From: a virus
Strand: one strand, 5' to 3'
Length of the DNA stretch: 64,000 nt
IMG/VR virus record: IMGVR_UViG_3300009509_000004
Span: 1-64,000 of that record
Shown piece by piece: positions 1 through 64,000 of this stretch. Numbering within the stretch: position 1 is the stretch's first letter; each line of letters opens with the position of its first letter. Below the pieces are notes generated by a model. That model made no database searches and had not been told where the DNA came from. It was given only the letters and a program-made list of their open reading frames with translations. The position numbers were made by a program, and so were the translations under genes.

Positions 1-286
1 CTGTGAGCTTGATCTTGCGCTTCTTGAGAAACGCCTTCACAAATGGGTGCTCCACAATCGGGTTGGCAGCTGGGTCAAGTGACACAACCATGGCGTTGTT
101 CTGACCAACCCCATAGTGCACTGCCGCCTCGATGTAGTTGGTGCCATCTGTAGGGTCATATTTGTCGTTTGTCCGACACTGCCCGTGGATGTACACCAAT
201 GTGTCTCCAACCTCTGGGGTCCAGAAGTCGCCACCCCTCTGGTGCGACTCATACCCCTTCTTCATCTTGTCCATATTGATGGCCAT
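1..286 (-). CDS. Possible ssDNA-binding protein, 3' end outside window
   Basis: The reading frame starts with ATG at 286, behind a clear GGAGG five bases upstream, and runs off the left edge, so only about 95 N-terminal residues are visible. They begin MAINMDKMKKGYES and contain 'GGDFWTPEVGDTLVYIHGQC', a 'FW.P..G...v.IhG' pattern. This resembles the opening of gp32-like phage single-strand DNA-binding proteins, which often start with a short basic helix and then an 'F.kP..GkN.iRi.P' strand. The similarity is weak and the zinc or OB core is not in view. Its place after the UvsY-like, HU-like and polymerase genes fits a role in replication or recombination. It could equally be an unrelated early protein. 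Confidence 0.55.
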   Translation of the reverse strand, partial: MAINMDKMKKGYESHQRGGDFWTPEVGDTLVYIHGQCRTNDKYDPTDGTNYIEAAVHYGVGQNNAMVVSLDPAANPIVEHPFVKAFLKKRKIKLT

Positions 287-313
287 GTCAACCTCCGTTC
301 ATTTGTGAGAGTT

Positions 314-853
314 TCAAGCCTTGGCCTTGGCCTTTTTGCCTTTGAAAATGTCCTTCATCGCAGCTTTGTTGGCAGCCCTCTTGCCTTCCAGGTCTGCCTG
401 CCGCCTGGTTTTTGGTTCATCGCCCTTGGTGTGCATGCTGGTTGAATCAAGCTCAGCACGCATCATCGCGCCTTTGCTCTGAAGCATGTTGGCCTTGGTC
501 CTGAAGCTCTCATAGACGGCACGACACAGCGTTGCGTTGCGTATCGCTGTTGCCAAGCCCTGCTTGATCTTCATGAACTTGGGGTCAGCCTCGATCTCCT
601 GCTTGGCTTTCCATTCGGCCAACTTGTCGTTGGTCTCCAACAGCTTCTTGCCAACGTCAGCACGCCACTGGCGATAGTAGGCATCAGCGCTTTCACGCTC
701 GCCCTCTGCCGCCGCCCAAACAGCGCCCCAGTATGCCATCTGGGCTGCTACCTTGTCCATGTCTTCCGACACATCGCCAATCTCCAGGATTTCATCCACG
801 TTGGCGTGAACAGGGTTGCCGTCCACCTTGATTTCTATTTCACCAAAGCCCAT
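314..853 (-). CDS. Helical coiled-coil protein, UvsY-like candidate
   Basis: This 179-residue protein is almost all predicted helix after residue 30. It has a tyrosine/tryptophan-rich segment 'AYWGAVWAAAEGERESADAYY', a 'KQEIEADPKFMKIKQGL' segment, then a conserved-looking 'RTKANMLQSKGAMMRAEL' block and a lysine/alanine-rich tail. The order (subunit helix, variable acidic stretch, then 'K..ml.s....R.E') is the pattern of small phage recombination mediators such as T4 UvsY and their relatives. These load recombinase on ssDNA coated by the single-strand binding protein. It lies next to a possible ssDNA-binding gene and an HU gene. The start at 853 has a GAGGTG ribosome binding site. The UvsY assignment rests on size, helicity and context, not on a firm motif. 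Confidence 0.6.
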   Translation of the reverse strand: MGFGEIEIKVDGNPVHANVDEILEIGDVSEDMDKVAAQMAYWGAVWAAAEGERESADAYYRQWRADVGKKLLETNDKLAEWKAKQEIEADPKFMKIKQGLATAIRNATLCRAVYESFRTKANMLQSKGAMMRAELDSTSMHTKGDEPKTRRQADLEGKRAANKAAMKDIFKGKKAKAKA

Positions 854-861
854 TGTTCACC

Positions 862-1254
862 TCACCCAGCCTTCTTGGCCTTCTTGCCCTTCTTGGCTGC
901 TGCTTTCTTGTTCCCCTTCTTGGCTGCCGCCGCCTTTTTCTCGCCTTCTGGCACAAACCCGTCGTTGAGCTTGCGCTTTGCTACCAACGACTGGTGGAAG
1001 CGCAACACCAGTTGGTCACCAAATGTGATCTCTCCATCCTCCAGAAGCGGTGACTTCAATGTGCGCCCCTTGTAGACACGCGCCTTGAACGTGCCAAAAT
1101 TCTTGATGCGCACAGTTTCACCGTTGCGGCAATGCTCGATGATCTTGTCAAAGAAGTCTTCAACGACCTCTGTGGTGTCGATCCTGATGCCGTGCTCATC
1201 ATCTCTGAGCGGGTTGAGTCCAGCTTCCTTTGCGATGTCGTGCAAACCTGCCAT
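862..1254 (-). CDS. HU/IHF-family DNA-bending protein with a basic tail
   Basis: Residues 1-90 show the HU/IHF fold. There is an N-terminal helix pair with 'EVVEDFFDKIIEHCRNGETVRI', the family hallmark 'KNFGTFKARVYKGRT' leading into the DNA-binding arms, and 'FHQSLVAKRKLN' closing the domain. HU proteins are usually about 90 residues. This one carries about 35 extra residues made almost only of lysine, alanine and glycine, resembling the histone-like tails of mycobacterial HupB or Hc1-type proteins. It probably binds and compacts or bends phage DNA without sequence specificity. ATG at 1254 has GGAGG upstream. It is the gene just downstream of the polymerase, so it belongs to the early replication group. 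Confidence 0.93.
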   Translation of the reverse strand: MAGLHDIAKEAGLNPLRDDEHGIRIDTTEVVEDFFDKIIEHCRNGETVRIKNFGTFKARVYKGRTLKSPLLEDGEITFGDQLVLRFHQSLVAKRKLNDGFVPEGEKKAAAAKKGNKKAAAKKGKKAKKAG

Positions 1255-1291
1255 AACAAACCTCCTGTGGTTTTTGTCTGCTTGCTTTCTT

Positions 1292-4200
1292 CTATGCAGA
1301 CTTCACAATTGCGGCTGATTTTTTGTACCAATGTATCTTGCCGCCGTTGAAAAAATACTGCCACTTTGCTTTGTTTCTATTGTCTTTTTGCCTATCTAAC
1401 TCAATCAGCAGCAATCTCCCTGCCTTGATCACCTCCCTGACCTTCTTGGTCCAATTTGAAGCAAAGCAGATGCAATCCACATAATTGTTCGCCGCATCTA
1501 CCATGCCAAAGAACGCCATCTGATGATCGTTCTTGTCGTATTTGAGCATGACGTTGGTCACGACGCCTGTGAACCTGGCAGACTTCATGCCAAAGAACTT
1601 TGTGTTGTTCATCCTCTGATCGGCCACCTCTGCAGCCGTTGATTTGCTCGTTGCTTGCCAGCTCCTGGCCGCTGGGTGCTTGCCTGCCACCAATTTCTCC
1701 CACGTGGTCAGCTCGCCCTTTTCCTCCACCTTCTTGCGATAGGATTCAAGATTCACAGCAAAGTGCGCCTTCAAATTCTCAAAATGCTTGTTTGGCCTCA
1801 CATGCACTATGACTGGGGTGCCCACGCCCGCGTCAACGATCTCTCGCATGTCGTCAAAGATGTCGATGTCAAACTTGATGCGATTCTGTTTCCCACCAGC
1901 ATCCTCAACGTTGACGTTTGCATACCTCCTGCCCCAAAACATCTTGGCCCTATCTGCCTCAGTCGGCAAATCGCCCGTCCAAAAGTCCCCAATCTGATTG
2001 TATTTGACCTCAACGATGACCCCAGCGATGTACACGCCCTTGTCGTGGTTTTCCTCCCAGAAATTCTCATCAGACATGGCGACTATGGGCACCTTGACGT
2101 TCTTGGACATGAAGTCCTCATATGCGTCAATCGGGTGCCGCCCAAACGCCAATGGATTGACCTGCGATGCGATCAGTTGCCTCTCTTCAGGCGCATAGTC
2201 TGGCTCGCTGGCTGACTCAGCCAACATCTCCTTGGCCTTCTCAACAGATCTCTTGCTGTTCAGTTTCTTCCAAAAGTCATCCAGGTTGTCGATGAACCAC
2301 TTGACATTTGGCAACAGTTCATCGAGTGCGCCCGCCCTTGCTAGTGCCGCCACGACGCCCCTGTGAACCTTGCGCCTCTCAACCTTCTCAAAGAAGTCAA
2401 AGATGTCATCAAACGGCTGCTTTGCCATGATCTCTGCTGCTGCATTCTCGCCCACACCTTTGATGTCAACCAGGCTGCCTCGGATCGCCTTGTGCTTGGG
2501 GTCAATGGCAAATTCCTTCTTGCTCACCGACACATCTGGGGGCAACAACTCAATGTCGTGCTTCTTTGCATCCTTGGCAAACTGCTGGATGCGCAAACGT
2601 GTTGGCTCATTCTTGAGCAGCCCCCAATAGAATTCAATTGGGTAGTATGTCTTGAGCCACATCCCCCAGTATGCAATGATGCCATATGCAGTGGCGTGGC
2701 TCTTGTTGAAGCCATACGACCCAAAGAATGTGATGGCGTCCATCAGCTTGCCAGCTGTCTTTTCGTCCATCCCGATGGTTTTCTTGGCACCCTCAATGAA
2801 ATTCTTGCGCTCTTTGCCAATGGTCTCATCGCCCCATTTCTTGGCAATCTTCTTGCGCAGCGAGTCTGCTGTTGCAGGGGCAAAGCCTGCGATCTCTGTG
2901 AAGATGCGCAGCACGTGTTCCTGATACACGATGATGCCGAGTGTGTCAGCTGTGATCTCGCTGACCTTGGGGTGCAAATAGCCCTCCTTGCGCTTCTTGG
3001 GATCTTTCTTGCGTGCGACATATTGGGTGGCCAGACCGCTGCGCGCCGTCCCTGGCCTGTTCAACGCCGTCATTGCCGCGATGTCTTCAAAATGCTCAAA
3101 CTTGACGCCTGAGCAAATCTTGTCAGCCCCTGGCGAGTCATACTGGAAGATGCCCACATAGTCGTGGTCTGTGAAGCCCTGCAGCACCTTCTTGTCGTTG
3201 AGATCAACGTGCTCAAGGTCAACCTCGACCCCGTGCCGATCCTTGATCGCCCTCACGGCATCCTTCAGCACTGTGAGTGTGCGCAGACCCAGAACATCCA
3301 ACTTGAGCAACCCGTGAGCTTGGACACCGTACATGTCAACAGCCGACACGACAACATCCCTGCCGTCGTGTTTGCGCACCTCCAATGGCGTGATCTGTTC
3401 CAGCGGGGTTGGGCTTGTGACAACGCCTGCCGCGTGAATGCCCAGGTTCTTTGCCATCCCTTCCAGCTTTGCGGCATACTTCAGCACGTCAGGATATTTC
3501 TTGTCAAACTCCCGACACACCTTGAATTCCTTGAAACTGTCTGTGATGGTCATGCTGGCCCGCTCGTCACCACTTGATCTCTCGATGATGCTGTTGGTGA
3601 CCGCGTTGACTTCTGCATATGGAACTTTGAGCACCCGTGAAACGTCCTTGAGGCACTGCTTCCCTGACAGCTTACCAACGGTGGCGATCTGACACACTTT
3701 GTCCTCGCCATACTTCTCACGCAAATGCTCGATGATTTCCTGTCGCCTCACGTCTTCAAAATCCATATCAATGTCAGGCATGTCGATGCGGCTTGGGCTG
3801 ATGAACCTCTCGAACAACAACCCGTGCTCAATCGGATCCACTGACGTGATGCCAAGTAGGTATGACACAATGGAGCCTGCCGCTGAACCTCGACCTGGGC
3901 CGCACATGATGTCTTGTTTGCGCACCCAATTGTACAAGTCTCGCACCAACAAGAAGTAGCCCACAAACTTCTGGTGCTGTATCGCCTTCAACTCGCTCTT
4001 GAGCCTTGATTTGTAGATGTCCAGCGCCTCGCCCTCGCTGATTCCCTGCCTCTTTGCATGCACCTTGGCCCGATCTGGGATGTTGCGCCAGCTCCACCCG
4101 TGGATGCACAACGCTCTGATGTATGCAAAGTCATCTGTGTATTCTTCAGGGATCTCGATTGGCGGCATCAAGCACGCAAACCTGTCAATCTCAATGATCT

Positions 4201-5146
4201 TGTTGTCAACCCGCTCCGTGAATGCCAGCGTGTTGTTCAGCGCCTCCTTGATCAGCCCCTTCCCCATGTAGCTGTGATATTTCATGAAATCATGAAACAT
4301 TTCTGCTCTGCTTTTGAGCCACAACTGGCCGTCGCCAAACTTGAACCGATCTGGGTTGCTCAGGTGGTCGTTGGTGCCGATGCACAACAGCGCCTCGTGC
4401 GCTTCCCAATCGCTGTGTTCCACATAGTGCGCATCTTGCGTAGCCAGGAGCCTGACCTTGTTTTCCCATCTGCTCATCAGCTCGATGGCAAACTTGTTGG
4501 TCATCGCCTGCTCTTTGAGATTGTGAGGCATCACCTCCAACCAAAGATCCTCCCCAAACGCCTCATACAGCTTGTCTGCTTCTGCCATCGCCCGCTTGCG
4601 CTTGCCGATGGTGATATGGTCCATGACGATGCTGGACAGGCACCCTGTGGCGACCATCAACCCCTCTTTGTGCTTGATCAGCTCGTCAACATCGATGCGT
4701 GGCTTGTAGTAGAATCCCTCAAGCCACCCCTTTGACGACAGCTTGAATAGGTTTTCAAGCCCCGCCTTGTTCTTTGCCCAGACTGTGATGTGGTATCTAT
4801 CCCTGATGCCATGTCTGTCTTCATACTCCCTGATGGCATCCTTCCACTCTGTGCGCTTCAGCCCCTTGGTGATGTCTGCCTTCTCTTCAGGAGTCAGCCC
4901 CTTGCGATGCATGTCGTTTGCGACATAGAACTCAATGCCGTACACAGGCTTGATCTCGTGCGTTTGGCACTCCAACAGCTGTTGATAATATGCACGCATG
5001 GTGCCGTGCTCTGTGAGCGCAATTGCTGGGTGGCCCATCTCTTTGGCCTTCTTCACATACGCATCGATCTTGCCACAACCGTCCAGCTGGCTCATGTCGC
5101 TGTGAACGTGCAAGTGCACCATATCTTGTTTGGGTTTCTTGGCCAT
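1292..5146 (-). CDS. dnaE: DNA polymerase III alpha subunit (family C replicase)
   Basis: A complete 1284-residue family C polymerase that probably replicates the phage genome. The N-terminal PHP domain has 'HLHVHSD' at about residue 11, 'ALTEHG' at about 43, 'VATGCLSS' and 'ATQDAHY'. These metal-binding motifs are largely kept, so the PHP domain may be an active proofreading nuclease. The catalytic core has 'CGPGRGSAAGS' and 'DMPDIDMDF' with the two palm aspartates, followed by the finger and helix-hairpin-helix region ('VDIKGVGENAA'). A C-terminal OB-like segment ('FTGVVTNVMLKYDKNDHQMA') completes it. Length is close to bacterial DnaE1 (about 1160) plus insertions. I see no separate epsilon or clamp gene in the window. 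The gene is preceded by the ExoX-C-like gene, whose stop is one base from this start. Confidence 0.97.
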   Translation of the reverse strand: MAKKPKQDMVHLHVHSDMSQLDGCGKIDAYVKKAKEMGHPAIALTEHGTMRAYYQQLLECQTHEIKPVYGIEFYVANDMHRKGLTPEEKADITKGLKRTEWKDAIREYEDRHGIRDRYHITVWAKNKAGLENLFKLSSKGWLEGFYYKPRIDVDELIKHKEGLMVATGCLSSIVMDHITIGKRKRAMAEADKLYEAFGEDLWLEVMPHNLKEQAMTNKFAIELMSRWENKVRLLATQDAHYVEHSDWEAHEALLCIGTNDHLSNPDRFKFGDGQLWLKSRAEMFHDFMKYHSYMGKGLIKEALNNTLAFTERVDNKIIEIDRFACLMPPIEIPEEYTDDFAYIRALCIHGWSWRNIPDRAKVHAKRQGISEGEALDIYKSRLKSELKAIQHQKFVGYFLLVRDLYNWVRKQDIMCGPGRGSAAGSIVSYLLGITSVDPIEHGLLFERFISPSRIDMPDIDMDFEDVRRQEIIEHLREKYGEDKVCQIATVGKLSGKQCLKDVSRVLKVPYAEVNAVTNSIIERSSGDERASMTITDSFKEFKVCREFDKKYPDVLKYAAKLEGMAKNLGIHAAGVVTSPTPLEQITPLEVRKHDGRDVVVSAVDMYGVQAHGLLKLDVLGLRTLTVLKDAVRAIKDRHGVEVDLEHVDLNDKKVLQGFTDHDYVGIFQYDSPGADKICSGVKFEHFEDIAAMTALNRPGTARSGLATQYVARKKDPKKRKEGYLHPKVSEITADTLGIIVYQEHVLRIFTEIAGFAPATADSLRKKIAKKWGDETIGKERKNFIEGAKKTIGMDEKTAGKLMDAITFFGSYGFNKSHATAYGIIAYWGMWLKTYYPIEFYWGLLKNEPTRLRIQQFAKDAKKHDIELLPPDVSVSKKEFAIDPKHKAIRGSLVDIKGVGENAAAEIMAKQPFDDIFDFFEKVERRKVHRGVVAALARAGALDELLPNVKWFIDNLDDFWKKLNSKRSVEKAKEMLAESASEPDYAPEERQLIASQVNPLAFGRHPIDAYEDFMSKNVKVPIVAMSDENFWEENHDKGVYIAGVIVEVKYNQIGDFWTGDLPTEADRAKMFWGRRYANVNVEDAGGKQNRIKFDIDIFDDMREIVDAGVGTPVIVHVRPNKHFENLKAHFAVNLESYRKKVEEKGELTTWEKLVAGKHPAARSWQATSKSTAAEVADQRMNNTKFFGMKSARFTGVVTNVMLKYDKNDHQMAFFGMVDAANNYVDCICFASNWTKKVREVIKAGRLLLIELDRQKDNRNKAKWQYFFNGGKIHWYKKSAAIVKSA

Positions 5147-5147
5147 G

Positions 5148-5627
5148 CTATCGCCTTCTGAACTTGTTTGTTCGCCTCAGCTGGTATTCACAGATGTTCT
5201 TCAACTCCTTGGGGAAGTCCTCACTGATGATCCAGCTCAAGTATCCTCTGTCAACCTCGGCAATATGCGACAGGTTGTTGCCGTCGTGCTTGCCAAAGTG
5301 CAACAATGCATCCCTTCCATCTGCGCTCACAACATATCTGCCGCCCTTGTGTCTGCCTTCCTTCTTGGCTTTGGCCTTGGCAGCCATGTTGTCAGCCCAG
5401 TTGCCTTTTGAATGCCTTGGGATCCAGCCGTGCCCCTCGCAAGCAACACAGATGTCTCCTGACCAATCGCCCGTTCCTTGACACCGCGCACACTGCTTTG
5501 CTGGCATGTTGAACGGGTTTTGCTTTGCCTCCCTGATCGGTTCAAGCGACCAACTGCCCTCCCTTTCCGGCAGCCCATCGACATCGTGGCCTTGAAGCCA
5601 CTTCCTCATTTCCTCAATGCTTGGCAC
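5148..5627 (-). CDS. Zinc-motif protein with ExoX C-terminal-like domain
   Basis: This 159-residue protein has three parts. Residues 1-20 are a short module with 'MPSIEEMRKW' and 'GHDVDGLP' that recurs in the unrelated protein at 18448-18753. Residues 45-70 carry a DnaJ-like CxxCxGxG pair ('CARCQGTG', 'CVACEGHG') that should bind one zinc. Residues 100-150 ('LLHFGKHDGNNLSHIAEVDR', then 'YLSWIISEDFP') match the small domain found at the C-terminus of exodeoxyribonuclease X and in DUF3820 proteins, which probably binds nucleic acid. No nuclease catalytic domain is present. Translation appears to start at GTG (5627), inside the end of the kinase gene. Its position just before dnaE suggests an accessory replication role, which is inference. 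Confidence 0.8.
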   Translation of the reverse strand: MPSIEEMRKWLQGHDVDGLPEREGSWSLEPIREAKQNPFNMPAKQCARCQGTGDWSGDICVACEGHGWIPRHSKGNWADNMAAKAKAKKEGRHKGGRYVVSADGRDALLHFGKHDGNNLSHIAEVDRGYLSWIISEDFPKELKNICEYQLRRTNKFRRR

Positions 5628-6225
5628 CGTTCAACTCTGGCACAACCAGATTGACAACACTCCTGACGCCATCCTCGATCTCGACATCACCCGTGTTGAT
5701 CTGGCGCTTGGTCAGCGTGACTGCCTGAAACATCTTCTTGTACCACGTGTCCAAAAGCGTGTACTGCTTCTTGTTTGGGCACCACCTCCCATAACACCTG
5801 CCCTGTGCTATGTGATATGGCGCTTTCAACCAGATGTACACGATTGGCCCGTTGCCTCGTTGGATGAGAGACAGCCAGAACTCCATCAATCTGCGTGCGA
5901 CGTACCGTTGCCCATACCATCCGTCATCATGGTTGTGTAACACACCATAGGCGACAGCAGACGGCACAGCACGATCCAAGATGGCGCTCACCTGGAATGT
6001 GGCCAAGAAGTCTGCTGCGTACAGATCGTCAACGTGCGTGTTGACCGGCACCTTCAACTCATCCCTGAGCATCTGGAACCGTTCTTGGCCCTTGTATCCC
6101 CAATGCAACTCCGTGTCGCCGTCCCTGAATGGCCTGACAATGGGCAATCCACCTAGCTGGTCTGATAATGCCTTTGCGTAGGTGGATTTGCCCACGCCAT
6201 TTGAGCCTTCAAGGATGATGATCAT
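5614..6225 (-). CDS. P-loop nucleotide kinase, thymidylate-kinase-like
   Basis: The 203-residue product begins with a perfect Walker A loop ('EGSNGVGKST', residues 6-15) preceded by a beta strand, as in thymidylate and deoxynucleoside kinases. 'ILDRAVPSAVAYG' supplies the DR-type motif that usually binds the acceptor nucleotide. Length fits the dTMP kinase family, but the lid region is not typical. The gene overlaps the aminotransferase gene upstream by four bases (ATGA), so the two are translationally coupled. Two readings are open. It may phosphorylate a modified deoxypyrimidine monophosphate made by the neighbouring enzymes. Alternatively it may be a kinase acting on hydroxymethyl groups in DNA, as known for phage 5-hydroxymethyl-dU DNA kinases. 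The sequence does not decide between them. Confidence 0.83.
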   Translation of the reverse strand: MIIILEGSNGVGKSTYAKALSDQLGGLPIVRPFRDGDTELHWGYKGQERFQMLRDELKVPVNTHVDDLYAADFLATFQVSAILDRAVPSAVAYGVLHNHDDGWYGQRYVARRLMEFWLSLIQRGNGPIVYIWLKAPYHIAQGRCYGRWCPNKKQYTLLDTWYKKMFQAVTLTKRQINTGDVEIEDGVRSVVNLVVPELNGAKH

Positions 6226-7526
6226 GTCGTTGCCAAAGTCCTGTGCGTCACCTCCAGGATCTGCAATGCAGCCTGGACCTCTGCCTCTGACACATTCAGA
6301 GGTGGCGTGAATCGGATCGGCCCATACTGCCGGTGCGTGGCCAAGGACAAGCCCAAGCGCCTCGCCTCGTGGATGAACCTGAACCCATCATAACCAAACT
6401 GCTCAAAATCTGGTGTGAACGCATTGAGCATCCCTGACCCGTCATGCTCTTTGACCCAGCTCATCTCAGCGAATGACGCCCTGATCATCGCCCCCTTCTT
6501 GCGCACCAACTCGATGTTCTTGTCCAACCACCTGTACATCTCAACTGCCATGTGACACACAAACGGTGAGCCTCCAAATGTGTTGAAGTGGACGCCTGGC
6601 GTGAACGCCTCTGCGACCTTGACCGATGCGAGCATCACGCTCATTGGGAATCCCATTGCGATGCCCTTGGCCAATGTCATGATGTCAGGCTTCACCTGGA
6701 TGTCTGGGTGTTGCCACGTTGCGAAGTATCCTGCGCGCCCCGACCCAGCCTGCACATCGTCATAGATGAGCAGCACGCCGTGTTCATCCCTGATGCGTTT
6801 CAACTCCTGCCAGAATGCCGGTTTGTATGTTTGGACAACGTTGTTGCCAAGCACTGGAGCAAGGATGATTGCTGCCACTTGATCCCAATTTGGTTCGCTT
6901 GGTTTGTGCTCGACTCCATCTGTGACAGTCTGTTTGAAATAGACCTTGCTGAAGTCTGCTTCCCAATCCAACACGCCAAACCCCTGCGACCCTGGGCCAA
7001 ATCCATGGCGGTGATATGGACTGACTCTGAAGTCTCCAGCCGCCATGCTGTTGGCCGTCCTGCCGTGGAAGTTGCCCTTGATGGTCAAGACCACGTGCCG
7101 CTTTGCCGTGTTCAGGATCTCCCCCTGCTCCTTGTCCCACCAATACTTGCGTGCCAGCTTGATTGCCGACTCGTTTGCCTCAGTGCCGCTGTTGGCAAAG
7201 AATGCGTGATCCATGCCTGTGCGGTCGCAAATGATCTCTGCAGCATCCCATCGCCGTTGGTTGGGATAGATGTCTGGCAACTGATGCGGGTGGCCACTCC
7301 CAAAGAACTTCATGACAGCCTGGATGACCTCTGGCGTGTTGTAGCCCAGCGAGCACACACCTTCATCTCCCCAATAGTCAAGAAGCGCTTTGTCATCGTG
7401 CTCTACATCAATGATGGTTGAGCCTTGACACGGCCCAATTGTCATGGGCATCCGCACAACATTGTTCATCAACCGCCTGTTGTACAACTCTGTGTTGACG
7501 GTTTTGTCTTCATTCGGGTTGGTCAT
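6222..7526 (-). CDS. PLP-dependent class III aminotransferase
   Basis: A full-length (434 residues) fold-type I, class III aminotransferase of the glutamate-1-semialdehyde/acetylornithine/omega-transaminase group. Visible motifs: 'NSGTEANESAIKLAR' around residue 112 (phosphate cup), 'GNFHGRT' around 151, 'IYDDVQAGSGR' around 255 (Asp256/257 holds the pyridine nitrogen; most relatives read DEVQ.G.GR), and the Schiff-base lysine K287 in 'TLAKGIAMGFP'. The usual 'EPvqgegG' stretch is changed to 'APVLGNNV', which would alter the substrate pocket. Such enzymes swap an amino group between an amino acid and an aldehyde or ketone. The gene overlaps the ThyX-like gene upstream and the kinase gene downstream by four bases each, so it is part of the 5614-11119 cluster. 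A complete class III transaminase is unusual in a phage. Confidence 0.93.
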   Translation of the reverse strand: MTNPNEDKTVNTELYNRRLMNNVVRMPMTIGPCQGSTIIDVEHDDKALLDYWGDEGVCSLGYNTPEVIQAVMKFFGSGHPHQLPDIYPNQRRWDAAEIICDRTGMDHAFFANSGTEANESAIKLARKYWWDKEQGEILNTAKRHVVLTIKGNFHGRTANSMAAGDFRVSPYHRHGFGPGSQGFGVLDWEADFSKVYFKQTVTDGVEHKPSEPNWDQVAAIILAPVLGNNVVQTYKPAFWQELKRIRDEHGVLLIYDDVQAGSGRAGYFATWQHPDIQVKPDIMTLAKGIAMGFPMSVMLASVKVAEAFTPGVHFNTFGGSPFVCHMAVEMYRWLDKNIELVRKKGAMIRASFAEMSWVKEHDGSGMLNAFTPDFEQFGYDGFRFIHEARRLGLSLATHRQYGPIRFTPPLNVSEAEVQAALQILEVTHRTLATT

Positions 7527-8485
7527 CGCTTCAGCTCTCCTGTGTAGGGATCTCGACCCCAGAAGCGCCGATATTGCTCAGCGCGTTTGATCATTTCATC
7601 CTTGCGTGGCACATCCACGTGCGGCAACTGCAGCGGCAACATCCCACGTGCCGACTCGTCAACGTGATGGAAATTGAGGTGCAGCGGGCAAGGTGGAAGT
7701 GCGTCATCACCTGTCAAGCGCCGCCTGCACTCTTCCATGTAGATACACCCGCCAAACTTGTTTCCTTTCAGGCATGGCGGTGAGACCAGCTCTCTGAAGA
7801 TCGGGTGGATCTTCTCTGCTGCCTCGTTGATCATCCCCTCGATGATTGGCCCCCAAATGCCCAGCTGAAGAATCCAGCACCCACGCTTCCCAACAATATG
7901 GGCAAGGCTGCCGATGTTCAACCGCCAGCTGATTCTGTGTTGAGCGCCCAACGGTATGAGCTCACGCGCATCCTCCATTGGCACCCCTGCCGCCACCAGC
8001 TCGTTGTATGCCGACTCGATCACCTTCATCGTGTCGTGAAACAAGCTCTCTTTGCCCAGCTCGACAACCGTGGGTGGCAACCGATACTGCTTGTTGGTTG
8101 CATAATGGCCCATGTCCTGGATGCGCATCGACTGCGACCACCAACTGCTGTCTGCCAAATCAGGGATCTTGTCCACAACGATGTCCGACCCCAACCGCTC
8201 TGGGCTGGGTGTGACTCCGATGCGGTGACGCACAGCCTGCTCTCTCCAGCTGACTGAAACGTTCTCCATCATGTAGACCAGATCCACGTGTTCGCCAACT
8301 GGAATACGTTGAGCAATGACCGCCCTGAACAGCTCTTCAACCTCTTCATGCGGCACCTGCTCTTTGATTTCCTCTGGTGTGCGCAGCTTGTCCTCAGTCT
8401 TGGACGCCTCCCAGACGCTGTACACAGTCTCCAGCGGATCTTTCGTCCACGTCAACAATGTTACTTTTGGTGTTGGGTTGCTCAT
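7523..8485 (-). CDS. Divergent ThyX-family flavin-dependent enzyme
   Basis: ThyX enzymes methylate dUMP to dTMP using FAD, NADPH and methylene-tetrahydrofolate. This 320-residue relative keeps the strand before the signature ('VDLVYMMENVSVSWREQAVRHR') and the later 'GVPMEDARELIPLG...NIGSLAHI' block (residues 168-198). The signature RHRxxSxNExSxRY is badly eroded, however: RHR (86-88) is followed by 'IGVTPSPERLGSDI', so the Ser, Glu and Arg-Tyr positions are lost. A C-terminal extension carries four cysteines (C238, C247, C253, C266) that could bind a metal or cluster. I chose ATG at 8485 because AAGGAGG lies seven bases upstream. The upstream TTG at 8491 is unlikely. Altered chemistry, for example hydroxymethylation or transfer of another one-carbon group onto dUMP, is plausible but inferred. 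Confidence 0.82.
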   Translation of the reverse strand: MSNPTPKVTLLTWTKDPLETVYSVWEASKTEDKLRTPEEIKEQVPHEEVEELFRAVIAQRIPVGEHVDLVYMMENVSVSWREQAVRHRIGVTPSPERLGSDIVVDKIPDLADSSWWSQSMRIQDMGHYATNKQYRLPPTVVELGKESLFHDTMKVIESAYNELVAAGVPMEDARELIPLGAQHRISWRLNIGSLAHIVGKRGCWILQLGIWGPIIEGMINEAAEKIHPIFRELVSPPCLKGNKFGGCIYMEECRRRLTGDDALPPCPLHLNFHHVDESARGMLPLQLPHVDVPRKDEMIKRAEQYRRFWGRDPYTGELKR

Positions 8486-8487
8486 CT

Positions 8488-9255
8488 TCAATCCTCCTTG
8501 AATGTCCTGATCACCTTGACAGGCACCTTGTCTTTCACCTCTTCAATTTCAAATCCGCCCCGCTCTGCGCCCTTCTTGAGCAGGAACATTGAAGACATGC
8601 GGTGCCAGATGACAACCGCAACAGTGCCAAAATCATACTTCTGCTTGTAGTGCAGGGCCACTGCCCTGAAATAGTCATACCAGTCATCAACGTCCATGCT
8701 GATTGATTCTGCGTATGACTCCCTGTTCTTCTTGAATCTTGCCAAACCAAACACCGCGCTGTCTGTCAGCGTCACCCACTCCCTGGACGCCCTGAAAATT
8801 GAGCTGACAGCATCTGAGTAGCGTGTTTCAGTCAGGTATCGGTTGAACGTGAGTTGATTGAAATCTGCATGCACCCAATCCCAAGACTTCTTTGCTTGCT
8901 TGGCGATGTATGCATATGAGTCAGCCTGCTTTGCCCTCACCATGGGCAGCGATCTCGTGATCGACTCGATGCAATCCTTGTTGACATCGAGCGCCAAGTG
9001 GCTCATCGGTTTGCACGCATCCTGAATCATGGAAGCGTGCCAACCTGACCCGCCAAACAACTCAATGACTGACTCGACCTTGCCCACCTTCTCAACAACC
9101 TTCTTGAATGCGGCAAGCTCTGCGTGAATCTCTTGACGCCTGATTGCATAATGGGCGTGCGGTGCATCCTTGCCGATCATCGCCCTTTCATCATCACTGG
9201 ATGAGTCACAGACGTACATCTGCTTGCTGCCAACTCTGACCTCTGTGATATTCAT
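8488..9255 (-). CDS. Class I SAM-methyltransferase-like protein
   Basis: The 255-residue product has a Rossmann-type motif I ('VIELFGGSGWHASMI', about residues 63-77) followed by an acidic second strand end ('LALDVNKDC', about 88-95). 'WDWVHADFNQLTFN' stands where the catalytic N/D-P-P motif would be, but no NPPY or DPPY is present. The second half is rich in aromatic residues. It looks like a SAM-dependent methyltransferase or a degenerate relative using the same fold. The substrate cannot be read from sequence. ATG at 9255 is preferred because GGGAGG lies seven bases before it and it forms a four-base overlap with the upstream stop. It lies between the MazG-HAD and ThyX-like genes, so it probably acts in the same pathway or on the same DNA. 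Confidence 0.7.
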   Translation of the reverse strand: MNITEVRVGSKQMYVCDSSSDDERAMIGKDAPHAHYAIRRQEIHAELAAFKKVVEKVGKVESVIELFGGSGWHASMIQDACKPMSHLALDVNKDCIESITRSLPMVRAKQADSYAYIAKQAKKSWDWVHADFNQLTFNRYLTETRYSDAVSSIFRASREWVTLTDSAVFGLARFKKNRESYAESISMDVDDWYDYFRAVALHYKQKYDFGTVAVVIWHRMSSMFLLKKGAERGGFEIEEVKDKVPVKVIRTFKED

Positions 9256-10163
9256 GATGGCCTCCCAACCGCCTTGACGATTGATGGCCAATCTTCAACA
9301 CGTGTAATCAGCTTGTTGTCCTCGATGCCCTTGTTGTAATCCCAAGCCAATAGGAGCACAGGCACGCCAATGGCAGCGACCTCCTTTGCGTGCTTCTCTC
9401 GATCCTCGATGAAGTATGCTGGCCTGGCAGGGAAAATGAATTCATAGATGGCCTCAGCCTTGTCCTTGTTGAACAAGATCAAGTCATAGGTCATCCCGTG
9501 TTTCTGGAGCCATTCAACCGTGTCTCCATACACCCGCTTGTACTGCCAATATGGCCGTGCGCTGATGAGCACAATCTTCCATCCCGCCTCGCTGATTGCC
9601 TTCAGCCCTTCAGCCGCCCCCTCGATGGGTGGAAGATCCAAAAAGCCACCATCCCTGTAGAAGTCCTCTTTCAGCGACTCAAGCAGCTGCACCGTCCTGT
9701 CGTTCATCGGTGCGCCGCCACGCGCCTCATTGAGCTTGCTTTGCCACCCGCTGAGATCTGCGATGATGTTGTCCACATCGACGATGATCAGCTTTGTGTC
9801 TCGCTCAAGCTCAAGCCTCTCGCCCTTTGCCCTGTCGTCAACGACCTTGGACTTGCGCAAAAATGCCTCGTACAGCTCTGTGGCGGTCACGCCATACAGC
9901 TGTGCGATGCTGATGAGATATTTGAGCACGTCAGCCGCCCCGTCTGCCACGTTGACCTTCTCAACGGGTGGGCACCTCAAAATGTGTGCCTTGTATCTGG
10001 CCACGACCTGCGACAGCTCGCCTGCCTCTTCATACAAGCCCAAAGCAAGATCCTTTGCTGTCTGAGCCTTGGTGATTGCGTTCATCCCCTTGGGGTCCAT
10101 ATTGAACGCAACCTGTTGGTCGTGTTGTTTCTGCCACATCTCATTCCATTGGTCTGTCGTCAT
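9252..10163 (-). CDS. MazG-like pyrophosphatase fused to HAD deoxyribonucleotidase
   Basis: Two enzymes in one 303-residue chain. Residues 30-115 form an all-alpha NTP pyrophosphatase of the MazG/dUTPase type, with 'LYEEAGELSQ' (E45, E46, E49) and a second acidic helix 'NVADGAADVLKYL'. Residues 122-300 form a HAD phosphatase close to 5'(3')-deoxyribonucleotidases: motif I 'VDVDNIIAD' (D129, D131), motif II 'LISARP' (S201, R203), K233, and motif IV 'FIEDREKHA' (E253, D254). Together they could turn a dNTP into a dNMP and then a nucleoside. That would suit removal of a normal nucleotide competing with a modified one. Start at ATG 10163 overlaps the previous stop by four bases. The GTG at 10172 is also possible. 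Confidence 0.87.
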   Translation of the reverse strand: MTTDQWNEMWQKQHDQQVAFNMDPKGMNAITKAQTAKDLALGLYEEAGELSQVVARYKAHILRCPPVEKVNVADGAADVLKYLISIAQLYGVTATELYEAFLRKSKVVDDRAKGERLELERDTKLIIVDVDNIIADLSGWQSKLNEARGGAPMNDRTVQLLESLKEDFYRDGGFLDLPPIEGAAEGLKAISEAGWKIVLISARPYWQYKRVYGDTVEWLQKHGMTYDLILFNKDKAEAIYEFIFPARPAYFIEDREKHAKEVAAIGVPVLLLAWDYNKGIEDNKLITRVEDWPSIVKAVGRPS

Positions 10164-11119
10164 ATGAACCACCTCTGAGCCAGGTCTGCTGCTTCTTCAA
10201 GTGTGACATCCGTTGTCGCTCTTGGATCCCATTTTGCAAACCTCCCAAGCAACTCAACGTTCTCTGGGAGTTTTGGTTGAGAATCCAAGGGCAACAGGTG
10301 CCCCTTCAATCCTTCACGTATGCTCTCTATGTACCAACCATCCCTGAAGATGAAATTGAGGTCAGAATACAGCGCCTGCTTGTTCAAATCTCCGTTCACC
10401 TCGACAGCGTATCCACCGCCCTCTGGCGATATTCTGTGGATGCAATCCTCTGGTGTGTATGGCGTGTAGACATAATCCCACTTGGCGTATTTGTCACGCT
10501 TTGGGTTGATCAAGGCCACATTCAATTTCATGGCCATCCCATCGGGCACATAGAACTTGACCACGCGCTGAATCACCCACAAAGGGACAGTCAGCACCAA
10601 GTAGTCATATGGCATCGTGGTGCCGCCCGCAAGGACAACATGGTCATCCTCGACACGCTCCAGCCCAGCCCTGATTATGTTTGCGTGCGCCGCCAGCTTG
10701 TTGATCATGTCTGGAAAATGGCACCTCAGCGCCCGTCTTGGCTTGATGCTCGCTGGGTCGTTCATTGCCTGGTTGCTGTGTTTGCCTGGTTCCATCCGCC
10801 TCGTTTTGCGGTAGTGATCGGCCTGGATGCGTGTTGCATCATCCTTGTTGAACTCCTGGAAGCACTTTGGGTATGGCAGCACCTCGCCTCTGAGCAAAAT
10901 GCCGCCTTGGACAGTGTAGTGGCTGTACATCACGCCGATCTTCCTGAACAACCATTCCATCATATCTGTGCTGTGGATGTACTTCAGTCCTCCAGCCAAG
11001 AATTCACCGCCGATGGTCCTGGGCTCCAGCACCTTTGTTTCAACGTTCTTGTGCTTGCTGAACACATATGCGCAGATCAACCCTGACACACCGCCGCCTG
11101 CGATGATCGCTTGTTTCAT
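10160..11119 (-). CDS. FAD-dependent oxidoreductase (amine oxidase/mutase-like)
   Basis: The protein (319 residues from ATG 11119) opens with a dinucleotide-binding motif 'AIIAGGGVSGLICAYVFSK' and then 'LEPRTIGGEF', the classic FAD-binding start of the protoporphyrinogen oxidase, UDP-galactopyranose mutase and amine oxidase superfamily. A later 'YDYLVLTVPLWVIQRVV' matches the 'D.VI.T.P' strand that closes the FAD site, and 'VELLGRFAKWD' resembles the C-terminal FAD-contact strand. ATG 11119 has GGAG five bases upstream. A longer frame from 11185 begins inside the inverted repeat and is unlikely. It is the first gene of the metabolic cluster. Substrate unknown; FAD enzymes are known parts of thymidine hypermodification pathways, which makes a base or nucleotide substrate a reasonable guess. 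Confidence 0.8.
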   Translation of the reverse strand: MKQAIIAGGGVSGLICAYVFSKHKNVETKVLEPRTIGGEFLAGGLKYIHSTDMMEWLFRKIGVMYSHYTVQGGILLRGEVLPYPKCFQEFNKDDATRIQADHYRKTRRMEPGKHSNQAMNDPASIKPRRALRCHFPDMINKLAAHANIIRAGLERVEDDHVVLAGGTTMPYDYLVLTVPLWVIQRVVKFYVPDGMAMKLNVALINPKRDKYAKWDYVYTPYTPEDCIHRISPEGGGYAVEVNGDLNKQALYSDLNFIFRDGWYIESIREGLKGHLLPLDSQPKLPENVELLGRFAKWDPRATTDVTLEEAADLAQRWFI

Positions 11120-11143
11120 GCTATCTCCGATGTGGGAAAAAGT

Positions 11144-11205
11144 GGCGGCACCCCAGGAGAACGGACAGCCCGCTGACGCAGACAATCACGAATTGGGGTG
11201 CCGCC
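11144..11205 (-). terminator. Perfect 12-bp inverted repeat before the metabolic cluster
   Basis: GGCGGCACCCCA at 11144-11155 is the exact reverse complement of 11194-11205, with a 38-base loop. On the minus strand the stem is followed by ACTTTTT. It could act as an intrinsic terminator or attenuator after the gene at 11243 and before the FAD gene. The long loop is unusual for a simple terminator. The rest of the 123-base gap holds no gene and no convincing promoter. Confidence 0.5.
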
Positions 11206-11242
11206 TGCCTCCGACAGCCTTGAACGACGGTTGGCAAGACCA

Positions 11243-12103
11243 TCAGCATGCCGGTGGCAAATCAATCTTACCTCGTTTCACTAGGTGCGCGATAGTCTGA
11301 GCAGCCAACGCAACCCCTTCTTTGTCCAGATTCATCATAACAGACCTGAACTTGCCGTCATCAATCGGTTGCGGCTTGATCTTGTCCATCGTCACCTTTC
11401 CAACTCCTATGTAGCTTGTGTGCTCCACAGGGATCTCGATGTCAAATGTCATTGAGCGCGTCTTGAACTTGATGACAGCCACAGGTGCATCCCTGCCTTT
11501 CGTCATCTTGCAGTACACACTCACATAGTTGCTGGTCCTCATCCTGTCAACGATGTAGAACCTGCCTGGCTTGACCGCCTCGCCTGGGGATGTGAACCTG
11601 TACACCTCCAGGTTCTCAACCATAACCGTCTTGAAGTGGTCAAACATCCTCTTCAGAATCTCTCTGCGCTCGATGGCCCGCTGTGTGATTGCCTTCCTGG
11701 CAAGCTCCTGGGCCTCCTTGCTGGGCCTGAGTGCCTTGCGGCCATCGTTCTCAGGTGCCTTCTTGGGCTTCTTGGGCCGTGTCGGATCTCTCGTGATCCT
11801 TCCTTCAACAACGCCATAGCGCTTGACTTGTTTCGCGCACAACCTCTCAAAGTGTCTCACACCCTTGATTGGGATACCCAACACGCCCTCTGGATGCGTT
11901 GGGTGCGGCTGCGCCTCGATAAAGTCATCAGCCTTCAGCTTGGTCTCTGCCAGGTATGCTTGGAATGCAACGCAATTGTCCCTGTACTTGCAGTGGTTGC
12001 GTTGAAACTCTGTATCAGCCTCTGGGTTGCCGTCACACGCCCCGTCGCCTGCCTCATATTCACCTGTGCAAAATGGCACATCGCGTTTTGGTTCTTCAGC
12101 CAT
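11243..12103 (-). CDS. Unknown protein with N-terminal cysteine cluster
   Basis: I do not recognise this 286-residue protein. Its first 50 residues contain cysteines spaced as in a small metal site ('FCTGEYEAGDGACDGN', then 'HCKYRDNCVAFQAYL'). A lysine/proline-rich linker ('TRPKKPKKAPENDGRK') follows, then a helical segment and a beta-rich C-terminal part ('GRFYIVDRMRTSNYVSVYCK', 'PVEHTSYIGVGKVTMDKI'). The start overlaps the end of the sigma-like gene by eight bases, so it is in the same operon. The sigma-like neighbour makes a role in transcription or DNA binding possible, but nothing in the sequence proves it. Confidence 0.75.
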   Translation of the reverse strand: MAEEPKRDVPFCTGEYEAGDGACDGNPEADTEFQRNHCKYRDNCVAFQAYLAETKLKADDFIEAQPHPTHPEGVLGIPIKGVRHFERLCAKQVKRYGVVEGRITRDPTRPKKPKKAPENDGRKALRPSKEAQELARKAITQRAIERREILKRMFDHFKTVMVENLEVYRFTSPGEAVKPGRFYIVDRMRTSNYVSVYCKMTKGRDAPVAVIKFKTRSMTFDIEIPVEHTSYIGVGKVTMDKIKPQPIDDGKFRSVMMNLDKEGVALAAQTIAHLVKRGKIDLPPAC

Positions 12104-13238
12104 GCTTCAGCTCCTTCACCAACGTCTTGTACCAGCTGACTGGCACATCCTCGCGCATGCCATCCTCGCCAAAGACCTCTCCTGTCAGCGGGTTGAAACG
12201 TCCTTCAATAACCATTGTGACATATTCTTTGCCTCGCTTGAGGGTCACCTCTGACCCCCACGCATAGCGTTTGATCATCCTCACCCACTTGGGTTTTCCA
12301 TCTTGCCCGACCTCTCCAGCTGTCTGGAAGTGGTCTTGCTCTTGCATGTATCCGGCCAATGGGACGCTGTCCAAGCATCGCTTTTTGATGATTCTTTTCG
12401 CCCACTCGATGTCATGGTGCTCCCCACGTGTCATGTGTATCATTGGCCATCCCCTACCTATTACAACATCACCAAACAGATCGCTGAAATCATCGTCATA
12501 TTTGGCAATCTCTGTGAACAACTTTTTGACCTTGTGCATGGCCCAGTCCACAGCGTTCTTGTCGATTTTGATGTACTTGGCGATCTGCCTATTGGTCACC
12601 TGGAATCCTGGTTCAAGCGCCAACTCGCCCCCTTCATCCCTGTAGACAAACTCAACACCCTCTGTGTAGAGCATGTCCAACATTTCTGCCGGTGGATGCA
12701 CCTTGCACCTGAACACAAGCCGCTCCGTGCCTGTGAGCTTGTTGTACATCTTCATCGTGAACTTTCCGACATCAGACCTGAGCTGATGGTGCGTGATCTC
12801 CTGCTCAGGGCTGACCCACTTTTCGTCTGGTGGCTCGTATGGGCACACCTCGTCATCCGTTGGAGCAAGCATGGCGTCCAATGAAATGGGGAAGCGTGGC
12901 CGCTTCACCCAATTGCCATTCTCATCCTTGGCCATGACGTGTGGAACCTTGGATTGCGTCAGCGACTCGTACACCATGCAATGGTACGTGTTGATCAGGA
13001 CGCGCCCAACGTAGCTCTCCAGCTTCCCTTTGTTCTTGTTGAAATCAAACTTGGCCAGCGCTGACAAAAGCGCCAACCGCCCTTCCTGGATGGCATCGTC
13101 AAGCTCGATGCCTGGAAGCATGTGGGCGATCCTGCGTGAGCGCTGCTTGATGTATGGAAACACCCTGCGCTCGATCTCAGGGTACACCTCGTTGATGATG
13201 CCGTCGCACTTGAATCCAGCTGGGAATGAAACTGTCAT
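12096..13238 (-). CDS. Sigma-70-like transcription factor
   Basis: The 380-residue product has a sigma region 2-like block: 'SRRIAHMLPGIELDDAIQEG', 'RLALLSALAKFDFNKNKGKL', then 'SYVGRVLINTYH', matching 'DliQeg..gL..A...fd...g.f.tya...i'. A second helical part with 'LTGTERLVFRCK' and 'VTNRQIAKYIKIDKNAVDWAMHKVKKLF' (about residues 165-240) looks like a region 4 helix-turn-helix. A C-terminal domain of about 140 residues is extra. It probably redirects host RNA polymerase to phage promoters, perhaps those of the structural genes, for which I see few sigma-70 promoters. AAAGGAGG precedes ATG 13238. It overlaps the cobT-like gene by four bases, so both should share the promoter at 15296-15324. Confidence 0.75.
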   Translation of the reverse strand: MTVSFPAGFKCDGIINEVYPEIERRVFPYIKQRSRRIAHMLPGIELDDAIQEGRLALLSALAKFDFNKNKGKLESYVGRVLINTYHCMVYESLTQSKVPHVMAKDENGNWVKRPRFPISLDAMLAPTDDEVCPYEPPDEKWVSPEQEITHHQLRSDVGKFTMKMYNKLTGTERLVFRCKVHPPAEMLDMLYTEGVEFVYRDEGGELALEPGFQVTNRQIAKYIKIDKNAVDWAMHKVKKLFTEIAKYDDDFSDLFGDVVIGRGWPMIHMTRGEHHDIEWAKRIIKKRCLDSVPLAGYMQEQDHFQTAGEVGQDGKPKWVRMIKRYAWGSEVTLKRGKEYVTMVIEGRFNPLTGEVFGEDGMREDVPVSWYKTLVKELKHG

Positions 13239-15265
13239 GCCGCCCTCCTTTTGGCGTCCAGGAGTTTGGCACGCATCAGCTTGTACACCTCAACTGCTAG
13301 CTTGGTCATGTCGTTGATGACCGCGCCACTCGCTCCGTGTTCTTTGTTGTAGAAGTCCTTGATGTGGTCGGTCATCGCCCCGATGCCCACGACCTCGATG
13401 CCCGCCTTGGTGATCTCGGTGATGACTTCCTCAAGGTGCTTGCAGAGCACCCCGCGATCAACCCCGCCGCCTGCCGGCATCCCATCGGACAATATGAACA
13501 TGATCTTGCGCGCCTCTGGCCTCTTTGCGAGCCTGAGTGCGCAAGCCATGATGGCCTCGCCGTCTGTGTTGTTGCCATCGCCCGTGATGGCGTTCATGCG
13601 GGTGCGCACCCGCTTGTACTTCTCTCCAAAATCCTTGAAGATGACATATTCAATCGGCTCACCACGCTGCGTCCCTGGCATGATGCTGACCGATGCGTTC
13701 CAATCGTTGTGGAATCCGATGACCTCAAAGGGCACGTTCAACGCGTCAAAAGTCTCGCTGAGTGCAATGGCCATGAGCTTGGCGTAATATGCCTTGTACT
13801 TTGGGTCATACCCTGGACCCATCGAGCCACTGAGATCGATGACGACGCTGATGGCCGTGTCCAGTGTCTCGCCTTCCTTCTCAACCTGAAACACGTTGAC
13901 GTTGCCGGTGGGAACCTGGGCCAGACGCGCCTTGTCGAGTTTGCCCTTGCGGTGGCCGCTTTCCATGCGGGATGCCGCCTTGGCTCTGATGACGTTGAGC
14001 AGCTTGCCTTTGAGACCTCTGATCTGCCCAGCGACAACTTCCTTGGCCTTGTTGTATTCTGCTTGGGCGTGTTCTGGGTTGCGGATGTGCGGCTTGACCC
14101 AGCGATCTCGCTTCAGGACGTTGGGGTTGGGGATGTAGCGCCGATGCGATCTGGCCTCGCCCTTGGCGATGTCCAGAACCTGATCCTTGACTTGCTTGAT
14201 CAGATCGTCTGTCTCTGCGTCCGTGCTTGCCTCGTCACCAGCCTGACACGCCTGGTCAAGCTCTTCATCGGTCAGCTCGCTTGAATCCTCGCCTTTGGGT
14301 GCGCCCGTTTTGGGTGCCTCGCTGCCGTCGCTGCCTGCCTCGCTGTCTCCCTCGTCATCCCCATCCTCGCCCTTGCTGGTGGACTGTTCCGTGCCTTCCT
14401 GCTCATCCTCGTCACTCTCGCCACTCTGGCCACCCTCGCCCTCTTGATCCTCTCCCTCGCTGTCGCTGCCGCTGTCACTCTGCTCCTGCTCGCCCTCGCT
14501 GCTGTCGCCCTCTTGCTCCTGGGCATCGCCCTCTTGCTTGTCTTGGCCGTCTTGCTTCTCTTGCTCTTGCTTCTGCTTTTCTTCTTGGCGCTGCTGGCGC
14601 TCTTGCTCCAGATCGTCAACCTTGTCGTTGATCTTGTCGATGACGCGCAACGCCAACTCGTGGCTGTCTTTGGCCCAGCTAGTCTTGGTGCTTTCCTCGA
14701 CCTCTGCTTGAACCGCGTCCAAGTATGGCTGGAACTTCTTGGGGAGCCACTCAACGCTGTAGCCTCTCGCCTTCATGATGATGGCGCTGCCGAGTGTGTG
14801 CCAGAAATTGACCCGCTTGCCTTTGCTGGTCTCGCCGTCAATCCCGTGGCGCTTCTTGAAGAGATCAACGCTGTTGACGTTTGCCTCGTGAAGATTCTCT
14901 GACACGCCCTTGTATTTGGCGCTGTACTTGTGCTCGATCCTGATGTCTTCAAAAACGTTGAGCAGCATGCGCTCTTTGGTGCTCTTGCAGTCGCGCATGA
15001 TTTTGAGCGGGGTGCGCTGGCCTGCCTCGGTGTGCTCCCTTTCCTCTGCGACGTGTGCGACCTCGTGATCGAGCAATCCGTGGAGAACTTTCTGGTTGGC
15101 CCCGTCAAGATAATCTGCGTTGAATGGATACTTGATGACCTCGCCGTCTGTGCTGCAGTCGTATCCCGATGGAACAACCTGAACGTTCCAGTTTCTCGAC
15201 ATAGCGCGTGCGATCTTCTGGAATGGTCCAAGGAGTGAATTGATTGCTTGCGTGGCTTTTTTCAT
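13235..15265 (-). CDS. CobT-like VWA-domain protein
   Basis: A 676-residue relative of the CobT subunit of aerobic cobaltochelatase. Residues 1-190 are the helical N-terminal region, including 'LHGLLDHEVAHVAEEREHTE' (an HExxH-like stretch, HEVAH). Residues about 200-350 are a long low-complexity acidic and glutamine-rich linker. The C-terminal VWA domain has the metal-ion MIDAS motif 'VVIDLSGSMGPGYD' and 'FILSDGMPAGGG'. CobT works with the AAA+ ring CobS, which is encoded just upstream here. No CobN or other B12 gene is in view, so a cobalt chelatase role is unlikely. In phages such pairs probably act as an AAA+/VWA chaperone system. ATG 15265 has GGAGAACGGACAC in front. Confidence 0.9.
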   Translation of the reverse strand: MKKATQAINSLLGPFQKIARAMSRNWNVQVVPSGYDCSTDGEVIKYPFNADYLDGANQKVLHGLLDHEVAHVAEEREHTEAGQRTPLKIMRDCKSTKERMLLNVFEDIRIEHKYSAKYKGVSENLHEANVNSVDLFKKRHGIDGETSKGKRVNFWHTLGSAIIMKARGYSVEWLPKKFQPYLDAVQAEVEESTKTSWAKDSHELALRVIDKINDKVDDLEQERQQRQEEKQKQEQEKQDGQDKQEGDAQEQEGDSSEGEQEQSDSGSDSEGEDQEGEGGQSGESDEDEQEGTEQSTSKGEDGDDEGDSEAGSDGSEAPKTGAPKGEDSSELTDEELDQACQAGDEASTDAETDDLIKQVKDQVLDIAKGEARSHRRYIPNPNVLKRDRWVKPHIRNPEHAQAEYNKAKEVVAGQIRGLKGKLLNVIRAKAASRMESGHRKGKLDKARLAQVPTGNVNVFQVEKEGETLDTAISVVIDLSGSMGPGYDPKYKAYYAKLMAIALSETFDALNVPFEVIGFHNDWNASVSIMPGTQRGEPIEYVIFKDFGEKYKRVRTRMNAITGDGNNTDGEAIMACALRLAKRPEARKIMFILSDGMPAGGGVDRGVLCKHLEEVITEITKAGIEVVGIGAMTDHIKDFYNKEHGASGAVINDMTKLAVEVYKLMRAKLLDAKRRAA

Positions 15266-15295
15266 GTGTCCGTTCTCCGTTTTTGCCTGATTCTA

Positions 15296-15324
15296 AGTCT
15301 AATGCCTCCTGGTCTTGAAGTCAA
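15296..15324 (-). promoter_or_regulatory. Sigma-70-type promoter for cobT-like operon
   Basis: On the minus strand a -35 box TTGACT (15319-15324) and a -10 box TAGACT (15296-15301) are separated by exactly 17 bases. Transcription would start near 15289, giving a leader of about 24 bases to the cobT-like ATG. The -35 box abuts the terminator of the preceding gene. Confidence 0.75.
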
Positions 15325-15326
15325 GG

Positions 15327-15353
15327 AAAAAGTTGCCTTGGAGGCAACTTTTT
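15327..15353 (-). terminator. Intrinsic terminator after cobS-like gene
   Basis: GTTGCC and GGCAAC (15332-15337 and 15343-15348) pair around a five-base loop. The stem is extended by A/T runs, ending in U5 on the minus strand. It begins a few bases after the cobS-like stop codon. A near-copy follows the primase gene at 16631-16660. Confidence 0.88.
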
Positions 15354-15359
15354 TTGGCT

Positions 15360-16550
15360 TCACACCTCCCCACCAAAATACCGCTGGATGATGCCGTCAA
15401 CAAACTTGGCATCGTCAGCGCCCAACTTGTTGATGACTGCTACGTTTGCGCCCTTGCGCACGTCGTTGTAGCGCTTGGCTTTCCTGGCCCAAGACAGAAG
15501 CCTGCGAGTGCCAAATGTGCAATAGCACTCTTCACGGTTGAGTGCGTCTCTGACCTTGGCCGCGATCTCGACCATCTTGCGCGCCCAATCGATCTTGACG
15601 CCAGTCTTTTGAACCAGGATCTGCGTCTCTGTCTCCTTGTCTGGGTAGTCAAACTTGATGATGGTACCAAAACGGTCAAGCGTTGCCTCGTTGAGAACGT
15701 TGGCGCCAGCGTACAGCCCCGTGTCGTCACCGCGCCCGTTGGTGTTGTCCGTCCCAAAGATGCGGGTGCGCGGGTGCTTCGCAACGACCTCGCCGCCATT
15801 CTCGATGAGGACAAGATCGTCACCCTCAAGACAACCTTGGAGGCGCATCAGAACGCCTGCCGGTGCCATGGTGATCTCGTCAAGGATGATGAAATATCCA
15901 TCCCGCCATGCGCGGGTGAACGCGCCATCCTTCCAGCGTGTGACCTGCTTGCCGGTTTCCTCGTCAACAACGATCTCCATCTGGCCGATGAAGTCTTCAA
16001 TGCTGATCTTCTGGCTGAACTGGAACCGAATACAAGGTGTGTTGACGATTGCTGCGAGCTGTTTGACGATGGTGGTCTTGCCGCCGCCTGTGGGCCCGAA
16101 AATGAAGATGTTGTCGTTGTCCTCGATGCCGACTGCGATGTGCTCCATGTGCTCCATTTCGCGCTTGCCTGGGAGCCACTTGGCGTCGTGCTTCGGCACC
16201 TCTGCCTTCTGAAGCGCCGTGAGGTCTGCGTCCTTGACGAGTTTGAGCCTGGCTACGCCAACCTTGAAATCCTCTGCCGACTCGGTGACGACCTCTGCCG
16301 CCTTGGGCTCTGGCCCTTTCGATGGCTCGATTGGCTTGGCCTTGACCGCCCGCTTCTGCCCTTTGCTCGCCATCTTGCGCGCCGCCTCGCTGATTGTTGG
16401 TTCGCCAGGATACTTGGCCTGATAATCTGCGAGAGACATCGAGTGCTCGACCTTGAGGTGGACTTCCAAACGATGGAACCAACACTCACAGATCCTGCAC
16501 TGGATTTTCTCTCTGCCCTTCTTGTCGAGTTTGGTGTGCTTGCTTCCCAT
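15360..16550 (-). CDS. CobS-like AAA+ ATPase with MucR-type zinc finger
   Basis: The 396-residue chain has two parts. The N-terminus carries a zinc-finger-like 'CRICECWFHRLEVHLKVEH' with 'SLADYQAKYPGEP', the pattern of MucR/Ros-type fingers, then a basic linker. From about residue 140 comes a MoxR/CobS AAA+ ATPase with Walker A 'IFGPTGGGKTTI', Walker B 'FIILDEITMAPAG', and sensor 1 'IFGTDNTNGRGD'. It should form a ring that remodels a target with the CobT-like VWA partner encoded next. ATG 16550 is chosen because AAGGAGA lies directly upstream; the frame is open to 16595 but lacks a second ribosome site. It is bordered on both sides by matching terminator/promoter units. Confidence 0.9.
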   Translation of the reverse strand: MGSKHTKLDKKGREKIQCRICECWFHRLEVHLKVEHSMSLADYQAKYPGEPTISEAARKMASKGQKRAVKAKPIEPSKGPEPKAAEVVTESAEDFKVGVARLKLVKDADLTALQKAEVPKHDAKWLPGKREMEHMEHIAVGIEDNDNIFIFGPTGGGKTTIVKQLAAIVNTPCIRFQFSQKISIEDFIGQMEIVVDEETGKQVTRWKDGAFTRAWRDGYFIILDEITMAPAGVLMRLQGCLEGDDLVLIENGGEVVAKHPRTRIFGTDNTNGRGDDTGLYAGANVLNEATLDRFGTIIKFDYPDKETETQILVQKTGVKIDWARKMVEIAAKVRDALNREECYCTFGTRRLLSWARKAKRYNDVRKGANVAVINKLGADDAKFVDGIIQRYFGGEV

Positions 16551-16567
16551 GTCCGTTCTCCTTTTTG

Positions 16568-16590
16568 AGTTGGATTTGCCCTTTCCAACT
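16568..16590 (-). promoter_or_regulatory. Hairpin in the cobS-like mRNA leader
   Basis: AGTTGGA (16568-16574) pairs with TCCAACT (16584-16590) across a nine-base loop, just upstream of the AAGGAGA ribosome site. It may protect or present the site. Its role is not proven. Confidence 0.5.
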
Positions 16591-16600
16591 TTCAACTTAA

Positions 16601-16629
16601 ATTGTAACCGATCTGTTTCCAGAAGTCAA
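16601..16629 (-). promoter_or_regulatory. Strong sigma-70-type promoter for cobS-like gene
   Basis: Minus-strand TTGACT (16624-16629) and TACAAT (16601-16606) are separated by 17 bases, very close to the bacterial consensus. It starts immediately after the terminator of the primase gene, so cobS is an independent transcription unit. Confidence 0.82.
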
Positions 16630-16630
16630 G

Positions 16631-16660
16631 AAAAAAATTGCCTTGGAGGCAACTTTTTTT
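16631..16660 (-). terminator. Intrinsic terminator after primase gene
   Basis: The hairpin TTGCC/GGCAA with a five-base loop is extended by a G-U pair and A/T runs and followed by U7 on the minus strand. It sits 14 bases after the primase stop and is nearly identical to 15327-15353. A and T runs on both sides make it able to work in both directions. Confidence 0.88.
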
Positions 16661-16674
16661 GTTTCCTATTGAAT

Positions 16675-17673
16675 TCATTGATAGATTTTCTCCAACTTTT
16701 TTCTGCTCGCACCAACGATTGCACTCAATCTGCCACGCCTGTCACCAGTATATTTCACCGCGTTGTCGTATGCCTCCCATGCCTGCTTGCGCGTTGATGC
16801 CCCTGGGTCTGTGCCCATCGGCAACCGCGCAATCGACACGTGGTCAAAGCGACACAACAACTGCTCTGCGACCTTGTATGGCGCTTCTGCCTCTTCAGGG
16901 TCAAGCATGACGGTGATGGCTGCGTCGCTGGGCTTCATGATGAGCATCGCCAGTTGTTCTGGATGCAGCACCTTGCCCATGAGTGCGAGTGCGGGAATGC
17001 CGTGCTGCCACAACTTGATTGCGTCCAATGGCCCCTCGACAATGGCCACATCGCCCTCGATTTTGTGATGCTTCCACCCAAGCAAAAGTCTGGCGTGGTC
17101 GGCACCTTTTGGATTCAGGTATTTGGGCTGCTGTTGGCCTGTCGTGTCGCGTGCCGTGAACGATCTTCCATTGGGGCATTCCACTGGGATGACTATGCGC
17201 CCGCCATATCGCCCTGATCGACACCAACCGACTCCCCATTCACGCGCTGTGGCTTTCTTGATGCGCCTTTCCTTCAGGTACACAGGAAAACTCCAATGGC
17301 CATCCTTGTACACAGGGATGTATTCTGCCGGCAACGGGAAGTCAACCGCATCGTCTGGTGCGTCGCCCTCCCTGAGCGCCAGCACCTTCTCAACCAACGT
17401 CTGCGGTGTCTCCTTGCGTCTGAACTCGACCTCGTTGCGCATGATGTAGCGCTGCGCCTCGCCCCTGCTGATCCCCTCCACTTGGGCAATCAGCCCGATC
17501 ATGAAGCGCCCTGCTTCTTCACACTTGAAACAGATGTAGTGGCCCTTTTCGCCATCCACATAAAAGTGGCCATCTTTGGAACACCAAGGACACACCGCGA
17601 TGATCTGGCCTGTGCTGCCCAAGCGCACTCTGTCCAGATTGTCTCGGCACCAGCCCTCGATGTCAAATTTCAT
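16675..17673 (-). CDS. DNA primase (CHC2 zinc finger plus TOPRIM)
   Basis: A 332-residue bacterial-type primase that should lay down RNA primers for lagging-strand synthesis. The zinc-binding domain is at the N-terminus ('AVCPWCSKDGHFYVDGEKGH', then 'YICFKCEEAGRF'), a CxxC...CxxC variant of the CHC2 ribbon. The TOPRIM core has 'VAIVEGPLDAIKLW' (catalytic Glu) and 'AITVMLDPEEAEA' with the acidic metal site. No C-terminal helicase domain is attached; a DnaB-like helicase is encoded separately at 19693. The start overlaps the methyltransferase stop by four bases. The gene ends the replication operon, closed by the terminator at 16631-16660. Confidence 0.93.
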   Translation of the reverse strand: MKFDIEGWCRDNLDRVRLGSTGQIIAVCPWCSKDGHFYVDGEKGHYICFKCEEAGRFMIGLIAQVEGISRGEAQRYIMRNEVEFRRKETPQTLVEKVLALREGDAPDDAVDFPLPAEYIPVYKDGHWSFPVYLKERRIKKATAREWGVGWCRSGRYGGRIVIPVECPNGRSFTARDTTGQQQPKYLNPKGADHARLLLGWKHHKIEGDVAIVEGPLDAIKLWQHGIPALALMGKVLHPEQLAMLIMKPSDAAITVMLDPEEAEAPYKVAEQLLCRFDHVSIARLPMGTDPGASTRKQAWEAYDNAVKYTGDRRGRLSAIVGASRKKLEKIYQ

Positions 17674-18473
17674 GCGCGACTCCCTTTCAGAATCTCCTTC
17701 AGTTGCTCGTGGCGTTGCTCATTCTGCTCTTTTGCCTTCAGTATCGCCTTGGGCGTCCATGGCTTGATCTCGCCTCTCAACGTCATCGCCAACATCTTCT
17801 TTGCCGACACGTCCAGCGCCTTCTGGTCTGTGTCGATGCCAATGTAGGCGCAACCGTGAAGCCTCGCTGCTCGCCCCGTGGATGAGCTTCCACAGAACGG
17901 ATCGCACACGACCTCGCCTGGCGTCGTGCTATTTGTGACCAGCACCTCGCACAACGGCACTGGCTTCTCAGCTGGGAATCCCTTTGCGATGCGCTTGAAC
18001 CGCAACACAGATGGGATGCCCAGGTTGTTCAGACGCCTCTTGCCCTTCTCCAAGAACACGATGAACTCATGTTGGTTCCTGTAATGGTAGCCCATGCCCA
18101 TGACTTCTTTGTCCCAGACAATCCGCTTCCACCACGTGAATCGCCTTCCCTTTGGCATCATCGAGACATACTGGCGCAACACATCGCTGGTCTCATCGTC
18201 ACAAAAGATGTAGCAGTGGCGACCCTTCTTGAGCACACGATACAGCTCTGTGAGCAATTGCGGGAATCTGTCATTGGGGAACACATTGAACCACGGATTG
18301 CTGCTGCCGTCTGACACCTTCAACCGCGTCGTGGAACCGACTGCCCTGTGTTTCTCCAAACTCTCATATGGCGGATCTGTGCAAAACATATCCACAGATT
18401 CAGCCTCCATCTTGCTGAGCACTTCCACGGCATCGCCGCATATGAGCTCAAATCCTGTCGCTGTAGTATTCAT
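17670..18473 (-). CDS. DNA N6-adenine/N4-cytosine methyltransferase
   Basis: An amino-type DNA methyltransferase of the beta class. The catalytic motif IV 'MFCTDPPYES' is near the N-terminus and the SAM-binding motif I 'VCDPFCGSSSTGRAA' is near the C-terminus, with 'YIGIDTDQKALDVSAKK' after it. No restriction endonuclease gene is nearby, so it is an orphan enzyme, probably protecting phage DNA or marking it. The likely start is ATG 18473 (267 residues, MNTTATGFELICGDAVEV). A longer frame to 18569 lies within the upstream gene in another frame and has no family features. It overlaps that gene by 26 bases, which suggests coupled translation. The recognition sequence cannot be read from the protein. 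Confidence 0.93.
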   Translation of the reverse strand: MNTTATGFELICGDAVEVLSKMEAESVDMFCTDPPYESLEKHRAVGSTTRLKVSDGSSNPWFNVFPNDRFPQLLTELYRVLKKGRHCYIFCDDETSDVLRQYVSMMPKGRRFTWWKRIVWDKEVMGMGYHYRNQHEFIVFLEKGKRRLNNLGIPSVLRFKRIAKGFPAEKPVPLCEVLVTNSTTPGEVVCDPFCGSSSTGRAARLHGCAYIGIDTDQKALDVSAKKMLAMTLRGEIKPWTPKAILKAKEQNEQRHEQLKEILKGSRA

Positions 18474-18753
18474 TCCACATCTCTGTCCAATGTTCGCACC
18501 ACATCTCCATGTGCTCGTCACACAAGATAGGTGGCAGGTTTGGATCTTTCCCTTTGCCATCCCACTCATATGCTGTCATGACGGGTGCCCGTTTTCCCCA
18601 GCGCTCTGAGCCATCGTCGTGCTTGCACTGCTCGCAATATCCCTCATCCTGAAGCCTGCTGAACTGGGCAGACCTCGGTGGCTTGGGATGCGATGGCAAC
18701 CCCTCGACATCGTGGCCTCTGAACCAGTCTCTGAGCGCCTCAAGACTTGGCAT
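18448..18753 (-). CDS. Small cysteine-rich protein with shared GHDVxGLP module
   Basis: A 101-residue protein of unknown function. Its first 20 residues ('MPSLEALRDW', 'GHDVEGLP') closely match the start of the protein at 5148-5627, while the remainder is different. It then has possible metal ligands: 'GYCEQCKHDD', later 'LCDEHMEMWCEHW'. The pattern C-x2-C...C-x2-H...C-x-H suggests one zinc site. ATG 18753 has AGAAGG six bases upstream, and the conserved module begins exactly there. It overlaps the zinc-rich gene before it and the methyltransferase after it. Confidence 0.72.
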   Translation of the reverse strand: MPSLEALRDWFRGHDVEGLPSHPKPPRSAQFSRLQDEGYCEQCKHDDGSERWGKRAPVMTAYEWDGKGKDPNLPPILCDEHMEMWCEHWTEMWNEYYSDRI

Positions 18754-19234
18754 TGCCGCCCTTCTCAAGCATCAGCTCGATGCTTGTCATCAACTCCCGC
18801 ATCGCTGCGTTGGTTGATGCGCAATCCCACTTGGCGTTTGCCGCGTCAATGAGCTTGTACAGCGCCTCTTTTTCGATGTACTGGCCATTTGGCTGGAAGG
18901 GTTGGCCCAAGCATGCAACATTCGGGCACCCAGTATCGCCCACTGGCCCGCCGCACTTCTTGCAGTGGCCTCCCTTTTTGGTGAACACATGGTCAGGCAG
19001 AATCTCGCTGACCAACTTCACCCTGCACGCCTCGCAAGCGATGTACAGGCACGTGTCACACTCTTGCGGGATCTCTGCCGAGCAATCAAAGTCTGGCTCA
19101 TACGTTGAGCAGTCATACCCGTAGCATGGCCCGTCTGCGTCGTGCTCACCGCACTTGGGGCACGGCCTGGGTGCCGCCTCCTGCTTCGCATCCTTGAGCC
19201 CCTTGAGCGCTTCCTGCAGGTTGAACTTTGCCAT
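18740..19234 (-). CDS. Multi-zinc-ribbon protein of unknown function
   Basis: The 164-residue product contains some fourteen cysteines, many in CxxC pairs: 'RPCPKCGEHDADGPC', 'ECDTCLYIACEACRVK', and 'GHCKKCGGPVGDTGCPN'. This would make two to three zinc ribbons, followed by a helical C-terminal part. Such small proteins commonly bind nucleic acid or host proteins. No family is recognised. ATG 19234 overlaps the previous stop (TGATG). The open frame to 19312 would lie inside the upstream gene and is rejected. Confidence 0.72.
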   Translation of the reverse strand: MAKFNLQEALKGLKDAKQEAAPRPCPKCGEHDADGPCYGYDCSTYEPDFDCSAEIPQECDTCLYIACEACRVKLVSEILPDHVFTKKGGHCKKCGGPVGDTGCPNVACLGQPFQPNGQYIEKEALYKLIDAANAKWDCASTNAAMRELMTSIELMLEKGGNAKS

Positions 19235-19470
19235 CACAGTGTCTCGCTGTACTTCTTGACTGACACCCGTGCTTCCTCTTGGCTGCCATATGGCCCAAAG
19301 CAACCTGCCCATGTCTCATCCCACCAGTACCAACCGCTGTTGTACTGAGTGACAGGATCGTTGGTCTCTTGGTGCAGGGGTTGCCCCAGCATGTCGATCT
19401 CATCGTTGCTCAGCCAATGTGGCGTGTTCACCGACATGACCACTGTGTTCATGATGTCTGATTCGCTCAT
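19234..19470 (-). CDS. Small hypothetical early protein
   Basis: A 78-residue acidic protein with an aromatic centre ('YNSGWYWWDETWAGCFGPYG') followed by 'SQEEARVSVKKYSETL'. The W/Y-rich strand and 'GPYGS.EEA' ending resemble small host-takeover proteins that modify or bind single partners, but no family is recognised. It is coupled by overlaps on both sides in the replication operon. Confidence 0.65.
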   Translation of the reverse strand: MSESDIMNTVVMSVNTPHWLSNDEIDMLGQPLHQETNDPVTQYNSGWYWWDETWAGCFGPYGSQEEARVSVKKYSETL

Positions 19471-19691
19471 AGCTCCACCTCGTCAAAATCATCTGGCGGA
19501 TCCAACGTCTGGCTCTTGTCGTCCCTGACGTCGCATTCCTCACACATGACAAATACAGGCTCACCGCCGTCATACGGCATCTCATTGAGCCTGGCCGCCG
19601 TCACGTCTGCTCCGCACCAGTCGCACTCGGCAACGATCTCGTTGTCATCCTCATCCATCTGCTCCAACATGATTTGCTTTGAAATTCCCAT
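19467..19691 (-). CDS. Small zinc-finger protein
   Basis: A 74-residue acidic protein with two CxxC pairs, 'AECDWCGADV' and 'VMCEECDVRD', spaced about 27 residues apart, as in a single zinc ribbon. The C-terminus is strongly acidic ('LDPPDDFDEVEL'). ATG 19691 is preferred over 19706 because GAGG lies six bases upstream. It follows the helicase gene with a short overlap. Confidence 0.68.
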   Translation of the reverse strand: MGISKQIMLEQMDEDDNEIVAECDWCGADVTAARLNEMPYDGGEPVFVMCEECDVRDDKSQTLDPPDDFDEVEL

Positions 19692-19692
19692 G

Positions 19693-21087
19693 TCATTCCT
19701 CGTCATCCTCTGCTTCTGTTATGTACATCCTGCTGAACTGAGCATCCATCGGGATGGTGATCTTGTCCTCGCCATCCCGATACTTGCCCAAATGCAATTC
19801 CATGTATTTGCCGCGTGTGTACGCCTCTGGCCCCGCTGCGCCCCCGCCGCTGCCGCTTTCCTCTTCATCGTCATCATCGTCTGTGGTGACCTTGGTGCTC
19901 CTGCTCTTTTTCTCTGGCGTGTTCAAGCTGATGACGATGGAAGCGATGCGCCCCTTGTCATAGCTCTCGCTGACCGCCTCAGCACCCGCCACCTTGTCTT
20001 TGTACTCTTTGCCCGCTTGCGATGATGACCAAACGGCATATGGCCCTTGCTGGGCCATGAATGACAGCCCCCAAAACACCTCTGCCTGCTCAAGCCTGAA
20101 TGACTCATAGCGCCTCGTGGCGCTCATGTGGTCGCCAGAATCCACCACGACCAGCTTGGGGTGAAAGTCATATTCTTCAGCTAGGTCATCGAGGCATCTG
20201 ATGAGGTCATTGACGGTGGTCTTGCGCACTGGCGACTCGATGATCATCAGCTTGTTGCCCAGCCGCGTCGTGGCGTGCTTGTATTTGGTGTCCAGCAGCC
20301 TCAGCTCGCTGGGCAGGAAGTCGAATTGCTTGAACTTGGCATACTCCATCTGGCTCCAGCGTGAGTCAATCCGCTGCGCGATCTGCTTTGCCGGCATCTC
20401 CATCGTGAAGTAGGCTGTGGGGAATCCGCTGGCTGCCGACCAATATGCCAGGTTGCCCAGGGTGATTGACTTCCCCTTCCCTGTCGTGGCGATGACCAGC
20501 CCCAACTCGCTCGTTTCGATGCCGCCGCCCAGCACGTGGTCAAGTTGCTTGAAGCCTGTCGGGATGCGCACGATGTGGCCTGGATGCTCTTTGTTGTATT
20601 TGCGCTCCAGCTGCCTGTCCTTGAATTCCTCAATCCACTTCACAACGTGGTAGTCTCGTGGCTTGACGTCCTGTCGGGATGCCTTGTTGAGCACCTCCCA
20701 CATCTTGTCCACATCGCCCTTTTCCAGCTCCTTGGCTGCTTCCTCAATCACCCTCTGCCCGTTGACGCCCCTGACAAACGTCTCAAGCTCCTTGAGGATG
20801 GCGTGCGCCGCCTTTGCCTTGCGTTGGGCGATCTTCTTGATCAGCTCCAAGTGCACCTTGCGCTCTTCATCCTTGGGGAAGTCGCGTTGCGCTCTGGCCA
20901 CCAGGATCTTGCCGTTGGGTTTCTCCCTGTATGTGTCCCAGACCTGCCTGATTGTCTTCCAAATCCAAGCGTGCTGGGCCGTTCCAAAGTGGTGGGCCTC
21001 CAGCAATGGGGCTGCCTTCTTCAAAAATTGTGGGTCACGCAAACAGCGTGACAAGATGTCTTCTTCAAAGCCCCTGTCAAATTTCAT
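19693..21087 (-). CDS. DnaB-like replicative helicase
   Basis: A 464-residue RecA-fold helicase of the DnaB/gp41 type that should unwind DNA at the fork. The N-terminal helical domain (residues 1-150) begins 'FEEDILSRCLRDPQFLKKAA', the familiar DnaB start. The ATPase has Walker A 'IATTGKGKSITLGN', 'PTAYFTMEMPAKQIAQRID' (the EM.. motif) and Walker B 'LVVVDSGDHMS'. An acidic, glycine-rich insert ('DDDDDEEESGSGGG') lies near the C-terminus, where DnaB has its loop. It is encoded between the loader and primase genes, as expected for a helicase-loader-primase set. Confidence 0.92.
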   Translation of the reverse strand: MKFDRGFEEDILSRCLRDPQFLKKAAPLLEAHHFGTAQHAWIWKTIRQVWDTYREKPNGKILVARAQRDFPKDEERKVHLELIKKIAQRKAKAAHAILKELETFVRGVNGQRVIEEAAKELEKGDVDKMWEVLNKASRQDVKPRDYHVVKWIEEFKDRQLERKYNKEHPGHIVRIPTGFKQLDHVLGGGIETSELGLVIATTGKGKSITLGNLAYWSAASGFPTAYFTMEMPAKQIAQRIDSRWSQMEYAKFKQFDFLPSELRLLDTKYKHATTRLGNKLMIIESPVRKTTVNDLIRCLDDLAEEYDFHPKLVVVDSGDHMSATRRYESFRLEQAEVFWGLSFMAQQGPYAVWSSSQAGKEYKDKVAGAEAVSESYDKGRIASIVISLNTPEKKSRSTKVTTDDDDDEEESGSGGGAAGPEAYTRGKYMELHLGKYRDGEDKITIPMDAQFSRMYITEAEDDEE

Positions 21088-21802
21088 CGTTGTAGCCCAT
21101 TTCCTTGGTCATTTCCTCATGTATCTTCTCTCTGTAATCCCCTGGCTCCATCGTGATGGCTTGGAACTTCCCTGCCAGCATCGAGGCAACGGTTGCGCCA
21201 TAGGCTTGGCCCATCTTCTCAAAGTCCATGTTGGTCGCCAGCAACATCGGGTTGCTGTCGTCCAGCCGCCTCTTGAGGATGCGCTCAACCTGCGCGTCCA
21301 TGTACTTGTTGTCAGCCTTGGCCCTCTCCTTGCCCATCTCGTCAATCGCCAGGAAGTCTGAGGTGAGCATCCAATACAGACGTTCCTCAATCTCTGATTG
21401 CTTGAAGCCTCGCTTGATGTTGAAGTCAAGATCGGGCATCGTGGTGTAGTACACCGTGCGCCCCCTCTTGATTGCCTCCATGAGCACATAGCTGATGAAG
21501 TAGGTTTTGCCAACTCCGTTGTCACCCAGGAACAACAGACCATAGCCCCTCTTGAGCGCCCTGTTCATGTTGTTGACGTACTGCTGCACAACCTGCTTGA
21601 AAATCTCGTTGTTGTGCGTGATGTCTGATGGCTTGATGTGCCAGAAGTCCTGCGGCACACATCCTTCATAGGCTGACACAGCGATGTCAAACTTGCGCCT
21701 ACATTGGCACGTGAAGTCGTTGCCCTTGCACTCCTTGCAAGCCACAATGTATTTATGGAACGCCCTTGACTTGAAGTCGTTCACTTCATCTTCTGTCCTC
21801 AT
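21077..21802 (-). CDS. DnaC/DnaI-like helicase loader ATPase
   Basis: This 241-residue AAA+ protein has Walker A 'LFLGDNGVGKTYFIS' (about residue 95), Walker B 'FLAIDEMGKERAKA', and sensor 'NPMLLATNMDFEKM', the layout of DnaC-type loaders. The N-terminus carries a cysteine cluster ('ACKECKGNDFTCQCRRKF'), a zinc site common in this group. It would load the DnaB-like helicase encoded directly downstream, with which it overlaps by 11 bases. GGGGG upstream of ATG 21802 supports the start. Confidence 0.9.
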   Translation of the reverse strand: MRTEDEVNDFKSRAFHKYIVACKECKGNDFTCQCRRKFDIAVSAYEGCVPQDFWHIKPSDITHNNEIFKQVVQQYVNNMNRALKRGYGLLFLGDNGVGKTYFISYVLMEAIKRGRTVYYTTMPDLDFNIKRGFKQSEIEERLYWMLTSDFLAIDEMGKERAKADNKYMDAQVERILKRRLDDSNPMLLATNMDFEKMGQAYGATVASMLAGKFQAITMEPGDYREKIHEEMTKEMGYNDEI

Positions 21803-23461
21803 CTATTTGCCCCCGCCATACAGATGCGTGACGGCCCATTTCACCATGGCTCTGATGGGCTCGCTCACAAATAGCTTGTGGCCTGCAGCGATGGTCTTGG
21901 CGGTTTGCTGGATGGTCATCAGGTATCTGTCATCACATGCGCGCACGTCAAACCCAGCCTCCACGAGTCCACGCCTCAGTCTTTTGTCCAGACTGCCAGT
22001 GTCGCTGAAAGAGTGCGCGTCATCCTTGTGCCGCTTGAAGTTGCCAGGCTTCCACTTCTTTTGGCCACCCTGTGTGTCTTCAAAGAGTGCGTTGGCCACC
22101 TTCTCTGCCGCATACGGGGCAGCCAGGAAGCTCAACGATGGATATTTCATATCCTTGTCTGCGAAGTCGGTGACGTGCTCCTGCCAATATTCCAAGAGCT
22201 GTCGCGGGGTGATCTCGTTGTACAGGCACTCCACCGCGATGAGGCCACAGTAGCGATCCCTCAGCTTGGGCGATAGCTTGAACGTTGGCTCATGGTTCTT
22301 TGACTTCTGAAGCATGATCCTGAATCGGGTGTAAATGCGGCCCATCTCGCTGATCAGCTTCTTCATGACCGCCTGCCGCCTCTTGTCCTTGGGCTTGCGG
22401 TCCAGGATCTCCATGATTGCCGCCCGCTCCTTGGACCTGGGCTCAAACGATATTGACGGGTGCCCTCTCAGGTCCAGCTGCTCCCACTCCATTGGCTTCT
22501 GTGGCAGCTTCTTTTTATCATTGCGCGCCTTGGTGCGCGCCGCCTTGACAGCAGCATGTTTCTGGGCCAGTCTCTCAGACAGCTCTGTGCGCTTGGCCTT
22601 GGGCTCATCTTCTTTTGTGCTTTCCTGCTTGCTGTGCCCCTCCCCATTATGGGTAACGTCCTTTGCCTGTTCTTTGATCTCTGATGATGTATATTCCCTA
22701 TAAGGCACACCATTTTTCGCCCCAGTCTCTGTTTTCGAGCGTTGGGACGCTACCACTGTGTCAGAGCCATATTTGATTCTGCCCTTTGCCAGCATTTTGC
22801 TGCGAAGTGACTGTGTGTTTTCCTTGTCCAATTTCTGGAAATTTCCGAAAAACTGTGCAACCCCAGCCACCTTCTCCGGTGTGTGATTCCTCAATGATAA
22901 CAAACCGCTAGGTGCAATATGTGGTGCACTTCCACACATACAAGTTGGATCCAATACAGCAAATTGACCAGGTAGGTTACAAGCTCCCATATCCGACCTT
23001 TCCCTACTTTGCTGCATATCTGTAACCACTTCTGGAAAGTGGTCAAGATAGATGATCGGTTGGGGATGCCTGTTGTGATCTTCCTGTGATGCTTGATGGA
23101 CTTCTGGACTGGCTATTTGCTCAAAATCTGGATCTGCGAGTAGGTGGTTGGACAGTCGGATGAAGTGGCTGCGACCTGCAAGGATGGCTCTGCGCGCAAG
23201 AACGATTGATGTTGGTTTCCCAACCATGGCGTTCTTTTCAAGCCCGATGTACCCTTTGTTGTAAAGCTCCTTCAGGATGTAGTCAAAGCGCCCTCTGGAG
23301 TATCCCATCAGCGTTGCCAGTCTCTCTCGACCTGAGCTGAGGTGATGCCTGGGGGTGACCATCAACCTCATCCACACGGCAAACCCTGGTTTTGTCAATT
23401 CATCATACGCCTGTTCTATCGTGGCGTGCCCACCTGTTTCCACGCCATCGCCTGATTTCAT
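21803..23461 (-). CDS. Replication initiator-like protein with winged helix
   Basis: A 552-residue protein whose residues 10-80 look like a winged-helix domain ('SSGRERLATLMGYSRGRFDY' and 'ILKELYNKGYIGLEKNAMVG'), as in phage replication initiators that bind the origin. A long polar, lysine-rich middle follows, and a helical C-terminal domain may contact the loader or helicase. It lies just upstream of the loader, helicase and primase genes, the usual place for a lambda O or DnaD-like initiator. ATG 23461 has GGAGG with ideal spacing. An open frame to 23581 runs through the structured leader and is rejected. Expression is probably controlled by the leader at 23474-23584. Confidence 0.75.
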   Translation of the reverse strand: MKSGDGVETGGHATIEQAYDELTKPGFAVWMRLMVTPRHHLSSGRERLATLMGYSRGRFDYILKELYNKGYIGLEKNAMVGKPTSIVLARRAILAGRSHFIRLSNHLLADPDFEQIASPEVHQASQEDHNRHPQPIIYLDHFPEVVTDMQQSRERSDMGACNLPGQFAVLDPTCMCGSAPHIAPSGLLSLRNHTPEKVAGVAQFFGNFQKLDKENTQSLRSKMLAKGRIKYGSDTVVASQRSKTETGAKNGVPYREYTSSEIKEQAKDVTHNGEGHSKQESTKEDEPKAKRTELSERLAQKHAAVKAARTKARNDKKKLPQKPMEWEQLDLRGHPSISFEPRSKERAAIMEILDRKPKDKRRQAVMKKLISEMGRIYTRFRIMLQKSKNHEPTFKLSPKLRDRYCGLIAVECLYNEITPRQLLEYWQEHVTDFADKDMKYPSLSFLAAPYAAEKVANALFEDTQGGQKKWKPGNFKRHKDDAHSFSDTGSLDKRLRRGLVEAGFDVRACDDRYLMTIQQTAKTIAAGHKLFVSEPIRAMVKWAVTHLYGGGK

Positions 23462-23473
23462 TATAACCTCCGC

Positions 23474-23584
23474 AAAAAAAAGCCCCGCACCTCCATCGAT
23501 GGCTGTGCAGGCCAAACAGGACGTTTGACCCCATCGGTGGAGGTGCGTCAGGCAACTTCTCTTTGCTGATTGACGGTGCACAGC
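23474..23584 (-). ncRNA. Structured leader RNA with terminator, attenuator-like
   Basis: Read on the minus strand, a 17-bp arm (23531-23547) pairs with 23486-23502 with one G-U. It is extended by four more pairs (23550-23553 with 23482-23485) past a two-base bulge and followed by U8 (23474-23481). Inside, with no spare bases, an 8-bp hairpin (23523-23530 with 23510-23517) stands beside an eight-base strand (23502-23509). That strand is exactly complementary to 23577-23584 upstream, giving a pseudoknot or a competing antiterminator helix. The ribosome site of the initiator gene follows directly. Confidence 0.75.
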
Positions 23585-23598
23585 AACCAGCGATCATC

Positions 23599-23627
23599 GT
23601 TCTAACTCGACCCAGACTTCAGGTCAA
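23599..23627 (-). promoter_or_regulatory. Sigma-70-type promoter for replication operon
   Basis: Minus-strand TTGACC (23622-23627) and TAGAAC (23599-23604) are 17 bases apart. Transcription would begin near 23592, so the mRNA starts just before the structured leader. The promoter lies between the UvsW-like stop and the initiator gene. Confidence 0.7.
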
Positions 23628-23637
23628 GAAATTTCTC

Positions 23638-25113
23638 TCATTCAACTATTCTAATCATGAACGCATGTTCTGACCGATACGTTGCCAAGCGCTCTGCCGA
23701 GTGCGTGGCGAAGTATTTGTTGGTCATGTCCATGAAGTCCACGAACACCGCTTCAGTCTTGCCGGCAGCTGGGGTCATGTTTCTCATCCGCTGGATGGCT
23801 GCCTTGACATCCCTGCCGCCCTCTGCGTTGATGACGCACTCGATCTCAGGGATGTCCACGCCCTCTCCAAACACTGTCCCCAAAAGCACGCTCACCTCGC
23901 CGTCCAAGAACGCCTGAACCTTTGCCTTGCGTTCATCCATCCTGTCATTCCCGATGACGATGGCGTGCGGCACATCTTCAGCAACCAGCATCTCGTGTAG
24001 CGCTGCAAGCTGATTGTGTCTGTTGCTGACGATGAGCACCTTGAGTCCTTGGGCGATCTTCTCTTGGGCCTTGGACACAGCCTTGCGGTTGCGCCACTCA
24101 TTCTCGTATATGAGCGCGTCACGCAGCTCCTGACACCACTTCCAATCCTCATATCCTTCTGGCTGATCGCACACGACAAGCTCCACCTTCTGCTGCATCA
24201 GGTAGCCCTGTTCAATCAGGAAGCTCGTGCCGACCTCGTGTTTGATGTCGCCACAACACGCTTTGAGCCAGATCACGCCCCGCTCATTCTCTCTGTCGTT
24301 GTCGAGGTGGATGGTGGCACTCAACCCGATCCTGTACCTGCAGTTGAAGTCCATGAACACCTTGTGCCAAACATCACCTCGCAGATGATGGCACTCATCG
24401 AAAATGACCAGGTCAAAGTGCTTGACGATCTCCTTGTACTGCTGCGTGGGTGGGACGCGCATGGTGCGCTTGCCCACCTTCTTGACGCCTCCTGCGTTCT
24501 TCGCCAGCGTCTGTATCGTCGCCACAGTGATGTCGTCAACGCGCCACTCGCTGTCTCCTATCATGCCGACAGTGACACCTTCCAGGGTTTCTTCAAGCGA
24601 TGCCTTGGTCTGGTGCAACAACATCTGGGATGGAACGATGAACAGTGCTCTGCGTTTGATTTTGTGGATGATGCCTGCGGCTGTCTTGGTCTTGCCGGAT
24701 CTGATGGGCATTTTGAGCAGACCACTTCCATAGTCCCAAGTGCCATCCTGGCAGATTGCTTCCACCGCCTCGACCTGGTATGGCCTGAGCACCACGTCAG
24801 GATTCCACCCGACCTCGATGACAGGCCCATTCAGTGATCTCCCTGACGTGTCCATGTCGTATCGCTTGCCCATCTCGTTGAGCGTGCGCACGATGTCGCC
24901 AAGCAGACCGATGGGTGCCTTGTAGCCCTTCTTGGGGCTGAACTTCAACAGATGCTCTCGCCCGTCCCAGCGTCTGGGTCTGGCCCTGTATGCTGGTGAG
25001 AACATGTAGCCAGCCACCAAGTAGCTTGTGACATGTTCAAGCGCACGCAGTGTATTTGGGCTTGCGCCCTTGATGTACACGTGCCTGTTGTCTATGTTCA
25101 GTCTGATGCCCAT
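23638..25113 (-). CDS. UvsW-like superfamily 2 helicase
   Basis: A 491-residue helicase similar to T4 UvsW, which remodels branched DNA in recombination-dependent replication. The N-terminal domain (residues 1-100) ends in 'VLRPYQVEAVEAICQ' (Q motif region). Motif I is 'MPIRSGKTKTAAG', motif II 'IFDECHHLRG' (DECH box), motif III 'GLSATI', and a C-terminal RecA lobe carries 'VLIVSNRHNQ' and 'IQRMRNMTPAAGK' in place of QRxGR. The gene ends about 10 bases before the promoter of the replication operon. Together with a UvsY-like candidate, it suggests T4-like recombination functions. Confidence 0.9.
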   Translation of the reverse strand: MGIRLNIDNRHVYIKGASPNTLRALEHVTSYLVAGYMFSPAYRARPRRWDGREHLLKFSPKKGYKAPIGLLGDIVRTLNEMGKRYDMDTSGRSLNGPVIEVGWNPDVVLRPYQVEAVEAICQDGTWDYGSGLLKMPIRSGKTKTAAGIIHKIKRRALFIVPSQMLLHQTKASLEETLEGVTVGMIGDSEWRVDDITVATIQTLAKNAGGVKKVGKRTMRVPPTQQYKEIVKHFDLVIFDECHHLRGDVWHKVFMDFNCRYRIGLSATIHLDNDRENERGVIWLKACCGDIKHEVGTSFLIEQGYLMQQKVELVVCDQPEGYEDWKWCQELRDALIYENEWRNRKAVSKAQEKIAQGLKVLIVSNRHNQLAALHEMLVAEDVPHAIVIGNDRMDERKAKVQAFLDGEVSVLLGTVFGEGVDIPEIECVINAEGGRDVKAAIQRMRNMTPAAGKTEAVFVDFMDMTNKYFATHSAERLATYRSEHAFMIRIVE

Positions 25114-25154
25114 GCCCCCTTCTACTGCTTTTTGGGGCTAAGGGCTGAGAATTT

Positions 25155-25436
25155 TCAGTTGGCTGGCTCTGGTTCAGGAGCTGTAGCGGATGTTGCGGCC
25201 TGGTTATTTTTGGCCGCTTTCAGCTTCTGAATTTTCTCTTTGGCCTCTTTGAGCTTGACGATGTGCTTGTCCATCTCATCATATTTGCGCTTTGATTGTT
25301 CATCAGCGCGTTTGATGAGATCAACTTGGATCGGCGGCATCGACCTCCGCAACGATCTGTTGTACTCTTTTTCATCCCACTCGCTGGCTGCCGGTGGAAT
25401 TGACGGACCAAAAAGCCACCTGAGTAGACCCATCAT
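25155..25436 (-). CDS. Small coiled-coil protein
   Basis: A 93-residue protein with a short hydrophobic N-terminus ('MGLLRWLFGPSIPP') and a long charged helix ('DLIKRADEQSKRKYDEMDK'), followed by an alanine/proline tail. There is no full membrane span. It ends the lysis-gene run. AGGAGG lies just before tandem ATGs at 25436 and 25433. Function unknown. Confidence 0.65.
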   Translation of the reverse strand: MMGLLRWLFGPSIPPAASEWDEKEYNRSLRRSMPPIQVDLIKRADEQSKRKYDEMDKHIVKLKEAKEKIQKLKAAKNNQAATSATAPEPEPAN

Positions 25437-25442
25437 GGCCTC

Positions 25443-25733
25443 CTACTTGACCTCAACTGCATCAACAAGCTCCTTCAAGGTGTCGTTGAGCGCCTCAGCC
25501 AACTCATGATATTTTGTGGCATCCTTCTCAGCCTTCTCAATGAGCCTGATGTACAAAGCGTTGACTTGGCGATCCTTCCTGACCAATGCTATTGTGAGCG
25601 CGATGACGCACAGCCCCAGCACGCCATATTCTGCGAAGCCAAACAGCGGGTTGCCGGTCACAGCCTCAGCGCCGTTGGCCGCAAGCACAGCGCCGCTCGT
25701 GAACAATGTTACTGTGACAAGTTTACCTATCAT
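25443..25733 (-). CDS. Membrane protein, possible holin or spanin partner
   Basis: The 96-residue product has a hydrophobic N-terminal segment ('LVTVTLFTSGAVLA') that could be a signal or span, and a second clear span ('YGVLGLCVIALTIALV'). A charged amphipathic helix of about 45 residues follows. This shape is common to small phage holin-like and lysis-accessory proteins. It overlaps the next gene's stop and sits among other lysis candidates. The exact role is not shown by the sequence. Confidence 0.65.
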   Translation of the reverse strand: MIGKLVTVTLFTSGAVLAANGAEAVTGNPLFGFAEYGVLGLCVIALTIALVRKDRQVNALYIRLIEKAEKDATKYHELAEALNDTLKELVDAVEVK

Positions 25734-26103
25734 TGCCGCTGGCCTTCACAATCTGGGCACCTCCATACACAGCCAAGGCTGTGACCACGATGCCTATTGT
25801 AAAACCAAACCAGCGGTTTGCGCTAGGTGTTTCCCACCACTTGGGTGGTTTCGTTGCCTCTGCAAGTTGCAGCTTGTACATAGTCTCCATGCTGAGCATG
25901 TACTTTTCGTCAACTTTTTGCTGCTTCTTGAGCTTTTCAAGCTCAAGCTCTGCCTCAAGCAACTCGGTCAGACGCGCCTCTGGAACAAGTAGGGCTGTGA
26001 AGGGTGCTGCGTCCCCAGCTTTCAGCGGCACAACCTTCTCTTGCGCCCATGCCGGCATCGACATGAACAGGATGACCGCAACTGTGAAAGCAGCGCCCCT
26101 CAT
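25723..26103 (-). CDS. Secreted and membrane-anchored lysis-cassette protein
   Basis: A 126-residue protein with a signal peptide (residues 1-20, cleavage expected after 'SMPAWA'). A 'GDAAPFTALLVPEARLTELL' segment follows, typical of a family found in phage lysis cassettes. Then come a short coiled coil ('ELELEKLKKQQK') and a C-terminal membrane span ('FGFTIGIVVTALAVYGG'). The topology, with a periplasmic middle and an inner-membrane anchor, fits a Rz-type spanin or similar accessory. GGAGG precedes ATG 26103. Confidence 0.68.
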   Translation of the reverse strand: MRGAAFTVAVILFMSMPAWAQEKVVPLKAGDAAPFTALLVPEARLTELLEAELELEKLKKQQKVDEKYMLSMETMYKLQLAEATKPPKWWETPSANRWFGFTIGIVVTALAVYGGAQIVKASGNDR

Positions 26104-26396
26104 TTGCCCCTCCGATTGGCAAACTCTGCAAGACGTTTCAGCCGTTCATCCTCATCCTTGATGGCCTTGATCTCAATCAGCTCGTTGATGCGCCCTTCCA
26201 TCTCTTCAACGATGGCCTTGTGTTCTTGTGCGCGTTCATCCTTGAGCTTTTTGGCCTTCTCTTTGGTCTCATTCAGGATGTTGGACTTGTCGCTGGCCTT
26301 GGGGAACAGGCAGGAGACAGCGAAAATGACCAGCGCACCCAAGAGTAGGATCCACAGCCAATATCGCTTGAACCAGTCCTGTAGCCCATTGGCCAT
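26100..26396 (-). CDS. Membrane-anchored coiled-coil protein, i-spanin-like
   Basis: This 98-residue protein has an N-terminal span ('LWILLLGALVIFAVSCLF', residues 14-31) and then about 60 residues of charged coiled coil ('ETKEKAKKLKDERAQEHK'). An inner-membrane anchor plus a periplasmic coil is the layout of i-spanins. It starts with a four-base overlap on the gene for a signal-peptide protein, as spanin pairs often do. No lipobox protein was found nearby, so the pairing is uncertain. Confidence 0.65.
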   Translation of the reverse strand: MANGLQDWFKRYWLWILLLGALVIFAVSCLFPKASDKSNILNETKEKAKKLKDERAQEHKAIVEEMEGRINELIEIKAIKDEDERLKRLAEFANRRGK

Positions 26397-26617
26397 CAGC
26401 TGATGCCCTCAACCTTGGCGATGCTGGCCATCATCCCTGCCCAAAATGCATTGGACTTTTCGGTGTAGTCAGGCTCATTTTCAGGCCTGAACTTCTTGGG
26501 TGCCTCCGCAAGATCGCCGTCAACAACGCGATACTCGCACCAGCACTCTTTTGGTCCAAGGTTTGCATCGCCGGTGAACACCACTCTGGTTGGTCCTTTT
26601 TCAAATTCGCGTGCCAT
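26396..26617 (-). CDS. Small hypothetical protein, paralogue of its neighbour
   Basis: A 73-residue protein that aligns over its length with the next gene upstream (26627-26842). Shared positions are 'VV', 'GD', 'GP', 'Y.V.DG', 'EPD', 'KS' and the C-terminal 'W......I...EGI'. No family is recognised. AGGAGG precedes ATG 26617. It lies inside the lysis run between membrane proteins. Confidence 0.62.
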   Translation of the reverse strand: MAREFEKGPTRVVFTGDANLGPKECWCEYRVVDGDLAEAPKKFRPENEPDYTEKSNAFWAGMMASIAKVEGIS

Positions 26618-26626
26618 GGTGCCCTC

Positions 26627-26842
26627 CTACTTGATGCCTTCTGCGGTCTTGATTGCCTTCACGGCATCAGCCCACAGGGTTTTGGGTGACTTTTTCTCGT
26701 GATCTGGCTCTTCCACGTGATAGACCTTCCCTTCAGAAACAGCTGGCCCGTCACAGACGTCATATGTGAACATGACATCCGATGGCCCGCCTGCCGGATC
26801 ACCGCTCTGAAACATGACTACATTTGCAACCATCTTTGGCAT
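26627..26842 (-). CDS. Small hypothetical protein, paralogue of its neighbour
   Basis: A 71-residue protein and likely tandem duplicate of 26396-26617. It lacks a signal or membrane segment. ATG 26842 is chosen because GGGAGG lies six bases upstream; the frame remains open to 26914 within the next gene. Function unknown; its location suggests a role around lysis or late in infection. Confidence 0.62.
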   Translation of the reverse strand: MPKMVANVVMFQSGDPAGGPSDVMFTYDVCDGPAVSEGKVYHVEEPDHEKKSPKTLWADAVKAIKTAEGIK

Positions 26843-26843
26843 T

Positions 26844-27431
26844 TCATGCCTCCCGTTTCTCTGGCTGGAACAGTTTGTTGACCAGCTCATTCCAGCCGAC
26901 TGAGGTGATCCCAACCATCAAACCTGCGACAACGCTGTTGAGCACCCCCGCCCCTGTGGTGTAGGTGCTGAAGCCGCCCAGCAACGCCCCGATGCCTGCA
27001 GCGATGTATGGCTTGAGCCATTTCTTCTTGTTGACTCTGAACCACTCATCAACAGGGCCAAACTTCAGGATCTTCATCAGCAGCTGGAGCAGCGCAATGA
27101 TGCCTGCGAGCCATCCAAGTGTCTTCCAGTCGTTGACTGTCTTCTGGACTGCCACCAACAGATCGCTGGGCTGACTCGGTGCTTCATCGGTGACGGCATC
27201 CTTCACCTCGGTGGTGGTCGGTGCGTCAACCTTTGGTTTTGCCTCCGATGCGTTTTCTGGTGTGTTTGCAGCTGTGGATGGACCCTCGGATGGGGTTGCA
27301 GCATCCGCTGCCGTAGTGGTGTGTTCTGCTGCCGCTGCTGCTGGTTTCGGAGCATCCTGTGCGCTCAAATACGGTGGGAACGCTATCAGCGCCCCAAACA
27401 GCAACGCCGTCATCATCAGATACTTTCTCAT
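26844..27431 (-). CDS. Signal-peptide membrane protein, holin candidate
   Basis: A 195-residue protein with a signal peptide (MRKYLMMTALLFGALIAF, cleavage near 'YLSA'), an 80-residue alanine/threonine/proline-rich spacer, then two or three membrane spans ('GWLAGIIALLQLLMKIL', 'YIAAGIGALLGGFSTYT', 'LNSVVAGLMVGITSVGW'). The pattern of a flexible periplasmic part and a helical membrane bundle next to the endolysin gene makes it the best holin candidate. ATG 27431 fits the AAGGAGG spacing better than 27437. Confidence 0.7.
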   Translation of the reverse strand: MRKYLMMTALLFGALIAFPPYLSAQDAPKPAAAAAEHTTTAADAATPSEGPSTAANTPENASEAKPKVDAPTTTEVKDAVTDEAPSQPSDLLVAVQKTVNDWKTLGWLAGIIALLQLLMKILKFGPVDEWFRVNKKKWLKPYIAAGIGALLGGFSTYTTGAGVLNSVVAGLMVGITSVGWNELVNKLFQPEKREA

Positions 27432-27452
27432 GACCATGCCTCCTTGTTTGGG

Positions 27453-28136
27453 TCAATATCCTTTGCAGTACTGAAAGTGCATGTCATCGCGGGTGCGCCA
27501 TCTGCCGCCCCATACAAAGCCATGCCTCTCAAATGTGTCCACGATTGCTGGATTCATGTCACCGACTCGGCCAACAGGGTTTGTGGCCCAGTTGATGTCG
27601 CATGCGATGGCCCAGCTGTGTGTGGACAATCCCCTCGTGGGATCGTGCATTTTGTGTCGTGGACACCAGCACCCAAACTGCATGATCTCACCGTCCAGCC
27701 CCTTGTCGATGACCTCCTGGAGCACTGCCTTGAAAACAGACTCCATCTTGCTGTGGATGTATTGGATGCCCACAATGGGAAGATCGGCCTTGATGATGTT
27801 CTGGTCCACCCAGTCGTTGGTGATGACGATGTTGCCGCCCTCGGCATTGTCATACACGATGGCGCCAAATGCATCCTCAACCGCCTTGTACCCGACTGGA
27901 ACAGGCATGAGCAGGCTCTTTTCGGTCTTTGCCCATGCGCTGACCGCCTTGTCGATTGCCTGAAGTGTCACATCATCGGCGATGCCGTCAACCAAGTATG
28001 CTTGCTGGAAAGCAACCACTGCCGCTTGAGTCTTGCGGCCATAGTCGCCATCCACTTTGCTGTTGAGATAGCCAAGCTGCTTCAAGTGTGATTGAAGCTG
28101 CTCAACTGATTTTCCTTTTGAACCTTTTGTGAGCAT
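27453..28136 (-). CDS. Endolysin: peptidoglycan-binding domain plus M15 peptidase
   Basis: This 227-residue lysin would cleave host cell wall peptide bonds at the end of infection. Residues 1-65 form a peptidoglycan-binding domain ('KGSKGKSVEQLQSHLKQLGY', 'VDGDYGRKTQAAVVAFQ'). The C-terminal half is an M15-type L-Ala-D-Glu or D-Ala-D-Ala peptidase with zinc ligands in 'STHSWAIACDIN' (H..D) and 'DDMHFQYC' (H), plus 'GFVWGGRWRTRD'. No signal peptide is seen, so it needs a holin for export. AGGAGT precedes the start. Confidence 0.93.
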   Translation of the reverse strand: MLTKGSKGKSVEQLQSHLKQLGYLNSKVDGDYGRKTQAAVVAFQQAYLVDGIADDVTLQAIDKAVSAWAKTEKSLLMPVPVGYKAVEDAFGAIVYDNAEGGNIVITNDWVDQNIIKADLPIVGIQYIHSKMESVFKAVLQEVIDKGLDGEIMQFGCWCPRHKMHDPTRGLSTHSWAIACDINWATNPVGRVGDMNPAIVDTFERHGFVWGGRWRTRDDMHFQYCKGY

Positions 28137-28144
28137 CCTGACTC

Positions 28145-28654
28145 CTATGCGTTGGCTTCAGCGCCTTTCCCCTTGGCCTTGGCCTTGATGTTGGTCACCT
28201 TGCCATTGCCTTTGGTTTCACCCTTTGCTTCTTCATGTGGAGCATCAGGTGGAGCACATGGCCTCTCTTTGCCATCTGGCCCGATCTCGGTGGGCGGTGG
28301 CAACGGGCCAGGGTCTGGCAGGGCATCCGTGGCGACAAATGCTTCATAGCCTCGCCGCTCGCCCTCTGCTGCGATGAGCAGCTGCGCATATGCAGCCATC
28401 TGGCCGCTGAGACCATCCAAGTCTCTGTCTGCGTTCTTGACCTGCTCTTGCAGCCTCTCGATCTGCTTCTGCGCATTGTCGCGTTGCGTCTGGAGTTGGT
28501 TGGCTTGCTTCTGAAGCCCAACAAAATTCTGATGGGCTTTTGCCTCCAAGAATGAGGCATCCTGGGTCAACTTGATGCGCCCCTGAGTCAGCTTCTGAAG
28601 ATACTCTTGGGCCTCTGCGGTCTGCTCAAACTTCTGTGCCTTCTGTGGTTCCAT
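28145..28654 (-). CDS. Coiled-coil protein with proline- and lysine-rich tail
   Basis: A 169-residue protein with a long heptad-like helix (residues 5-110, rich in Q, K, E and A; for example 'QTQRDNAQKQIERLQEQVK'), then a proline linker ('DPGPLPPPTEIGPDGKE') and a basic tail. No membrane segment. It is the first gene after the promoter at 28703-28730 and leads into the endolysin gene. Function is unknown; it may be a structural or assembly factor made with the lysis proteins. Confidence 0.68.
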   Translation of the reverse strand: MEPQKAQKFEQTAEAQEYLQKLTQGRIKLTQDASFLEAKAHQNFVGLQKQANQLQTQRDNAQKQIERLQEQVKNADRDLDGLSGQMAAYAQLLIAAEGERRGYEAFVATDALPDPGPLPPPTEIGPDGKERPCAPPDAPHEEAKGETKGNGKVTNIKAKAKGKGAEANA

Positions 28655-28672
28655 TGTCTTTCTCCTTGTTGT

Positions 28673-28688
28673 GCCGCCTTGGTGCGGC
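28673..28688 (-). promoter_or_regulatory. Short GC-rich hairpin in lysis mRNA leader
   Basis: GCCGC and GCGGC flank a six-base loop between the likely promoter and the ribosome site of the gene at 28654. There is no U-run after it, so it is not a standard terminator. Confidence 0.4.
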
Positions 28689-28702
28689 CAATTGGATGGT
28701 GA

Positions 28703-28730
28703 ATAATAGCCTCGCCATGCCTCGTTTCAA
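28703..28730 (-). promoter_or_regulatory. Likely promoter between tail and lysis genes
   Basis: Minus-strand TTGAAA (28725-28730) and TATTAT (28703-28708) are 16 bases apart in the 80-base gap after the gene at 28735. It would start transcription near 28696 and drive the coiled-coil, endolysin and membrane protein genes. Confidence 0.6.
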
Positions 28731-28734
28731 AATC

Positions 28735-29067
28735 CTAGACCAGCGTGCCTGCGAAATGCCCGTTGTCCAGGAGCCATTGATACAAGGCGTTGGCCACTTC
28801 ATCGTACACACGGACACCAGCCGCTGTGGTCAGCGTGTTGGCGACTATGTTGTCAAAATCAGCCTCGTGAATCCCAAACGTCTTGTTTGTCTCCATGACC
28901 TCCATCGCGCCCCATTGATATTCGCCGCCAACGAGGTATCCCCCATTGCAAGCAAAATTCAGGTTCCTGCTTTCCAGGTAGATGTCAAGGTGCGCGATCT
29001 TGATGTGCGTGTATGTCTTCCCAGGATCGTGCGCCCCTGGATCAACTGGCGTTGTGAGCAATATCAT
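28735..29067 (-). CDS. Small structural or tail-associated protein, unknown
   Basis: A 110-residue protein encoded right after the large fibre gene. It reads like a compact beta-rich protein ('KIAHLDIYLESRNLNFACNG') with a helical end ('VRVYDEVANALYQWLLDNGH'). Small proteins in this position often are fibre chaperones or tail tip components, but no motif confirms it. AGGAGG precedes ATG 29067. Confidence 0.65.
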   Translation of the reverse strand: MILLTTPVDPGAHDPGKTYTHIKIAHLDIYLESRNLNFACNGGYLVGGEYQWGAMEVMETNKTFGIHEADFDNIVANTLTTAAGVRVYDEVANALYQWLLDNGHFAGTLV

Positions 29068-29079
29068 TTGGACCTCCTT

Positions 29080-32000
29080 TCAGACTGCGATGACCGCAAC
29101 CTTCATGTTTGTTGTGTCCACCCTGGTGAACGATGAATTGTAGAAGTAGATGTCAACATACGTTGTGGCCAGATTGTATGCAATGGCGATGTACGGTGGA
29201 TACATAGCATGCGCAATCCACGCCGTGTATGAACTGGACAACGCTGTGTCCAGATAGAGTCTGAACAGTCCAACCCCTGTGCGCGTGGCATGCCCAGTTG
29301 TCGCCGTGTTCCACTTGTAATTGCTGTAAAAAGTGGGGTTGGCTGTGCCGTTTGTCACAATCAAGAACTTGGCCTTGATCGTGTTGTTGTAGACGGTGGC
29401 ATGGATTCCAACCGCGTCTGTGGTGTTGGGTCTGTTGAGCAAGTAGCTGGTGTAATTGTTCCATGGGCCCCAACCAAAACCACACGCCCAACGATTTGTG
29501 CTCAGCCCCAGTGCTGGATTCTGAGCGCTGCCGTTTGTATCCACAGTCGGATACACGCCCCTGGAAATGTAGGTTGTCCCAGAGTTGTCCAGGTAGACAA
29601 ATGTGCCGCCGCTGTTGCCCAACCGATTGGCGTACACATAGTTGAAATATCCGCTGGAACTGCTGGCTGAGATTGAACTTGATGACGTCAACCCAGCAAA
29701 GTATGCATACCACTCATAGCTGGAGTTGCCCAGAACCAATGCGCCGCCGCTCGATGTCGGCACGATGTCCGTGGACACACCCTCGCCCGCTGCTGTGCTC
29801 AAGGCAAGCGTGTCGATATTGGCTGTGCCATCGATGAACAGATCGCGCCATTCTCTCGCAGATCCTCCCAAATCATATGTGTCATCAGTCGTTGGCTTCC
29901 AGTGCCCTGCACAACCTTGCCCGTCAGTGGTCCCTGGGGTCAAAGTTGTGATGGCCGCCGTTGACACCCCTGTGAGCGCTGTGATGGCCGCCGTTGCGCA
30001 CCCTGCGATTGCGTCAAGGTTTGCCGTCCCATCGATGTACAGATCGCGCCACTGATATGATGCGCCACCCAAGTCATAGGCGTTGCTGGTCCCTGGCACA
30101 AAGTGGTTGGTTGACCCCTCGCCCGCCCCGCTTGCAACGCTGAGGTAATCACATGTCACAGTCCCATCAAAATAGGCGTTGCGCCATTGGTATGTGGCGC
30201 TGCCCAAATCGTAGGTATTGTTGGTGATTGGGTTCATGTGCGAGCTGACGCCCTGCCCAGCTCCTGATTGCAATGCCAGGTAAGTTGTACTCACCCAACC
30301 AGAGACATAGACATCCCTCCACATGTAGCTGAGGCTGCCCAAGTCGTATGTGTTGTTCGCTGATGGATACAGGTGCGAGTCAAATCCTTGCCCCGCGCCC
30401 GTGGGCATCGTGAAAGTGCCGCCCGTGAGGTCAATTGACGTTGTGACATCAAGATTGACCAGGCTTGACGTGCCGCTGATGTTGACGTTGGTGCCATAGA
30501 TCGTTGACCAGCGTGCCGCTGATGAGCCAAGCTCAAAGGAGTTGTTGGCCAGCGGATACAGCGATCTGCTGTATGTTCCAATTGGCCCCGTCTTGAAGGC
30601 AACGGTGTCGTTGACGCCCGTGCCGCTGTTTGCTGAAGAATATGTGACGCCAAACGCATCGTTGTTGTCGTTGTTCTTGAGCGCGACCTCCAGGTGCGCA
30701 GATGGATTGCCAAAGATGACAGCGCCCGTCGTTGAACCGCCAAATAGGTTGTTGAAGCCGCTGCTGGCAGCATCGAAATGGATGCTGCTTGCATACACAT
30801 CTCGCCACGTCCTGCCGGTGCTGCCCAGGTCATAGACGTTGGTTGTCGTTGGCTTCCAATGCGCCGTGACGCCATATCCATCTGTGGTGCTCCAAGGCCT
30901 GAAGTAGTATCCTTGGATGTCGTCAGCATACAAGTAGCTCCAACGGTATGCTGCGCTGCCCAGGTTGTACGTGTTGTTCAACCTCGGCACAAGATGCTCG
31001 GTGCCTTCCCCTGCTGCTGAACTCAATGACAACGTGTCGATATATGCCGTGCCATCGAGGTACAGATCGCGCCATTCTCTCGCCGCTTGGCCAAGATCGA
31101 TGGTGCCGTCAGCCGATGGCCTGACCACATCGCCAAACTCCACGATGCCTGCAGCCGTTCTGATCGCCCAGTTGTTGACCGCCCTCGTTTGCGAGCCGAT
31201 GTAAAGGCCATATGCATTTGTGAGCGTGCCGGTGATTGCCAATGGCTGGCTGATGTCGATGCCAACGCCGCTGTTCAACGTGCCGCCGCCGTGCGTCCCT
31301 GCCACCCTCACGCTGAGGCTGTCGATCCAATCGACCGATCCTGTGCCGGTGAGTTTGGCGTCCATGTGCGCTGTCGCGTACCAACCGCCTGCGCTGTTGT
31401 TTTGCGCAATGGCAACCTCTGTTCCAAAATAGGTGTTCCACACCCCTGAGCCTGCCGCGTGCGTCCCATTCAGGCTGTCAACCCTGCTGATGAAGTTGGT
31501 TGCAACATCCCACGTCCCATCAGCCATGTTGGTGTACACATAATTCCAGTTGTTGCGCGAGCCAATGGGGTCACCAACGTGGAACGGGTTGATCGGCGAT
31601 GTGACGTTGCCGATCATCACACCGTCAGACATGTACAATTTCTTCCAACGGTACAATGCCTGGCCAAAATCGTGGGCGTTGTCGGTGTGCGGCTTGACCA
31701 AACCGCCAAGCTCGTGGTCGCCTCCCAACGTGTAAAGCGCCCAATTTTGCACACCTCGATCTACAGGATCGATGTATATGCCATAAGATTTTGTGTATGT
31801 CCCTACGGTTGCAGGGGCATGATAGATGCCAAGGCCAACGCCAGTGGACAATGTCCCGCCGCCAATACAACCTGGGACATTCACAGCAATTGAGTCATTC
31901 CAATCAACAGCGCCCAGCCCCTCGTGGGTCGTGTGCGAATAGATGCCAGCCATCCATGGGTGTGTATTTGCACTGTGTGTCGAATGAGCCTTGACCATCA

Positions 32001-34017
32001 GGCCTGTTGACCACGCGCCCGTTGGCGTGGCAGCGACAGTCGTGATGTCGTGCTCGATGTATGCGCTGTGAAGCCTGTCTGACGCATCCAGCGTCCTGTC
32101 CTTCCAATTGTCCACCATCAACGTTGAGTCAGTCCCATAGGTTGAGTGGAACGTGCCATCAGACCCAAAACGCGCCAATTGCGATACATGAAGCTCTGCC
32201 CACCTTTGGGTTGGGCTTCCAAGATCCTGCACGTTGTCAAATTGCGGCAGGAAGTCGCCTGTGAAGTTGAGGTTGTACACATAGACGTTTGCCCAACGTC
32301 TGCTGTTTGACCCGATGTCATATGTGTTGTCTGCCGTAGGCACGATGTCACTGCTGACACCATATCCGGCAACGTTGGACAACTCCAGCGTCCTTGTGAA
32401 CACCTTGTTGATGCGATATGCTGCGCTGCCGATGTTCCTGGTGACATCGCTGTCTGGGATCATGTTCGACCCCAGCCCCTCGCCTGGGGAAACACCCAAG
32501 CTGATTTCATCAATGTAGGCTGTGCGATTGACCCAAAGATCGCGCCACTCAAACCCACTTGCGCCCAAATCCCAAGTGTTGTTGGCCCTGGGTGTGAGGT
32601 GGGAATTTGTGGTCATGCGCGTGTTGGTTCTGTCTGACGCAAGCCAATATCGGTTTGTGCTGAAATCCCCTGCTGCCGCAAGGTTTTCTTCCAAGCGCCA
32701 ATCGCCCGTGTCATTGATGGTGCGCCAGCGCCCGCCCGCCGTGTAGGCAACGCCTGTCTCGGTCATGCGTATTTCAGGCGCACCCCATTCCAGATCAACT
32801 CTGTTCTCAAACAGCGACTCGCCGTTGACAGCAAGCCTATGGCTGCCTGAATGTGTTCTGTTGATGCCAATGCGCCCTGTGACGCCATCGATGTACAGGA
32901 AGTTGGCCGTGCCAGCGTTGTCGGTTTGCCGCCACGTCCCTTTGATCAGGTGGCTGTCCGTGCCTACATCATCGCCAGCCGTCAGGTTGTCCGTGATGGT
33001 CTCACTCGCGTTGACCTGGACATAATCCTGTTGCGTTGTGGTGCCCAGAACTTCCAGGTCACCGCCAATGTATGTGTCGCCATCCTCATCGATCCAGAAT
33101 TTGATGTTGCCGCCCGTATCACGGACAATGATCTGCTTCTCTTCATCCTCGCCGATGATGGGCTTGACATCGATCTTCAACCTGCCGTTGCTGGCCACTC
33201 TCGTGATGTGGTTGAGCTTGGACAATGATGCGGTGACGATCTCTTGGTCATAGTGATCGAAGCTCGATGGCGGGTTGCCCGCGCCTGCTCCGGTGATGAT
33301 GCCCAGGAAACAATGCTCAGGTGACAGGCGCAAGTCGGTGTTGCGCTTGACCGATGGGCCAAGCAACATGACTGTGTAGTCACTCGCTGTGGTGGACACG
33401 GTTTCTTGCCCAAATTGGGCTGCAGTCTCAATTCGGTTTTGGCCTCCAGACCAGACCACTGTGCAGACTTCAATGGCAACGCCCTCGGTGGTTGCATTCT
33501 TGCCTGCTGTGTTCTTGTACACCAAGACCTTGCGCCCTGCATTGCTGACGCCTGCCTCGGTGACGCTGTCAACGACAAATCTCAGCGTGGCACCAAGATC
33601 GGTGACGCTGTCTGGCTCGCCCTTTTCGCCAATTTCCTCTTGCCACGTCTTGTATTCTGGCCATCCGGTGCGCGGGTTGATGGCGATGCCAACAGGCCTC
33701 ACATTGTGCTTGAGCGCAACGTAATATGGGACGCTGACCACGTTCTCAAATTGCAACCCACTGTTTTCAGCCGCGTTGTCGATGTCCATGATGTGGCCAT
33801 CGCCGTCTGATGACAACGATGTGCCTGTGATCTGGAACTTGTCAGCCCCGTCAGCCGCCAATGTCAGCTGGGTGCCGTGGACGCATCCCACATCCCACAC
33901 ACGCTCAGACTGCTCGCGCACGGATTCACGGATGTAATCCAAGAGCGTGTCTTTGAAATCTTGATACCCAAGCAGCTTCTTGGGTGTGATGCTGGTGTAT
34001 TCAGCGCCTGTTGACAT
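29080..34017 (-). CDS. Giant repeat-containing tail fibre protein
   Basis: A 1645-residue protein. The first 230 residues are non-repetitive and probably join the baseplate ('DFKDTLLDYIRESVREQSER'). The centre (about residues 470-1450) has around 14 copies of a unit beginning 'P..dNtYDLGs..y.WRdlYv.gta.id.lsls..aGeG'. In between lie larger inserts with 'GVGLGIYHAP' and 'GVGIDISQP' blocks. The unit resembles repeats in phage tail fibres and spikes, where each builds a beta strand or hairpin in a trimeric shaft. The last 150 residues lack the repeat and may be the receptor tip. It is expected to bind the host surface. No intramolecular chaperone or endosialidase-type domain was recognised. Confidence 0.88.
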   Translation of the reverse strand: MSTGAEYTSITPKKLLGYQDFKDTLLDYIRESVREQSERVWDVGCVHGTQLTLAADGADKFQITGTSLSSDGDGHIMDIDNAAENSGLQFENVVSVPYYVALKHNVRPVGIAINPRTGWPEYKTWQEEIGEKGEPDSVTDLGATLRFVVDSVTEAGVSNAGRKVLVYKNTAGKNATTEGVAIEVCTVVWSGGQNRIETAAQFGQETVSTTASDYTVMLLGPSVKRNTDLRLSPEHCFLGIITGAGAGNPPSSFDHYDQEIVTASLSKLNHITRVASNGRLKIDVKPIIGEDEEKQIIVRDTGGNIKFWIDEDGDTYIGGDLEVLGTTTQQDYVQVNASETITDNLTAGDDVGTDSHLIKGTWRQTDNAGTANFLYIDGVTGRIGINRTHSGSHRLAVNGESLFENRVDLEWGAPEIRMTETGVAYTAGGRWRTINDTGDWRLEENLAAAGDFSTNRYWLASDRTNTRMTTNSHLTPRANNTWDLGASGFEWRDLWVNRTAYIDEISLGVSPGEGLGSNMIPDSDVTRNIGSAAYRINKVFTRTLELSNVAGYGVSSDIVPTADNTYDIGSNSRRWANVYVYNLNFTGDFLPQFDNVQDLGSPTQRWAELHVSQLARFGSDGTFHSTYGTDSTLMVDNWKDRTLDASDRLHSAYIEHDITTVAATPTGAWSTGLMVKAHSTHSANTHPWMAGIYSHTTHEGLGAVDWNDSIAVNVPGCIGGGTLSTGVGLGIYHAPATVGTYTKSYGIYIDPVDRGVQNWALYTLGGDHELGGLVKPHTDNAHDFGQALYRWKKLYMSDGVMIGNVTSPINPFHVGDPIGSRNNWNYVYTNMADGTWDVATNFISRVDSLNGTHAAGSGVWNTYFGTEVAIAQNNSAGGWYATAHMDAKLTGTGSVDWIDSLSVRVAGTHGGGTLNSGVGIDISQPLAITGTLTNAYGLYIGSQTRAVNNWAIRTAAGIVEFGDVVRPSADGTIDLGQAAREWRDLYLDGTAYIDTLSLSSAAGEGTEHLVPRLNNTYNLGSAAYRWSYLYADDIQGYYFRPWSTTDGYGVTAHWKPTTTNVYDLGSTGRTWRDVYASSIHFDAASSGFNNLFGGSTTGAVIFGNPSAHLEVALKNNDNNDAFGVTYSSANSGTGVNDTVAFKTGPIGTYSRSLYPLANNSFELGSSAARWSTIYGTNVNISGTSSLVNLDVTTSIDLTGGTFTMPTGAGQGFDSHLYPSANNTYDLGSLSYMWRDVYVSGWVSTTYLALQSGAGQGVSSHMNPITNNTYDLGSATYQWRNAYFDGTVTCDYLSVASGAGEGSTNHFVPGTSNAYDLGGASYQWRDLYIDGTANLDAIAGCATAAITALTGVSTAAITTLTPGTTDGQGCAGHWKPTTDDTYDLGGSAREWRDLFIDGTANIDTLALSTAAGEGVSTDIVPTSSGGALVLGNSSYEWYAYFAGLTSSSSISASSSSGYFNYVYANRLGNSGGTFVYLDNSGTTYISRGVYPTVDTNGSAQNPALGLSTNRWACGFGWGPWNNYTSYLLNRPNTTDAVGIHATVYNNTIKAKFLIVTNGTANPTFYSNYKWNTATTGHATRTGVGLFRLYLDTALSSSYTAWIAHAMYPPYIAIAYNLATTYVDIYFYNSSFTRVDTTNMKVAVIAV
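29710..32610 (-). repeat. Array of about 14 protein-level repeats in the fibre gene
   Basis: The repeat motif 'P..nN.YDLGs....Wrd.Y' recurs throughout this part of the fibre. Copies differ in DNA and protein, so the array is old or under selection. It is not a simple DNA satellite. Confidence 0.8.
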
Positions 34018-34032
34018 GGTTCACTCTCCCAT

Positions 34033-35283
34033 CTACGAATTGATGTCCACCAGCTCCGTGTCCAAAGGTAGCTGAAACATCTCAATTTCGTCTAGTTTTG
34101 CTGTGCTCCCAGCGGCATGGTACAAACCGATATTGCCTTGGCTGAGGTCAGGATCTGTTGTATTTATGATCTCATCGCCATCGAAAAACACCTTGATTCT
34201 GTTGGTCGCCCCTTCTGTGACGATCTCGACCCTGATGCCGTACCAAATCTCATCAAGGATTGGCCCTGCCGGTGACGGTGGCGTCCAACTTGCAATCGTG
34301 GATGTCGTGCCCCCGACCTTTTTGCCCAACTCGATGGCATTGATGTCAGGCCTGATGCTGGCAAAATAGTAGTTGCTGGCATCCTGCACATAGAACAAGC
34401 ACCCGCAATCAGTGCCGCTCAATTTGATGCGCCAGTAGGTGACGCAATCATGCCACTGGAATGCGTCTGTTCTTGACGTGATGACCGACTCGATCTGTGA
34501 TGTGTCCAGGAGTTGCCCCTGGCCCTCTGCCACTGTCAGATATTCTGACCCCTGAAGCGTTTGCCACTGGGACAAGTCATCATCGACCAAGAACTGATCC
34601 AAAAAGTCGATGTATGCGACCTCGACACGCTCACCGACTGGTCTCATGAATTGGACCAAATTGGCCACAAGCTCTCTGTTCAGCGAGCCATCATCCACAA
34701 TCCTCAGCGTGCTGTAATACTCCGTGAGCGTGGGTGGGCCAGGCAGCTCGATGATCCACGGATCTCTCCCCTCGTGCTGCTCTCCCAGATTGGTCTCATC
34801 AAGCACCCACCTGTAGTCAAACCAATTCCAGATGCGGCATCGTGTGCCGGTGGCGAGTCTCAGAACGTCCAAAAGCGCCTGTTCACGCCCTCGTTTCTTC
34901 CACAGCGGTATTGACGCCGCAATCAACCGCCTGAGCGCATCATTGCTGAGCGCCTCTGTGATGTAGTTGAGGTCATTGGTCCAACCAACGATGTTCTTGA
35001 GGTATTTCAAGAACTCATCAGGGCACTCTGTGATTGACCACAACTTCTTGATGTTGAAGATTGACTCCTGCGTCTGTAGCCAGATCGCCTGTGGCCCTTG
35101 CAGATAGCGCTTGACAAAGAACGCCCCTTCACGCTTGGCATCTTCTTGGCGTATCGGCTCCAGCAGGAATCTGTACATGTCCAGCGGCAACACCTCTTCA
35201 GGTGCCGGTGGCTCGATGTACCCGATCATCTGGCCTGCTGCGCCAGTTGCTATCGGGTTGCCTGCAAGATCCTGTATCGCCAT
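34033..35283 (-). CDS. gpI-like tail protein with lectin-like C-terminus
   Basis: The first 220 residues match phage tail protein I-type baseplate proteins that attach tail fibres ('PLDMYRFLLEPIRQEDAKRE', 'LWSITECPDEFLKYLKNIVG' and 'IPLWKKRGREQALLDVLRLA' are family landmarks). The C-terminal 170 residues look like a LamG/concanavalin-type beta sandwich ('DCVTYWRIKLSGTDCGCLFY', 'ASIRPDINAIELGKKVGGT', 'WYGIRVEIVTEGATNRIKVF'), a carbohydrate-binding fold. The protein would anchor the fibre and may itself touch host sugars. It is 416 residues long, versus about 180 for P2 gpI. Confidence 0.85.
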   Translation of the reverse strand: MAIQDLAGNPIATGAAGQMIGYIEPPAPEEVLPLDMYRFLLEPIRQEDAKREGAFFVKRYLQGPQAIWLQTQESIFNIKKLWSITECPDEFLKYLKNIVGWTNDLNYITEALSNDALRRLIAASIPLWKKRGREQALLDVLRLATGTRCRIWNWFDYRWVLDETNLGEQHEGRDPWIIELPGPPTLTEYYSTLRIVDDGSLNRELVANLVQFMRPVGERVEVAYIDFLDQFLVDDDLSQWQTLQGSEYLTVAEGQGQLLDTSQIESVITSRTDAFQWHDCVTYWRIKLSGTDCGCLFYVQDASNYYFASIRPDINAIELGKKVGGTTSTIASWTPPSPAGPILDEIWYGIRVEIVTEGATNRIKVFFDGDEIINTTDPDLSQGNIGLYHAAGSTAKLDEIEMFQLPLDTELVDINS

Positions 35284-35291
35284 GTCTCCAC

Positions 35292-36020
35292 CTATGGATT
35301 GAGCGTGAGCGTGTACAGCGTCCCTGGAACCTGATTTGATGTCACCAACTTGACCGTTTGCCCATCAAACTCCAACACGTCAATCACGCTCAGACCGTTG
35401 TCAAAGCTGTATTTGCTTGGATTGCGGATGTCTGCGTTGTCCTTCATGGTCTCGCTGTACACCACGTCAATCCTGTTTTCACTCACCGCAACGACCTGAC
35501 TGACTGTCGGGGCAATCCCGATGCCTGTGTAGTCGTCATAGTTGTAGCCTGGGTCCATTGGCACACCCTCTGGATCAACAGGCCCATCTGGGTTCACCTC
35601 GCCCCTGTAAGTGGCCGCGTCAGTCATCTCTGAGATGATGAGGTCCACAAACTCTGGGTGAAGCCTGTTTTCTGGCTCCACTGAATCAACAAAGATTGTG
35701 GCAGCCCCTGGCGTTTGTGGCGTCACCTGGTAGTTGTACCTGCTCAATAGCGCCGCATCCTTTTTCATCGGTCGGTCAAATGTGATGCGGATGCGCGTTG
35801 CCGTGATCGCCTCGACCAATGCGATCTTCACCAGCTGTACAACTTGCCCCAGCCCTGTCATCAATGAAGAGCATAGGCCAGGGGTGCCAAACAGGTTGTT
35901 GCCACGGGCCAGCGCTGTCAGCTCTGCCGCTGAACGTGCGCCTGGGCTGATGATGAGCGCCCCTTTGCCTTGAGGCGTGAGTTGCCCAGACGATATGCCG
36001 CCTACACTGATGAGCGCCAT
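35292..36020 (-). CDS. Tail protein with Ig-like (SbsA-type) domains
   Basis: A 242-residue protein with two copies of an Ig-like beta-sandwich start, 'ATRIRITFDRPMKKDAALLSR' (in part) and 'ENRIDVVYSETMKDNADIRN', each followed by 'Y.v' strands. This is typical of SbsA-like and big-type domains decorating tails. The start is ATG 36020. A TTG two codons earlier is less likely. Its place among baseplate genes suggests a virion surface role. Confidence 0.75.
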   Translation of the reverse strand: MALISVGGISSGQLTPQGKGALIISPGARSAAELTALARGNNLFGTPGLCSSLMTGLGQVVQLVKIALVEAITATRIRITFDRPMKKDAALLSRYNYQVTPQTPGAATIFVDSVEPENRLHPEFVDLIISEMTDAATYRGEVNPDGPVDPEGVPMDPGYNYDDYTGIGIAPTVSQVVAVSENRIDVVYSETMKDNADIRNPSKYSFDNGLSVIDVLEFDGQTVKLVTSNQVPGTLYTLTLNP

Positions 36021-36022
36021 GA

Positions 36023-36436
36023 TCAATCCAGACTGATTCTCAGCTTTCCAGCCAAGAACCTGAATGTGTCTCCATCATTCACTTGTCGCGGGGTTGGCGT
36101 GCCCGCCCCGTCATCGATCTCGCCATACAACTTCATCACACCTGAATCGTACATGGCCCAGTGGCTGATCAGCCCCCAGTTGCCGCCAGACGCCTGCGGA
36201 AATGTGATGTTGTTGAGGTTGGACTTCACGCCCCCAGATGCCGCGCCCCACTCGCCCCCGTCGTTGTTGACGGTGACTCGTGCATAGCCTGCGCCAGATG
36301 GTTCTGTGATGCCCGTCCCATCCTCGCCTGGGTTGGTCGTGGACAAAGCGATGTCCACAGACGCCCCCAGCATGGTTGCGCTGACACCCAACAGGGCATC
36401 AAGTATTGCGTTCTCAAGATTGTTTGCAAATGACAT
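36023..36436 (-). CDS. Phage tail fibre-associated protein family
   Basis: The 137-residue product begins 'MSFANNLENAILDALLG' and continues 'DIALSTTNPGEDGTGITEP' and 'GYARVTV', an arrangement widely seen in phage structural proteins annotated as tail fibre proteins. The rest is beta-rich ('GNWGLISHWAMYDSG', 'FRFLAGKLRISLD'). ATG 36436 has AGGAGG eight bases upstream. An open frame to 36514 lacks similarity and is rejected. Likely a minor tail or fibre component. Confidence 0.82.
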   Translation of the reverse strand: MSFANNLENAILDALLGVSATMLGASVDIALSTTNPGEDGTGITEPSGAGYARVTVNNDGGEWGAASGGVKSNLNNITFPQASGGNWGLISHWAMYDSGVMKLYGEIDDGAGTPTPRQVNDGDTFRFLAGKLRISLD

Positions 36437-36446
36437 GACCGACCTC

Positions 36447-38606
36447 CTATGGCTCAATAACTGTGATGCTGACCGTCCCCAACATGGGCAACTCCCTCGG
36501 CAACAAAGGCACATCTGCTGCTGGGCTGTTCAGCACAACTTTTGTGATTGTTTCTGATGTCTCAAATATCTCGTGCATGATGCGTGAGCGCGGCACCTCG
36601 CCGCCAAATTCCCATTCCCACGTCACGCCATCTTCCTTCAGCGCCTCTGGTTGGACCACCCTCTGAAGCCTGTTGATGACCGCCTCGACCTCGACAATGC
36701 CTGTCACAACAGCGTCGATGTCGATGATCTTGGGCGTGTAGTTGAGCGCTGTGACTTCCTGATTGGCAATCAGGTGCTTGTCAATCGGTGGGTGGGCATA
36801 CGGGTTGCCATTGAAGTATTCTTCAAGGGCAGCAATCTGCTCTGCGCTTGCGATGCCCGCGCCTTTGGCAACCACAACCAACTCGATGGTCTTTGGCCCA
36901 AACCCCTCTTCAAACGCCCTCGCCCTGCTGTATGGGATCGCCCCGTCCTCATCAACAAATGCGACAGCCAAATTTTCAACGTCATTTGGGCTGACTGCAA
37001 CGTCCTTGATTCTGAGGCTTGCTGGCCCCTCGATCTTGGCCTTCTCCAAGCTCTCTTCAGACGCACCCTGGGCCTCTGCCCAGCCTGTCGCCTGTCTTGG
37101 ATTCCAAACCTTGTTGATGAACGTCAGCCCAGTCTTGTCGATGGTGATCGTGTTTGCGCCCACATTGCCATCGTTGGCCGCCCCGTGGCGATAGCTGATG
37201 GCGACATTGCCCACGCCCAATGGCGGGATGCGCCCTGTCACGCCGTCGCCAAACACGACTGTAGCCCTGTCGTTTGCCCCCAGCTCGATTGTGTAGTGCT
37301 TGTCTCCAGGCAAGCTGGACAGGAAGTTGTCAACCCGCGTCCATGGTTCGCCGTCAACTGTGACCTCATCTGTGTCGTTGATGAAGTAGTCTTGTGTGGT
37401 CTGGAAGCGTTGGTTGGCCAGCCCAGTCGATGAACCCAGCGGATCGTCCGTGCGACTCCTGCCTTGCGTCGCAAGCCTGATGACATACTGCTTGCCCTCA
37501 TCCATCCTGCAATTGATGAACGTGGGAGCTGTGGGCGTGGACACAGACACAATCCTGTATCTGAGCCAAAAAGCCTCATACCCGTTGACAGCGTTTTGCT
37601 TCCAATATTGCGTCTGCGTCTGTGGAAGTGGGTATGCCACCTTGCCGTTTTGTGTGAAGTTGGTAGGCTCATCCTCTGCATCTTCCAGGATGGACCAGTT
37701 GGATCCGATGCTGTAGTCAGCCTGATCCACAGATGGCGCAGTCTGACCAAGCAGCCCCGTCGTTGCGATGTTCTTTGAACCATCCCAGACGCTGAGCACG
37801 TTCTGATATGCGGTTGTCTCGTTGAGTTGGACACGCACCTCAGTGCCTTGCCTGTTCTGCGCTCCCAAAAGGCTGGTCAGGTCAAACTCCAGCTGGCCCC
37901 CGCCGATGTCTGTGACGGTGCTTGGTGCCGTCTTGCGCCACTCGCCGTCATAGAACTCAAACACCCCAACGATGTTTGACGCTGGGGATGACAGCGCCGC
38001 TGACAGTTTGTTCCACATGACCTGTTTGTGGCCCCAGTAGATGCAGTCACCAACGGCAGGGGTTGCCCATGGCGTCCAATCATCTGCTGGCGTGGTTGGG
38101 CTGTTTGCCTTTGTTGTGAAGTCGGTGAAAGCGCCATCCTCGCAGCCATACACATAACTGAATTGGTCAGTCCTGTCGATGGTCAGCGCCTCAAGCGCCT
38201 CAAAGTACACAATGGGGTTGCTGCCTTCTTTCTTGATCGCCGATTGCGCCGCCGCGCTGATGATCGTGTATGGTGCGACAAAGACCTTGCTCAGCTCATA
38301 TACCAGATCTGCCTGTGCCGGTGACGCTGGTCTCATCTCATAGTCGATGAGCCGCAGCATGTTTCTTACAGTCTCTGCGAGTTTGGCGGTGGGCAAGGTA
38401 GACTCGTTGGCAACCAAGTCGATGAGCGTGTTGTTGACGTGTCCAACCAAAGCAAACGCCCTGAGCAGCTGGATGAATGGCTCATATGGCAGCTCTTCAG
38501 TCAACTCCGGCACATTGCGCCGCTTGTATTGGATCAGCGCCTCCAGCAACTCTGGATAGTAGAATGCGCTGAAGTCAAAATCAGGTATGGTCACCCTGGT
38601 TGCCAT
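36447..38606 (-). CDS. Baseplate J-like protein
   Basis: This 719-residue protein forms part of the baseplate wedge. The N-terminal part 'LLEALIQYKRRNVPELTEEL' and 'RLIDYEMRPASPAQADLVYEL' is typical of large baseplate J family members. The middle carries beta-rich inserts. The C-terminal third has the J-core landmarks ('FGDGVTGRIPPLGVGNVAIS', 'YRHGAANDGNVGANTI' and 'LVVVAKGAGIASAEQIAALE'). It is larger than P2 gpJ (about 300) and resembles jumbo-phage and Mu-like J. It sits beside the gp25/W, hub and gpI-like genes, as expected. Confidence 0.9.
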   Translation of the reverse strand: MATRVTIPDFDFSAFYYPELLEALIQYKRRNVPELTEELPYEPFIQLLRAFALVGHVNNTLIDLVANESTLPTAKLAETVRNMLRLIDYEMRPASPAQADLVYELSKVFVAPYTIISAAAQSAIKKEGSNPIVYFEALEALTIDRTDQFSYVYGCEDGAFTDFTTKANSPTTPADDWTPWATPAVGDCIYWGHKQVMWNKLSAALSSPASNIVGVFEFYDGEWRKTAPSTVTDIGGGQLEFDLTSLLGAQNRQGTEVRVQLNETTAYQNVLSVWDGSKNIATTGLLGQTAPSVDQADYSIGSNWSILEDAEDEPTNFTQNGKVAYPLPQTQTQYWKQNAVNGYEAFWLRYRIVSVSTPTAPTFINCRMDEGKQYVIRLATQGRSRTDDPLGSSTGLANQRFQTTQDYFINDTDEVTVDGEPWTRVDNFLSSLPGDKHYTIELGANDRATVVFGDGVTGRIPPLGVGNVAISYRHGAANDGNVGANTITIDKTGLTFINKVWNPRQATGWAEAQGASEESLEKAKIEGPASLRIKDVAVSPNDVENLAVAFVDEDGAIPYSRARAFEEGFGPKTIELVVVAKGAGIASAEQIAALEEYFNGNPYAHPPIDKHLIANQEVTALNYTPKIIDIDAVVTGIVEVEAVINRLQRVVQPEALKEDGVTWEWEFGGEVPRSRIMHEIFETSETITKVVLNSPAADVPLLPRELPMLGTVSITVIEP

Positions 38607-38616
38607 GTATCACCTC

Positions 38617-38997
38617 TCAATCGCTGCTCGTGAATGCTCGCCTGAACAGCACGTCTTCATCACTCTCCAAGTTGACATATTTGAATTCAAGCGTCAGCTC
38701 CTGCTTGTCTGCATCTTCTGTCCACTTGAGCGTTTCCTTCTTCAACTTGAAGCGCTTTTGAACTCTGAATTCATCAAAAATCCTGTACACACGTCGCAGT
38801 ATTCTAGCCCTGAGCGTGGGATCGTTCAAATCGAACACCATACCAACGTCCAAACTGATGTCCTGCTGAAATGCATTTTCGCTGTCGTCGCTGCCAAGTG
38901 ACACCTTGATGATCTTGGCGTCGTTGTCGTCGCCTTCAACAAGTGCAGCCCCGCCGTTTGGCCCCACTCCAACTGGTATTTTGAGCCCTTTTGGCAT
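38617..38997 (-). CDS. gp25/W-like baseplate wedge protein
   Basis: The 126-residue product is the size of T4 gp25 and P2 gpW. It ends in the family-typical strand arrangement ('TLEFKYVNLESDEDVLFRRA') after a helical 'ARILRRVYRIFDEFRVQKRF' region. Gp25-like proteins start sheath assembly at the baseplate. The gene directly precedes the J-like gene, the normal order. Motif support is moderate, context strong. Confidence 0.72.
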   Translation of the reverse strand: MPKGLKIPVGVGPNGGAALVEGDDNDAKIIKVSLGSDDSENAFQQDISLDVGMVFDLNDPTLRARILRRVYRIFDEFRVQKRFKLKKETLKWTEDADKQELTLEFKYVNLESDEDVLFRRAFTSSD

Positions 38998-39005
38998 GTG
39001 TCACC

Positions 39006-39494
39006 TCACAATATCGGCTGTGGCCCGATGCCAGCCGGTGGCGGTGGGAAGTTGGCGATGCCTCCCAAATGCGTCGTGTGTATCGCCGCTGCTACAGCTT
39101 GTGCTGATGCAGCAAGATCCAATTGCCCCGCCGTGTTTGCTGCGAATACAGGTGCCAGCGCCGCCGCAATACCTCCAATGCCTGGAGGTGGTACAGCCGC
39201 CACTGCCGGTGGCCAAATTGAAGCAGCCGCGCCTGCCACGACTCCCCAAGCAGCTCCGATGCCGCCTGAGATCGCCCCTGCCGCCGCTCCATCTGCTGAC
39301 ATCCCTGTCATCGCTCCTTTCATGCTGCTGACTGCTCCAGCAAACGACCCTGGCGTGGCTGGTACTGGGCCTGCAACCGACCCTTCCATGTACTTTTCCC
39401 ACGCAGCTGCAAATGCGTTGATGGCATCGATCTCCTTGTCTGTCGGTTCCATCTTCTCAAGCTCTGCAGCGAGCGTTGCTGGTAACAATGGCAT
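39006..39494 (-). CDS. Alanine/glycine/proline-rich baseplate-region protein
   Basis: A 162-residue protein of a family that I recognise from phage baseplate gene clusters: 'TDKEIDAINAFAAAWEKYM', 'GSFAGAVSSMKGAMTGMSA', 'IGAAWGVVAGAAASIWP' and 'GGIAAALAPVFAANT' are typical blocks. The function is not known. It lies between the spike and gp25/W genes. AGGAGATAC precedes ATG 39494. Its hydrophobic small-residue composition could fit a packed or membrane-interacting tail tip part. Confidence 0.75.
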   Translation of the reverse strand: MPLLPATLAAELEKMEPTDKEIDAINAFAAAWEKYMEGSVAGPVPATPGSFAGAVSSMKGAMTGMSADGAAAGAISGGIGAAWGVVAGAAASIWPPAVAAVPPPGIGGIAAALAPVFAANTAGQLDLAASAQAVAAAIHTTHLGGIANFPPPPAGIGPQPIL

Positions 39495-39505
39495 CCTTGT
39501 ATCTC

Positions 39506-40507
39506 CTATCCGTCAGGGAACACCAACTTGCTTGAAGTGATGTTGCTTTCGTATGGGTCCAACGGTTTTGTCGGTGGCCCGCTTGGCCCCATGCCTGTCG
39601 GGTGTATGTGCGTATCAAACGCGATCTTCACCTTGTTGTCAATGTACTCTTGGAGGTGTTCTGCGATTGCTGCGCTGACTGCGCCATCTCCAAGGGTTGT
39701 TGTTGCGTCTGCGTCTTTGCCGGCAACGTCCACACCAGCCCCGCCGCCTGTGTTCGCGGTAAATTGCCCATCATTGAGCTTGACGTTGTGGTCTCCATTC
39801 GCAAGGTTCACCTCCAGGCTTGGTGCCGACCCATCCATCACAACGGTGTGCTCGCCTTCTGCCAGGCTGACCTCGATCTTGGGTGTTTCAGCGTCCAACT
39901 CGATCTTGTGCTTCTGCTCATCCACCTCGATGAGCAACTTGTTGCCCTCGGTTTGAAAGTGGATTGTGTGCTTGTTGAGCAATGTGATCTTGAGACTGCC
40001 GTCAGGCTCGATCTCAAGTCTGCTGTACTTTTCTGGCTCTGGTGTCGCCCCGACCTCCAGCTGCTCTTTCATCCACGTGAGCCACATCGTGGGAGCATCT
40101 GGGGTGTCATCCATCATGAAGATGTGACCAAATGGCGTGGCAAATCCTCGCCGTTTGCCATACACCTCCAGGAAGTCTGGGTGGATTGGCCTCGCCTCTG
40201 TGTTCTCGCCCTCTGGTTCATCCACCGTGTAGTAGCGCTTGCCCCTCCAGTGGATGTCCATGTTGTCAATCGACATCTGGCCCTGCACTTCATCCTCGTC
40301 AGAGCCAACTATGACTTCCACCTCGACAGTCTCACCGACATCAGGCACATAGAACCAGCCCCAATCATGCAGCGGTTCAACCCACATCGGCAGCTCTGTC
40401 TCTTCATCGCCCAACAGCTGTGCGCATGCTACCTTGATGCGCCCTCTGTTCTCATCATCCTCGTTTGAGGTGACGGTTGCTGAATATCTTTCAGTGATCA
40501 CGCCCAT
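39506..40507 (-). CDS. Central spike / baseplate V-like protein
   Basis: The 333-residue product starts with an OB-fold ('YSATVTSNEDDENRGRIKVA', 'WVEPLHDWGWFYVPDVGETV') as in gpV and gp5. A series of short beta repeats ('KHTIHFQTEGNKLLIEVDE', 'GEHTVVMDGSAPSLEVN', 'GDHNVKLNDGQFTANTG') would wind into a triple beta-helix spike. The end carries 'FDTHIHPTGMGPSGPP', a common tail-spike ending with an HxH pair that in related spikes binds a metal at the tip. The start is ATG 40507 in a TGATG overlap with the hub gene. Confidence 0.88.
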   Translation of the reverse strand: MGVITERYSATVTSNEDDENRGRIKVACAQLLGDEETELPMWVEPLHDWGWFYVPDVGETVEVEVIVGSDEDEVQGQMSIDNMDIHWRGKRYYTVDEPEGENTEARPIHPDFLEVYGKRRGFATPFGHIFMMDDTPDAPTMWLTWMKEQLEVGATPEPEKYSRLEIEPDGSLKITLLNKHTIHFQTEGNKLLIEVDEQKHKIELDAETPKIEVSLAEGEHTVVMDGSAPSLEVNLANGDHNVKLNDGQFTANTGGGAGVDVAGKDADATTTLGDGAVSAAIAEHLQEYIDNKVKIAFDTHIHPTGMGPSGPPTKPLDPYESNITSSKLVFPDG

Positions 40508-41667
40508 CACGGCACCACCTTTCTGGCGGCAAAGTCAATCACATAGCCCTCTGTCTTGGAGCACATGTGCTTGACTTTTGTGAAGTAGTAATCACCATTG
40601 TATGTGTTGCCCACGCCATCCAGCGAGTGCGTCTGCCTCGCTCTCAGGTTTCCGACACCGATCAAGCGCCCCCTGCTGAGGATGAAATTCTCACGCATGC
40701 GCCTGAACCACTGCTTGGCCCACTCTTCAACTTCCTTCTGTGTCTTGAATCGCCTGTTGGTGTTCACATTGAAGCTGAAGTCGTTGAAGAACAATTTGAC
40801 ATCGCTGGCAGTGGTCAACTCATCGGTGACCTCGCCAGTTGGGTTTCCTGCCGCCTGGATGTCTGGTGACTTGTTGCTTTCCTCCTTGACTTCTGCCTTG
40901 AGCACCTTGCCTGTGCGGTTGTCCTTGACCACAACCTCCATGTCGGTGATTGCGCCTTTGATCAAGAACTCAGGCTGGAAAGACAGCAACGTGCTGTTAT
41001 CTCCCTCGTTGTATTTGAATGTGTATTTCTTGTCTTGGAGCGATGCCAATGACTCAGGCTTCTTGAAGTACAGCACCCACGTGCCATCCTCAAGCCCCTC
41101 GACCCAGAACACATATCCATTCAGGTTGGCCAACCCCTGCACAAACTCATAGTCAGACACGCCTGGCCGTTGGATGAAATTGTGCGGCTGATCTGCTGTG
41201 TCGTCAATCTCAGGCCCCAGGTCATAGTCATTCGCCCTGTCGGCAACCGCCTCAGCAAATGTGGCATCCTTGAACACGCGCCCGCCCTTGCCGCCTTCCT
41301 TCTTGGGCTTCTTGGGTTCATTGTCCATCATCTTGCTGTCCTTGGTGTAGCCAACGACCTGTATGGTGGGCATCCCGCTTTGCGGGAAGTTGGGCACCTG
41401 CTTTGCGATGATGACTCGCCCAACATATTCAAGCTCTGACCCGTATCCCATCCAGATCGCCATCTCGTTTCCTGGCTGAAACACCTTGGCATTGCTGAGC
41501 AGGAAGTCTGGGTTGACAGCCCTGATTCTGGCAACATCTGCCATCCCATCAGCGCTCTCATACTCCACAGATTCACAGAACTGCATGACACCATATTCCA
41601 ATTCCTTGCCCTCGACCTCGACAGCAAAGGTGGGTGCCAAATAGTCTGTGCCTCCAAACAATCCCAT
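40507..41667 (-). CDS. Baseplate hub protein, gpD-like
   Basis: A 386-residue member of the late control D family that forms the hub ring around the spike, like T4 gp27 and P2 gpD. Visible landmarks are 'YLAPTFAVEVEGKELEYGVM', 'MAIWMGYGSELEYVGRVII', 'VSDYEFVQGLANLNGYVFWV' and the C-terminal 'GVGNLRARQTHSLDGVG...GDYYFTKVKH' block. The gene lies between the LysM tube gene and the spike gene, the canonical order in contractile systems. Confidence 0.9.
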   Translation of the reverse strand: MGLFGGTDYLAPTFAVEVEGKELEYGVMQFCESVEYESADGMADVARIRAVNPDFLLSNAKVFQPGNEMAIWMGYGSELEYVGRVIIAKQVPNFPQSGMPTIQVVGYTKDSKMMDNEPKKPKKEGGKGGRVFKDATFAEAVADRANDYDLGPEIDDTADQPHNFIQRPGVSDYEFVQGLANLNGYVFWVEGLEDGTWVLYFKKPESLASLQDKKYTFKYNEGDNSTLLSFQPEFLIKGAITDMEVVVKDNRTGKVLKAEVKEESNKSPDIQAAGNPTGEVTDELTTASDVKLFFNDFSFNVNTNRRFKTQKEVEEWAKQWFRRMRENFILSRGRLIGVGNLRARQTHSLDGVGNTYNGDYYFTKVKHMCSKTEGYVIDFAARKVVP

Positions 41668-41674
41668 GTTCCCC

Positions 41675-42442
41675 TCAATCAGCGATGATCACATGGCTGA
41701 CATACGTCCTGTTGCGTCGCTCAAACATCTCCCTGCGCAAATCTCTCTGCGGGGTTTGCTTCTTGCCATATGCCGTCTGCAATGCAACGCTCTTGGTTTC
41801 AACTTTGTCCTTGCGGATCGCCTCGATGCTGGGCAGCTTGATGACGTCACCCGTCTGAACGTTGGGCTTTGTCGGGTGCCGCTTTCTGATGACATCCCCC
41901 AGCATGGGGTTGCCATATTCCTTCTGCGTCAACATCTCATAGTAGTCACGCACCGCTGCCCTGTGGTAGCGTGTCTCACCCGCCGCCTTTGACTCCAAAT
42001 CAAATGCTGTGTACTTCCTGAGCGTGATGGATGCTTGAACGCTGCGGATGTTGCCAAACCACGTGGGCCTGCCAAACTTCGGTGACAGCGACTCGATGAC
42101 ACAGTCCATCATCTCCCACCCAGTGCCGACCCAGAAGGTCAGAACGGGTGGACGGTTGCCATATATCTCATCTGGTTTTGCCCACGATTCCAGCAAATAG
42201 TAATCCTCTTCAGCGTTGCTGAACACTGAATCCCTGTCATACAGCACGATGTCGAATGACACCGTGTCAGCACTCTGATTCAAGAACTGCAGGATCTCAT
42301 TGGCCCTGTTCAGCGCTGTGTGTCCAACCCAATTGGGCTTCACATTCTTGGACATATTCACAGGCTCAAATTGGCCCTGCATGATCTGGAATGTGGTCTG
42401 ATTCTGCAGGAACCATGACCTGAAGTTGGGGAACAAACCCAT
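41675..42442 (-). CDS. LysM-containing tube/baseplate initiator protein
   Basis: This 255-residue protein ends in a LysM-like segment ('GNPMLGDVIRKRHPTKPNVQ', then 'TGDVIKLPS') after a beta-rich N-terminal domain ('SADTVSFDIVLYDRDSVFSN', 'PVLTFWVGTGWEMMDCVIES'). Such tube-initiator proteins with a LysM tail occur in contractile injection systems and phages (T4 gp53/gp54 region, P2 gpX). It is encoded immediately after the tape measure gene. No catalytic residues are seen. Confidence 0.82.
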   Translation of the reverse strand: MGLFPNFRSWFLQNQTTFQIMQGQFEPVNMSKNVKPNWVGHTALNRANEILQFLNQSADTVSFDIVLYDRDSVFSNAEEDYYLLESWAKPDEIYGNRPPVLTFWVGTGWEMMDCVIESLSPKFGRPTWFGNIRSVQASITLRKYTAFDLESKAAGETRYHRAAVRDYYEMLTQKEYGNPMLGDVIRKRHPTKPNVQTGDVIKLPSIEAIRKDKVETKSVALQTAYGKKQTPQRDLRREMFERRNRTYVSHVIIAD

Positions 42443-45400
42443 TATGCCACCCCCTTCATCGGAGCAGCGCCGTGCTCAAGCATCGCCCTGCGTTGCCACG
42501 GGGTGGACTTGAACCCTGACCTGTCCTGAATCTCCTGCTTGTGTCTTGCGCTCGCAACGTTGATCGACTCGCCGTCAACGCACATCTTGTTGTTGATGTC
42601 GATGGTGCGCTTGTCCTCAAGCTGAATCTCTGCTTTGACCTCTGGCTTTTGCGCCTGCCGTTGTTTCTCCATCGCCTTGAGATCGCCGATTGCCGCAACT
42701 TGATCCTTGAGCAGCGCGATCTGTTCAGCCGTCCCTGCCTGTGCTTGGGTCTGGGCTGCCTGAACCTGCGGTTGTGCTGCCGCCGCTGCCGCTTTTGCCG
42801 GCTCTGCGCCTTTTAGAGTTGCTGCAACAGTAGGTACAGCCTTGTCCAGTTGCGCAGCAATTTCGTCACTCTGAATGCCTCCCTCCATCCATTTCTGAAG
42901 GGAACCAAGATCAACTCCCAGCTTCCCTGCGAGCGTATCAGCACCAGGGATCTTGCGGATGAGTTTGATCACCACGCCCATGACTGCCCTCAGCGGCATG
43001 GTCAGCGCGTTGAAGATGCCGATGCCGACCCGTTTGAGGCCACCCAGGAAGTCGCCTTGGAACATCTGGATGATGCCGCCAAACACGTCCTGAAACACCC
43101 TCTTGATTGTGATGATGGGCGTCTTGAACAGCGGGATCAAGAATGACACGATCTTGCCGATTGTGTTGACCACAAAGCCAACGACCTCGATGAGAGCAAT
43201 CAACATTGCTGAAATGAAGTTGCCGATGGTCGTGCCGACCTCGACCCAATTGACCTCGACCGTGCTGCCACCAGACGTGAACTCTGCCACGACATCGTTG
43301 ATCTCTGCCTTGATTTCTGCCACCACCCCGCTGAACGTCTCAACGATGGTGTTCCAGACGTTCATGAAGGTGTTTTTGATCTCTGTCCAATTTGCCATCA
43401 GGGCATCGCCCGCCGCCTTCAGCGCGGTGAGTGGCCCCTCGATGAATCCCCATACTGTGTCCATCAACCAGACAAACACATCAATGACCATGCCAAAGGC
43501 ATCAGCAGCGACACTGGCAACCCAGAGAACGCCGTTGGCGATTGCTCCGCCAACTTCATCCCACTTGATCTCCATGTCGTCCAAGCCCTGGAACCATGAC
43601 CCAAAGATGGCGTTGAACCTCTCTTTGATTTTGGCAACTGTGGTCTCGATTTTCTGAACTGCTTGGTCCCAAACCGCCTTCCACTTGTCAATGACCGCCC
43701 CGATGCCTTCATCCCACTTCTGCTTGAACCCGTCAATGAACGGTGTCCAAACGTTGTTGTAGAAGTCCATCACGGCCTGCTTGATGTTGCCCCACACCCT
43801 GACCAGGGTGTCGCCAATTGACTCGCCTTCCTTCCTGATGAACAAGAATGCAAGGGCAACCGCCCCCGCAACGATGACGATGGGCCAGAACGCCCCTGCG
43901 AGCAACGCCAGCCCGCCCTTGATGACCGCAAACGCCCCAAGCGCGATGGTCTTGAATGCCGCAAACGCCTGAATCAACCCGCTGACCATGAAACCAAAGG
44001 TCACAAGGCCAAGAATGATGGGCACCATCGCGCCTGCCACAATCGCAAAGATGGTGGCATATTTGGCAATCTTGCGCACGCCGTCCTTGCCAAACTTGTC
44101 CTCAAGCGTCTTGCCCAGCTCCTTGACTTTGGCCACAACGCTGTCCCACGCATCCCTGAGCGTGTCGATGGCATCTTGCAGCCCCAGCGCGATCTGCAGG
44201 GCTGTGCTCCCGTGTTCCTCTTCAATCTTCTGCAGTGTCTCCATCTCAAAGATTTGAGAACGGATCTTGTCAGCATCCCTGGCTCTGGCCGCCTCGACCT
44301 CTGACATTGCAGCGATCTCTTGCTCAATCTGCCTGCGCTGCGCCTGGCTCAATTTCTTGTTGCTGTCCAGCGCCTCTTGCAATACCTGGGTGCGCAACTG
44401 CCTCTGAGCGTCAGCCGCCCCCGCCGCGCCGCTGAATGCAAGGTCAATCTGCTGCTTGGAAGCATCCCGCCTCGCCTTGACCATCTCGTTGATCTGCTGA
44501 AGCATCATGTTCTTGCGCTTCTCAGACAGATCGCTGATGGATTTGACTCCAGCCGCTTCCAAGTGCCGTGTCTTGAGCGCTTCTGCTCGCCTCTTGGTCT
44601 CAGCCTCGATGGCAGACTCAACCGCCCTCTTGCGCGCCTCGACCTGCGCTGATGACAACTGCTCTTCACCTATCTGCATGCGGGAAATCACCTGAAGTGC
44701 TCCCAGCATTGAACTCCTGTATTTGTCCGTGACGCCAGCCGCCTCAAGCCGCTTGCTCGACTCACGTGCAATGGCCTGAGCGCTCTTGGCGTTCTCCATG
44801 TTCTCCTTTTGTCTGATCTCGTTGAGCCCTTCCAGGCTGAACAGCACGCCGTTCAAGCTGTTGGTCATCTGCTCGATGACTGGCGTGAAGCTCTTGAGCA
44901 GCGGTCCAAAAATGCCGATGCTCACCGACTCGACTGATGCCCCAAACAGTGTTAGTCTGCCCAGGAAGTTGTCAAGCCGCTTGTTGGCCATCTCTGTGGC
45001 CGCCCCAACGCCAGCACTGGATGCGACAAGCTCATCTTGCAACTTGTCCATCGACTCCTTGCCAGCAACTGCCAGAGCGTTGTATGCACGCGCACCCCTG
45101 ATGCCAAACAGCTCAGTGGCGATGCGCGCCCGCTCCGTGGCGCTTGGGATCTTGGCCATCCTCCTGCTGACCTGGTCAACGATGTCGCTCACCTTCCTGA
45201 GCGTTCCATCTGCGTTGGTCAGTGACAGCCCCCAATCGTTGATGATCTTCTTGCCCTCTCGCCCTGGCTTGGATAGCTTCACCATCATGTTGGTGAATGC
45301 CGTTCCAGCCAGCGATCCCTTCAGGCCTGCATCCGCCAGCTTGCCAAAGATGGCAGTTGTTTCCTCAAGGGACATCCCAAGTGATTTGGCCTGGGACACG

Positions 45401-46068
45401 CCATATTTGAATGATTCTCCAAGCCCTGTGATATTGGTGTTTGACCTCGCTGAAGCAAGGGCCAGCACGTCTGCGACGTGTGAAGCCTCGCCCCATTCCA
45501 TGGCCATGCCCTTGACGACCTGGGCAACGATGTCGGATGCTGTCGCCAAGTCGATGGCGTCAGCCGCCGCTGCATTCATCGTGCCTTGGAGTGCTGCGAT
45601 GATCTGGTCTGAGTTTGCGCCCGCCCGCCCCAAATACTCCATCGCCTCGCCTGCCTGAGTAGCACTGAACACGGACACGATGCCCATGCGCTTTGCTTCC
45701 TTGGTCAGCTTGGCCATGTCCTCTTCATTGGCTCGCGTGATCGCGCCAACGCCAGACATCTGCTGCTCAAACTTGGCTGCCTTTGCTACGCCAGCCCCTA
45801 CTGCAGCTGTGAGTGGGAGTGCTCCCAGCGCTGCGTTGCGCAGCCCCGCTCCCATCTGTTTGACGCCAGCTCCAATCTGCTTGAAGCCAGACATCATCTG
45901 GTTTGTGGCTTGTTGTACCGATCTCGCCATGCGCTGCATGGCAGGTGGGGTGCGGTCAGCAGTCTGGATGAACTGTCCCAAGGCATTGCGCGCACGATTG
46001 CTTGCTTGGACAAATTGTTTGTCGTCTGCTGTGAGCGTAGCTCCCAAACCGTATCGCTCAAGTGCCAT
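42442..46068 (-). CDS. Tail tape measure protein
   Basis: At 1208 residues this is the length ruler of the tail. Using the empirical 0.15 nm per residue, the tail tube would be about 180 nm. The N-terminal half contains the tape-measure core ('GIVSVFSATQAGEAMEYLGR', 'AAAADAIDLATASDIVAQVV', 'FANMMVKLSKPG'-like blocks). The middle has long coiled coils and then hydrophobic spans around residues 690-790 ('YATIFAIVAGAMVPIILGL', 'FWPIVIVAGAVALAFLFI') that may enter the host membrane. The C-terminus is alanine/glutamine-rich. It follows the frameshifting chaperone gene, as in most long-tailed phages. Confidence 0.95.
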   Translation of the reverse strand: MALERYGLGATLTADDKQFVQASNRARNALGQFIQTADRTPPAMQRMARSVQQATNQMMSGFKQIGAGVKQMGAGLRNAALGALPLTAAVGAGVAKAAKFEQQMSGVGAITRANEEDMAKLTKEAKRMGIVSVFSATQAGEAMEYLGRAGANSDQIIAALQGTMNAAAADAIDLATASDIVAQVVKGMAMEWGEASHVADVLALASARSNTNITGLGESFKYGVSQAKSLGMSLEETTAIFGKLADAGLKGSLAGTAFTNMMVKLSKPGREGKKIINDWGLSLTNADGTLRKVSDIVDQVSRRMAKIPSATERARIATELFGIRGARAYNALAVAGKESMDKLQDELVASSAGVGAATEMANKRLDNFLGRLTLFGASVESVSIGIFGPLLKSFTPVIEQMTNSLNGVLFSLEGLNEIRQKENMENAKSAQAIARESSKRLEAAGVTDKYRSSMLGALQVISRMQIGEEQLSSAQVEARKRAVESAIEAETKRRAEALKTRHLEAAGVKSISDLSEKRKNMMLQQINEMVKARRDASKQQIDLAFSGAAGAADAQRQLRTQVLQEALDSNKKLSQAQRRQIEQEIAAMSEVEAARARDADKIRSQIFEMETLQKIEEEHGSTALQIALGLQDAIDTLRDAWDSVVAKVKELGKTLEDKFGKDGVRKIAKYATIFAIVAGAMVPIILGLVTFGFMVSGLIQAFAAFKTIALGAFAVIKGGLALLAGAFWPIVIVAGAVALAFLFIRKEGESIGDTLVRVWGNIKQAVMDFYNNVWTPFIDGFKQKWDEGIGAVIDKWKAVWDQAVQKIETTVAKIKERFNAIFGSWFQGLDDMEIKWDEVGGAIANGVLWVASVAADAFGMVIDVFVWLMDTVWGFIEGPLTALKAAGDALMANWTEIKNTFMNVWNTIVETFSGVVAEIKAEINDVVAEFTSGGSTVEVNWVEVGTTIGNFISAMLIALIEVVGFVVNTIGKIVSFLIPLFKTPIITIKRVFQDVFGGIIQMFQGDFLGGLKRVGIGIFNALTMPLRAVMGVVIKLIRKIPGADTLAGKLGVDLGSLQKWMEGGIQSDEIAAQLDKAVPTVAATLKGAEPAKAAAAAAQPQVQAAQTQAQAGTAEQIALLKDQVAAIGDLKAMEKQRQAQKPEVKAEIQLEDKRTIDINNKMCVDGESINVASARHKQEIQDRSGFKSTPWQRRAMLEHGAAPMKGVA

Positions 46069-46071
46069 GAG

Positions 46072-47165
46072 CTAATGCCTCCTGGGCTTTTTCACCCTTG
46101 AGCCTCGCTTCATTTGCTCGGCTTCCTTCTTGAGCTGCTTGTGTAACCGTCTCAAATACCACTCACGGTCAACACTCAGCATACGCTCAACGTCACCGTA
46201 TGTCATCCCCTCCATGCAATAGGTTAGCGCAAACACCTCTTCCCGCAAATCATCCGTTGACCTTAGCGGGAAGAATCGCCGAAAAAATTGTCATATCCCC
46301 AGTCAATTGCCAGCTTGTACTGGTATCGACAGCGTTGACAATTCCCTTCGACAGACATGTTGGGGCCAATCGCGTGTTCATCAACCCGATTGGTGATCGC
46401 CTCGATGTCTCGTTTGCCCATCTCATCCAACTCAGACTCGGCAAGGGCAACCTGCTGTGGTTTCCCTTCCTTGTCCTTCCAGTTGGCGATCCCGTGAATG
46501 GAACCAAGGATGACGCTTGCCTTTGCTGCTCCTGTGTTCAGACCTCCAACGCCCTGCATGTTTTCCAATGAAGTCCAACGTGCTGGGCCCATGAGCAGGT
46601 CTGTCACCTCTTTTCCCCTGATGCTGAATGGCTCCCTGAGCTTATACTCCCACAGGGAATCGCCCAACTTCTCACAGACGTCAACCTCAACGGTTTCCAA
46701 GTCTGCTGTGAACGGGAATTTGAAGCCACAGTTTGGGCACCTCAAGTTGAGGTGCAGCTCGTTGCCCAAGGCCTGCATGCGCAACCAGACATAGGCATAG
46801 AACACATCACCCATGAACATCTGTGAGATGTGGATGCGCCTTTCCTCTGGCTTCATGCCCTCAAATTTGTGTTGCCCGACCTGGGTGCACATCGTGGCCA
46901 GAACCATGCCAACAAACTGCGCAACGTTGGCATCTCGGTTCTTGTCCCTCAGATCGCCCAACTCGCGTTCTTCAGCCATGCGCCATCGCCTCACAGCGAT
47001 GTCCTTGGCATAGCTGCCGTCAGTTGTGACAAGACCAAGGGGCAGCCTTGGCCCCTGCTCTTTGAGCACAACTCGCTTCAGATGGGCAACGCCCTTGTCG
47101 GAAACAGAATTGGCCGTTTCATCGGCCTGTGGATCCACACCTTGCGGTGTTTCTGGCTGGATCAC
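46072..47165 (-). CDS. Tail assembly chaperone, predicted -1 frameshift product
   Basis: Ribosomes that slip back one base at TTTTTTC (46281-46287) leave the 300-codon frame before its stop at 46263. They would read on to TAG at 46072, adding about 69 residues. The added part ('DDLREEVFALTYCMEGMTYG', 'VERMLSVDREWYLRRLHKQL') is a typical chaperone T-domain and has no plausible start codon or ribosome site of its own. This is the same design as lambda G/G-T. The product would hold the tape measure during tail assembly. The tape measure gene begins four bases after this stop. Confidence 0.75.
46263..47165 (-). CDS. Tail assembly chaperone, unshifted form (gp26-like)
   Basis: The unshifted product is 300 residues. 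It contains a zinc-ribbon-like pair ('RCPNCGFKFPF' and 'NCQRCRYQYKL') framing a domain with 'SIRGKEVTDLLMGPARWTSL' and 'LGSIHGIANWKDKEGKP', as in T4 gp26/gp51-type tail assembly factors. The start is a GTG at 47165 behind GGAGG. It lies between the tube and tape measure genes, the expected position for a chaperone. The C-terminal residues 'YDNFFGDSSR' cover the slippery site. Confidence 0.82.
   Translation of the reverse strand: MIQPETPQGVDPQADETANSVSDKGVAHLKRVVLKEQGPRLPLGLVTTDGSYAKDIAVRRWRMAEERELGDLRDKNRDANVAQFVGMVLATMCTQVGQHKFEGMKPEERRIHISQMFMGDVFYAYVWLRMQALGNELHLNLRCPNCGFKFPFTADLETVEVDVCEKLGDSLWEYKLREPFSIRGKEVTDLLMGPARWTSLENMQGVGGLNTGAAKASVILGSIHGIANWKDKEGKPQQVALAESELDEMGKRDIEAITNRVDEHAIGPNMSVEGNCQRCRYQYKLAIDWGYDNFFGDSSR
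46281..46287 (-). promoter_or_regulatory. Slippery heptamer TTTTTTC for -1 frameshift
   Basis: In the zero frame the site reads T TTT TTC, a fit to X XXY YYZ, with both tRNAs able to re-pair after slipping. It is 16 bases before the zero-frame stop. No clear downstream stem was located by eye. Confidence 0.72.
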
Positions 47166-47235
47166 GGTTCACCTCCAATCAGCAGTGCCCTTGTTAGGCC
47201 CAACCGTGGTATGTGTTATGAATCTTGTCGTCTGT

Positions 47236-47673
47236 TTAGATCGGCAAGATGTCGTCCACGCTCAAAGTCCATTCAACCAGCGCCAGCTCGCCCTCGTTTT
47301 CCATCTCACGGTCAGGCATGACCCGCTTGGTGGGGAACACGCCAACCAGTGACTTGGTCACGGTGGTGTTGCCGCTGATCGATTGGCTGATCATGCTGCC
47401 GACCTTCTTGTAGGTGGGCAAAACAGGGTCTTGTGACTCCCTGTACCACGCCTCCATTGCGGCCTGCTCCACAAGGTGGTGCTCTGGGAGCATGATCGTG
47501 AATTCACTTGGCCCTCGATTGCCGCCAGAGACACGAGTGCGGTCAGGCATCTCTGCCGTCTGCAACTCATCCTCAAGCCCGCTCACCTCGGTTGGGGTGA
47601 GTGGGGGCAATCCAAGGATCAACAGTTGGTACTTGTTGACCGGAATGTGGTCAGCCTGGATGGCACCTTTCAT
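47236..47673 (-). CDS. Tail tube protein (gp19-like)
   Basis: A 145-residue protein that matches the T4 gp19-like tube family in size and landmarks: N-terminal 'YQLLILGLPPLTPTEVSGLE', central 'EFTIMLPEHHLVEQAAMEAW', and C-terminal 'LVEWTLSVDDILPI'. It would stack in hexamers as the inner tube inside the sheath. AAGGAGG precedes ATG 47673. It lies just after the sheath gene and a small gene, the standard sheath-tube order. Confidence 0.88.
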   Translation of the reverse strand: MKGAIQADHIPVNKYQLLILGLPPLTPTEVSGLEDELQTAEMPDRTRVSGGNRGPSEFTIMLPEHHLVEQAAMEAWYRESQDPVLPTYKKVGSMISQSISGNTTVTKSLVGVFPTKRVMPDREMENEGELALVEWTLSVDDILPI

Positions 47674-47725
47674 GTCATCAACCTCCTTGGGTCAAAGAAT
47701 CCGCTTGTTGCGGCCTTCCCAGTTG

Positions 47726-47935
47726 CTATTCGACCTCAACCCCAGCGACCACATCCGTGGCCGCAGTCGGTGTCGTGGCCGCGTCATAATCCGCCTTGAG
47801 TTGATTGAACTGCGCCACCAGATCGCCCTGCGTTTCGACAAGCCCCTTCAGGACATCGTACAGGACGTCAAACCCATGGGATTCATCGAGGCCAGCGCCA
47901 GCCTCGCCCATCAATCTCTTCAACTTGACTGCCAT
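47726..47935 (-). CDS. Small helical protein between sheath and tube genes
   Basis: A 69-residue acidic protein with one amphipathic helix ('FDVLYDVLKGLVETQGDLVA') and an alanine/threonine-rich end. GGAGG precedes ATG 47935. No family is recognised. A structural accessory is possible. Confidence 0.62.
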   Translation of the reverse strand: MAVKLKRLMGEAGAGLDESHGFDVLYDVLKGLVETQGDLVAQFNQLKADYDAATTPTAATDVVAGVEVE

Positions 47936-47999
47936 AATTGCCTCCGTTTATGGTGAGTAGGGCCAGGCCCAAACTTGCTCACACGTTCTTTGGCACCCC

Positions 48000-50279
48000 T
48001 TAGCCTACAGACTCAAAGATGCCCTGCTTGCCGATGCGGATGATGAACCGCTCAACCGTGTCTGCGAGTCTGAGCTTGATCTCTGAGATCATGTCGCCGT
48101 TGGCCCGCGTTGCGTCGGTGTTCAATTCCTCATCCAACTTGATGATGCACGCTTCCTCAAACTTGGCACCTCTCAGCGCCCGCTTGGTGAACTCCGGCAA
48201 GAAGAATGACTTGAGAGCTGACAGCGCCAGCTTCTCAGTGACTGGATCGTTGATTGCGAACACAATCCAGTCAAAGCTCTCTTGGAGCACGTGCTCATAG
48301 TAGGACATCTGCTCACGCTGATGCTTCCACTTCCATGTGGGGTCTGTGTTGACCGTGCGGTCACCCCAGATGATGAAGTTGCCCTTGAGCTTCTTGATCA
48401 CAGCGATGCCCGCTGGATTGAGCACTTCCTCGTTGAGCAAGGCATCCTTTGTCGGGATGTCGAGCAACTTGGGCAACTTGGCATCTAGGCCAGCTTCAGC
48501 CTTGTGATAGCCATCATAGTCAGCTGCGATGCGCGCCTCTCGCCCATGGATCATGCCGGTGACCGGCACCAGCTTGGTCTTGCCCTCGCTGCTGAACGGA
48601 TCGGGCACCTCACCGTAGCTGGGGAATGCCACGACAGCATAGTCAGACCGACCCAGCGTGTCATTGACCTGCGTCAATGCGCCATCCTCGGTGACCACGT
48701 TGTCAGGGATCTCGTATCTGAACTGGTGATTCTTGGCATCCGCAAATGCCACACCAGCTTTCTGGACTGCGGTGGAAGTGATGCCTGGGCACGCATACTT
48801 GATCAGGCCCATGTTCTTGCCGATGACTCGGTTGAATGGGCTGAGACCAACATCCCACGCTTGCTGGATGTAGTCTGCATCGACCAAATCTGAAATGCCG
48901 TCCCTGCCGCCTTCCATCTCCAGCGGTGCCTCGACCATGAACTCATCTGCCGGTGCGCCGTCCACGGTGAGGTCAGAACCGTCTGCGACCGTGATGCTGT
49001 CATGGTCGTTGTCAACGATTCTGAATTTGGTGTTCTTGGCGTTGGGCTTGTCGGGGTACAGATAACCGCCAATGAGCGCGTCAGGGGTGAATGGCTTGTA
49101 GTTGATGACCAGAGTGTCGCCCGCCGCAACCGCTGTGATGCCTGCGGTCACTGTGAACTCAGGAGTCCACTTGTTGTTGGGGACAAATGCTACACCCAAA
49201 GTCACCGTGCCCAAAGCCCCAAACTTGTCACTCACAGCCGCGCCGCTCGTGGCATCGGCCATGGTGATGGTGATCTTCTGGGCCACCATATCATCGTCTG
49301 TGACGTCCAGCGCAAACGTGGGATCGCCCCCGCCAGCGCTGTTGACGGTGAAGTCATGGATGACTGCTGTGAGCACCGTTGCCGTCACGGTGTCGATGAG
49401 GCCCCAATGGTTGGCTGGCCGCACTGCTGCGGTGTGAGCGCCCGTCCAAAGATCGGTTGCCCAAATCTCATCGTTGCCGCCGTCCTTGTTGATGACATCC
49501 ACCCAATAGCGTGGGTCATTCGGATCGGTGGCCAGATTGGCATACTTCTTGACAAAGTCGCCATCCACGTACACGCTGATGCTGAACTCGCTGTCAGCCT
49601 TTTCCTCGCCGTCACCGATGAGGATGCTCAGCGCCTTGCCCTCGTTTTCCAGCACGAGGTAATAGCGCAAGCTGCTGCCAGACAGCGCGTTGTAGTCATC
49701 GAGCATCGTTTGATCAGCTGCAACCGTGACGATGCCAGCATCGTCGTTGCCAACGATGGGATAGCGCTTGTTGGGTACATCTTCAAGCTCAACCCAACCG
49801 CCCTTCCACTCATCTGTCTTCATAGCCAGACCAGTGTCCAGGGTGATGTTGGTGAGATCGCCGATTGCACTCATGTCATCTGTGAGCCGATTGAGCTTGC
49901 CGCCCCAGCGCCCGCCATTCTTGGCTTTCAACGTGCCCATCGGCGTGAGCAGCGAGCCATAGCGCGCATACAGAGTCATCCCAGCGGCAAGCTCGTTGCC
50001 GTCTGTGACCCTGATGAGCATGAGACCACCAGCCCCGTTTGCCAGGTCATAGTAGTCAAAAGCGCAGTCAGGAAGCAAGGAATCAGGGATGATTCCACCA
50101 CACTTCTTCTGGAACTGCTTTTTGTTTTGTGCGAAAATGAGCTCACCGACTGGGCCCTTTTCCATGACCCCAGCATAAGCCGCCCAACCAAGGGCACCTG
50201 GCTCAATGCCTTTTTCGCCTTCAAGCTCGATGATGGTGACGCCCGCGCCTCTTGTCGGGCCAAACCGCCGTTGTGCCAT
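48000..50279 (-). CDS. Contractile tail sheath protein
   Basis: At 759 residues this is the sheath subunit that contracts to drive the tube into the host. The start 'GVTIIELEGEKGIEPGALG', with 'AYAGVMEKGPVGELIFAQNK' and 'DYYDLANGAGGLMLIRVTDG', is typical. The conserved C-terminal domain has 'GIAVIKKLKGNFIIWGDRTV' and 'MISEIKLRLADTVERFIIRI'. Several beta-rich inserts in the middle (about residues 150-460, for example 'TVNSAGGGDPTFALDVTDDD') make it longer than P2 FI (396) or T4 gp18 (659); they probably decorate the outside. Confidence 0.95.
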   Translation of the reverse strand: MAQRRFGPTRGAGVTIIELEGEKGIEPGALGWAAYAGVMEKGPVGELIFAQNKKQFQKKCGGIIPDSLLPDCAFDYYDLANGAGGLMLIRVTDGNELAAGMTLYARYGSLLTPMGTLKAKNGGRWGGKLNRLTDDMSAIGDLTNITLDTGLAMKTDEWKGGWVELEDVPNKRYPIVGNDDAGIVTVAADQTMLDDYNALSGSSLRYYLVLENEGKALSILIGDGEEKADSEFSISVYVDGDFVKKYANLATDPNDPRYWVDVINKDGGNDEIWATDLWTGAHTAAVRPANHWGLIDTVTATVLTAVIHDFTVNSAGGGDPTFALDVTDDDMVAQKITITMADATSGAAVSDKFGALGTVTLGVAFVPNNKWTPEFTVTAGITAVAAGDTLVINYKPFTPDALIGGYLYPDKPNAKNTKFRIVDNDHDSITVADGSDLTVDGAPADEFMVEAPLEMEGGRDGISDLVDADYIQQAWDVGLSPFNRVIGKNMGLIKYACPGITSTAVQKAGVAFADAKNHQFRYEIPDNVVTEDGALTQVNDTLGRSDYAVVAFPSYGEVPDPFSSEGKTKLVPVTGMIHGREARIAADYDGYHKAEAGLDAKLPKLLDIPTKDALLNEEVLNPAGIAVIKKLKGNFIIWGDRTVNTDPTWKWKHQREQMSYYEHVLQESFDWIVFAINDPVTEKLALSALKSFFLPEFTKRALRGAKFEEACIIKLDEELNTDATRANGDMISEIKLRLADTVERFIIRIGKQGIFESVG

Positions 50280-50289
50280 GAGTGTCCTC

Positions 50290-51534
50290 CTAACTAATAA
50301 CAGCGTTCATGTCGCCCGTCAAGTTCATTCTCTCAACGGCAAACACGTCTTCAGCTTCACGTTCAAAGAATAACGCCTTGACGAGCAAAAAGCGAAGTCT
50401 CCCAGCATGTACTTCAGCGATATTGGCTTCAGTTTGGCCGTTGTATTCCTCAATCAGCCAAAGTCTGAACATTTCGTCAAGACCTTTTGATGTTATTGTT
50501 GGGTTATTTCTGAAAAACCGTTTCAGCTCGTCAGCCAATCTTACTTGGTCCCTTGCGCTGTCAGTTAGGCCATTGAGCACGACCTCGATGTCAGCTTGAA
50601 GTGGGCCTGGAACTTTGACTGCGCTCCTGTTAGACTTGTTGATCACCCAGTCATCTTGCCCACTTTCTGCAGAGTTGATTAGGTTGACATCTGTGAGAAT
50701 CAAAGCTGGCACTTTGGCCACCTCGTGATACTCCTGGCCGGTGGTAACTGCCACCTCTGGTTCCCATATGAAGCGCACCCAAAGCAACTTCCCAGCAGCA
50801 ATTGATGTGCTTAGTGTGATGATTTGGGTGTTTTGGTCATATGATTGATACAAGTCTGTGAAATGGTCAGGATCGTCCGTGTGATTGAAGCATGCATCAA
50901 TCCCAACAACGTTGTATGGCGTTTCCAGCTTGTAATCATTCTTCAAGTCAATCGTAGCTGATGCGACATTGATCTTGATCGGGAAGTCTGAGATGGGTCT
51001 GACCTGCTCTCTCAGCTGCCTGACGATGGTCCTGTACACATAATCCTCTTGGTGTTCAACGCTGGATGAATACAACACCTTGACAGCGCTGATCTCTGGC
51101 GTGACACCTCCGTCAGTCGTGTACGGGTTGAGGATCACCTGCAGCTTCTTGCTGGTGGCTGGGAAGTCTGCGATGTGATTGGCAACATCCGCCTCGCTGT
51201 TCCAATCCGACACATTGACCACCCAATCCGCGCCATCCCACCAATATTCATTTGTGCCGTCTGACAGCCTGAACTTGACTCCAGTCAGGTCTTGCCCAAG
51301 ATCGTCCTTTGCGTTGACGACCTCGCACTCAAACCCAAGCCATTGTCGCACGCTGTCTGGGATGGTCACCCACGTCTTTGCATACAGGTCTGTGTCAAGT
51401 GGGTATCCGCCGCCGCCCTCTTTCAACTGAATCTTGTGCGTCTCTGGATTCAACCGCACATCTGCGCCCAGCTCGATCCTGTAACGGTTGTCGTTGCTGA
51501 AGTTGAATCGCTTGATTAGCCTCTTGAGTCTCAT
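50290..51534 (-). CDS. Unassigned structural protein upstream of the sheath gene
   Basis: A 414-residue beta-rich protein encoded just before the sheath gene. It has 'YRTIVRQLREQVRPISDFPI' and a helical C-terminal part ('RDQVRLADELKRFFRNNPTI', 'SKGLDEMFRLWLIEEYNGQT'). Position and composition fit a neck, tail terminator or sheath-associated protein. No firm motif. Its start overlaps the neck gene's stop by four bases. Confidence 0.72.
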   Translation of the reverse strand: MRLKRLIKRFNFSNDNRYRIELGADVRLNPETHKIQLKEGGGGYPLDTDLYAKTWVTIPDSVRQWLGFECEVVNAKDDLGQDLTGVKFRLSDGTNEYWWDGADWVVNVSDWNSEADVANHIADFPATSKKLQVILNPYTTDGGVTPEISAVKVLYSSSVEHQEDYVYRTIVRQLREQVRPISDFPIKINVASATIDLKNDYKLETPYNVVGIDACFNHTDDPDHFTDLYQSYDQNTQIITLSTSIAAGKLLWVRFIWEPEVAVTTGQEYHEVAKVPALILTDVNLINSAESGQDDWVINKSNRSAVKVPGPLQADIEVVLNGLTDSARDQVRLADELKRFFRNNPTITSKGLDEMFRLWLIEEYNGQTEANIAEVHAGRLRFLLVKALFFEREAEDVFAVERMNLTGDMNAVIS

Positions 51535-52160
51535 TGCGATGACAACTCCTTCATGGCCGCAGCCATCGCTTGGTCCCAGAACTTCCTTGCCATGGACTGC
51601 ATCTCGCCTTTATTCCATGCTTGCCTGATGAATGGCCTGCCTGGGATGATGATTGCCTTTGTGCTTTCTTTCAGTGGACGCCAACCGCCTGGCATTTTGT
51701 CCCACAGCTCTTGCGCACGCTCGCTGAGGGCAATGGTTGGGTCCATCTCTTTGCGCCATAGCACATAGAACATGCCACGCATCTTTGCCGTGACCCCGAT
51801 GACTGTGCCCTCGTGGAGCATGACTGCCAAGTCATATTCCTTGTGCTTCTGCAGGATGCCCACAAACACTGTGATGTCGTCAATGACCTTGGATGTGATC
51901 GCCTTGAACAGAGGTGAGCCTGGCCTGTCGCCGATCAATGGTTCATTCTTGCCGCCCTTCAGGGCAACAGTGAGGGGTGCGTTTGGCTCAAAACTGCCTG
52001 ACGCGATCTCCTGCCTGATCAGTGCCTCGCCCTTTTTGCCAATGAACTGGGACGCCCGCCTCAGATGCTTGCGCAACGTTGGTCGTACAACACCTGGCCC
52101 AAGCTGCTTCTCAAGCCGCTTCCAGCGCTTGTCCAGCTTGAATTTGGCTGCCCCTGGCAT
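51531..52160 (-). CDS. Neck / head-tail completion protein, gpG-like
   Basis: The 209-residue protein shows the pattern of Mu G-type virion morphogenesis or HK97 gp10-like completion proteins: a basic helical start ('KLDKRWKRLEKQLGPGVVRP'), 'APLTVALKGGKNEPLIGDRP' with 'LFKAITSKV', and 'IIIPGRPFIRQAWNKGE'. The 'pL.dtG.L..si...v' and 'iPaRpFl' elements are family hallmarks. It probably joins the tail terminator to the connector. Confidence 0.83.
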   Translation of the reverse strand: MPGAAKFKLDKRWKRLEKQLGPGVVRPTLRKHLRRASQFIGKKGEALIRQEIASGSFEPNAPLTVALKGGKNEPLIGDRPGSPLFKAITSKVIDDITVFVGILQKHKEYDLAVMLHEGTVIGVTAKMRGMFYVLWRKEMDPTIALSERAQELWDKMPGGWRPLKESTKAIIIPGRPFIRQAWNKGEMQSMARKFWDQAMAAAMKELSSQ

Positions 52161-52561
52161 CAGTCTTCAACCCCTCTCGATGGCGCTCTGTCTGTGAAAT
52201 ATGCCTTGACCAATGATGCGCCGTTTTGGTCAGGGTAGTGCCCAATTGGTTTCAAGGCAATGATGTAGACATCCGTGTCAAGGTGCCCCATCTTGATGAA
52301 CCTGTCCTGCCTCTTGAGCGTGATCCCTTGGGCATTCAAGTCGATGTATCTGAACAACACATATCCAGACGCATCCTGCTCGACACCGCCCTTGGTGCTT
52401 GATGCTTCTTGCAAATCCCAATTGGGCTGCCCCTTCACCACCTTGGTCTCGACTCTGGCAGCCTGTTGGACAGGCTCCCTGAAGTCGTCATCATAGATGG
52501 TCTCACCCTCGCTCCATTGCTCGATTGTGATGTTGATCGGGTGGATGAGATTGGGCAACAT
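52160..52561 (-). CDS. Small neck or head-completion protein
   Basis: A 133-residue beta-rich protein ('ETKVVKGQPNWDLQEASST', 'SGYVLFRYIDLNAQGITLKR', 'TDVYIIALKPIGHYPD'), similar in size and position to head-closure proteins between connector and tail completion genes. AGGAGG precedes ATG 52561. Assigned by context. Confidence 0.7.
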   Translation of the reverse strand: MLPNLIHPINITIEQWSEGETIYDDDFREPVQQAARVETKVVKGQPNWDLQEASSTKGGVEQDASGYVLFRYIDLNAQGITLKRQDRFIKMGHLDTDVYIIALKPIGHYPDQNGASLVKAYFTDRAPSRGVED

Positions 52562-52570
52562 GCGCGCCTC

Positions 52571-53680
52571 CTACCTGAATGAAGGATGCGCTGGGGTTGC
52601 GCAACCGATTGGTGCCCTGTACATCTTGATGATCTCGATGATCTCTTGATCGTCAGTGATGCCAGCCATGTACGGTGAGCGCTCGCTTACCTCTGCCCCT
52701 GTTTTGCCATACTTGATCTTGTGCCCATCAGTCCACTCTTCAAGCACATCTCCGATCACTGGTGGAGGTGGCGTTGGCGGATCTGATGGATCAGCCAAGT
52801 AGATGGGTGACTTGGTCAGCTTTTCGATGACCAACTTGAGCAGCGCCCGCTGGATGAGCTTGGGCACACTCATGTCCTCTTCAACAAATCCAAACGTGCC
52901 CTTGACCTCTTGGTTTTGCCTCCCTTTGTCAAACCACAGCCTGCCAATCCTGATTGGCGCTGTGTAGATGTCCCTGTACTCTGTTGGCCCAACCAACTTG
53001 ATGCGCGGGTTGCGCCTGTCGTCAGGGTATCTGATGCCGTTGTAGACCTTGTACAGCTCTGCGTCAAGCTCAGATGGGTCTCTGTTCAGCTTCACATAGT
53101 CGATGCTGATGATCGGCACGCCAAAGTGAAGCGCATCTGAGTCAGTCCCATCAATGGACAAGATCATTGACTTTGGGATGAACCACTGACGGCACGCCCT
53201 TTCCAAGAACGCCTGCCATGTCTCGATGTAGGACAAGACAAGCGTGTCTGGGAATTTGGTTGTGTCTGTGAGGCCTGCGTCACGCACATCCTGGATGTTG
53301 ATGTATGTGTCAACGGTTGAACCCGCTGACTGGACCAACACCTCAAAGTCCTCTTGCCCAGCTTGGTATGGCGCACCAGCGCTGATCTTCCAGCGCCATT
53401 CAATGCGGTGTGTGCCTATGGGCTCTGTAAGCTCTGGTGTCCAGCCCTTTGCTGCCGCATTGTCATATGCGAAATATGACCCAACACCAAAGTGCCCAGC
53501 GCCGCTGCCAACAGGCTCATAGCCACCACCAGATGGGAACACTTGAACGCCAGGCAGACCTCCTGTGATGTCAAAAATCCTGAATCCAACTTCATAGGCA
53601 TCAGTCAGGACGCCATTGACGGTGATGAACCAATTCAGGATCGCCTGTGTGTTCTCCTGTCCTCTGGAGAGTGCTGGCAT
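52571..53680 (-). CDS. Head-tail connector adaptor-like protein
   Basis: A 369-residue protein with an Ig-like N-terminal domain (residues 1-115, 'WRWKISAGAPYQAGQEDFEV'). An adaptor-like helical core follows ('TLVLSYIETWQAFLERACRQ', 'MILSIDGTDSDALHFGVPII'), then 'RIKLVGPTEYRDIYTA' and 'PKLIQRALLKLVIEKLT'. The core resembles phage adaptor (gp6-like) proteins extended by extra domains. It is flanked by completion genes. AGGAGG precedes the start. Confidence 0.7.
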   Translation of the reverse strand: MPALSRGQENTQAILNWFITVNGVLTDAYEVGFRIFDITGGLPGVQVFPSGGGYEPVGSGAGHFGVGSYFAYDNAAAKGWTPELTEPIGTHRIEWRWKISAGAPYQAGQEDFEVLVQSAGSTVDTYINIQDVRDAGLTDTTKFPDTLVLSYIETWQAFLERACRQWFIPKSMILSIDGTDSDALHFGVPIISIDYVKLNRDPSELDAELYKVYNGIRYPDDRRNPRIKLVGPTEYRDIYTAPIRIGRLWFDKGRQNQEVKGTFGFVEEDMSVPKLIQRALLKLVIEKLTKSPIYLADPSDPPTPPPPVIGDVLEEWTDGHKIKYGKTGAEVSERSPYMAGITDDQEIIEIIKMYRAPIGCATPAHPSFR

Positions 53681-53692
53681 GTTGGCCTCCTG

Positions 53693-54472
53693 TTACAGCA
53701 CGCCCATCCAGAAGCTCTTTGTGGTCTGTTTCCAGCCTTCAAACTCTTCAGGCGCACTCTTGTTGACTTCAAATTCCTCAATCCCCTTCTTGACCTTGTC
53801 ACCGCAAGCCTTCTCAGCAGCCTTCTTGGGCTTCTGAGCAGCCGCGCTGCTGGGCAAGTTGGTCTTGGCAGCCGCCTCCAGCTTGCGTTTGGCCTCAGCC
53901 ATTGCGCTTGCAGGGAGATCTGACTGTGACAACCTCGCCAGCGCGTTGCGCAGATGCGGCAGGTCAACCTTGCCATTGGCATCCTTGAACGGCAGCTTGC
54001 GCAACGACCTCGGCACCGTCTTGCCATCCTTGTCTTTCTTGCCGCCAGGCAAGATGACCGCGAATGACGAGTCAGGCAGGTCATTGATCGCTGCAGCGGT
54101 CCAAACCGCCTTCTCAACATCGACGCCCTTGGTCACGCTCATGTCACTCTTGGGCTTGAAGCTCGTGACTCGCTCCACCTCGATGACTCCGCCAAATTCA
54201 AAATCACCACTCTTGTTGCGAGTGTATTTGAATGCGAAGTGCTTGGTTGGCTCCTGCCCCTTGTAGGTGGAGAACACCGCACGATCCTGGAACGCCTCGA
54301 CCAGCCATGCTCCACCATCCTTCTCTGTGATGTTGAGCTTGCGCAGGACGTGAGCACGCCCCGCTTGACTCAACTTGTTGGTGAACATGTTGATCGACTC
54401 GCCCTTCATCATGGGCACGTTTTGCTTATGGACGATGACCTCCATGGTCGTTGTCTCTTGCGCGTCAGCCAT
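53693..54472 (-). CDS. Virion-associated protein with shared C-terminal tail
   Basis: A 259-residue protein. The N-terminal half is beta-rich with 'EVIVHKQNVPMMKGESINMF', the middle has a helical block ('DLPHLRNALARLSQSDLPAS', 'EAKRKLEAAAKTNL') like those found in phage capsid maturation proteins, and the last residues 'KSFWMGVL' nearly repeat the ending of the protein next to the capsid gene (63520-64000). ATG 54472 has AGGAGG six bases upstream, so the longer frame to 54580 is rejected. Function unknown; a head-associated role is suggested by the shared tail. Confidence 0.7.
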   Translation of the reverse strand: MADAQETTTMEVIVHKQNVPMMKGESINMFTNKLSQAGRAHVLRKLNITEKDGGAWLVEAFQDRAVFSTYKGQEPTKHFAFKYTRNKSGDFEFGGVIEVERVTSFKPKSDMSVTKGVDVEKAVWTAAAINDLPDSSFAVILPGGKKDKDGKTVPRSLRKLPFKDANGKVDLPHLRNALARLSQSDLPASAMAEAKRKLEAAAKTNLPSSAAAQKPKKAAEKACGDKVKKGIEEFEVNKSAPEEFEGWKQTTKSFWMGVL

Positions 54473-54482
54473 TTTGGGCCTC

Positions 54483-54791
54483 CTATGGATACAAATCAGT
54501 TGGGTGAAATGGAGAACCAACAACAATGTCCTCCCCACCAGTCGTTGTGTCCTTCTCTTTGTAGTACGCCTGCAGGACATCGCCCGTCCTTGGCGCTCTT
54601 TTCAACTCAATTGTTGAGTCGCTGGTCTCTGTCCAGCCCCATTTGTCATCATCCGGTTCATACACCTGGCCATTCCAGATGAGCCTCAGCGTTGTCTCAA
54701 CGTACCTGGATGGCGTAGTGAACTGCTTGTTCACGCCATTCACGACGCCTGTCAACGCCAAGATGGATGATTCATGAAACTGACCAGCCAC
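54483..54791 (-). CDS. Small beta-rich structural protein
   Basis: A 102-residue protein with strands such as 'SILALTGVVNGVNKQFTTP' and 'TTLRLIWNGQVYEPDDDKWG', followed by 'IELKRAPRTGDVLQAYY'. This is the ending pattern of small beta-sandwich domains in phage tail and head fibre proteins. It starts with GTG at 54791 behind GGAG. No family assigned. Confidence 0.66.
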   Translation of the reverse strand: MAGQFHESSILALTGVVNGVNKQFTTPSRYVETTLRLIWNGQVYEPDDDKWGWTETSDSTIELKRAPRTGDVLQAYYKEKDTTTGGEDIVVGSPFHPTDLYP

Positions 54792-54794
54792 TCT

Positions 54795-55208
54795 TCATCT
54801 CCACTTTGCTCTGATCTGTGGCCAGCCCCAATGGCCTGCCACAACCCCTCCAGCCAACATAGCTGCAGGATGTGCTGTTAGCTTACCTGCCATGTCCAAA
54901 ACTAGCAAAAGAACGGCAGCAGCCAGCAATATCACAAGCGCCACGATCTGGTAGGTTTTCCAATGTACGGACACAGCAACGAATGGAATTGGAAACACGT
55001 TTTTGTCGCACAACTGCATCGGCCAAAATAGGTGACCGCAAAGAATGCCTGCGGCAAATGACGCAAAGGGGTGCCTCATCGCAAAGCTCAACACGATCAC
55101 GCTGATGGTGTCGCTTGGCGTAGGCTCGATGGCGACCCAGATGTCATACGCAATCAACCCTGCAATTGTTGCGATGACGATGATGGTGGTGAGCAATTTT
55201 GTGTTCAT
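54795..55208 (-). CDS. Integral membrane protein of unknown role
   Basis: This 137-residue protein has three to four membrane spans: 'LLTTIIVIATIAGLIAYDIW', 'PFASFAAGILCGHLFWP', 'YQIVALVILLAAAVLLLVL', and a short 'AAMLAGGVVAGHWGW'. It lies among head and neck genes, far from the lysis run. It might be a second holin, a superinfection-exclusion factor, or a membrane anchor in assembly. ATG 55208 forms a TGATG overlap. Confidence 0.65.
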   Translation of the reverse strand: MNTKLLTTIIVIATIAGLIAYDIWVAIEPTPSDTISVIVLSFAMRHPFASFAAGILCGHLFWPMQLCDKNVFPIPFVAVSVHWKTYQIVALVILLAAAVLLLVLDMAGKLTAHPAAMLAGGVVAGHWGWPQIRAKWR

Positions 55209-56011
55209 CACTCGCCCTCTGACACGCCATACAAAGTTGCAATTGCAACCGTCCCTGTGAACTTTGTGTCATTTTCCAACTTGATTGCCAGCTCCATCCC
55301 CTTTGATGCGTACAGGTCAAGCGTGCCACGCTCGTTGTACGGCCATCTGAAAATGTGGATCGGCTGCGTCATGCCTCTCCACCCGCTGCCTCCCAGGGCT
55401 GGCATGACTGGGTATGATGCTGATGCTTGGTTGATGAAGTCCATGATTGTCTGATAGACGTTCTGGGCAACTGCTTGCCCTCCTACCAGGATCTGGAATA
55501 ACACTGTGTCCGTCAGCTCGATGTCGCCGCTGAATTGGACCTCGACCGATGACAACCTGATGACCTTCCCTGCTGCTGGCGTGACCTTCCACTGCGAACC
55601 ATTTGACTTGTGGTAGGTTGCTGTTGCCGCGCCCGTCTGCGAGCTGTTGAATGTCACCGTGCCATTCTGGTAGTTGATGGTGTAATCCCCATCGCTCTGC
55701 CCTGGGCTGTTCTCTGCCTTCTCAACGCCTGCGACCTTGATCACAGGCTTGTACACGGCACGCAACGTTCTTTCGCCTGTGAGCTTGCCGTGCGTCACGT
55801 CAATCCACTTCTGATTTGCGGAATTGAACGTTGTTTGATCGCCGCTGTCGGTCAGTGTTTCATCCGATACCTGCTCAGCGCTTCCATACCACGTTGTCTC
55901 ATCGCACCAATTGGGCGATATGACATCAAGCCTGCTCCCTTCTGGGAGCGCCATGACACGGTGGCCTTCAGCGATGGCCTTCTGTGCTCTTGTGAGAACT
56001 ATCTCACCCAT
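55208..56011 (-). CDS. Unassigned structural protein
   Basis: A 267-residue beta-rich protein ('GDYTINYQNGTVTFNSSQTG', 'IRLSSVEVQFSGDIELTDTV', 'LFQILVGGQAVAQNVYQTI'). It has a helical start ('LTRAQKAIAEGHRVMALPEG'). It resembles head decoration or tail-surface proteins, without a recognised family. It overlaps both neighbours. Confidence 0.65.
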   Translation of the reverse strand: MGEIVLTRAQKAIAEGHRVMALPEGSRLDVISPNWCDETTWYGSAEQVSDETLTDSGDQTTFNSANQKWIDVTHGKLTGERTLRAVYKPVIKVAGVEKAENSPGQSDGDYTINYQNGTVTFNSSQTGAATATYHKSNGSQWKVTPAAGKVIRLSSVEVQFSGDIELTDTVLFQILVGGQAVAQNVYQTIMDFINQASASYPVMPALGGSGWRGMTQPIHIFRWPYNERGTLDLYASKGMELAIKLENDTKFTGTVAIATLYGVSEGE

Positions 56012-56207
56012 TGTTCTCTCCTGGATCGCCCTTGACCTTGTAGTTCAAGATCGTGTTTGTGCCATATGTCTCCAGTGGGCATATCCACAGGGCAATCCCG
56101 TGTACCTCGCTCTTTTCATGCCCAGCAAGCGCCTTCTCACCGACCAAGACCATGTCCGTGGTCGGATGGTTTGGGCACTTGGGCGGAATTGGTCTTGCCA
56201 ACGCCAT
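56004..56207 (-). CDS. Small protein with possible zinc-ribbon remnant
   Basis: A 67-residue protein starting 'PIPPKCPNHPTTDMVLVGE' with a later 'ALWICPLETYG'. Two C-x2-H/C-x pieces hint at a small metal site. It lies between two structural genes. Function unknown. Confidence 0.58.
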   Translation of the reverse strand: MALARPIPPKCPNHPTTDMVLVGEKALAGHEKSEVHGIALWICPLETYGTNTILNYKVKGDPGENNG

Positions 56208-57400
56208 TATGGCCCCTGCTGTATGATGCCACGCTTCAGCTCATAGAAACCATTTGCGTTGACACCGACAACCGCCGCATTGGCGGATTTGTTTGAAACT
56301 GTCGCAACCAGGAAGTGGCCTGCGTCCCTCTCCAACTTGATTGGAGCGCCAAACTGCATCGCTTGTGATGCGCTGGCCTGGACAAATGCAATGAGCACAC
56401 GCAGCATGGCATCGTATGTGACCACGATTGCCGCCCCGTTTGCTGGTGCGGCCTTGAACTCAAGGATGTGCTTGTCAGGGCTGTCTCCATCCTCGATGGT
56501 GTAATCAGGCCCCAAACTCTTGGGCACCCCTCCAACCGTTACAGAGACATATGACGCAATCTCGACACAGTTGTGGGCAAGCTCATATTGCTCTGTCGCC
56601 CCGTCGCCTGTGAAATTCTCAACGCGATCTCGTTCCAACCCCTTGTACAGCCGCAACTCGCCACCAACGTCATCGGCAACGAGCACATCTGTGATGAAGG
56701 CCAAGTCGATGTTGGGGTCAGTTGCCAGGTCTGTGACATCCCTGTCAAAGAACAATGTTTCAGCACCAGTGGCCAACGTCTTGCGCACACTCAAGAAGAT
56801 CGGGTTGTCAGCCCGCGTGCGCGTGCCGACCTCGCCAAACACTCCGATCCGACCCACGCGCCAATCCTCTTCATCGACCTCGACCAAGATGCGCTTGAAC
56901 ATCTTTTGCAAAGTGCTGGGTGGGTCTGTGTCACTTGTGACCGCCGACATGTCCAGCCCCGCCGCCGTCCCTTGCTCGACCAACACAGTCAGAGCATCAT
57001 TTGCGTGCTCATCTCCCTGCTCCAGAGATCTGACAAATGTCAAATTCTGGTATGCCCTGGCAAGATAATCAGCCTTGAAGGTGGAATCTGCCTCAAATAG
57101 CGTGGCCACCTCTGATGCGATATCATACAGCGTGTCGCCCGCTTGAACTGTGTACACCTTTTGGACGGTGCCCACCGTCACGGTGACGGTGTTTCCCTCT
57201 GCAGGTGTCCCGCTGTAGATGACCCATCCAGACGGGTTGTTGTCAAAACCAAAGATGTTGCCGACTCCTGAGATGTCGGCAATCAAGTTGATCATCGTCT
57301 GCAGCTCGCCCCCTGGCCCCGTTGCAAGCGGGTTGCCATCTGGGCCCAGCAGCTGAACGCCCATCTCACCATTCGCGCCTAACTTTGGCAAGAACGTCAT
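56207..57400 (-). CDS. Large structural protein with LysM-like segment
   Basis: A 397-residue beta-rich protein. Residues 80-100 ('VQKVYTVQAGDTLYDIASEV') look like a LysM start, embedded in a tube-like or fibre-like protein. The C-terminal part holds 'VVGVNANGFYELKRGIIQQG'. Collagen-like or 'GPDGNPLATGPGG' motifs near the N-terminus suggest an attachment segment shared with the next protein. No family is assigned. Confidence 0.68.
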   Translation of the reverse strand: MTFLPKLGANGEMGVQLLGPDGNPLATGPGGELQTMINLIADISGVGNIFGFDNNPSGWVIYSGTPAEGNTVTVTVGTVQKVYTVQAGDTLYDIASEVATLFEADSTFKADYLARAYQNLTFVRSLEQGDEHANDALTVLVEQGTAAGLDMSAVTSDTDPPSTLQKMFKRILVEVDEEDWRVGRIGVFGEVGTRTRADNPIFLSVRKTLATGAETLFFDRDVTDLATDPNIDLAFITDVLVADDVGGELRLYKGLERDRVENFTGDGATEQYELAHNCVEIASYVSVTVGGVPKSLGPDYTIEDGDSPDKHILEFKAAPANGAAIVVTYDAMLRVLIAFVQASASQAMQFGAPIKLERDAGHFLVATVSNKSANAAVVGVNANGFYELKRGIIQQGP

Positions 57401-58089
57401 GGCTGAATCTCCTTTGCGAACATCAGGATGGATGCATGTTCCAACTTGGACAAATCATCCCTGACTGTCGCCTTCACATAGTCATCCGTCGCAAATGTGC
57501 CTTGCTTCCTGAGAATCAGCCCACCAACTCCAAAGTAGCCTTTGACCACATTGGGGCTTGCCACGATCACTTCAAAGCCGCCTGGTGCCGCGTCCTGCAA
57601 TACCTCCCTCGTGCGTCTCAAATTGGTGATTTGGTACACAACGTCACCGGCCTTGATCTCGATGAGCATCCCATTGGGCAACGTCGTCTCACCCATGAAA
57701 TTCTCGCCAAACTTGATGCTGCCGTCCTCAAGGATCAGACTGAGCGCCGATGTCTCAACATCGTAGGTCGCCCCTGGTGACCACGAATACACAACTGGAG
57801 TTGTGCTACCGTCAACCGCCATCTCGTTTGTCGGGGTTGTGTCTTCCAGGTATGCGATGATCGCCCCAGCGCCCGCTGTTGAGATCTGTGCATCGACCAA
57901 CAACCTGTTTGCGTTGTTGACACCTGCCAACCTGACCCCAGCGCCGTCCCTGATTTTGACCTCAGTGGCGGCACCTCCTGCTGGGGTGGACACCGCCACT
58001 GCCAACTTGTAAACACCGCCATCCAGGATGACGTTGACAGGGTTTCCCGCCGCATCATACAGTATGGCAGCTGGTGATTCGCCCGCCAT
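57397..58089 (-). CDS. Structural protein, possible virion surface protein
   Basis: A 230-residue protein beginning 'AILYDAAGNPVNVILDGGVY', an 'l.D..GnPv.v..dg..y' start common in phage surface proteins. The remainder is beta-rich ('ALSLILEDGSIKFGENFMGE', 'TLPNGMLIEIKAGDVVYQIT'). It overlaps both neighbours by a few bases. Confidence 0.66.
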   Translation of the reverse strand: MAGESPAAILYDAAGNPVNVILDGGVYKLAVAVSTPAGGAATEVKIRDGAGVRLAGVNNANRLLVDAQISTAGAGAIIAYLEDTTPTNEMAVDGSTTPVVYSWSPGATYDVETSALSLILEDGSIKFGENFMGETTLPNGMLIEIKAGDVVYQITNLRRTREVLQDAAPGGFEVIVASPNVVKGYFGVGGLILRKQGTFATDDYVKATVRDDLSKLEHASILMFAKEIQP

Positions 58090-58577
58090 CAGCTGATCGT
58101 CCTTGTGCGCGCTGTCTCAAACACGCCACTGTAAGTGATGGCATCGCTGACCGTAGCCAAAACTGTTGTGCCATCTGTGTCGTACACCTGCCACACAATC
58201 GGCGTTGGCGTGACATTTGTCGCCCCGCCCCCTGTGCGCGTGATTGTCTTTTCAACTATTTTCTTGAGCTTGGCCGCTGACTCCCACCAAATCACACTGG
58301 TTGGGAATGGGCTGGCTGCCGGCAGCACCTCTTTGTAGGCACCGCTCAAGAAGCCATCGCCTGGCCCCTCGTCAATGAAGTGAATGAGTTGCCTGACAAC
58401 GCCATGGCGGGTGTTTTCCCTCCCCAATGGCGTGTGCACGCCGTCGTTGTCCCTGAGTCGGAAGTATCCACTGACGTTTCGCATCGCCCCGACAGTGGTT
58501 GGATCGGTGCTCTCAGGATCTAGCTTGAGCTCATCTTCCTCCCGTGTGCCAGGGAATCTGTCTGGTGTCCGTGGCAT
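58089..58577 (-). CDS. Unassigned structural protein
   Basis: A 162-residue protein with a charged N-terminus ('PGTREEDELKLDPESTDPTT') and a beta-rich C-terminal half ('NVTPTPIVWQVYDTDGTTVL'). It shows helical 'SAAKLKKIVEKTITR' in between. No family recognised; encoded in the run of structural genes. Confidence 0.64.
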   Translation of the reverse strand: MPRTPDRFPGTREEDELKLDPESTDPTTVGAMRNVSGYFRLRDNDGVHTPLGRENTRHGVVRQLIHFIDEGPGDGFLSGAYKEVLPAASPFPTSVIWWESAAKLKKIVEKTITRTGGGATNVTPTPIVWQVYDTDGTTVLATVSDAITYSGVFETARTRTIS

Positions 58578-58578
58578 A

Positions 58579-59136
58579 TCATCCCTTTTTGTGAGCTTTG
58601 ACTCTCGTCACTTTCTTGGTGTGTTTTTGGTCTTGCGCAGGCATAGACACAGGGGTGTCCTCTTTTTTGCCGTCCTGCTCACCCTCGGCAGCCTCGCGCC
58701 CCAATTCATCTGCCTCTTCATCCTGAACTCGCTGCCACCTCTCAAATTTGGCAGCAGTCTCTGCAAATTTGGAGCTGATTGATTTGACCGCTCGCTCCAG
58801 CCCCTGAATCTGCCCTCTCAGTGCCATCACATTGTCAGCCGCTTCCTTGGCGATGGTGTTGCACAGCTCTGACATCTTCATGATGGTGTCGATGCGGATC
58901 TTGGCCTCAGCAGGCTCCATCTGCTCATCATCGACCAGCTTGTTGATTGGGTTGCACTCCTGGACCATTCTACCTGCCATCAGCTTGGCCGCTTCTGCGA
59001 CCCCTCGCCTGTGGTCCAGCTCTTTGTGCGCCTTCAGGATCTCATTGTCTGCGGCAAACACAGCCTCTTGTAGCCCCTCCAACCTGGAACGGCTGACTGG
59101 ATCTTTGATCTCCGACAGGGTATCATTGTTGACCAT
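58579..59136 (-). CDS. Coiled-coil protein in head gene region
   Basis: A helical protein of about 185 residues ('DTLSEIKDPVSRSRLEGLQE', 'ADNVMALRGQIQGLERAVKS') with a basic tail. I prefer ATG 59136, because GGAGG lies five bases before it; a frame to 59163 has no ribosome site. It could be a scaffold-like or assembly factor. Function unknown. Confidence 0.65.
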   Translation of the reverse strand: MVNNDTLSEIKDPVSRSRLEGLQEAVFAADNEILKAHKELDHRRGVAEAAKLMAGRMVQECNPINKLVDDEQMEPAEAKIRIDTIMKMSELCNTIAKEAADNVMALRGQIQGLERAVKSISSKFAETAAKFERWQRVQDEEADELGREAAEGEQDGKKEDTPVSMPAQDQKHTKKVTRVKAHKKG

Positions 59137-59194
59137 CATTTCCTCCAGCGTTATGTGCCCCATTGCGGGCCATTTACGCTATGACGCGCAGCAA

Positions 59195-60760
59195 TTATTG
59201 CTGCAAGCCCAGTGTGATGATGACGTCCCCAGACTTGACGCCCTTGGGGAAGTCCACCATGATGTCACCTGATGCTGGGGTTGTCCCAACATAGACATCA
59301 TTTTTGGTTGTGACGTTGCCACCGTACAGCAACCGACCGTTCAAGAAGATGAAGGCATCCACCGTCCCTGGCGTGTTCATATCGATGCTGAACGCCGTCA
59401 AGTCCAACGTGGCCGCTGGGATGTTGACCCCTTGGCCATAGTTGGTGGCTGCCACAAATATCTTGAGGCTCAAATCGACACCACCCATTTGGATGGCATA
59501 CTTGATCGCATCAGAAATTGATACAAACGTCCCTGAGCCTTCAAACACAGTCTTGAGTGCGCTGATCGAACCATTCGTTGCGTCGTCCAACGGCAATGGC
59601 GTTGTCTCACGCACCGTCTGAAACTTCACATCAGCAGAAGCTCTGACCGTATTGTCGCCAGCAGTCGCCCTGGTCTCGATGCTCGATGAGTCGATGACCC
59701 CAAGCGCCGTTTTGCCAACATTGATCGACTGCCCAGAGGTGTCAACTGAAATCCCCTCGGCAAAGTCGCTGTCTGCGGCATCGTTGTTGAACACATCGAC
59801 TGCCGACCCGACCTGAACTTGGGTCGTGCCCCCGTCGTTGCGCACAACTTGCCACAAGACGCTGCCGCCGCTTCCTGCTCTGAAAACCCACGCTTTGGTG
59901 TCAGCGAGTCTGATGTCAACGTCACCTGCGTCAACTTCCATGTACTCGCCGCCATCATACGCCCGATCCAACCCGCCAAATCCTGGGCTGATTGGGTCTG
60001 CCTCGCTCAAGTCGCCCCGATAGGCATCCTCACTCAAGCTGGCAAGGTCGTTCCTGTCCGTGTAGCTGAACACGATTTTCTTGCCCTGGATGTCTGCCGC
60101 TGGCACAGCTTCCAGATCGTCATACGTGGCATTGGGCCGCACAAAACTGATCTGCGCTTGATCGTTGCCGGTGAGCGTGAAGCTGTTTCCATCCGTTGCT
60201 GCGCTGCCGACCTGGAGCAATCCCCAGATACGTCTGTCAGAAGACAACAGCGGATCTCCTGAATCGCCATCAAAGACAGCAACCAGGTTCTTGGGCTTCA
60301 GGGCATTCTCGCCTGAATTTTCTGTGAGCGAATGAGTTGGAGGGCTGGTGAGCGGTGCCGCCAGCTGGGCAACTACTGCGCCCTTGCTGGTATTTGCGAT
60401 GGCAATGGGCCTGCTCGGTGGCTGGCCTGCGGATGCAAGCAGGACAGCGTTGTGCGTGGCCCCGACAGTGACGTCAGTGAGGTTCAACGTCCACTTGAGT
60501 GCATTCTTTTCCTCACATGAAGTCTGGCTGAACAGACCATACAATGACGCATCACCGCCAAAGACTGATGCCGGATCGTCGTGCCAATTCCCAGCCTGGT
60601 TGCCATGAATGACCCGCTTCATCTGCGAGATCAAAAATTCATGGTAATCAGCCATGTCAACGCTGGTTGTTTCAGCTGTTGCGATGGCTGCTGCTGACTT
60701 TGTATCGTCAAAGGTATCTGGCTTGTGGATCTGGTCAAGCCGCTGAAGTGAAACTGTCAT
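59195..60760 (-). CDS. Large structural protein with repeats of beta domains
   Basis: A 521-residue protein with several beta-rich segments ('GNSFTLTGNDQAQISFVRPN', 'VDAGDVDIRLADTKAWVFRA') and 'NNDAADSDFAEGISVDTSGQ'. ATG 60760 has AAGGAGG in front; the longer frame to 60799 is unlikely. It could be a head fibre or surface protein. No family recognised. Confidence 0.68.
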   Translation of the reverse strand: MTVSLQRLDQIHKPDTFDDTKSAAAIATAETTSVDMADYHEFLISQMKRVIHGNQAGNWHDDPASVFGGDASLYGLFSQTSCEEKNALKWTLNLTDVTVGATHNAVLLASAGQPPSRPIAIANTSKGAVVAQLAAPLTSPPTHSLTENSGENALKPKNLVAVFDGDSGDPLLSSDRRIWGLLQVGSAATDGNSFTLTGNDQAQISFVRPNATYDDLEAVPAADIQGKKIVFSYTDRNDLASLSEDAYRGDLSEADPISPGFGGLDRAYDGGEYMEVDAGDVDIRLADTKAWVFRAGSGGSVLWQVVRNDGGTTQVQVGSAVDVFNNDAADSDFAEGISVDTSGQSINVGKTALGVIDSSSIETRATAGDNTVRASADVKFQTVRETTPLPLDDATNGSISALKTVFEGSGTFVSISDAIKYAIQMGGVDLSLKIFVAATNYGQGVNIPAATLDLTAFSIDMNTPGTVDAFIFLNGRLLYGGNVTTKNDVYVGTTPASGDIMVDFPKGVKSGDVIITLGLQQ

Positions 60761-60799
60761 GCGCGCATCCTCCTTGTCGCCTTTGTCGCTCGCTGGCAA

Positions 60800-61264
60800 C
60801 TACTCAACAAGTGGATTATAGCGCTGCTTGCCTATCCTTCGCAAAGTTACCCTGGCTGCTGGCTGTTGAGCATGTGCCATTATTGTGAGCTGGACATCCC
60901 CTGCAAAACACACAAGTCTTTCACCGCCTTTCATGTTGACGGCATCATCTCGCTCCAGCCCCTCAGCTGAGAAGCTCACTTTGTCAAAAGTGTCAGGACG
61001 CGCCAATGTATATTGCACGCCCATGTAGCTGAACACGCCGCCGTCATCAATCTCGCCGCACTTGGGGCACACCAATTTTGCAGGACGTTTGCACTCAGGG
61101 TTGGGACAGCGGTGCCGCCTCGTGTAACGACGCAGCACCGTGATCCCTGATATGTCTTGTTGGAATTTGTGACTTTTCAGCAGCGTCAATAGCCTTTTGG
61201 CTTGCTCTTCATCATTGACATCTAGCTTGAAAGTGTCACCATTCGCTGTGTTGATCCGAAACAC
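60800..61264 (-). CDS. Zinc-ribbon protein in head region
   Basis: The 154-residue product carries 'HRCPNPECKRPAKLVCPKCG', a three- to four-cysteine ribbon, after a small N-terminal domain. The C-terminal half is beta-rich ('GERLVCFAGDVQLTIMAHAQ'). It starts with GTG 61264 behind GGGGG. Function unknown. Confidence 0.66.
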   Translation of the reverse strand: MFRINTANGDTFKLDVNDEEQAKRLLTLLKSHKFQQDISGITVLRRYTRRHRCPNPECKRPAKLVCPKCGEIDDGGVFSYMGVQYTLARPDTFDKVSFSAEGLERDDAVNMKGGERLVCFAGDVQLTIMAHAQQPAARVTLRRIGKQRYNPLVE

Positions 61265-61279
61265 AACATGGCCCCCTTA

Positions 61280-61341
61280 TTGGCTTACAGCCAAGCAAAG
61301 GAATTTGGCCCCAGGTCAGGTTGTCATCCGATTGCTCGGAT
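61280..61341 (-). promoter_or_regulatory. Two small hairpins between head genes
   Basis: TTGGCT/AGCCAA (61280-61294) and ATCCGA-GCAA-TCGGAT (61326-61341, a GNRA-type tetraloop on the minus strand) lie in the gap after the gene at 61341. Neither has a U-run, so they may stabilise or be processing sites. Confidence 0.38.
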
Positions 61342-61787
61342 CAACCTCCCCACTTCTTTTTCTTGCCCTTCTTGTCCTCAGCGTCTGAGTCAGGCTCCGG
61401 TTCAGGCTCTGGGGTTGGCTCTGGTGCCGGTTCTGCCTTCGCCTTGGGCTTGGCAGGTGCCGGTGCCTTCTTGGCCTCTCCCTTCAGAAGCGCCGCCGCC
61501 CTCTGCTTTGCCTTGGACACATTGTCCTTGGGCCGCTTTGGTTGTTCAGCGGGTGCCTCTGCAGCCTTCTGCTTGGCCAGACGCCCCTTTGACTCGTCAA
61601 AGGGCAAGATGACCAACGCAGCTGCAAGCTGCTTGTGATGCTTCTTGATCCACTCCAGCTCTCCCTCAGTGATCTTCTTGGTTGAGCCAGGAGTGAAGTA
61701 CAACGCCCCTGGTTTGGAGCGTTCAACGCCCTCTCCAAATTCAATCTGGCAAGGGCGCACGCTTTGCGGTATCTGAATCAACGGCAT
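61341..61787 (-). CDS. Head-region protein with basic/proline tail
   Basis: A 148-residue protein with a folded N-terminus ('QSVRPCQIEFGEGVERSKPG', 'ITEGELEWIKKHHKQLAAAL') and a disordered second half made of lysine, alanine, proline and glutamate repeats. AGGAGG precedes ATG 61787. It may be a small head protein that binds DNA or scaffold. Not recognised. Confidence 0.68.
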   Translation of the reverse strand: MPLIQIPQSVRPCQIEFGEGVERSKPGALYFTPGSTKKITEGELEWIKKHHKQLAAALVILPFDESKGRLAKQKAAEAPAEQPKRPKDNVSKAKQRAAALLKGEAKKAPAPAKPKAKAEPAPEPTPEPEPEPDSDAEDKKGKKKKWGG

Positions 61788-61826
61788 GTCAACCTCCTGT
61801 CAACAGTTTGAGGTGCCCTTGCGCCC

Positions 61827-62180
61827 CTATTGGGTCTCCAAAATTCTGTCGATCAGCTCGTTGACGGTGCCTTCGGTGTCCAGCTCCAGCTCTTCAGCGA
61901 TCTCGACCAGCTCTGCCTTCTTCATCTTTCGCAGATCAGCTTCGCTGTACTCTACAAGATCATCTCCGTCCTCATCCACATCGGTTGCGGCTGGGGTTGC
62001 GGCTGCTTTGGCTTTTGCTTTGTCACCTTCCAGCACAGTCACGGCAAACCCTGCTTGACCTTGATAATACTTGATCTCTGCAGGGTTGGTCAGAATCTGT
62101 GGCGACCCTTTCTTGAAAACGCGCCCGCCATGATCATGGGTCAGGCTGCCCCTCAGTTCAACTCGTGCTCTCAGTGCCAT
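61827..62180 (-). CDS. Head protein with SAP/HeH-like C-terminal domain
   Basis: A 117-residue protein. The N-terminal half ('RVELRGSLTHDHGGRVFKKG') is a small beta fold. The C-terminal 35 residues ('YSEADLRKMKKAELVEIAEE', 'GTVNELIDRIL') match the helix-extension-helix or SAP motif that often binds DNA. ATG 62180 has GGAGG eight bases upstream. It sits directly after the capsid gene, where decoration or head-closure proteins are often encoded. Confidence 0.75.
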   Translation of the reverse strand: MALRARVELRGSLTHDHGGRVFKKGSPQILTNPAEIKYYQGQAGFAVTVLEGDKAKAKAAATPAATDVDEDGDDLVEYSEADLRKMKKAELVEIAEELELDTEGTVNELIDRILETQ

Positions 62181-62225
62181 TTTTGTGTCCTCCAATCAAT
62201 GGCTAGTGGTTCACCTAGTGGATGA

Positions 62226-62246
62226 CGGGGCACATTCAGTGCCCCG
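62226..62246 (-). terminator. Strong stem-loop after the capsid gene
   Basis: CGGGGCAC and GTGCCCCG pair perfectly around a five-base loop, 17 bases downstream of the capsid stop. There is no U-run, so it may slow decay of the capsid mRNA or terminate only partly. Confidence 0.5.
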
Positions 62247-62262
62247 CTTCACCACAGATGTG

Positions 62263-63459
62263 TTAGACTCCCTGGCCGATGTTTCGCACCTTGACCAGCG
62301 CGTCCAGCTCTTCAAACTCCACCGCAACCTTGGCCGTGATGGCGTACTGGTTGACACCCTTGAAGATGTCACGATCTTTCTCGATCCTGACATCCCGCCC
62401 GATGCCGACCACAAAGTTGTTCTGGTGGGTGAGAATGAGCTGAGGATTGGACTTGTACGTCACCTTGACGGTGTCGCCGTCGCCAATCGCACCAAGTGCA
62501 ACACGTGCGATGGTACCAGCCGCCGCGTCCAGCACATAGTCGGTGGTCTCCACATATGGAGTCTGCGGAGCACCAGCAAGATCGCTCTTGCTGACCACGA
62601 CGTTCTGGACAGGGCCGTTCTTGAGAGCAACGGCAGTGGTGCCGTTGAGCTGAACGTGCTCAACCACCATCGGCAAGAAGTCCCACAGCGGCACTGGCAC
62701 TGCAGGGATGCCGAATGGCCCATGGCTCGCTCCACCTGCAGCCTGATCACCCAACGCTGTGGCGCGGGTGGACAGCTTCTCCAGGTAGATCTGCCACAGA
62801 TCGGGGGACATGAACCAACGCAACATGGACTTGTTGCGTCGGAATTTGGTGGGCATTGCACGGATGGCCTTGCTGAACAGGCTCAACCCGATGTTGGCCC
62901 CAGCCGCGTCCACAATGTGGCCGCCGTCTGCCAGCTTCTGCCAGCCGTCTTGGAGCGCCAGATACGTGTCCTTGACGTATCCGGTGGAGCTGCCACCGTC
63001 CAAGATGTCCGACTCCAGCTGGGCAGGGCCCAACTTGTCGCCGTTGACATACAGCTCTTCCATGTCGTTGGCGGTCTGCGTGGCCATCATCTGAATGATG
63101 TGTTCCTCCACGCTGTCGCCCTCGATGTTGAGCTCACGGAAGTTGTCGCCGATCTCGAACGGCACCATGAGCTCAGACGGCTTGAGGGTGACCTTGGACG
63201 TGGTGACTCCACGTCGCACGCCAGGATCACGTGCCTCTGCCTTGGGCACCGCCATGCGTTTGCCGATGCCGATCTTGTCGATTTCCAACGTCTCATTGCG
63301 GAAACGCACCACACGAGCGTTGTTGCGCAGCACCGTCTCATCGATCACGAAGTCGATGAAGCGATCACTCTGCGCGGGATTCAACTTGCCTGCACTGGCC
63401 AGCGCGTCAGCTGTGATGACTGCTTTCTGGACCAGCTCTTCATTGGAGATACCAGCCAT
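62263..63459 (-). CDS. Major capsid protein, HK97-fold type
   Basis: At 398 residues this is the main shell protein. The sequence has features of the HK97-fold superfamily: an N-terminal helix and arm ('LNPAQSDRFIDFVIDETVLR'), then 'SELMVPFEIGDNFRELNIEG' and 'MATQTANDMEELYVNGDKLG' (E-loop and spine helix), and a C-terminal 'NNFVVGIGRDVRIEKDRDIF' (the A-domain 'gi.R.i.ie...d'). It is preceded by the probable assembly/protease gene and has a strong AGGAGG site at 63459. Confidence 0.92.
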   Translation of the reverse strand: MAGISNEELVQKAVITADALASAGKLNPAQSDRFIDFVIDETVLRNNARVVRFRNETLEIDKIGIGKRMAVPKAEARDPGVRRGVTTSKVTLKPSELMVPFEIGDNFRELNIEGDSVEEHIIQMMATQTANDMEELYVNGDKLGPAQLESDILDGGSSTGYVKDTYLALQDGWQKLADGGHIVDAAGANIGLSLFSKAIRAMPTKFRRNKSMLRWFMSPDLWQIYLEKLSTRATALGDQAAGGASHGPFGIPAVPVPLWDFLPMVVEHVQLNGTTAVALKNGPVQNVVVSKSDLAGAPQTPYVETTDYVLDAAAGTIARVALGAIGDGDTVKVTYKSNPQLILTHQNNFVVGIGRDVRIEKDRDIFKGVNQYAITAKVAVEFEELDALVKVRNIGQGV

Positions 63460-63519
63460 GTTCTTTCCTCCTGAATCGCAACCTTCTGGTTACTTGTTTG
63501 CTGTCACCCCTGAGCAGTC

Positions 63520-64000
63520 CTACAGGACGCCTGCCCAAAAGCTCTTTTTCGTTTCCTGAGTGTCGGTTCCACCCTCGCCCTCCAAACTCGTGGACGGGTT
63601 GCGGGTTTTCTCGATACTCTCCAGCCGCTCGCCCAAGCCCTTGGTGACCTCTTGGACTTCATCCAGCTTTGCCTTCAGGATGTCCTTGAGCTCAGTCAAG
63701 CTCTTGGTCAACTCGACCACCCCACTGCCTCCAAACTTGGTGCCTGCGGGCACACTGGACTTGGGATTGCCGCCAACAGGGATCTCCTGCATGGACAGCT
63801 CCTTCATGAGCCCAGACAGTGTCTCGATGGCCTGCTTGAGAGCAGCCTCACGCTTGGGCGTGAATGCCTTGGCCTTCTGGACGCCCACGGCCAGCACCTC
63901 CAGCATCTTCTGCACGGTGGCCTCGCCGTCATCGCCCTCGTCACCACCCTCGCCCTCACCGCCATCGGCGTTCTTTTGGGTTTTCTTGAGGGGTGGTTGC
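63520..64000 (-). CDS. Capsid-assembly protein, C-terminal part only
   Basis: The frame is open to the right edge, so the beginning is missing. The visible part starts with an acidic, glycine-rich stretch ('DGGEGEGGDEGDDGEA'), then a helical region ('TLSGLMKELSMQEI', 'ELKDILKAKLDEVQEVTKGL', 'ERLESIEK'), and ends 'KSFWAGVL'. The place directly upstream of the capsid gene, with a flexible and helical C-terminus, fits a fused protease-scaffold (such as XkdF-like) protein. This is inferred from context. Confidence 0.68.
   Translation of the reverse strand, partial: QPPLKKTQKNADGGEGEGGDEGDDGEATVQKMLEVLAVGVQKAKAFTPKREAALKQAIETLSGLMKELSMQEIPVGGNPKSSVPAGTKFGGSGVVELTKSLTELKDILKAKLDEVQEVTKGLGERLESIEKTRNPSTSLEGEGGTDTQETKKSFWAGVL

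Follow-up and report, generated by a model that had tools for sequence, protein, structure and literature searches.

Modification of the genome is a main way by which phages evade restriction and CRISPR, and to our knowledge the routes to amine-bearing thymines that are known in genetic detail all act on DNA after it has been copied. The six tightly packed genes found on the minus strand at positions 5614-11119 of the window (the whole stretch of 64,000 nucleotides analysed, from IMG/VR record IMGVR_UViG_3300009509_000004) raise the question of whether a phage may make such a nucleotide before replication. They encode an FAD protein, a MazG-HAD fusion, a methyltransferase-like protein, a ThyX-like enzyme, a class III aminotransferase and a P-loop kinase, and they adjoin the PolC-type DNA polymerase gene of the phage (Table 1). 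The identities proposed for these contiguous reading frames in the preliminary description were borne out by profile matches and, for the FAD protein, by the predicted fold.

Table 1. The cluster and its neighbours in the window. For the MazG-HAD and ThyX-like genes, the internal ATG given is more likely to be the start.
Feature	Positions	Strand	Role	Remarks
FAD-dependent oxidoreductase, 319 aa	10160..11119	-	core	UGM/flavin amine oxidase/renalase fold
MazG-like + NT5C-type HAD fusion (deoxypyrimidine 5'-nucleotidase family)	9252..10172	-	core	likely start ATG 10163
Methyltransferase-like protein, 255 aa	8488..9255	-	accessory tailoring gene	weak match, DUF938 E 0.008
ThyX-like enzyme	7523..8491	-	core	Thy1 E 6.5e-18; likely start ATG 8485
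Class III omega-aminotransferase (acetylornithine/ornithine type)	6222..7526	-	core	Aminotran_3 E 4.6e-64
P-loop nucleotide kinase	5614..6225	-	core	dTMP-kinase-type DRxxxSxxAY motif
Small ExoX-C-like/zinc-motif protein	5148..5627	-	between cassette and polymerase, often present	
PolC-type DNA polymerase III alpha subunit	1292..5146	-	neighbour; would use the product	

Organization and conservation of the cluster

Neighbouring genes within the cluster overlap briefly or nearly touch, and Shine-Dalgarno-like motifs accompany the junctions, in agreement with the close gene coupling described previously. Gene co-occurrence across phage genomes, a comparison that the preliminary description had suggested, showed the FAD, MazG-HAD, ThyX-like, aminotransferase and kinase genes together in 18 of the 18 related uncultured-virus loci with a complete cluster. 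Because the five genes recur jointly in all of them, the arrangement is not due to chance, and they are a genuine unit. Their order was shuffled among these loci, one of which (L042/L043) had a different phage backbone, and the aminotransferase gene was duplicated in another (L029). Nearly all loci carried the five genes adjacent to a polymerase gene and within the replication gene block. Most class A phages have a common backbone, and therefore part of this co-occurrence reflects common descent.

The claim of a six-gene unit stands for these five genes only. The methyltransferase-like gene was present in the window, in four of the 18 complete related clusters and as a fragment in L010/L022; it was rejected as a core step and is regarded as accessory. 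Its presence was associated with a single aminotransferase subfamily (P about 0.006), but relatedness confounds this association and no weight is placed on it. An anti-phage defence system of those listed in PADLOC was also rejected, the models giving weak partial matches (best E about 5e-5). No published account of the five- or six-gene set was found in the openly accessible literature.

Characterization of the ThyX-like enzyme

The ThyX-like protein scored 65.6 bits against PF02511 (Thy1; cut-off 24.8) and its leading PDB matches with Foldseek were all ThyX, but it was under the NCBIfam ThyX equivalog cut-off (TIGR02170; 44.8 vs 87.9 bits). In canonical ThyX, Tyr91 and Ser88 are critical, His53 stacks on folate, dUMP is activated by Arg174 and reduced flavin is stabilised by Arg78 (PMC11940539, PMC8316439). 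The cassette-type proteins share with the canonical enzymes (Thermotoga TM0449, Mtb) the fold and the residues for dUMP and flavin: Arg78, Arg90, Arg147, Arg174 and Gln180 were kept in 35 of 35 and Ser88 in 34, the kept arginines being those that contact dUMP and flavin. They differ in that the catalytic Tyr91 was lost in all 35 (Ile, Val or Leu instead) and in the spacing from Arg80 to Ser88, of 25-33 residues vs the canonical 7, which lengthens the active-site loop by 18-26 residues. The folate-stacking His53 was kept in three of the 35 and is Arg in the window protein, in a region where the alignment is of low similarity. The canonical RHRX7S motif with Tyr91 and His53 was thus absent from the ThyX-like protein, which carries an extra C-terminal Cys motif. 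The earlier designation as a divergent ThyX was confirmed, and its residues set the enzyme apart from ordinary thymidylate synthases.

An ordinary supply of dTTP by a divergent thymidylate synthase and a dTMP kinase, with the FAD and aminotransferase genes as auxiliary metabolic genes, is therefore unlikely: besides the loss of Tyr91, the enlarged loop and the score under the NCBIfam cut-off, phage G011 carries a canonical ThyX (RHRX7S, Tyr91) alongside the cassette type, and such a supply hardly explains the strict linkage to an aminotransferase, an FAD protein and a nucleotidase. In its favour are the Thy1 match above the Pfam cut-off and the 12 of 13 Thy1-matching records in which no second thymidylate synthase was found.

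No cellular relatives of the ThyX-like protein were detected by tblastn, in a scan of genome contigs with the ThyX profile. Canonical ThyX sequences for comparison were taken from a second scan of genome contigs; the reference Thermotoga sequence differs from the PDB copy in one residue near the C-terminus. In the tree, the split from canonical ThyX was supported only at 93/99, and the inner order of classes A and B and the long branches of SP-15 and LIS04 were unplaced.

Characterization of the partner enzymes

The FAD protein gave a weak sequence match (E 2e-4), with an invariant GxGxxG and C-terminal GR motif. Its identity is confirmed by a high-confidence predicted fold (pLDDT 93.6) of the UGM/amine-oxidase/renalase type, within which the fold search does not separate amine oxidase, mutase and renalase chemistry. 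Proteins of this fold act on amines or via flavin N5 more often than on alcohols. No homologue of the gene was matched in 50,697 phage records, and the system therefore appears, to date, to be limited to phages that have not been cultured.

The MazG-HAD fusion matched NT5C (E 3.9e-11) and MazG (E 0.0026). Its HAD motifs were kept in 19 copies, motif IV being altered in two, and the MazG ExxD of the window copy is incomplete, with Glu lost. In the aminotransferase, Lys287, Asp256 and Arg156 were invariant and Arg399 was kept in at least 90% (20 proteins), so that the PLP lysine, the Asp and the substrate Arg of class III enzymes are in place; matches in 'phage' records lay mostly in bacterial-looking DNA and were excluded. 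The kinase is, by its sequence motif, an NMP kinase of the dTMP-kinase type.

The preliminary description had proposed a series such as hydroxymethyl, aldehyde and amine. Written out in full, with methylene-THF as the carbon donor, 5-hydroxymethyl-dUMP would be made by the ThyX-like enzyme, 5-formyl-dUMP by the FAD protein and 5-aminomethyl-dUMP by the aminotransferase, and the kinase would raise this product towards the triphosphate. Each step is matched by the gene set, residues for a glutamate-type donor are kept in the aminotransferase, and the loss of Tyr91 could halt catalysis ahead of reduction (PMC11940539). This exact order is possible but is not supported, because the fold of the FAD protein is of the amine-oxidase/UGM/renalase type and not that of an alcohol oxidase family; in addition, His53 is not conserved and the aminotransferase belongs to the aliphatic ornithine/acetylornithine type. 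The series is one special case of the function proposed below; we regard it as rather doubtful.

Comparison with other phages and known systems

ThyA (PF00303) was not detected in the 14 records studied, which may be fragments, but was present in nine of 14 control genomes. A dCMP deaminase was present in seven of the 14 records, including the window phage, and dUTPase was not found in 13 of them. Together with the ThyX residues, the dTMP-kinase-type kinase, the HAD domain of the deoxypyrimidine 5'-nucleotidase family and the strict linkage near the polymerase, the deaminase and the lack of a detected ThyA support a pre-replicative DNA-precursor function around dUMP, as initially proposed.

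The cassette product could also be a small nucleotide or nucleoside kept out of DNA, such as a signal decoy, an inhibitor, a nucleoside-antibiotic-like compound or an RNA precursor. Nucleoside antibiotic pathways contain ThyX homologues (polyoxin PolB), and the nucleotidase fusion could release a nucleoside; the polymerase-adjacent position inside the replication block in nearly all loci and the dNMP-kinase type of the kinase make such a product quite improbable.

The hmU of phage SPO1 is an earlier pre-replicative case, in which dUMP is modified by a ThyA-type dUMP hydroxymethylase, a kinase acts on the modified dNMP, and dTTP and dTMP are destroyed. The logic proposed for the cassette would be the same: genes of putative dUMP-acting, dNMP-kinase and nucleotide-destroying types are linked in the 18 complete loci, with the MazG motif incomplete in the window copy. 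The cassette differs in its extra FAD and aminotransferase genes and in that no ThyA-type gene was found in the 14 records.

Phages M6, ViI and phiW-14 carry amine-bearing dT derivatives and a dCMP deaminase, with FAD and PLP chemistry in some of them. In contrast, the cassette phage has no detected ThyA, and its kinase is of the dNMP type and not a DNA kinase. The M6 products tested from among gp49-gp59 had no phmmer match at E<=1e-3 in the window phage or the related loci, very remote relatives being possible. They comprised ThyA, a P-loop kinase, a PLP enzyme, a radical SAM-like enzyme, an HD protein and proteins without a name, with amino-acid transferase candidates in the set. This result agrees with the preliminary description, in which none of the amino-acid transferases or radical-SAM enzymes of such phages was seen.

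The class B phages (e.g., L035, L037, L039 and L056) have a ThyX-like protein of the same subfamily, about 41-52% identical to that of the window, whose gene adjoins a DNA polymerase A gene. There, the place of the FAD, aminotransferase, MazG-HAD and kinase partners is taken by a YfbR-like 5'-deoxynucleotidase together with a nucleoside 2-deoxyribosyltransferase-like protein and, in many cases, a SPASM radical SAM enzyme.

The only homologue from a named phage that spanned most of the ThyX-like protein was the ThyX of Listeria phage LIS04 (E 2e-18), which is filed with SP-15. It lies near a nucleoside 2-deoxyribosyltransferase homologous to one near SP-15 gp130. SP-15 gp130 gave no phmmer match outside SP-15 and no detectable similarity to the window ThyX; direct homology was rejected, and the link to SP-15 therefore runs via LIS04 and synteny. 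The cassette system and that of Thornevirus SP-15 and LIS04 share a divergent Thy1/ThyX in the replication region, a dCMP deaminase, a UDG-family protein and a deoxynucleoside kinase, but SP-15 and LIS04 have the nucleoside 2-deoxyribosyltransferase and sugar-decoration genes, and no FAD/aminotransferase/MazG-HAD unit was seen beside their ThyX in the stretches read. Synthesis of the modified uracil nucleotide of SP-15 is reported to take place at the level of the triphosphate (PMC5977210; title of its ref. 43), and by that title its dihydroxypentyl-uracil is an earlier pre-replicative case. The newness ascribed to a pre-replicative route is thus qualified by SPO1 and SP-15.

Proposed function

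The cassette probably makes, before replication, a deoxyuridine nucleotide substituted at C5. This hypermodified thymine, which probably bears an amine, would be incorporated by the phage polymerase; we assign this reading, which is drawn from sequence and folds, a probability of about 0.6. It is solely the ThyX ancestry that points to the identity of the modified base. The observations concern which genes are present, how strictly they are linked, which residues the proteins keep and how they fold; from these we infer the substrates, step order and product as follows. The ThyX-like enzyme would bind dUMP, partly supplied by the phage dCMP deaminase, form a flavin-N5-linked carbon adduct and join it to C5 of dUMP, the product not being finished as dTMP. 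The FAD protein and the aminotransferase would set the oxidation state of the side chain and place the amine, with glutamate as donor, either on the nucleotide or on a small aldehyde used by the ThyX-like enzyme. The modified dNMP would then be phosphorylated by the kinase, competing dTTP, dUTP and dTMP would be removed by MazG-HAD, and optional methyltransferases or a sugar-type epimerase may vary the group between phages.

A second special case of this explanation is the coupling of a longer aldehyde, formed from an amine or amino acid by the aminotransferase and/or the amine oxidase-like FAD enzyme, captured by the ThyX-like enzyme on reduced flavin N5 and transferred to dUMP at C5; the resulting side chain would have several carbons, like that of SP-15. 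We know of no ThyX that uses an aldehyde other than formaldehyde, and SP-15 gp130 is not detectably homologous to the window ThyX; we regard this coupling, too, as rather doubtful. It would fit the unconserved folate-stacking His, the enlarged loop and the presence of the LIS04 ThyX in an SP-15-type phage, as well as the use of free formaldehyde by canonical ThyX through a flavin carbinolamine (PMC8316439) and the labelling of the SP-15 side chain from ribose that is reported by the title of ref. 42 in PMC5977210. More broadly, and speculatively, the ThyX-like family might be a new class of ThyX-derived, folate-free C5-alkylating enzymes that capture other aldehydes on flavin N5 and attach these to dUMP in one C-C step at the monophosphate level. 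Dedicated partners, either aminotransferase/FAD or radical SAM/deoxyribosyltransferase, would supply the aldehydes, and phages would in this way build hypermodified thymines; such chemistry would also explain the dihydroxypentyluracil of SP-15.

If the proposed function is true, a ThyX-based pre-replicative route whose partner genes can be exchanged would amount to a new logic of biosynthesis, and enzymes for modifying DNA could be drawn from it. The route would further provide candidate genes for the synthesis of the SP-15 side chain, for which the 2018 genome paper of that phage offers only a hypothesis. The occurrence of the cassette in many uncultured phages points to a possible new means by which viral DNA is disguised.

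The gene cluster and its surroundings

All six genes of the cluster outlined in the preliminary description were present on the minus strand of the tailed-phage contig, with overlapping or nearly touching junctions, and a Shine-Dalgarno-like motif precedes each of the six. The uncultured virus record that contains the window has 106,758 bases.

Positions of the cluster genes, their neighbours and other nucleotide genes of the record (window positions unless stated)
Product	Position	Strand	Remarks
FAD protein	11119-10160	minus	first in transcription order
MazG-HAD	10172(10163)-9252	minus	second
Methyltransferase-like	9255-8488	minus	third
ThyX-like	8491(8485)-7523	minus	fourth
Class III aminotransferase	7526-6222	minus	fifth
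P-loop kinase	6225-5614	minus	sixth
PolC-type polymerase	5146-1292	minus	downstream of kinase, small protein gene between
Sigma-factor-like protein	12096-13238		neighbour conserved in related phages
VWA-type protein	13235-15265		long acidic stretch; conserved neighbour
AAA ATPase	15360-16595		conserved neighbour
Deoxynucleoside kinase	about 75.3-75.9 kb of record		outside window
dCMP deaminase	about 96.5-97.0 kb of record		outside window
UDG-family protein	about 97.4-97.8 kb of record		outside window

The VWA-type protein and AAA ATPase (13235-16595) recall MoxR-VWA pairs. ThyA was absent from the 14 records searched and dUTPase was found in just one, absences that are provisional because the records may be fragments.

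Distribution in related viral loci

A profile of the ThyX-like protein recovered 45 viral loci, with two main classes. The FAD, MazG-HAD, ThyX-like, aminotransferase and kinase genes were found together in 18/18 complete class A loci besides the window, in a stretch of about 4-6 kb; the ThyX-like, aminotransferase and kinase genes changed places between loci, and the aminotransferase gene was duplicated in one (L029). Class A clusters mostly adjoined PolC, in records of up to about 105 kb. The PolC genes of L019 (L007), L020 (L008), L016 and L024 contain an interrupting insert of about 0.7-2 kb; the inserts of at least L007 and L008 continue in frame and look like inteins.

Class B loci share the ThyX subfamily, adjoining DNA polymerase A (e.g. 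L035, L037, L039, L047, L056). Their modules also hold a YfbR-like 5'-deoxynucleotidase and a nucleoside 2-deoxyribosyltransferase-like protein, joined in several cases by a SPASM radical SAM enzyme; the class B stretches examined yielded no member of the FAD, aminotransferase, MazG-HAD and kinase set. An additional Thy1 copy, more degenerate and lacking Arg78 and Arg90, was present in several class B loci. Loci L042/L043 have partner genes of class A type, a ThyX closest to class B, and a different backbone whose helicase and primase match class B phages best, so the partner set seems to travel as one unit.

The methyltransferase-like gene is accessory, since it was present in 4 of the 18 complete class A loci and as a fragment in L010/L022, where a second methyltransferase (Pfam) is another accessory gene. 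An SQD1-like NAD-dependent epimerase, recognised by eye between the ThyX-like gene and the aminotransferase of L023 (10990-12186), suggests a sugar or other tailoring variant. A sulfotransferase-like gene lies immediately 3' of the cassette kinase in L043 (12485-13258).

The ThyX-like enzyme

The window protein was predicted to have a ThyX fold (pLDDT 87.7; leading PDB matches all ThyX) and did not reach the NCBIfam ThyX cut-off. The 35 main ThyX-like copies of classes A and B were aligned with nine canonical enzymes (Thermotoga numbering). Arg78, His79, Arg80, Arg90, Arg147, Arg174 and Gln180 were kept in all 35 copies, and Ser88 and Gln75 in 34 each. Tyr91 was replaced by Ile, Val or Leu (35/35), Asn85 by Trp (35/35), Glu86 by Ser (34/35) and His178 by Ile (35/35); His53 was retained in only three, and Arg80 and Ser88 were spaced by 25-33 residues versus 7 in canonical enzymes. 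Published work on ThyX (PMC11940539, PMC8316439) shows that Tyr91 and Ser88 are critical, a Tyr91 mutation making flavin oxidation about 1000-fold slower. It also assigns folate stacking to His53, dUMP activation to Arg174 and stabilisation of the reduced flavin to Arg78. Judged from these residues and their published roles, the dUMP-flavin half of the active site seems to be retained and the folate/acid half to be altered.

A related record, G011, encodes another ThyX in addition to the divergent cassette copy, and this one shows the canonical RHRX7S...Tyr motif, an arrangement resembling the gp9/gp130 division of labour proposed for phage SP-15 (PMC5977210). The canonical ThyX of L119 (G011, about 70.2-72.4 kb) is close to a dCMP deaminase.

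Partner enzymes

The closest families of the aminotransferase were acetylornithine/ornithine enzymes; it retains the PLP residues Lys287 and Asp256 and the substrate residues Arg156 and Arg399. The kinase has a P-loop and a dTMP-kinase-type DRxxxSxxAY motif, and a Pfam-recognised thymidylate kinase in L016 is its distant relative. The HAD domain is a member of the deoxypyrimidine nucleotidase family; of 19 copies, nearly all retain its motifs. In the MazG part, EExxE is present in most copies, and the second-motif Glu is missing from the window copy. The FAD protein has a fold like those of UDP-galactopyranose mutase, flavin amine oxidases, PPOX and renalase, so on this modelled likeness amine oxidation or flavin-N5 chemistry would be as likely as the alcohol oxidation of the preliminary description. 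No homologue of its gene was found among 50,697 phage records searched.

Comparison with known systems and proposed function

The products tested from gp49-gp59 of M6, a phage with thymidine hypermodification, had no match in this phage or the related loci at E 1e-3. Among named phages, only Listeria phage LIS04, filed under Thornevirus SP15, had a homologue that covered more than 80% of the window ThyX. The LIS04 ThyX gene is near a nucleoside 2-deoxyribosyltransferase, which has homologues in class B modules as well as close to gp130 of SP-15. In SP-15 DNA, dihydroxypentyluracil replaces about half of thymine (PMC5977210) and, according to the titles of references 42 and 43 in that paper, is made as the triphosphate and takes up label from ribose. 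The link between the window and SP-15 is indirect, because gp130 had no detectable similarity to the window ThyX. LIS04 (OQ999172) and SP-15 (KT624200) are assigned to one species taxon, yet LIS04 ThyX and gp130 are not detectably similar; the nucleoside 2-deoxyribosyltransferases and HD proteins near their ThyX genes are.

The best-supported reading, to which we give a probability of about 0.6, is the general idea of the preliminary description, that the cassette is a putative pre-replicative route to a modified thymine. Its putative product may be a one-carbon aminomethyl derivative, or may bear a longer side chain that comes from an aldehyde trapped by flavin N5.
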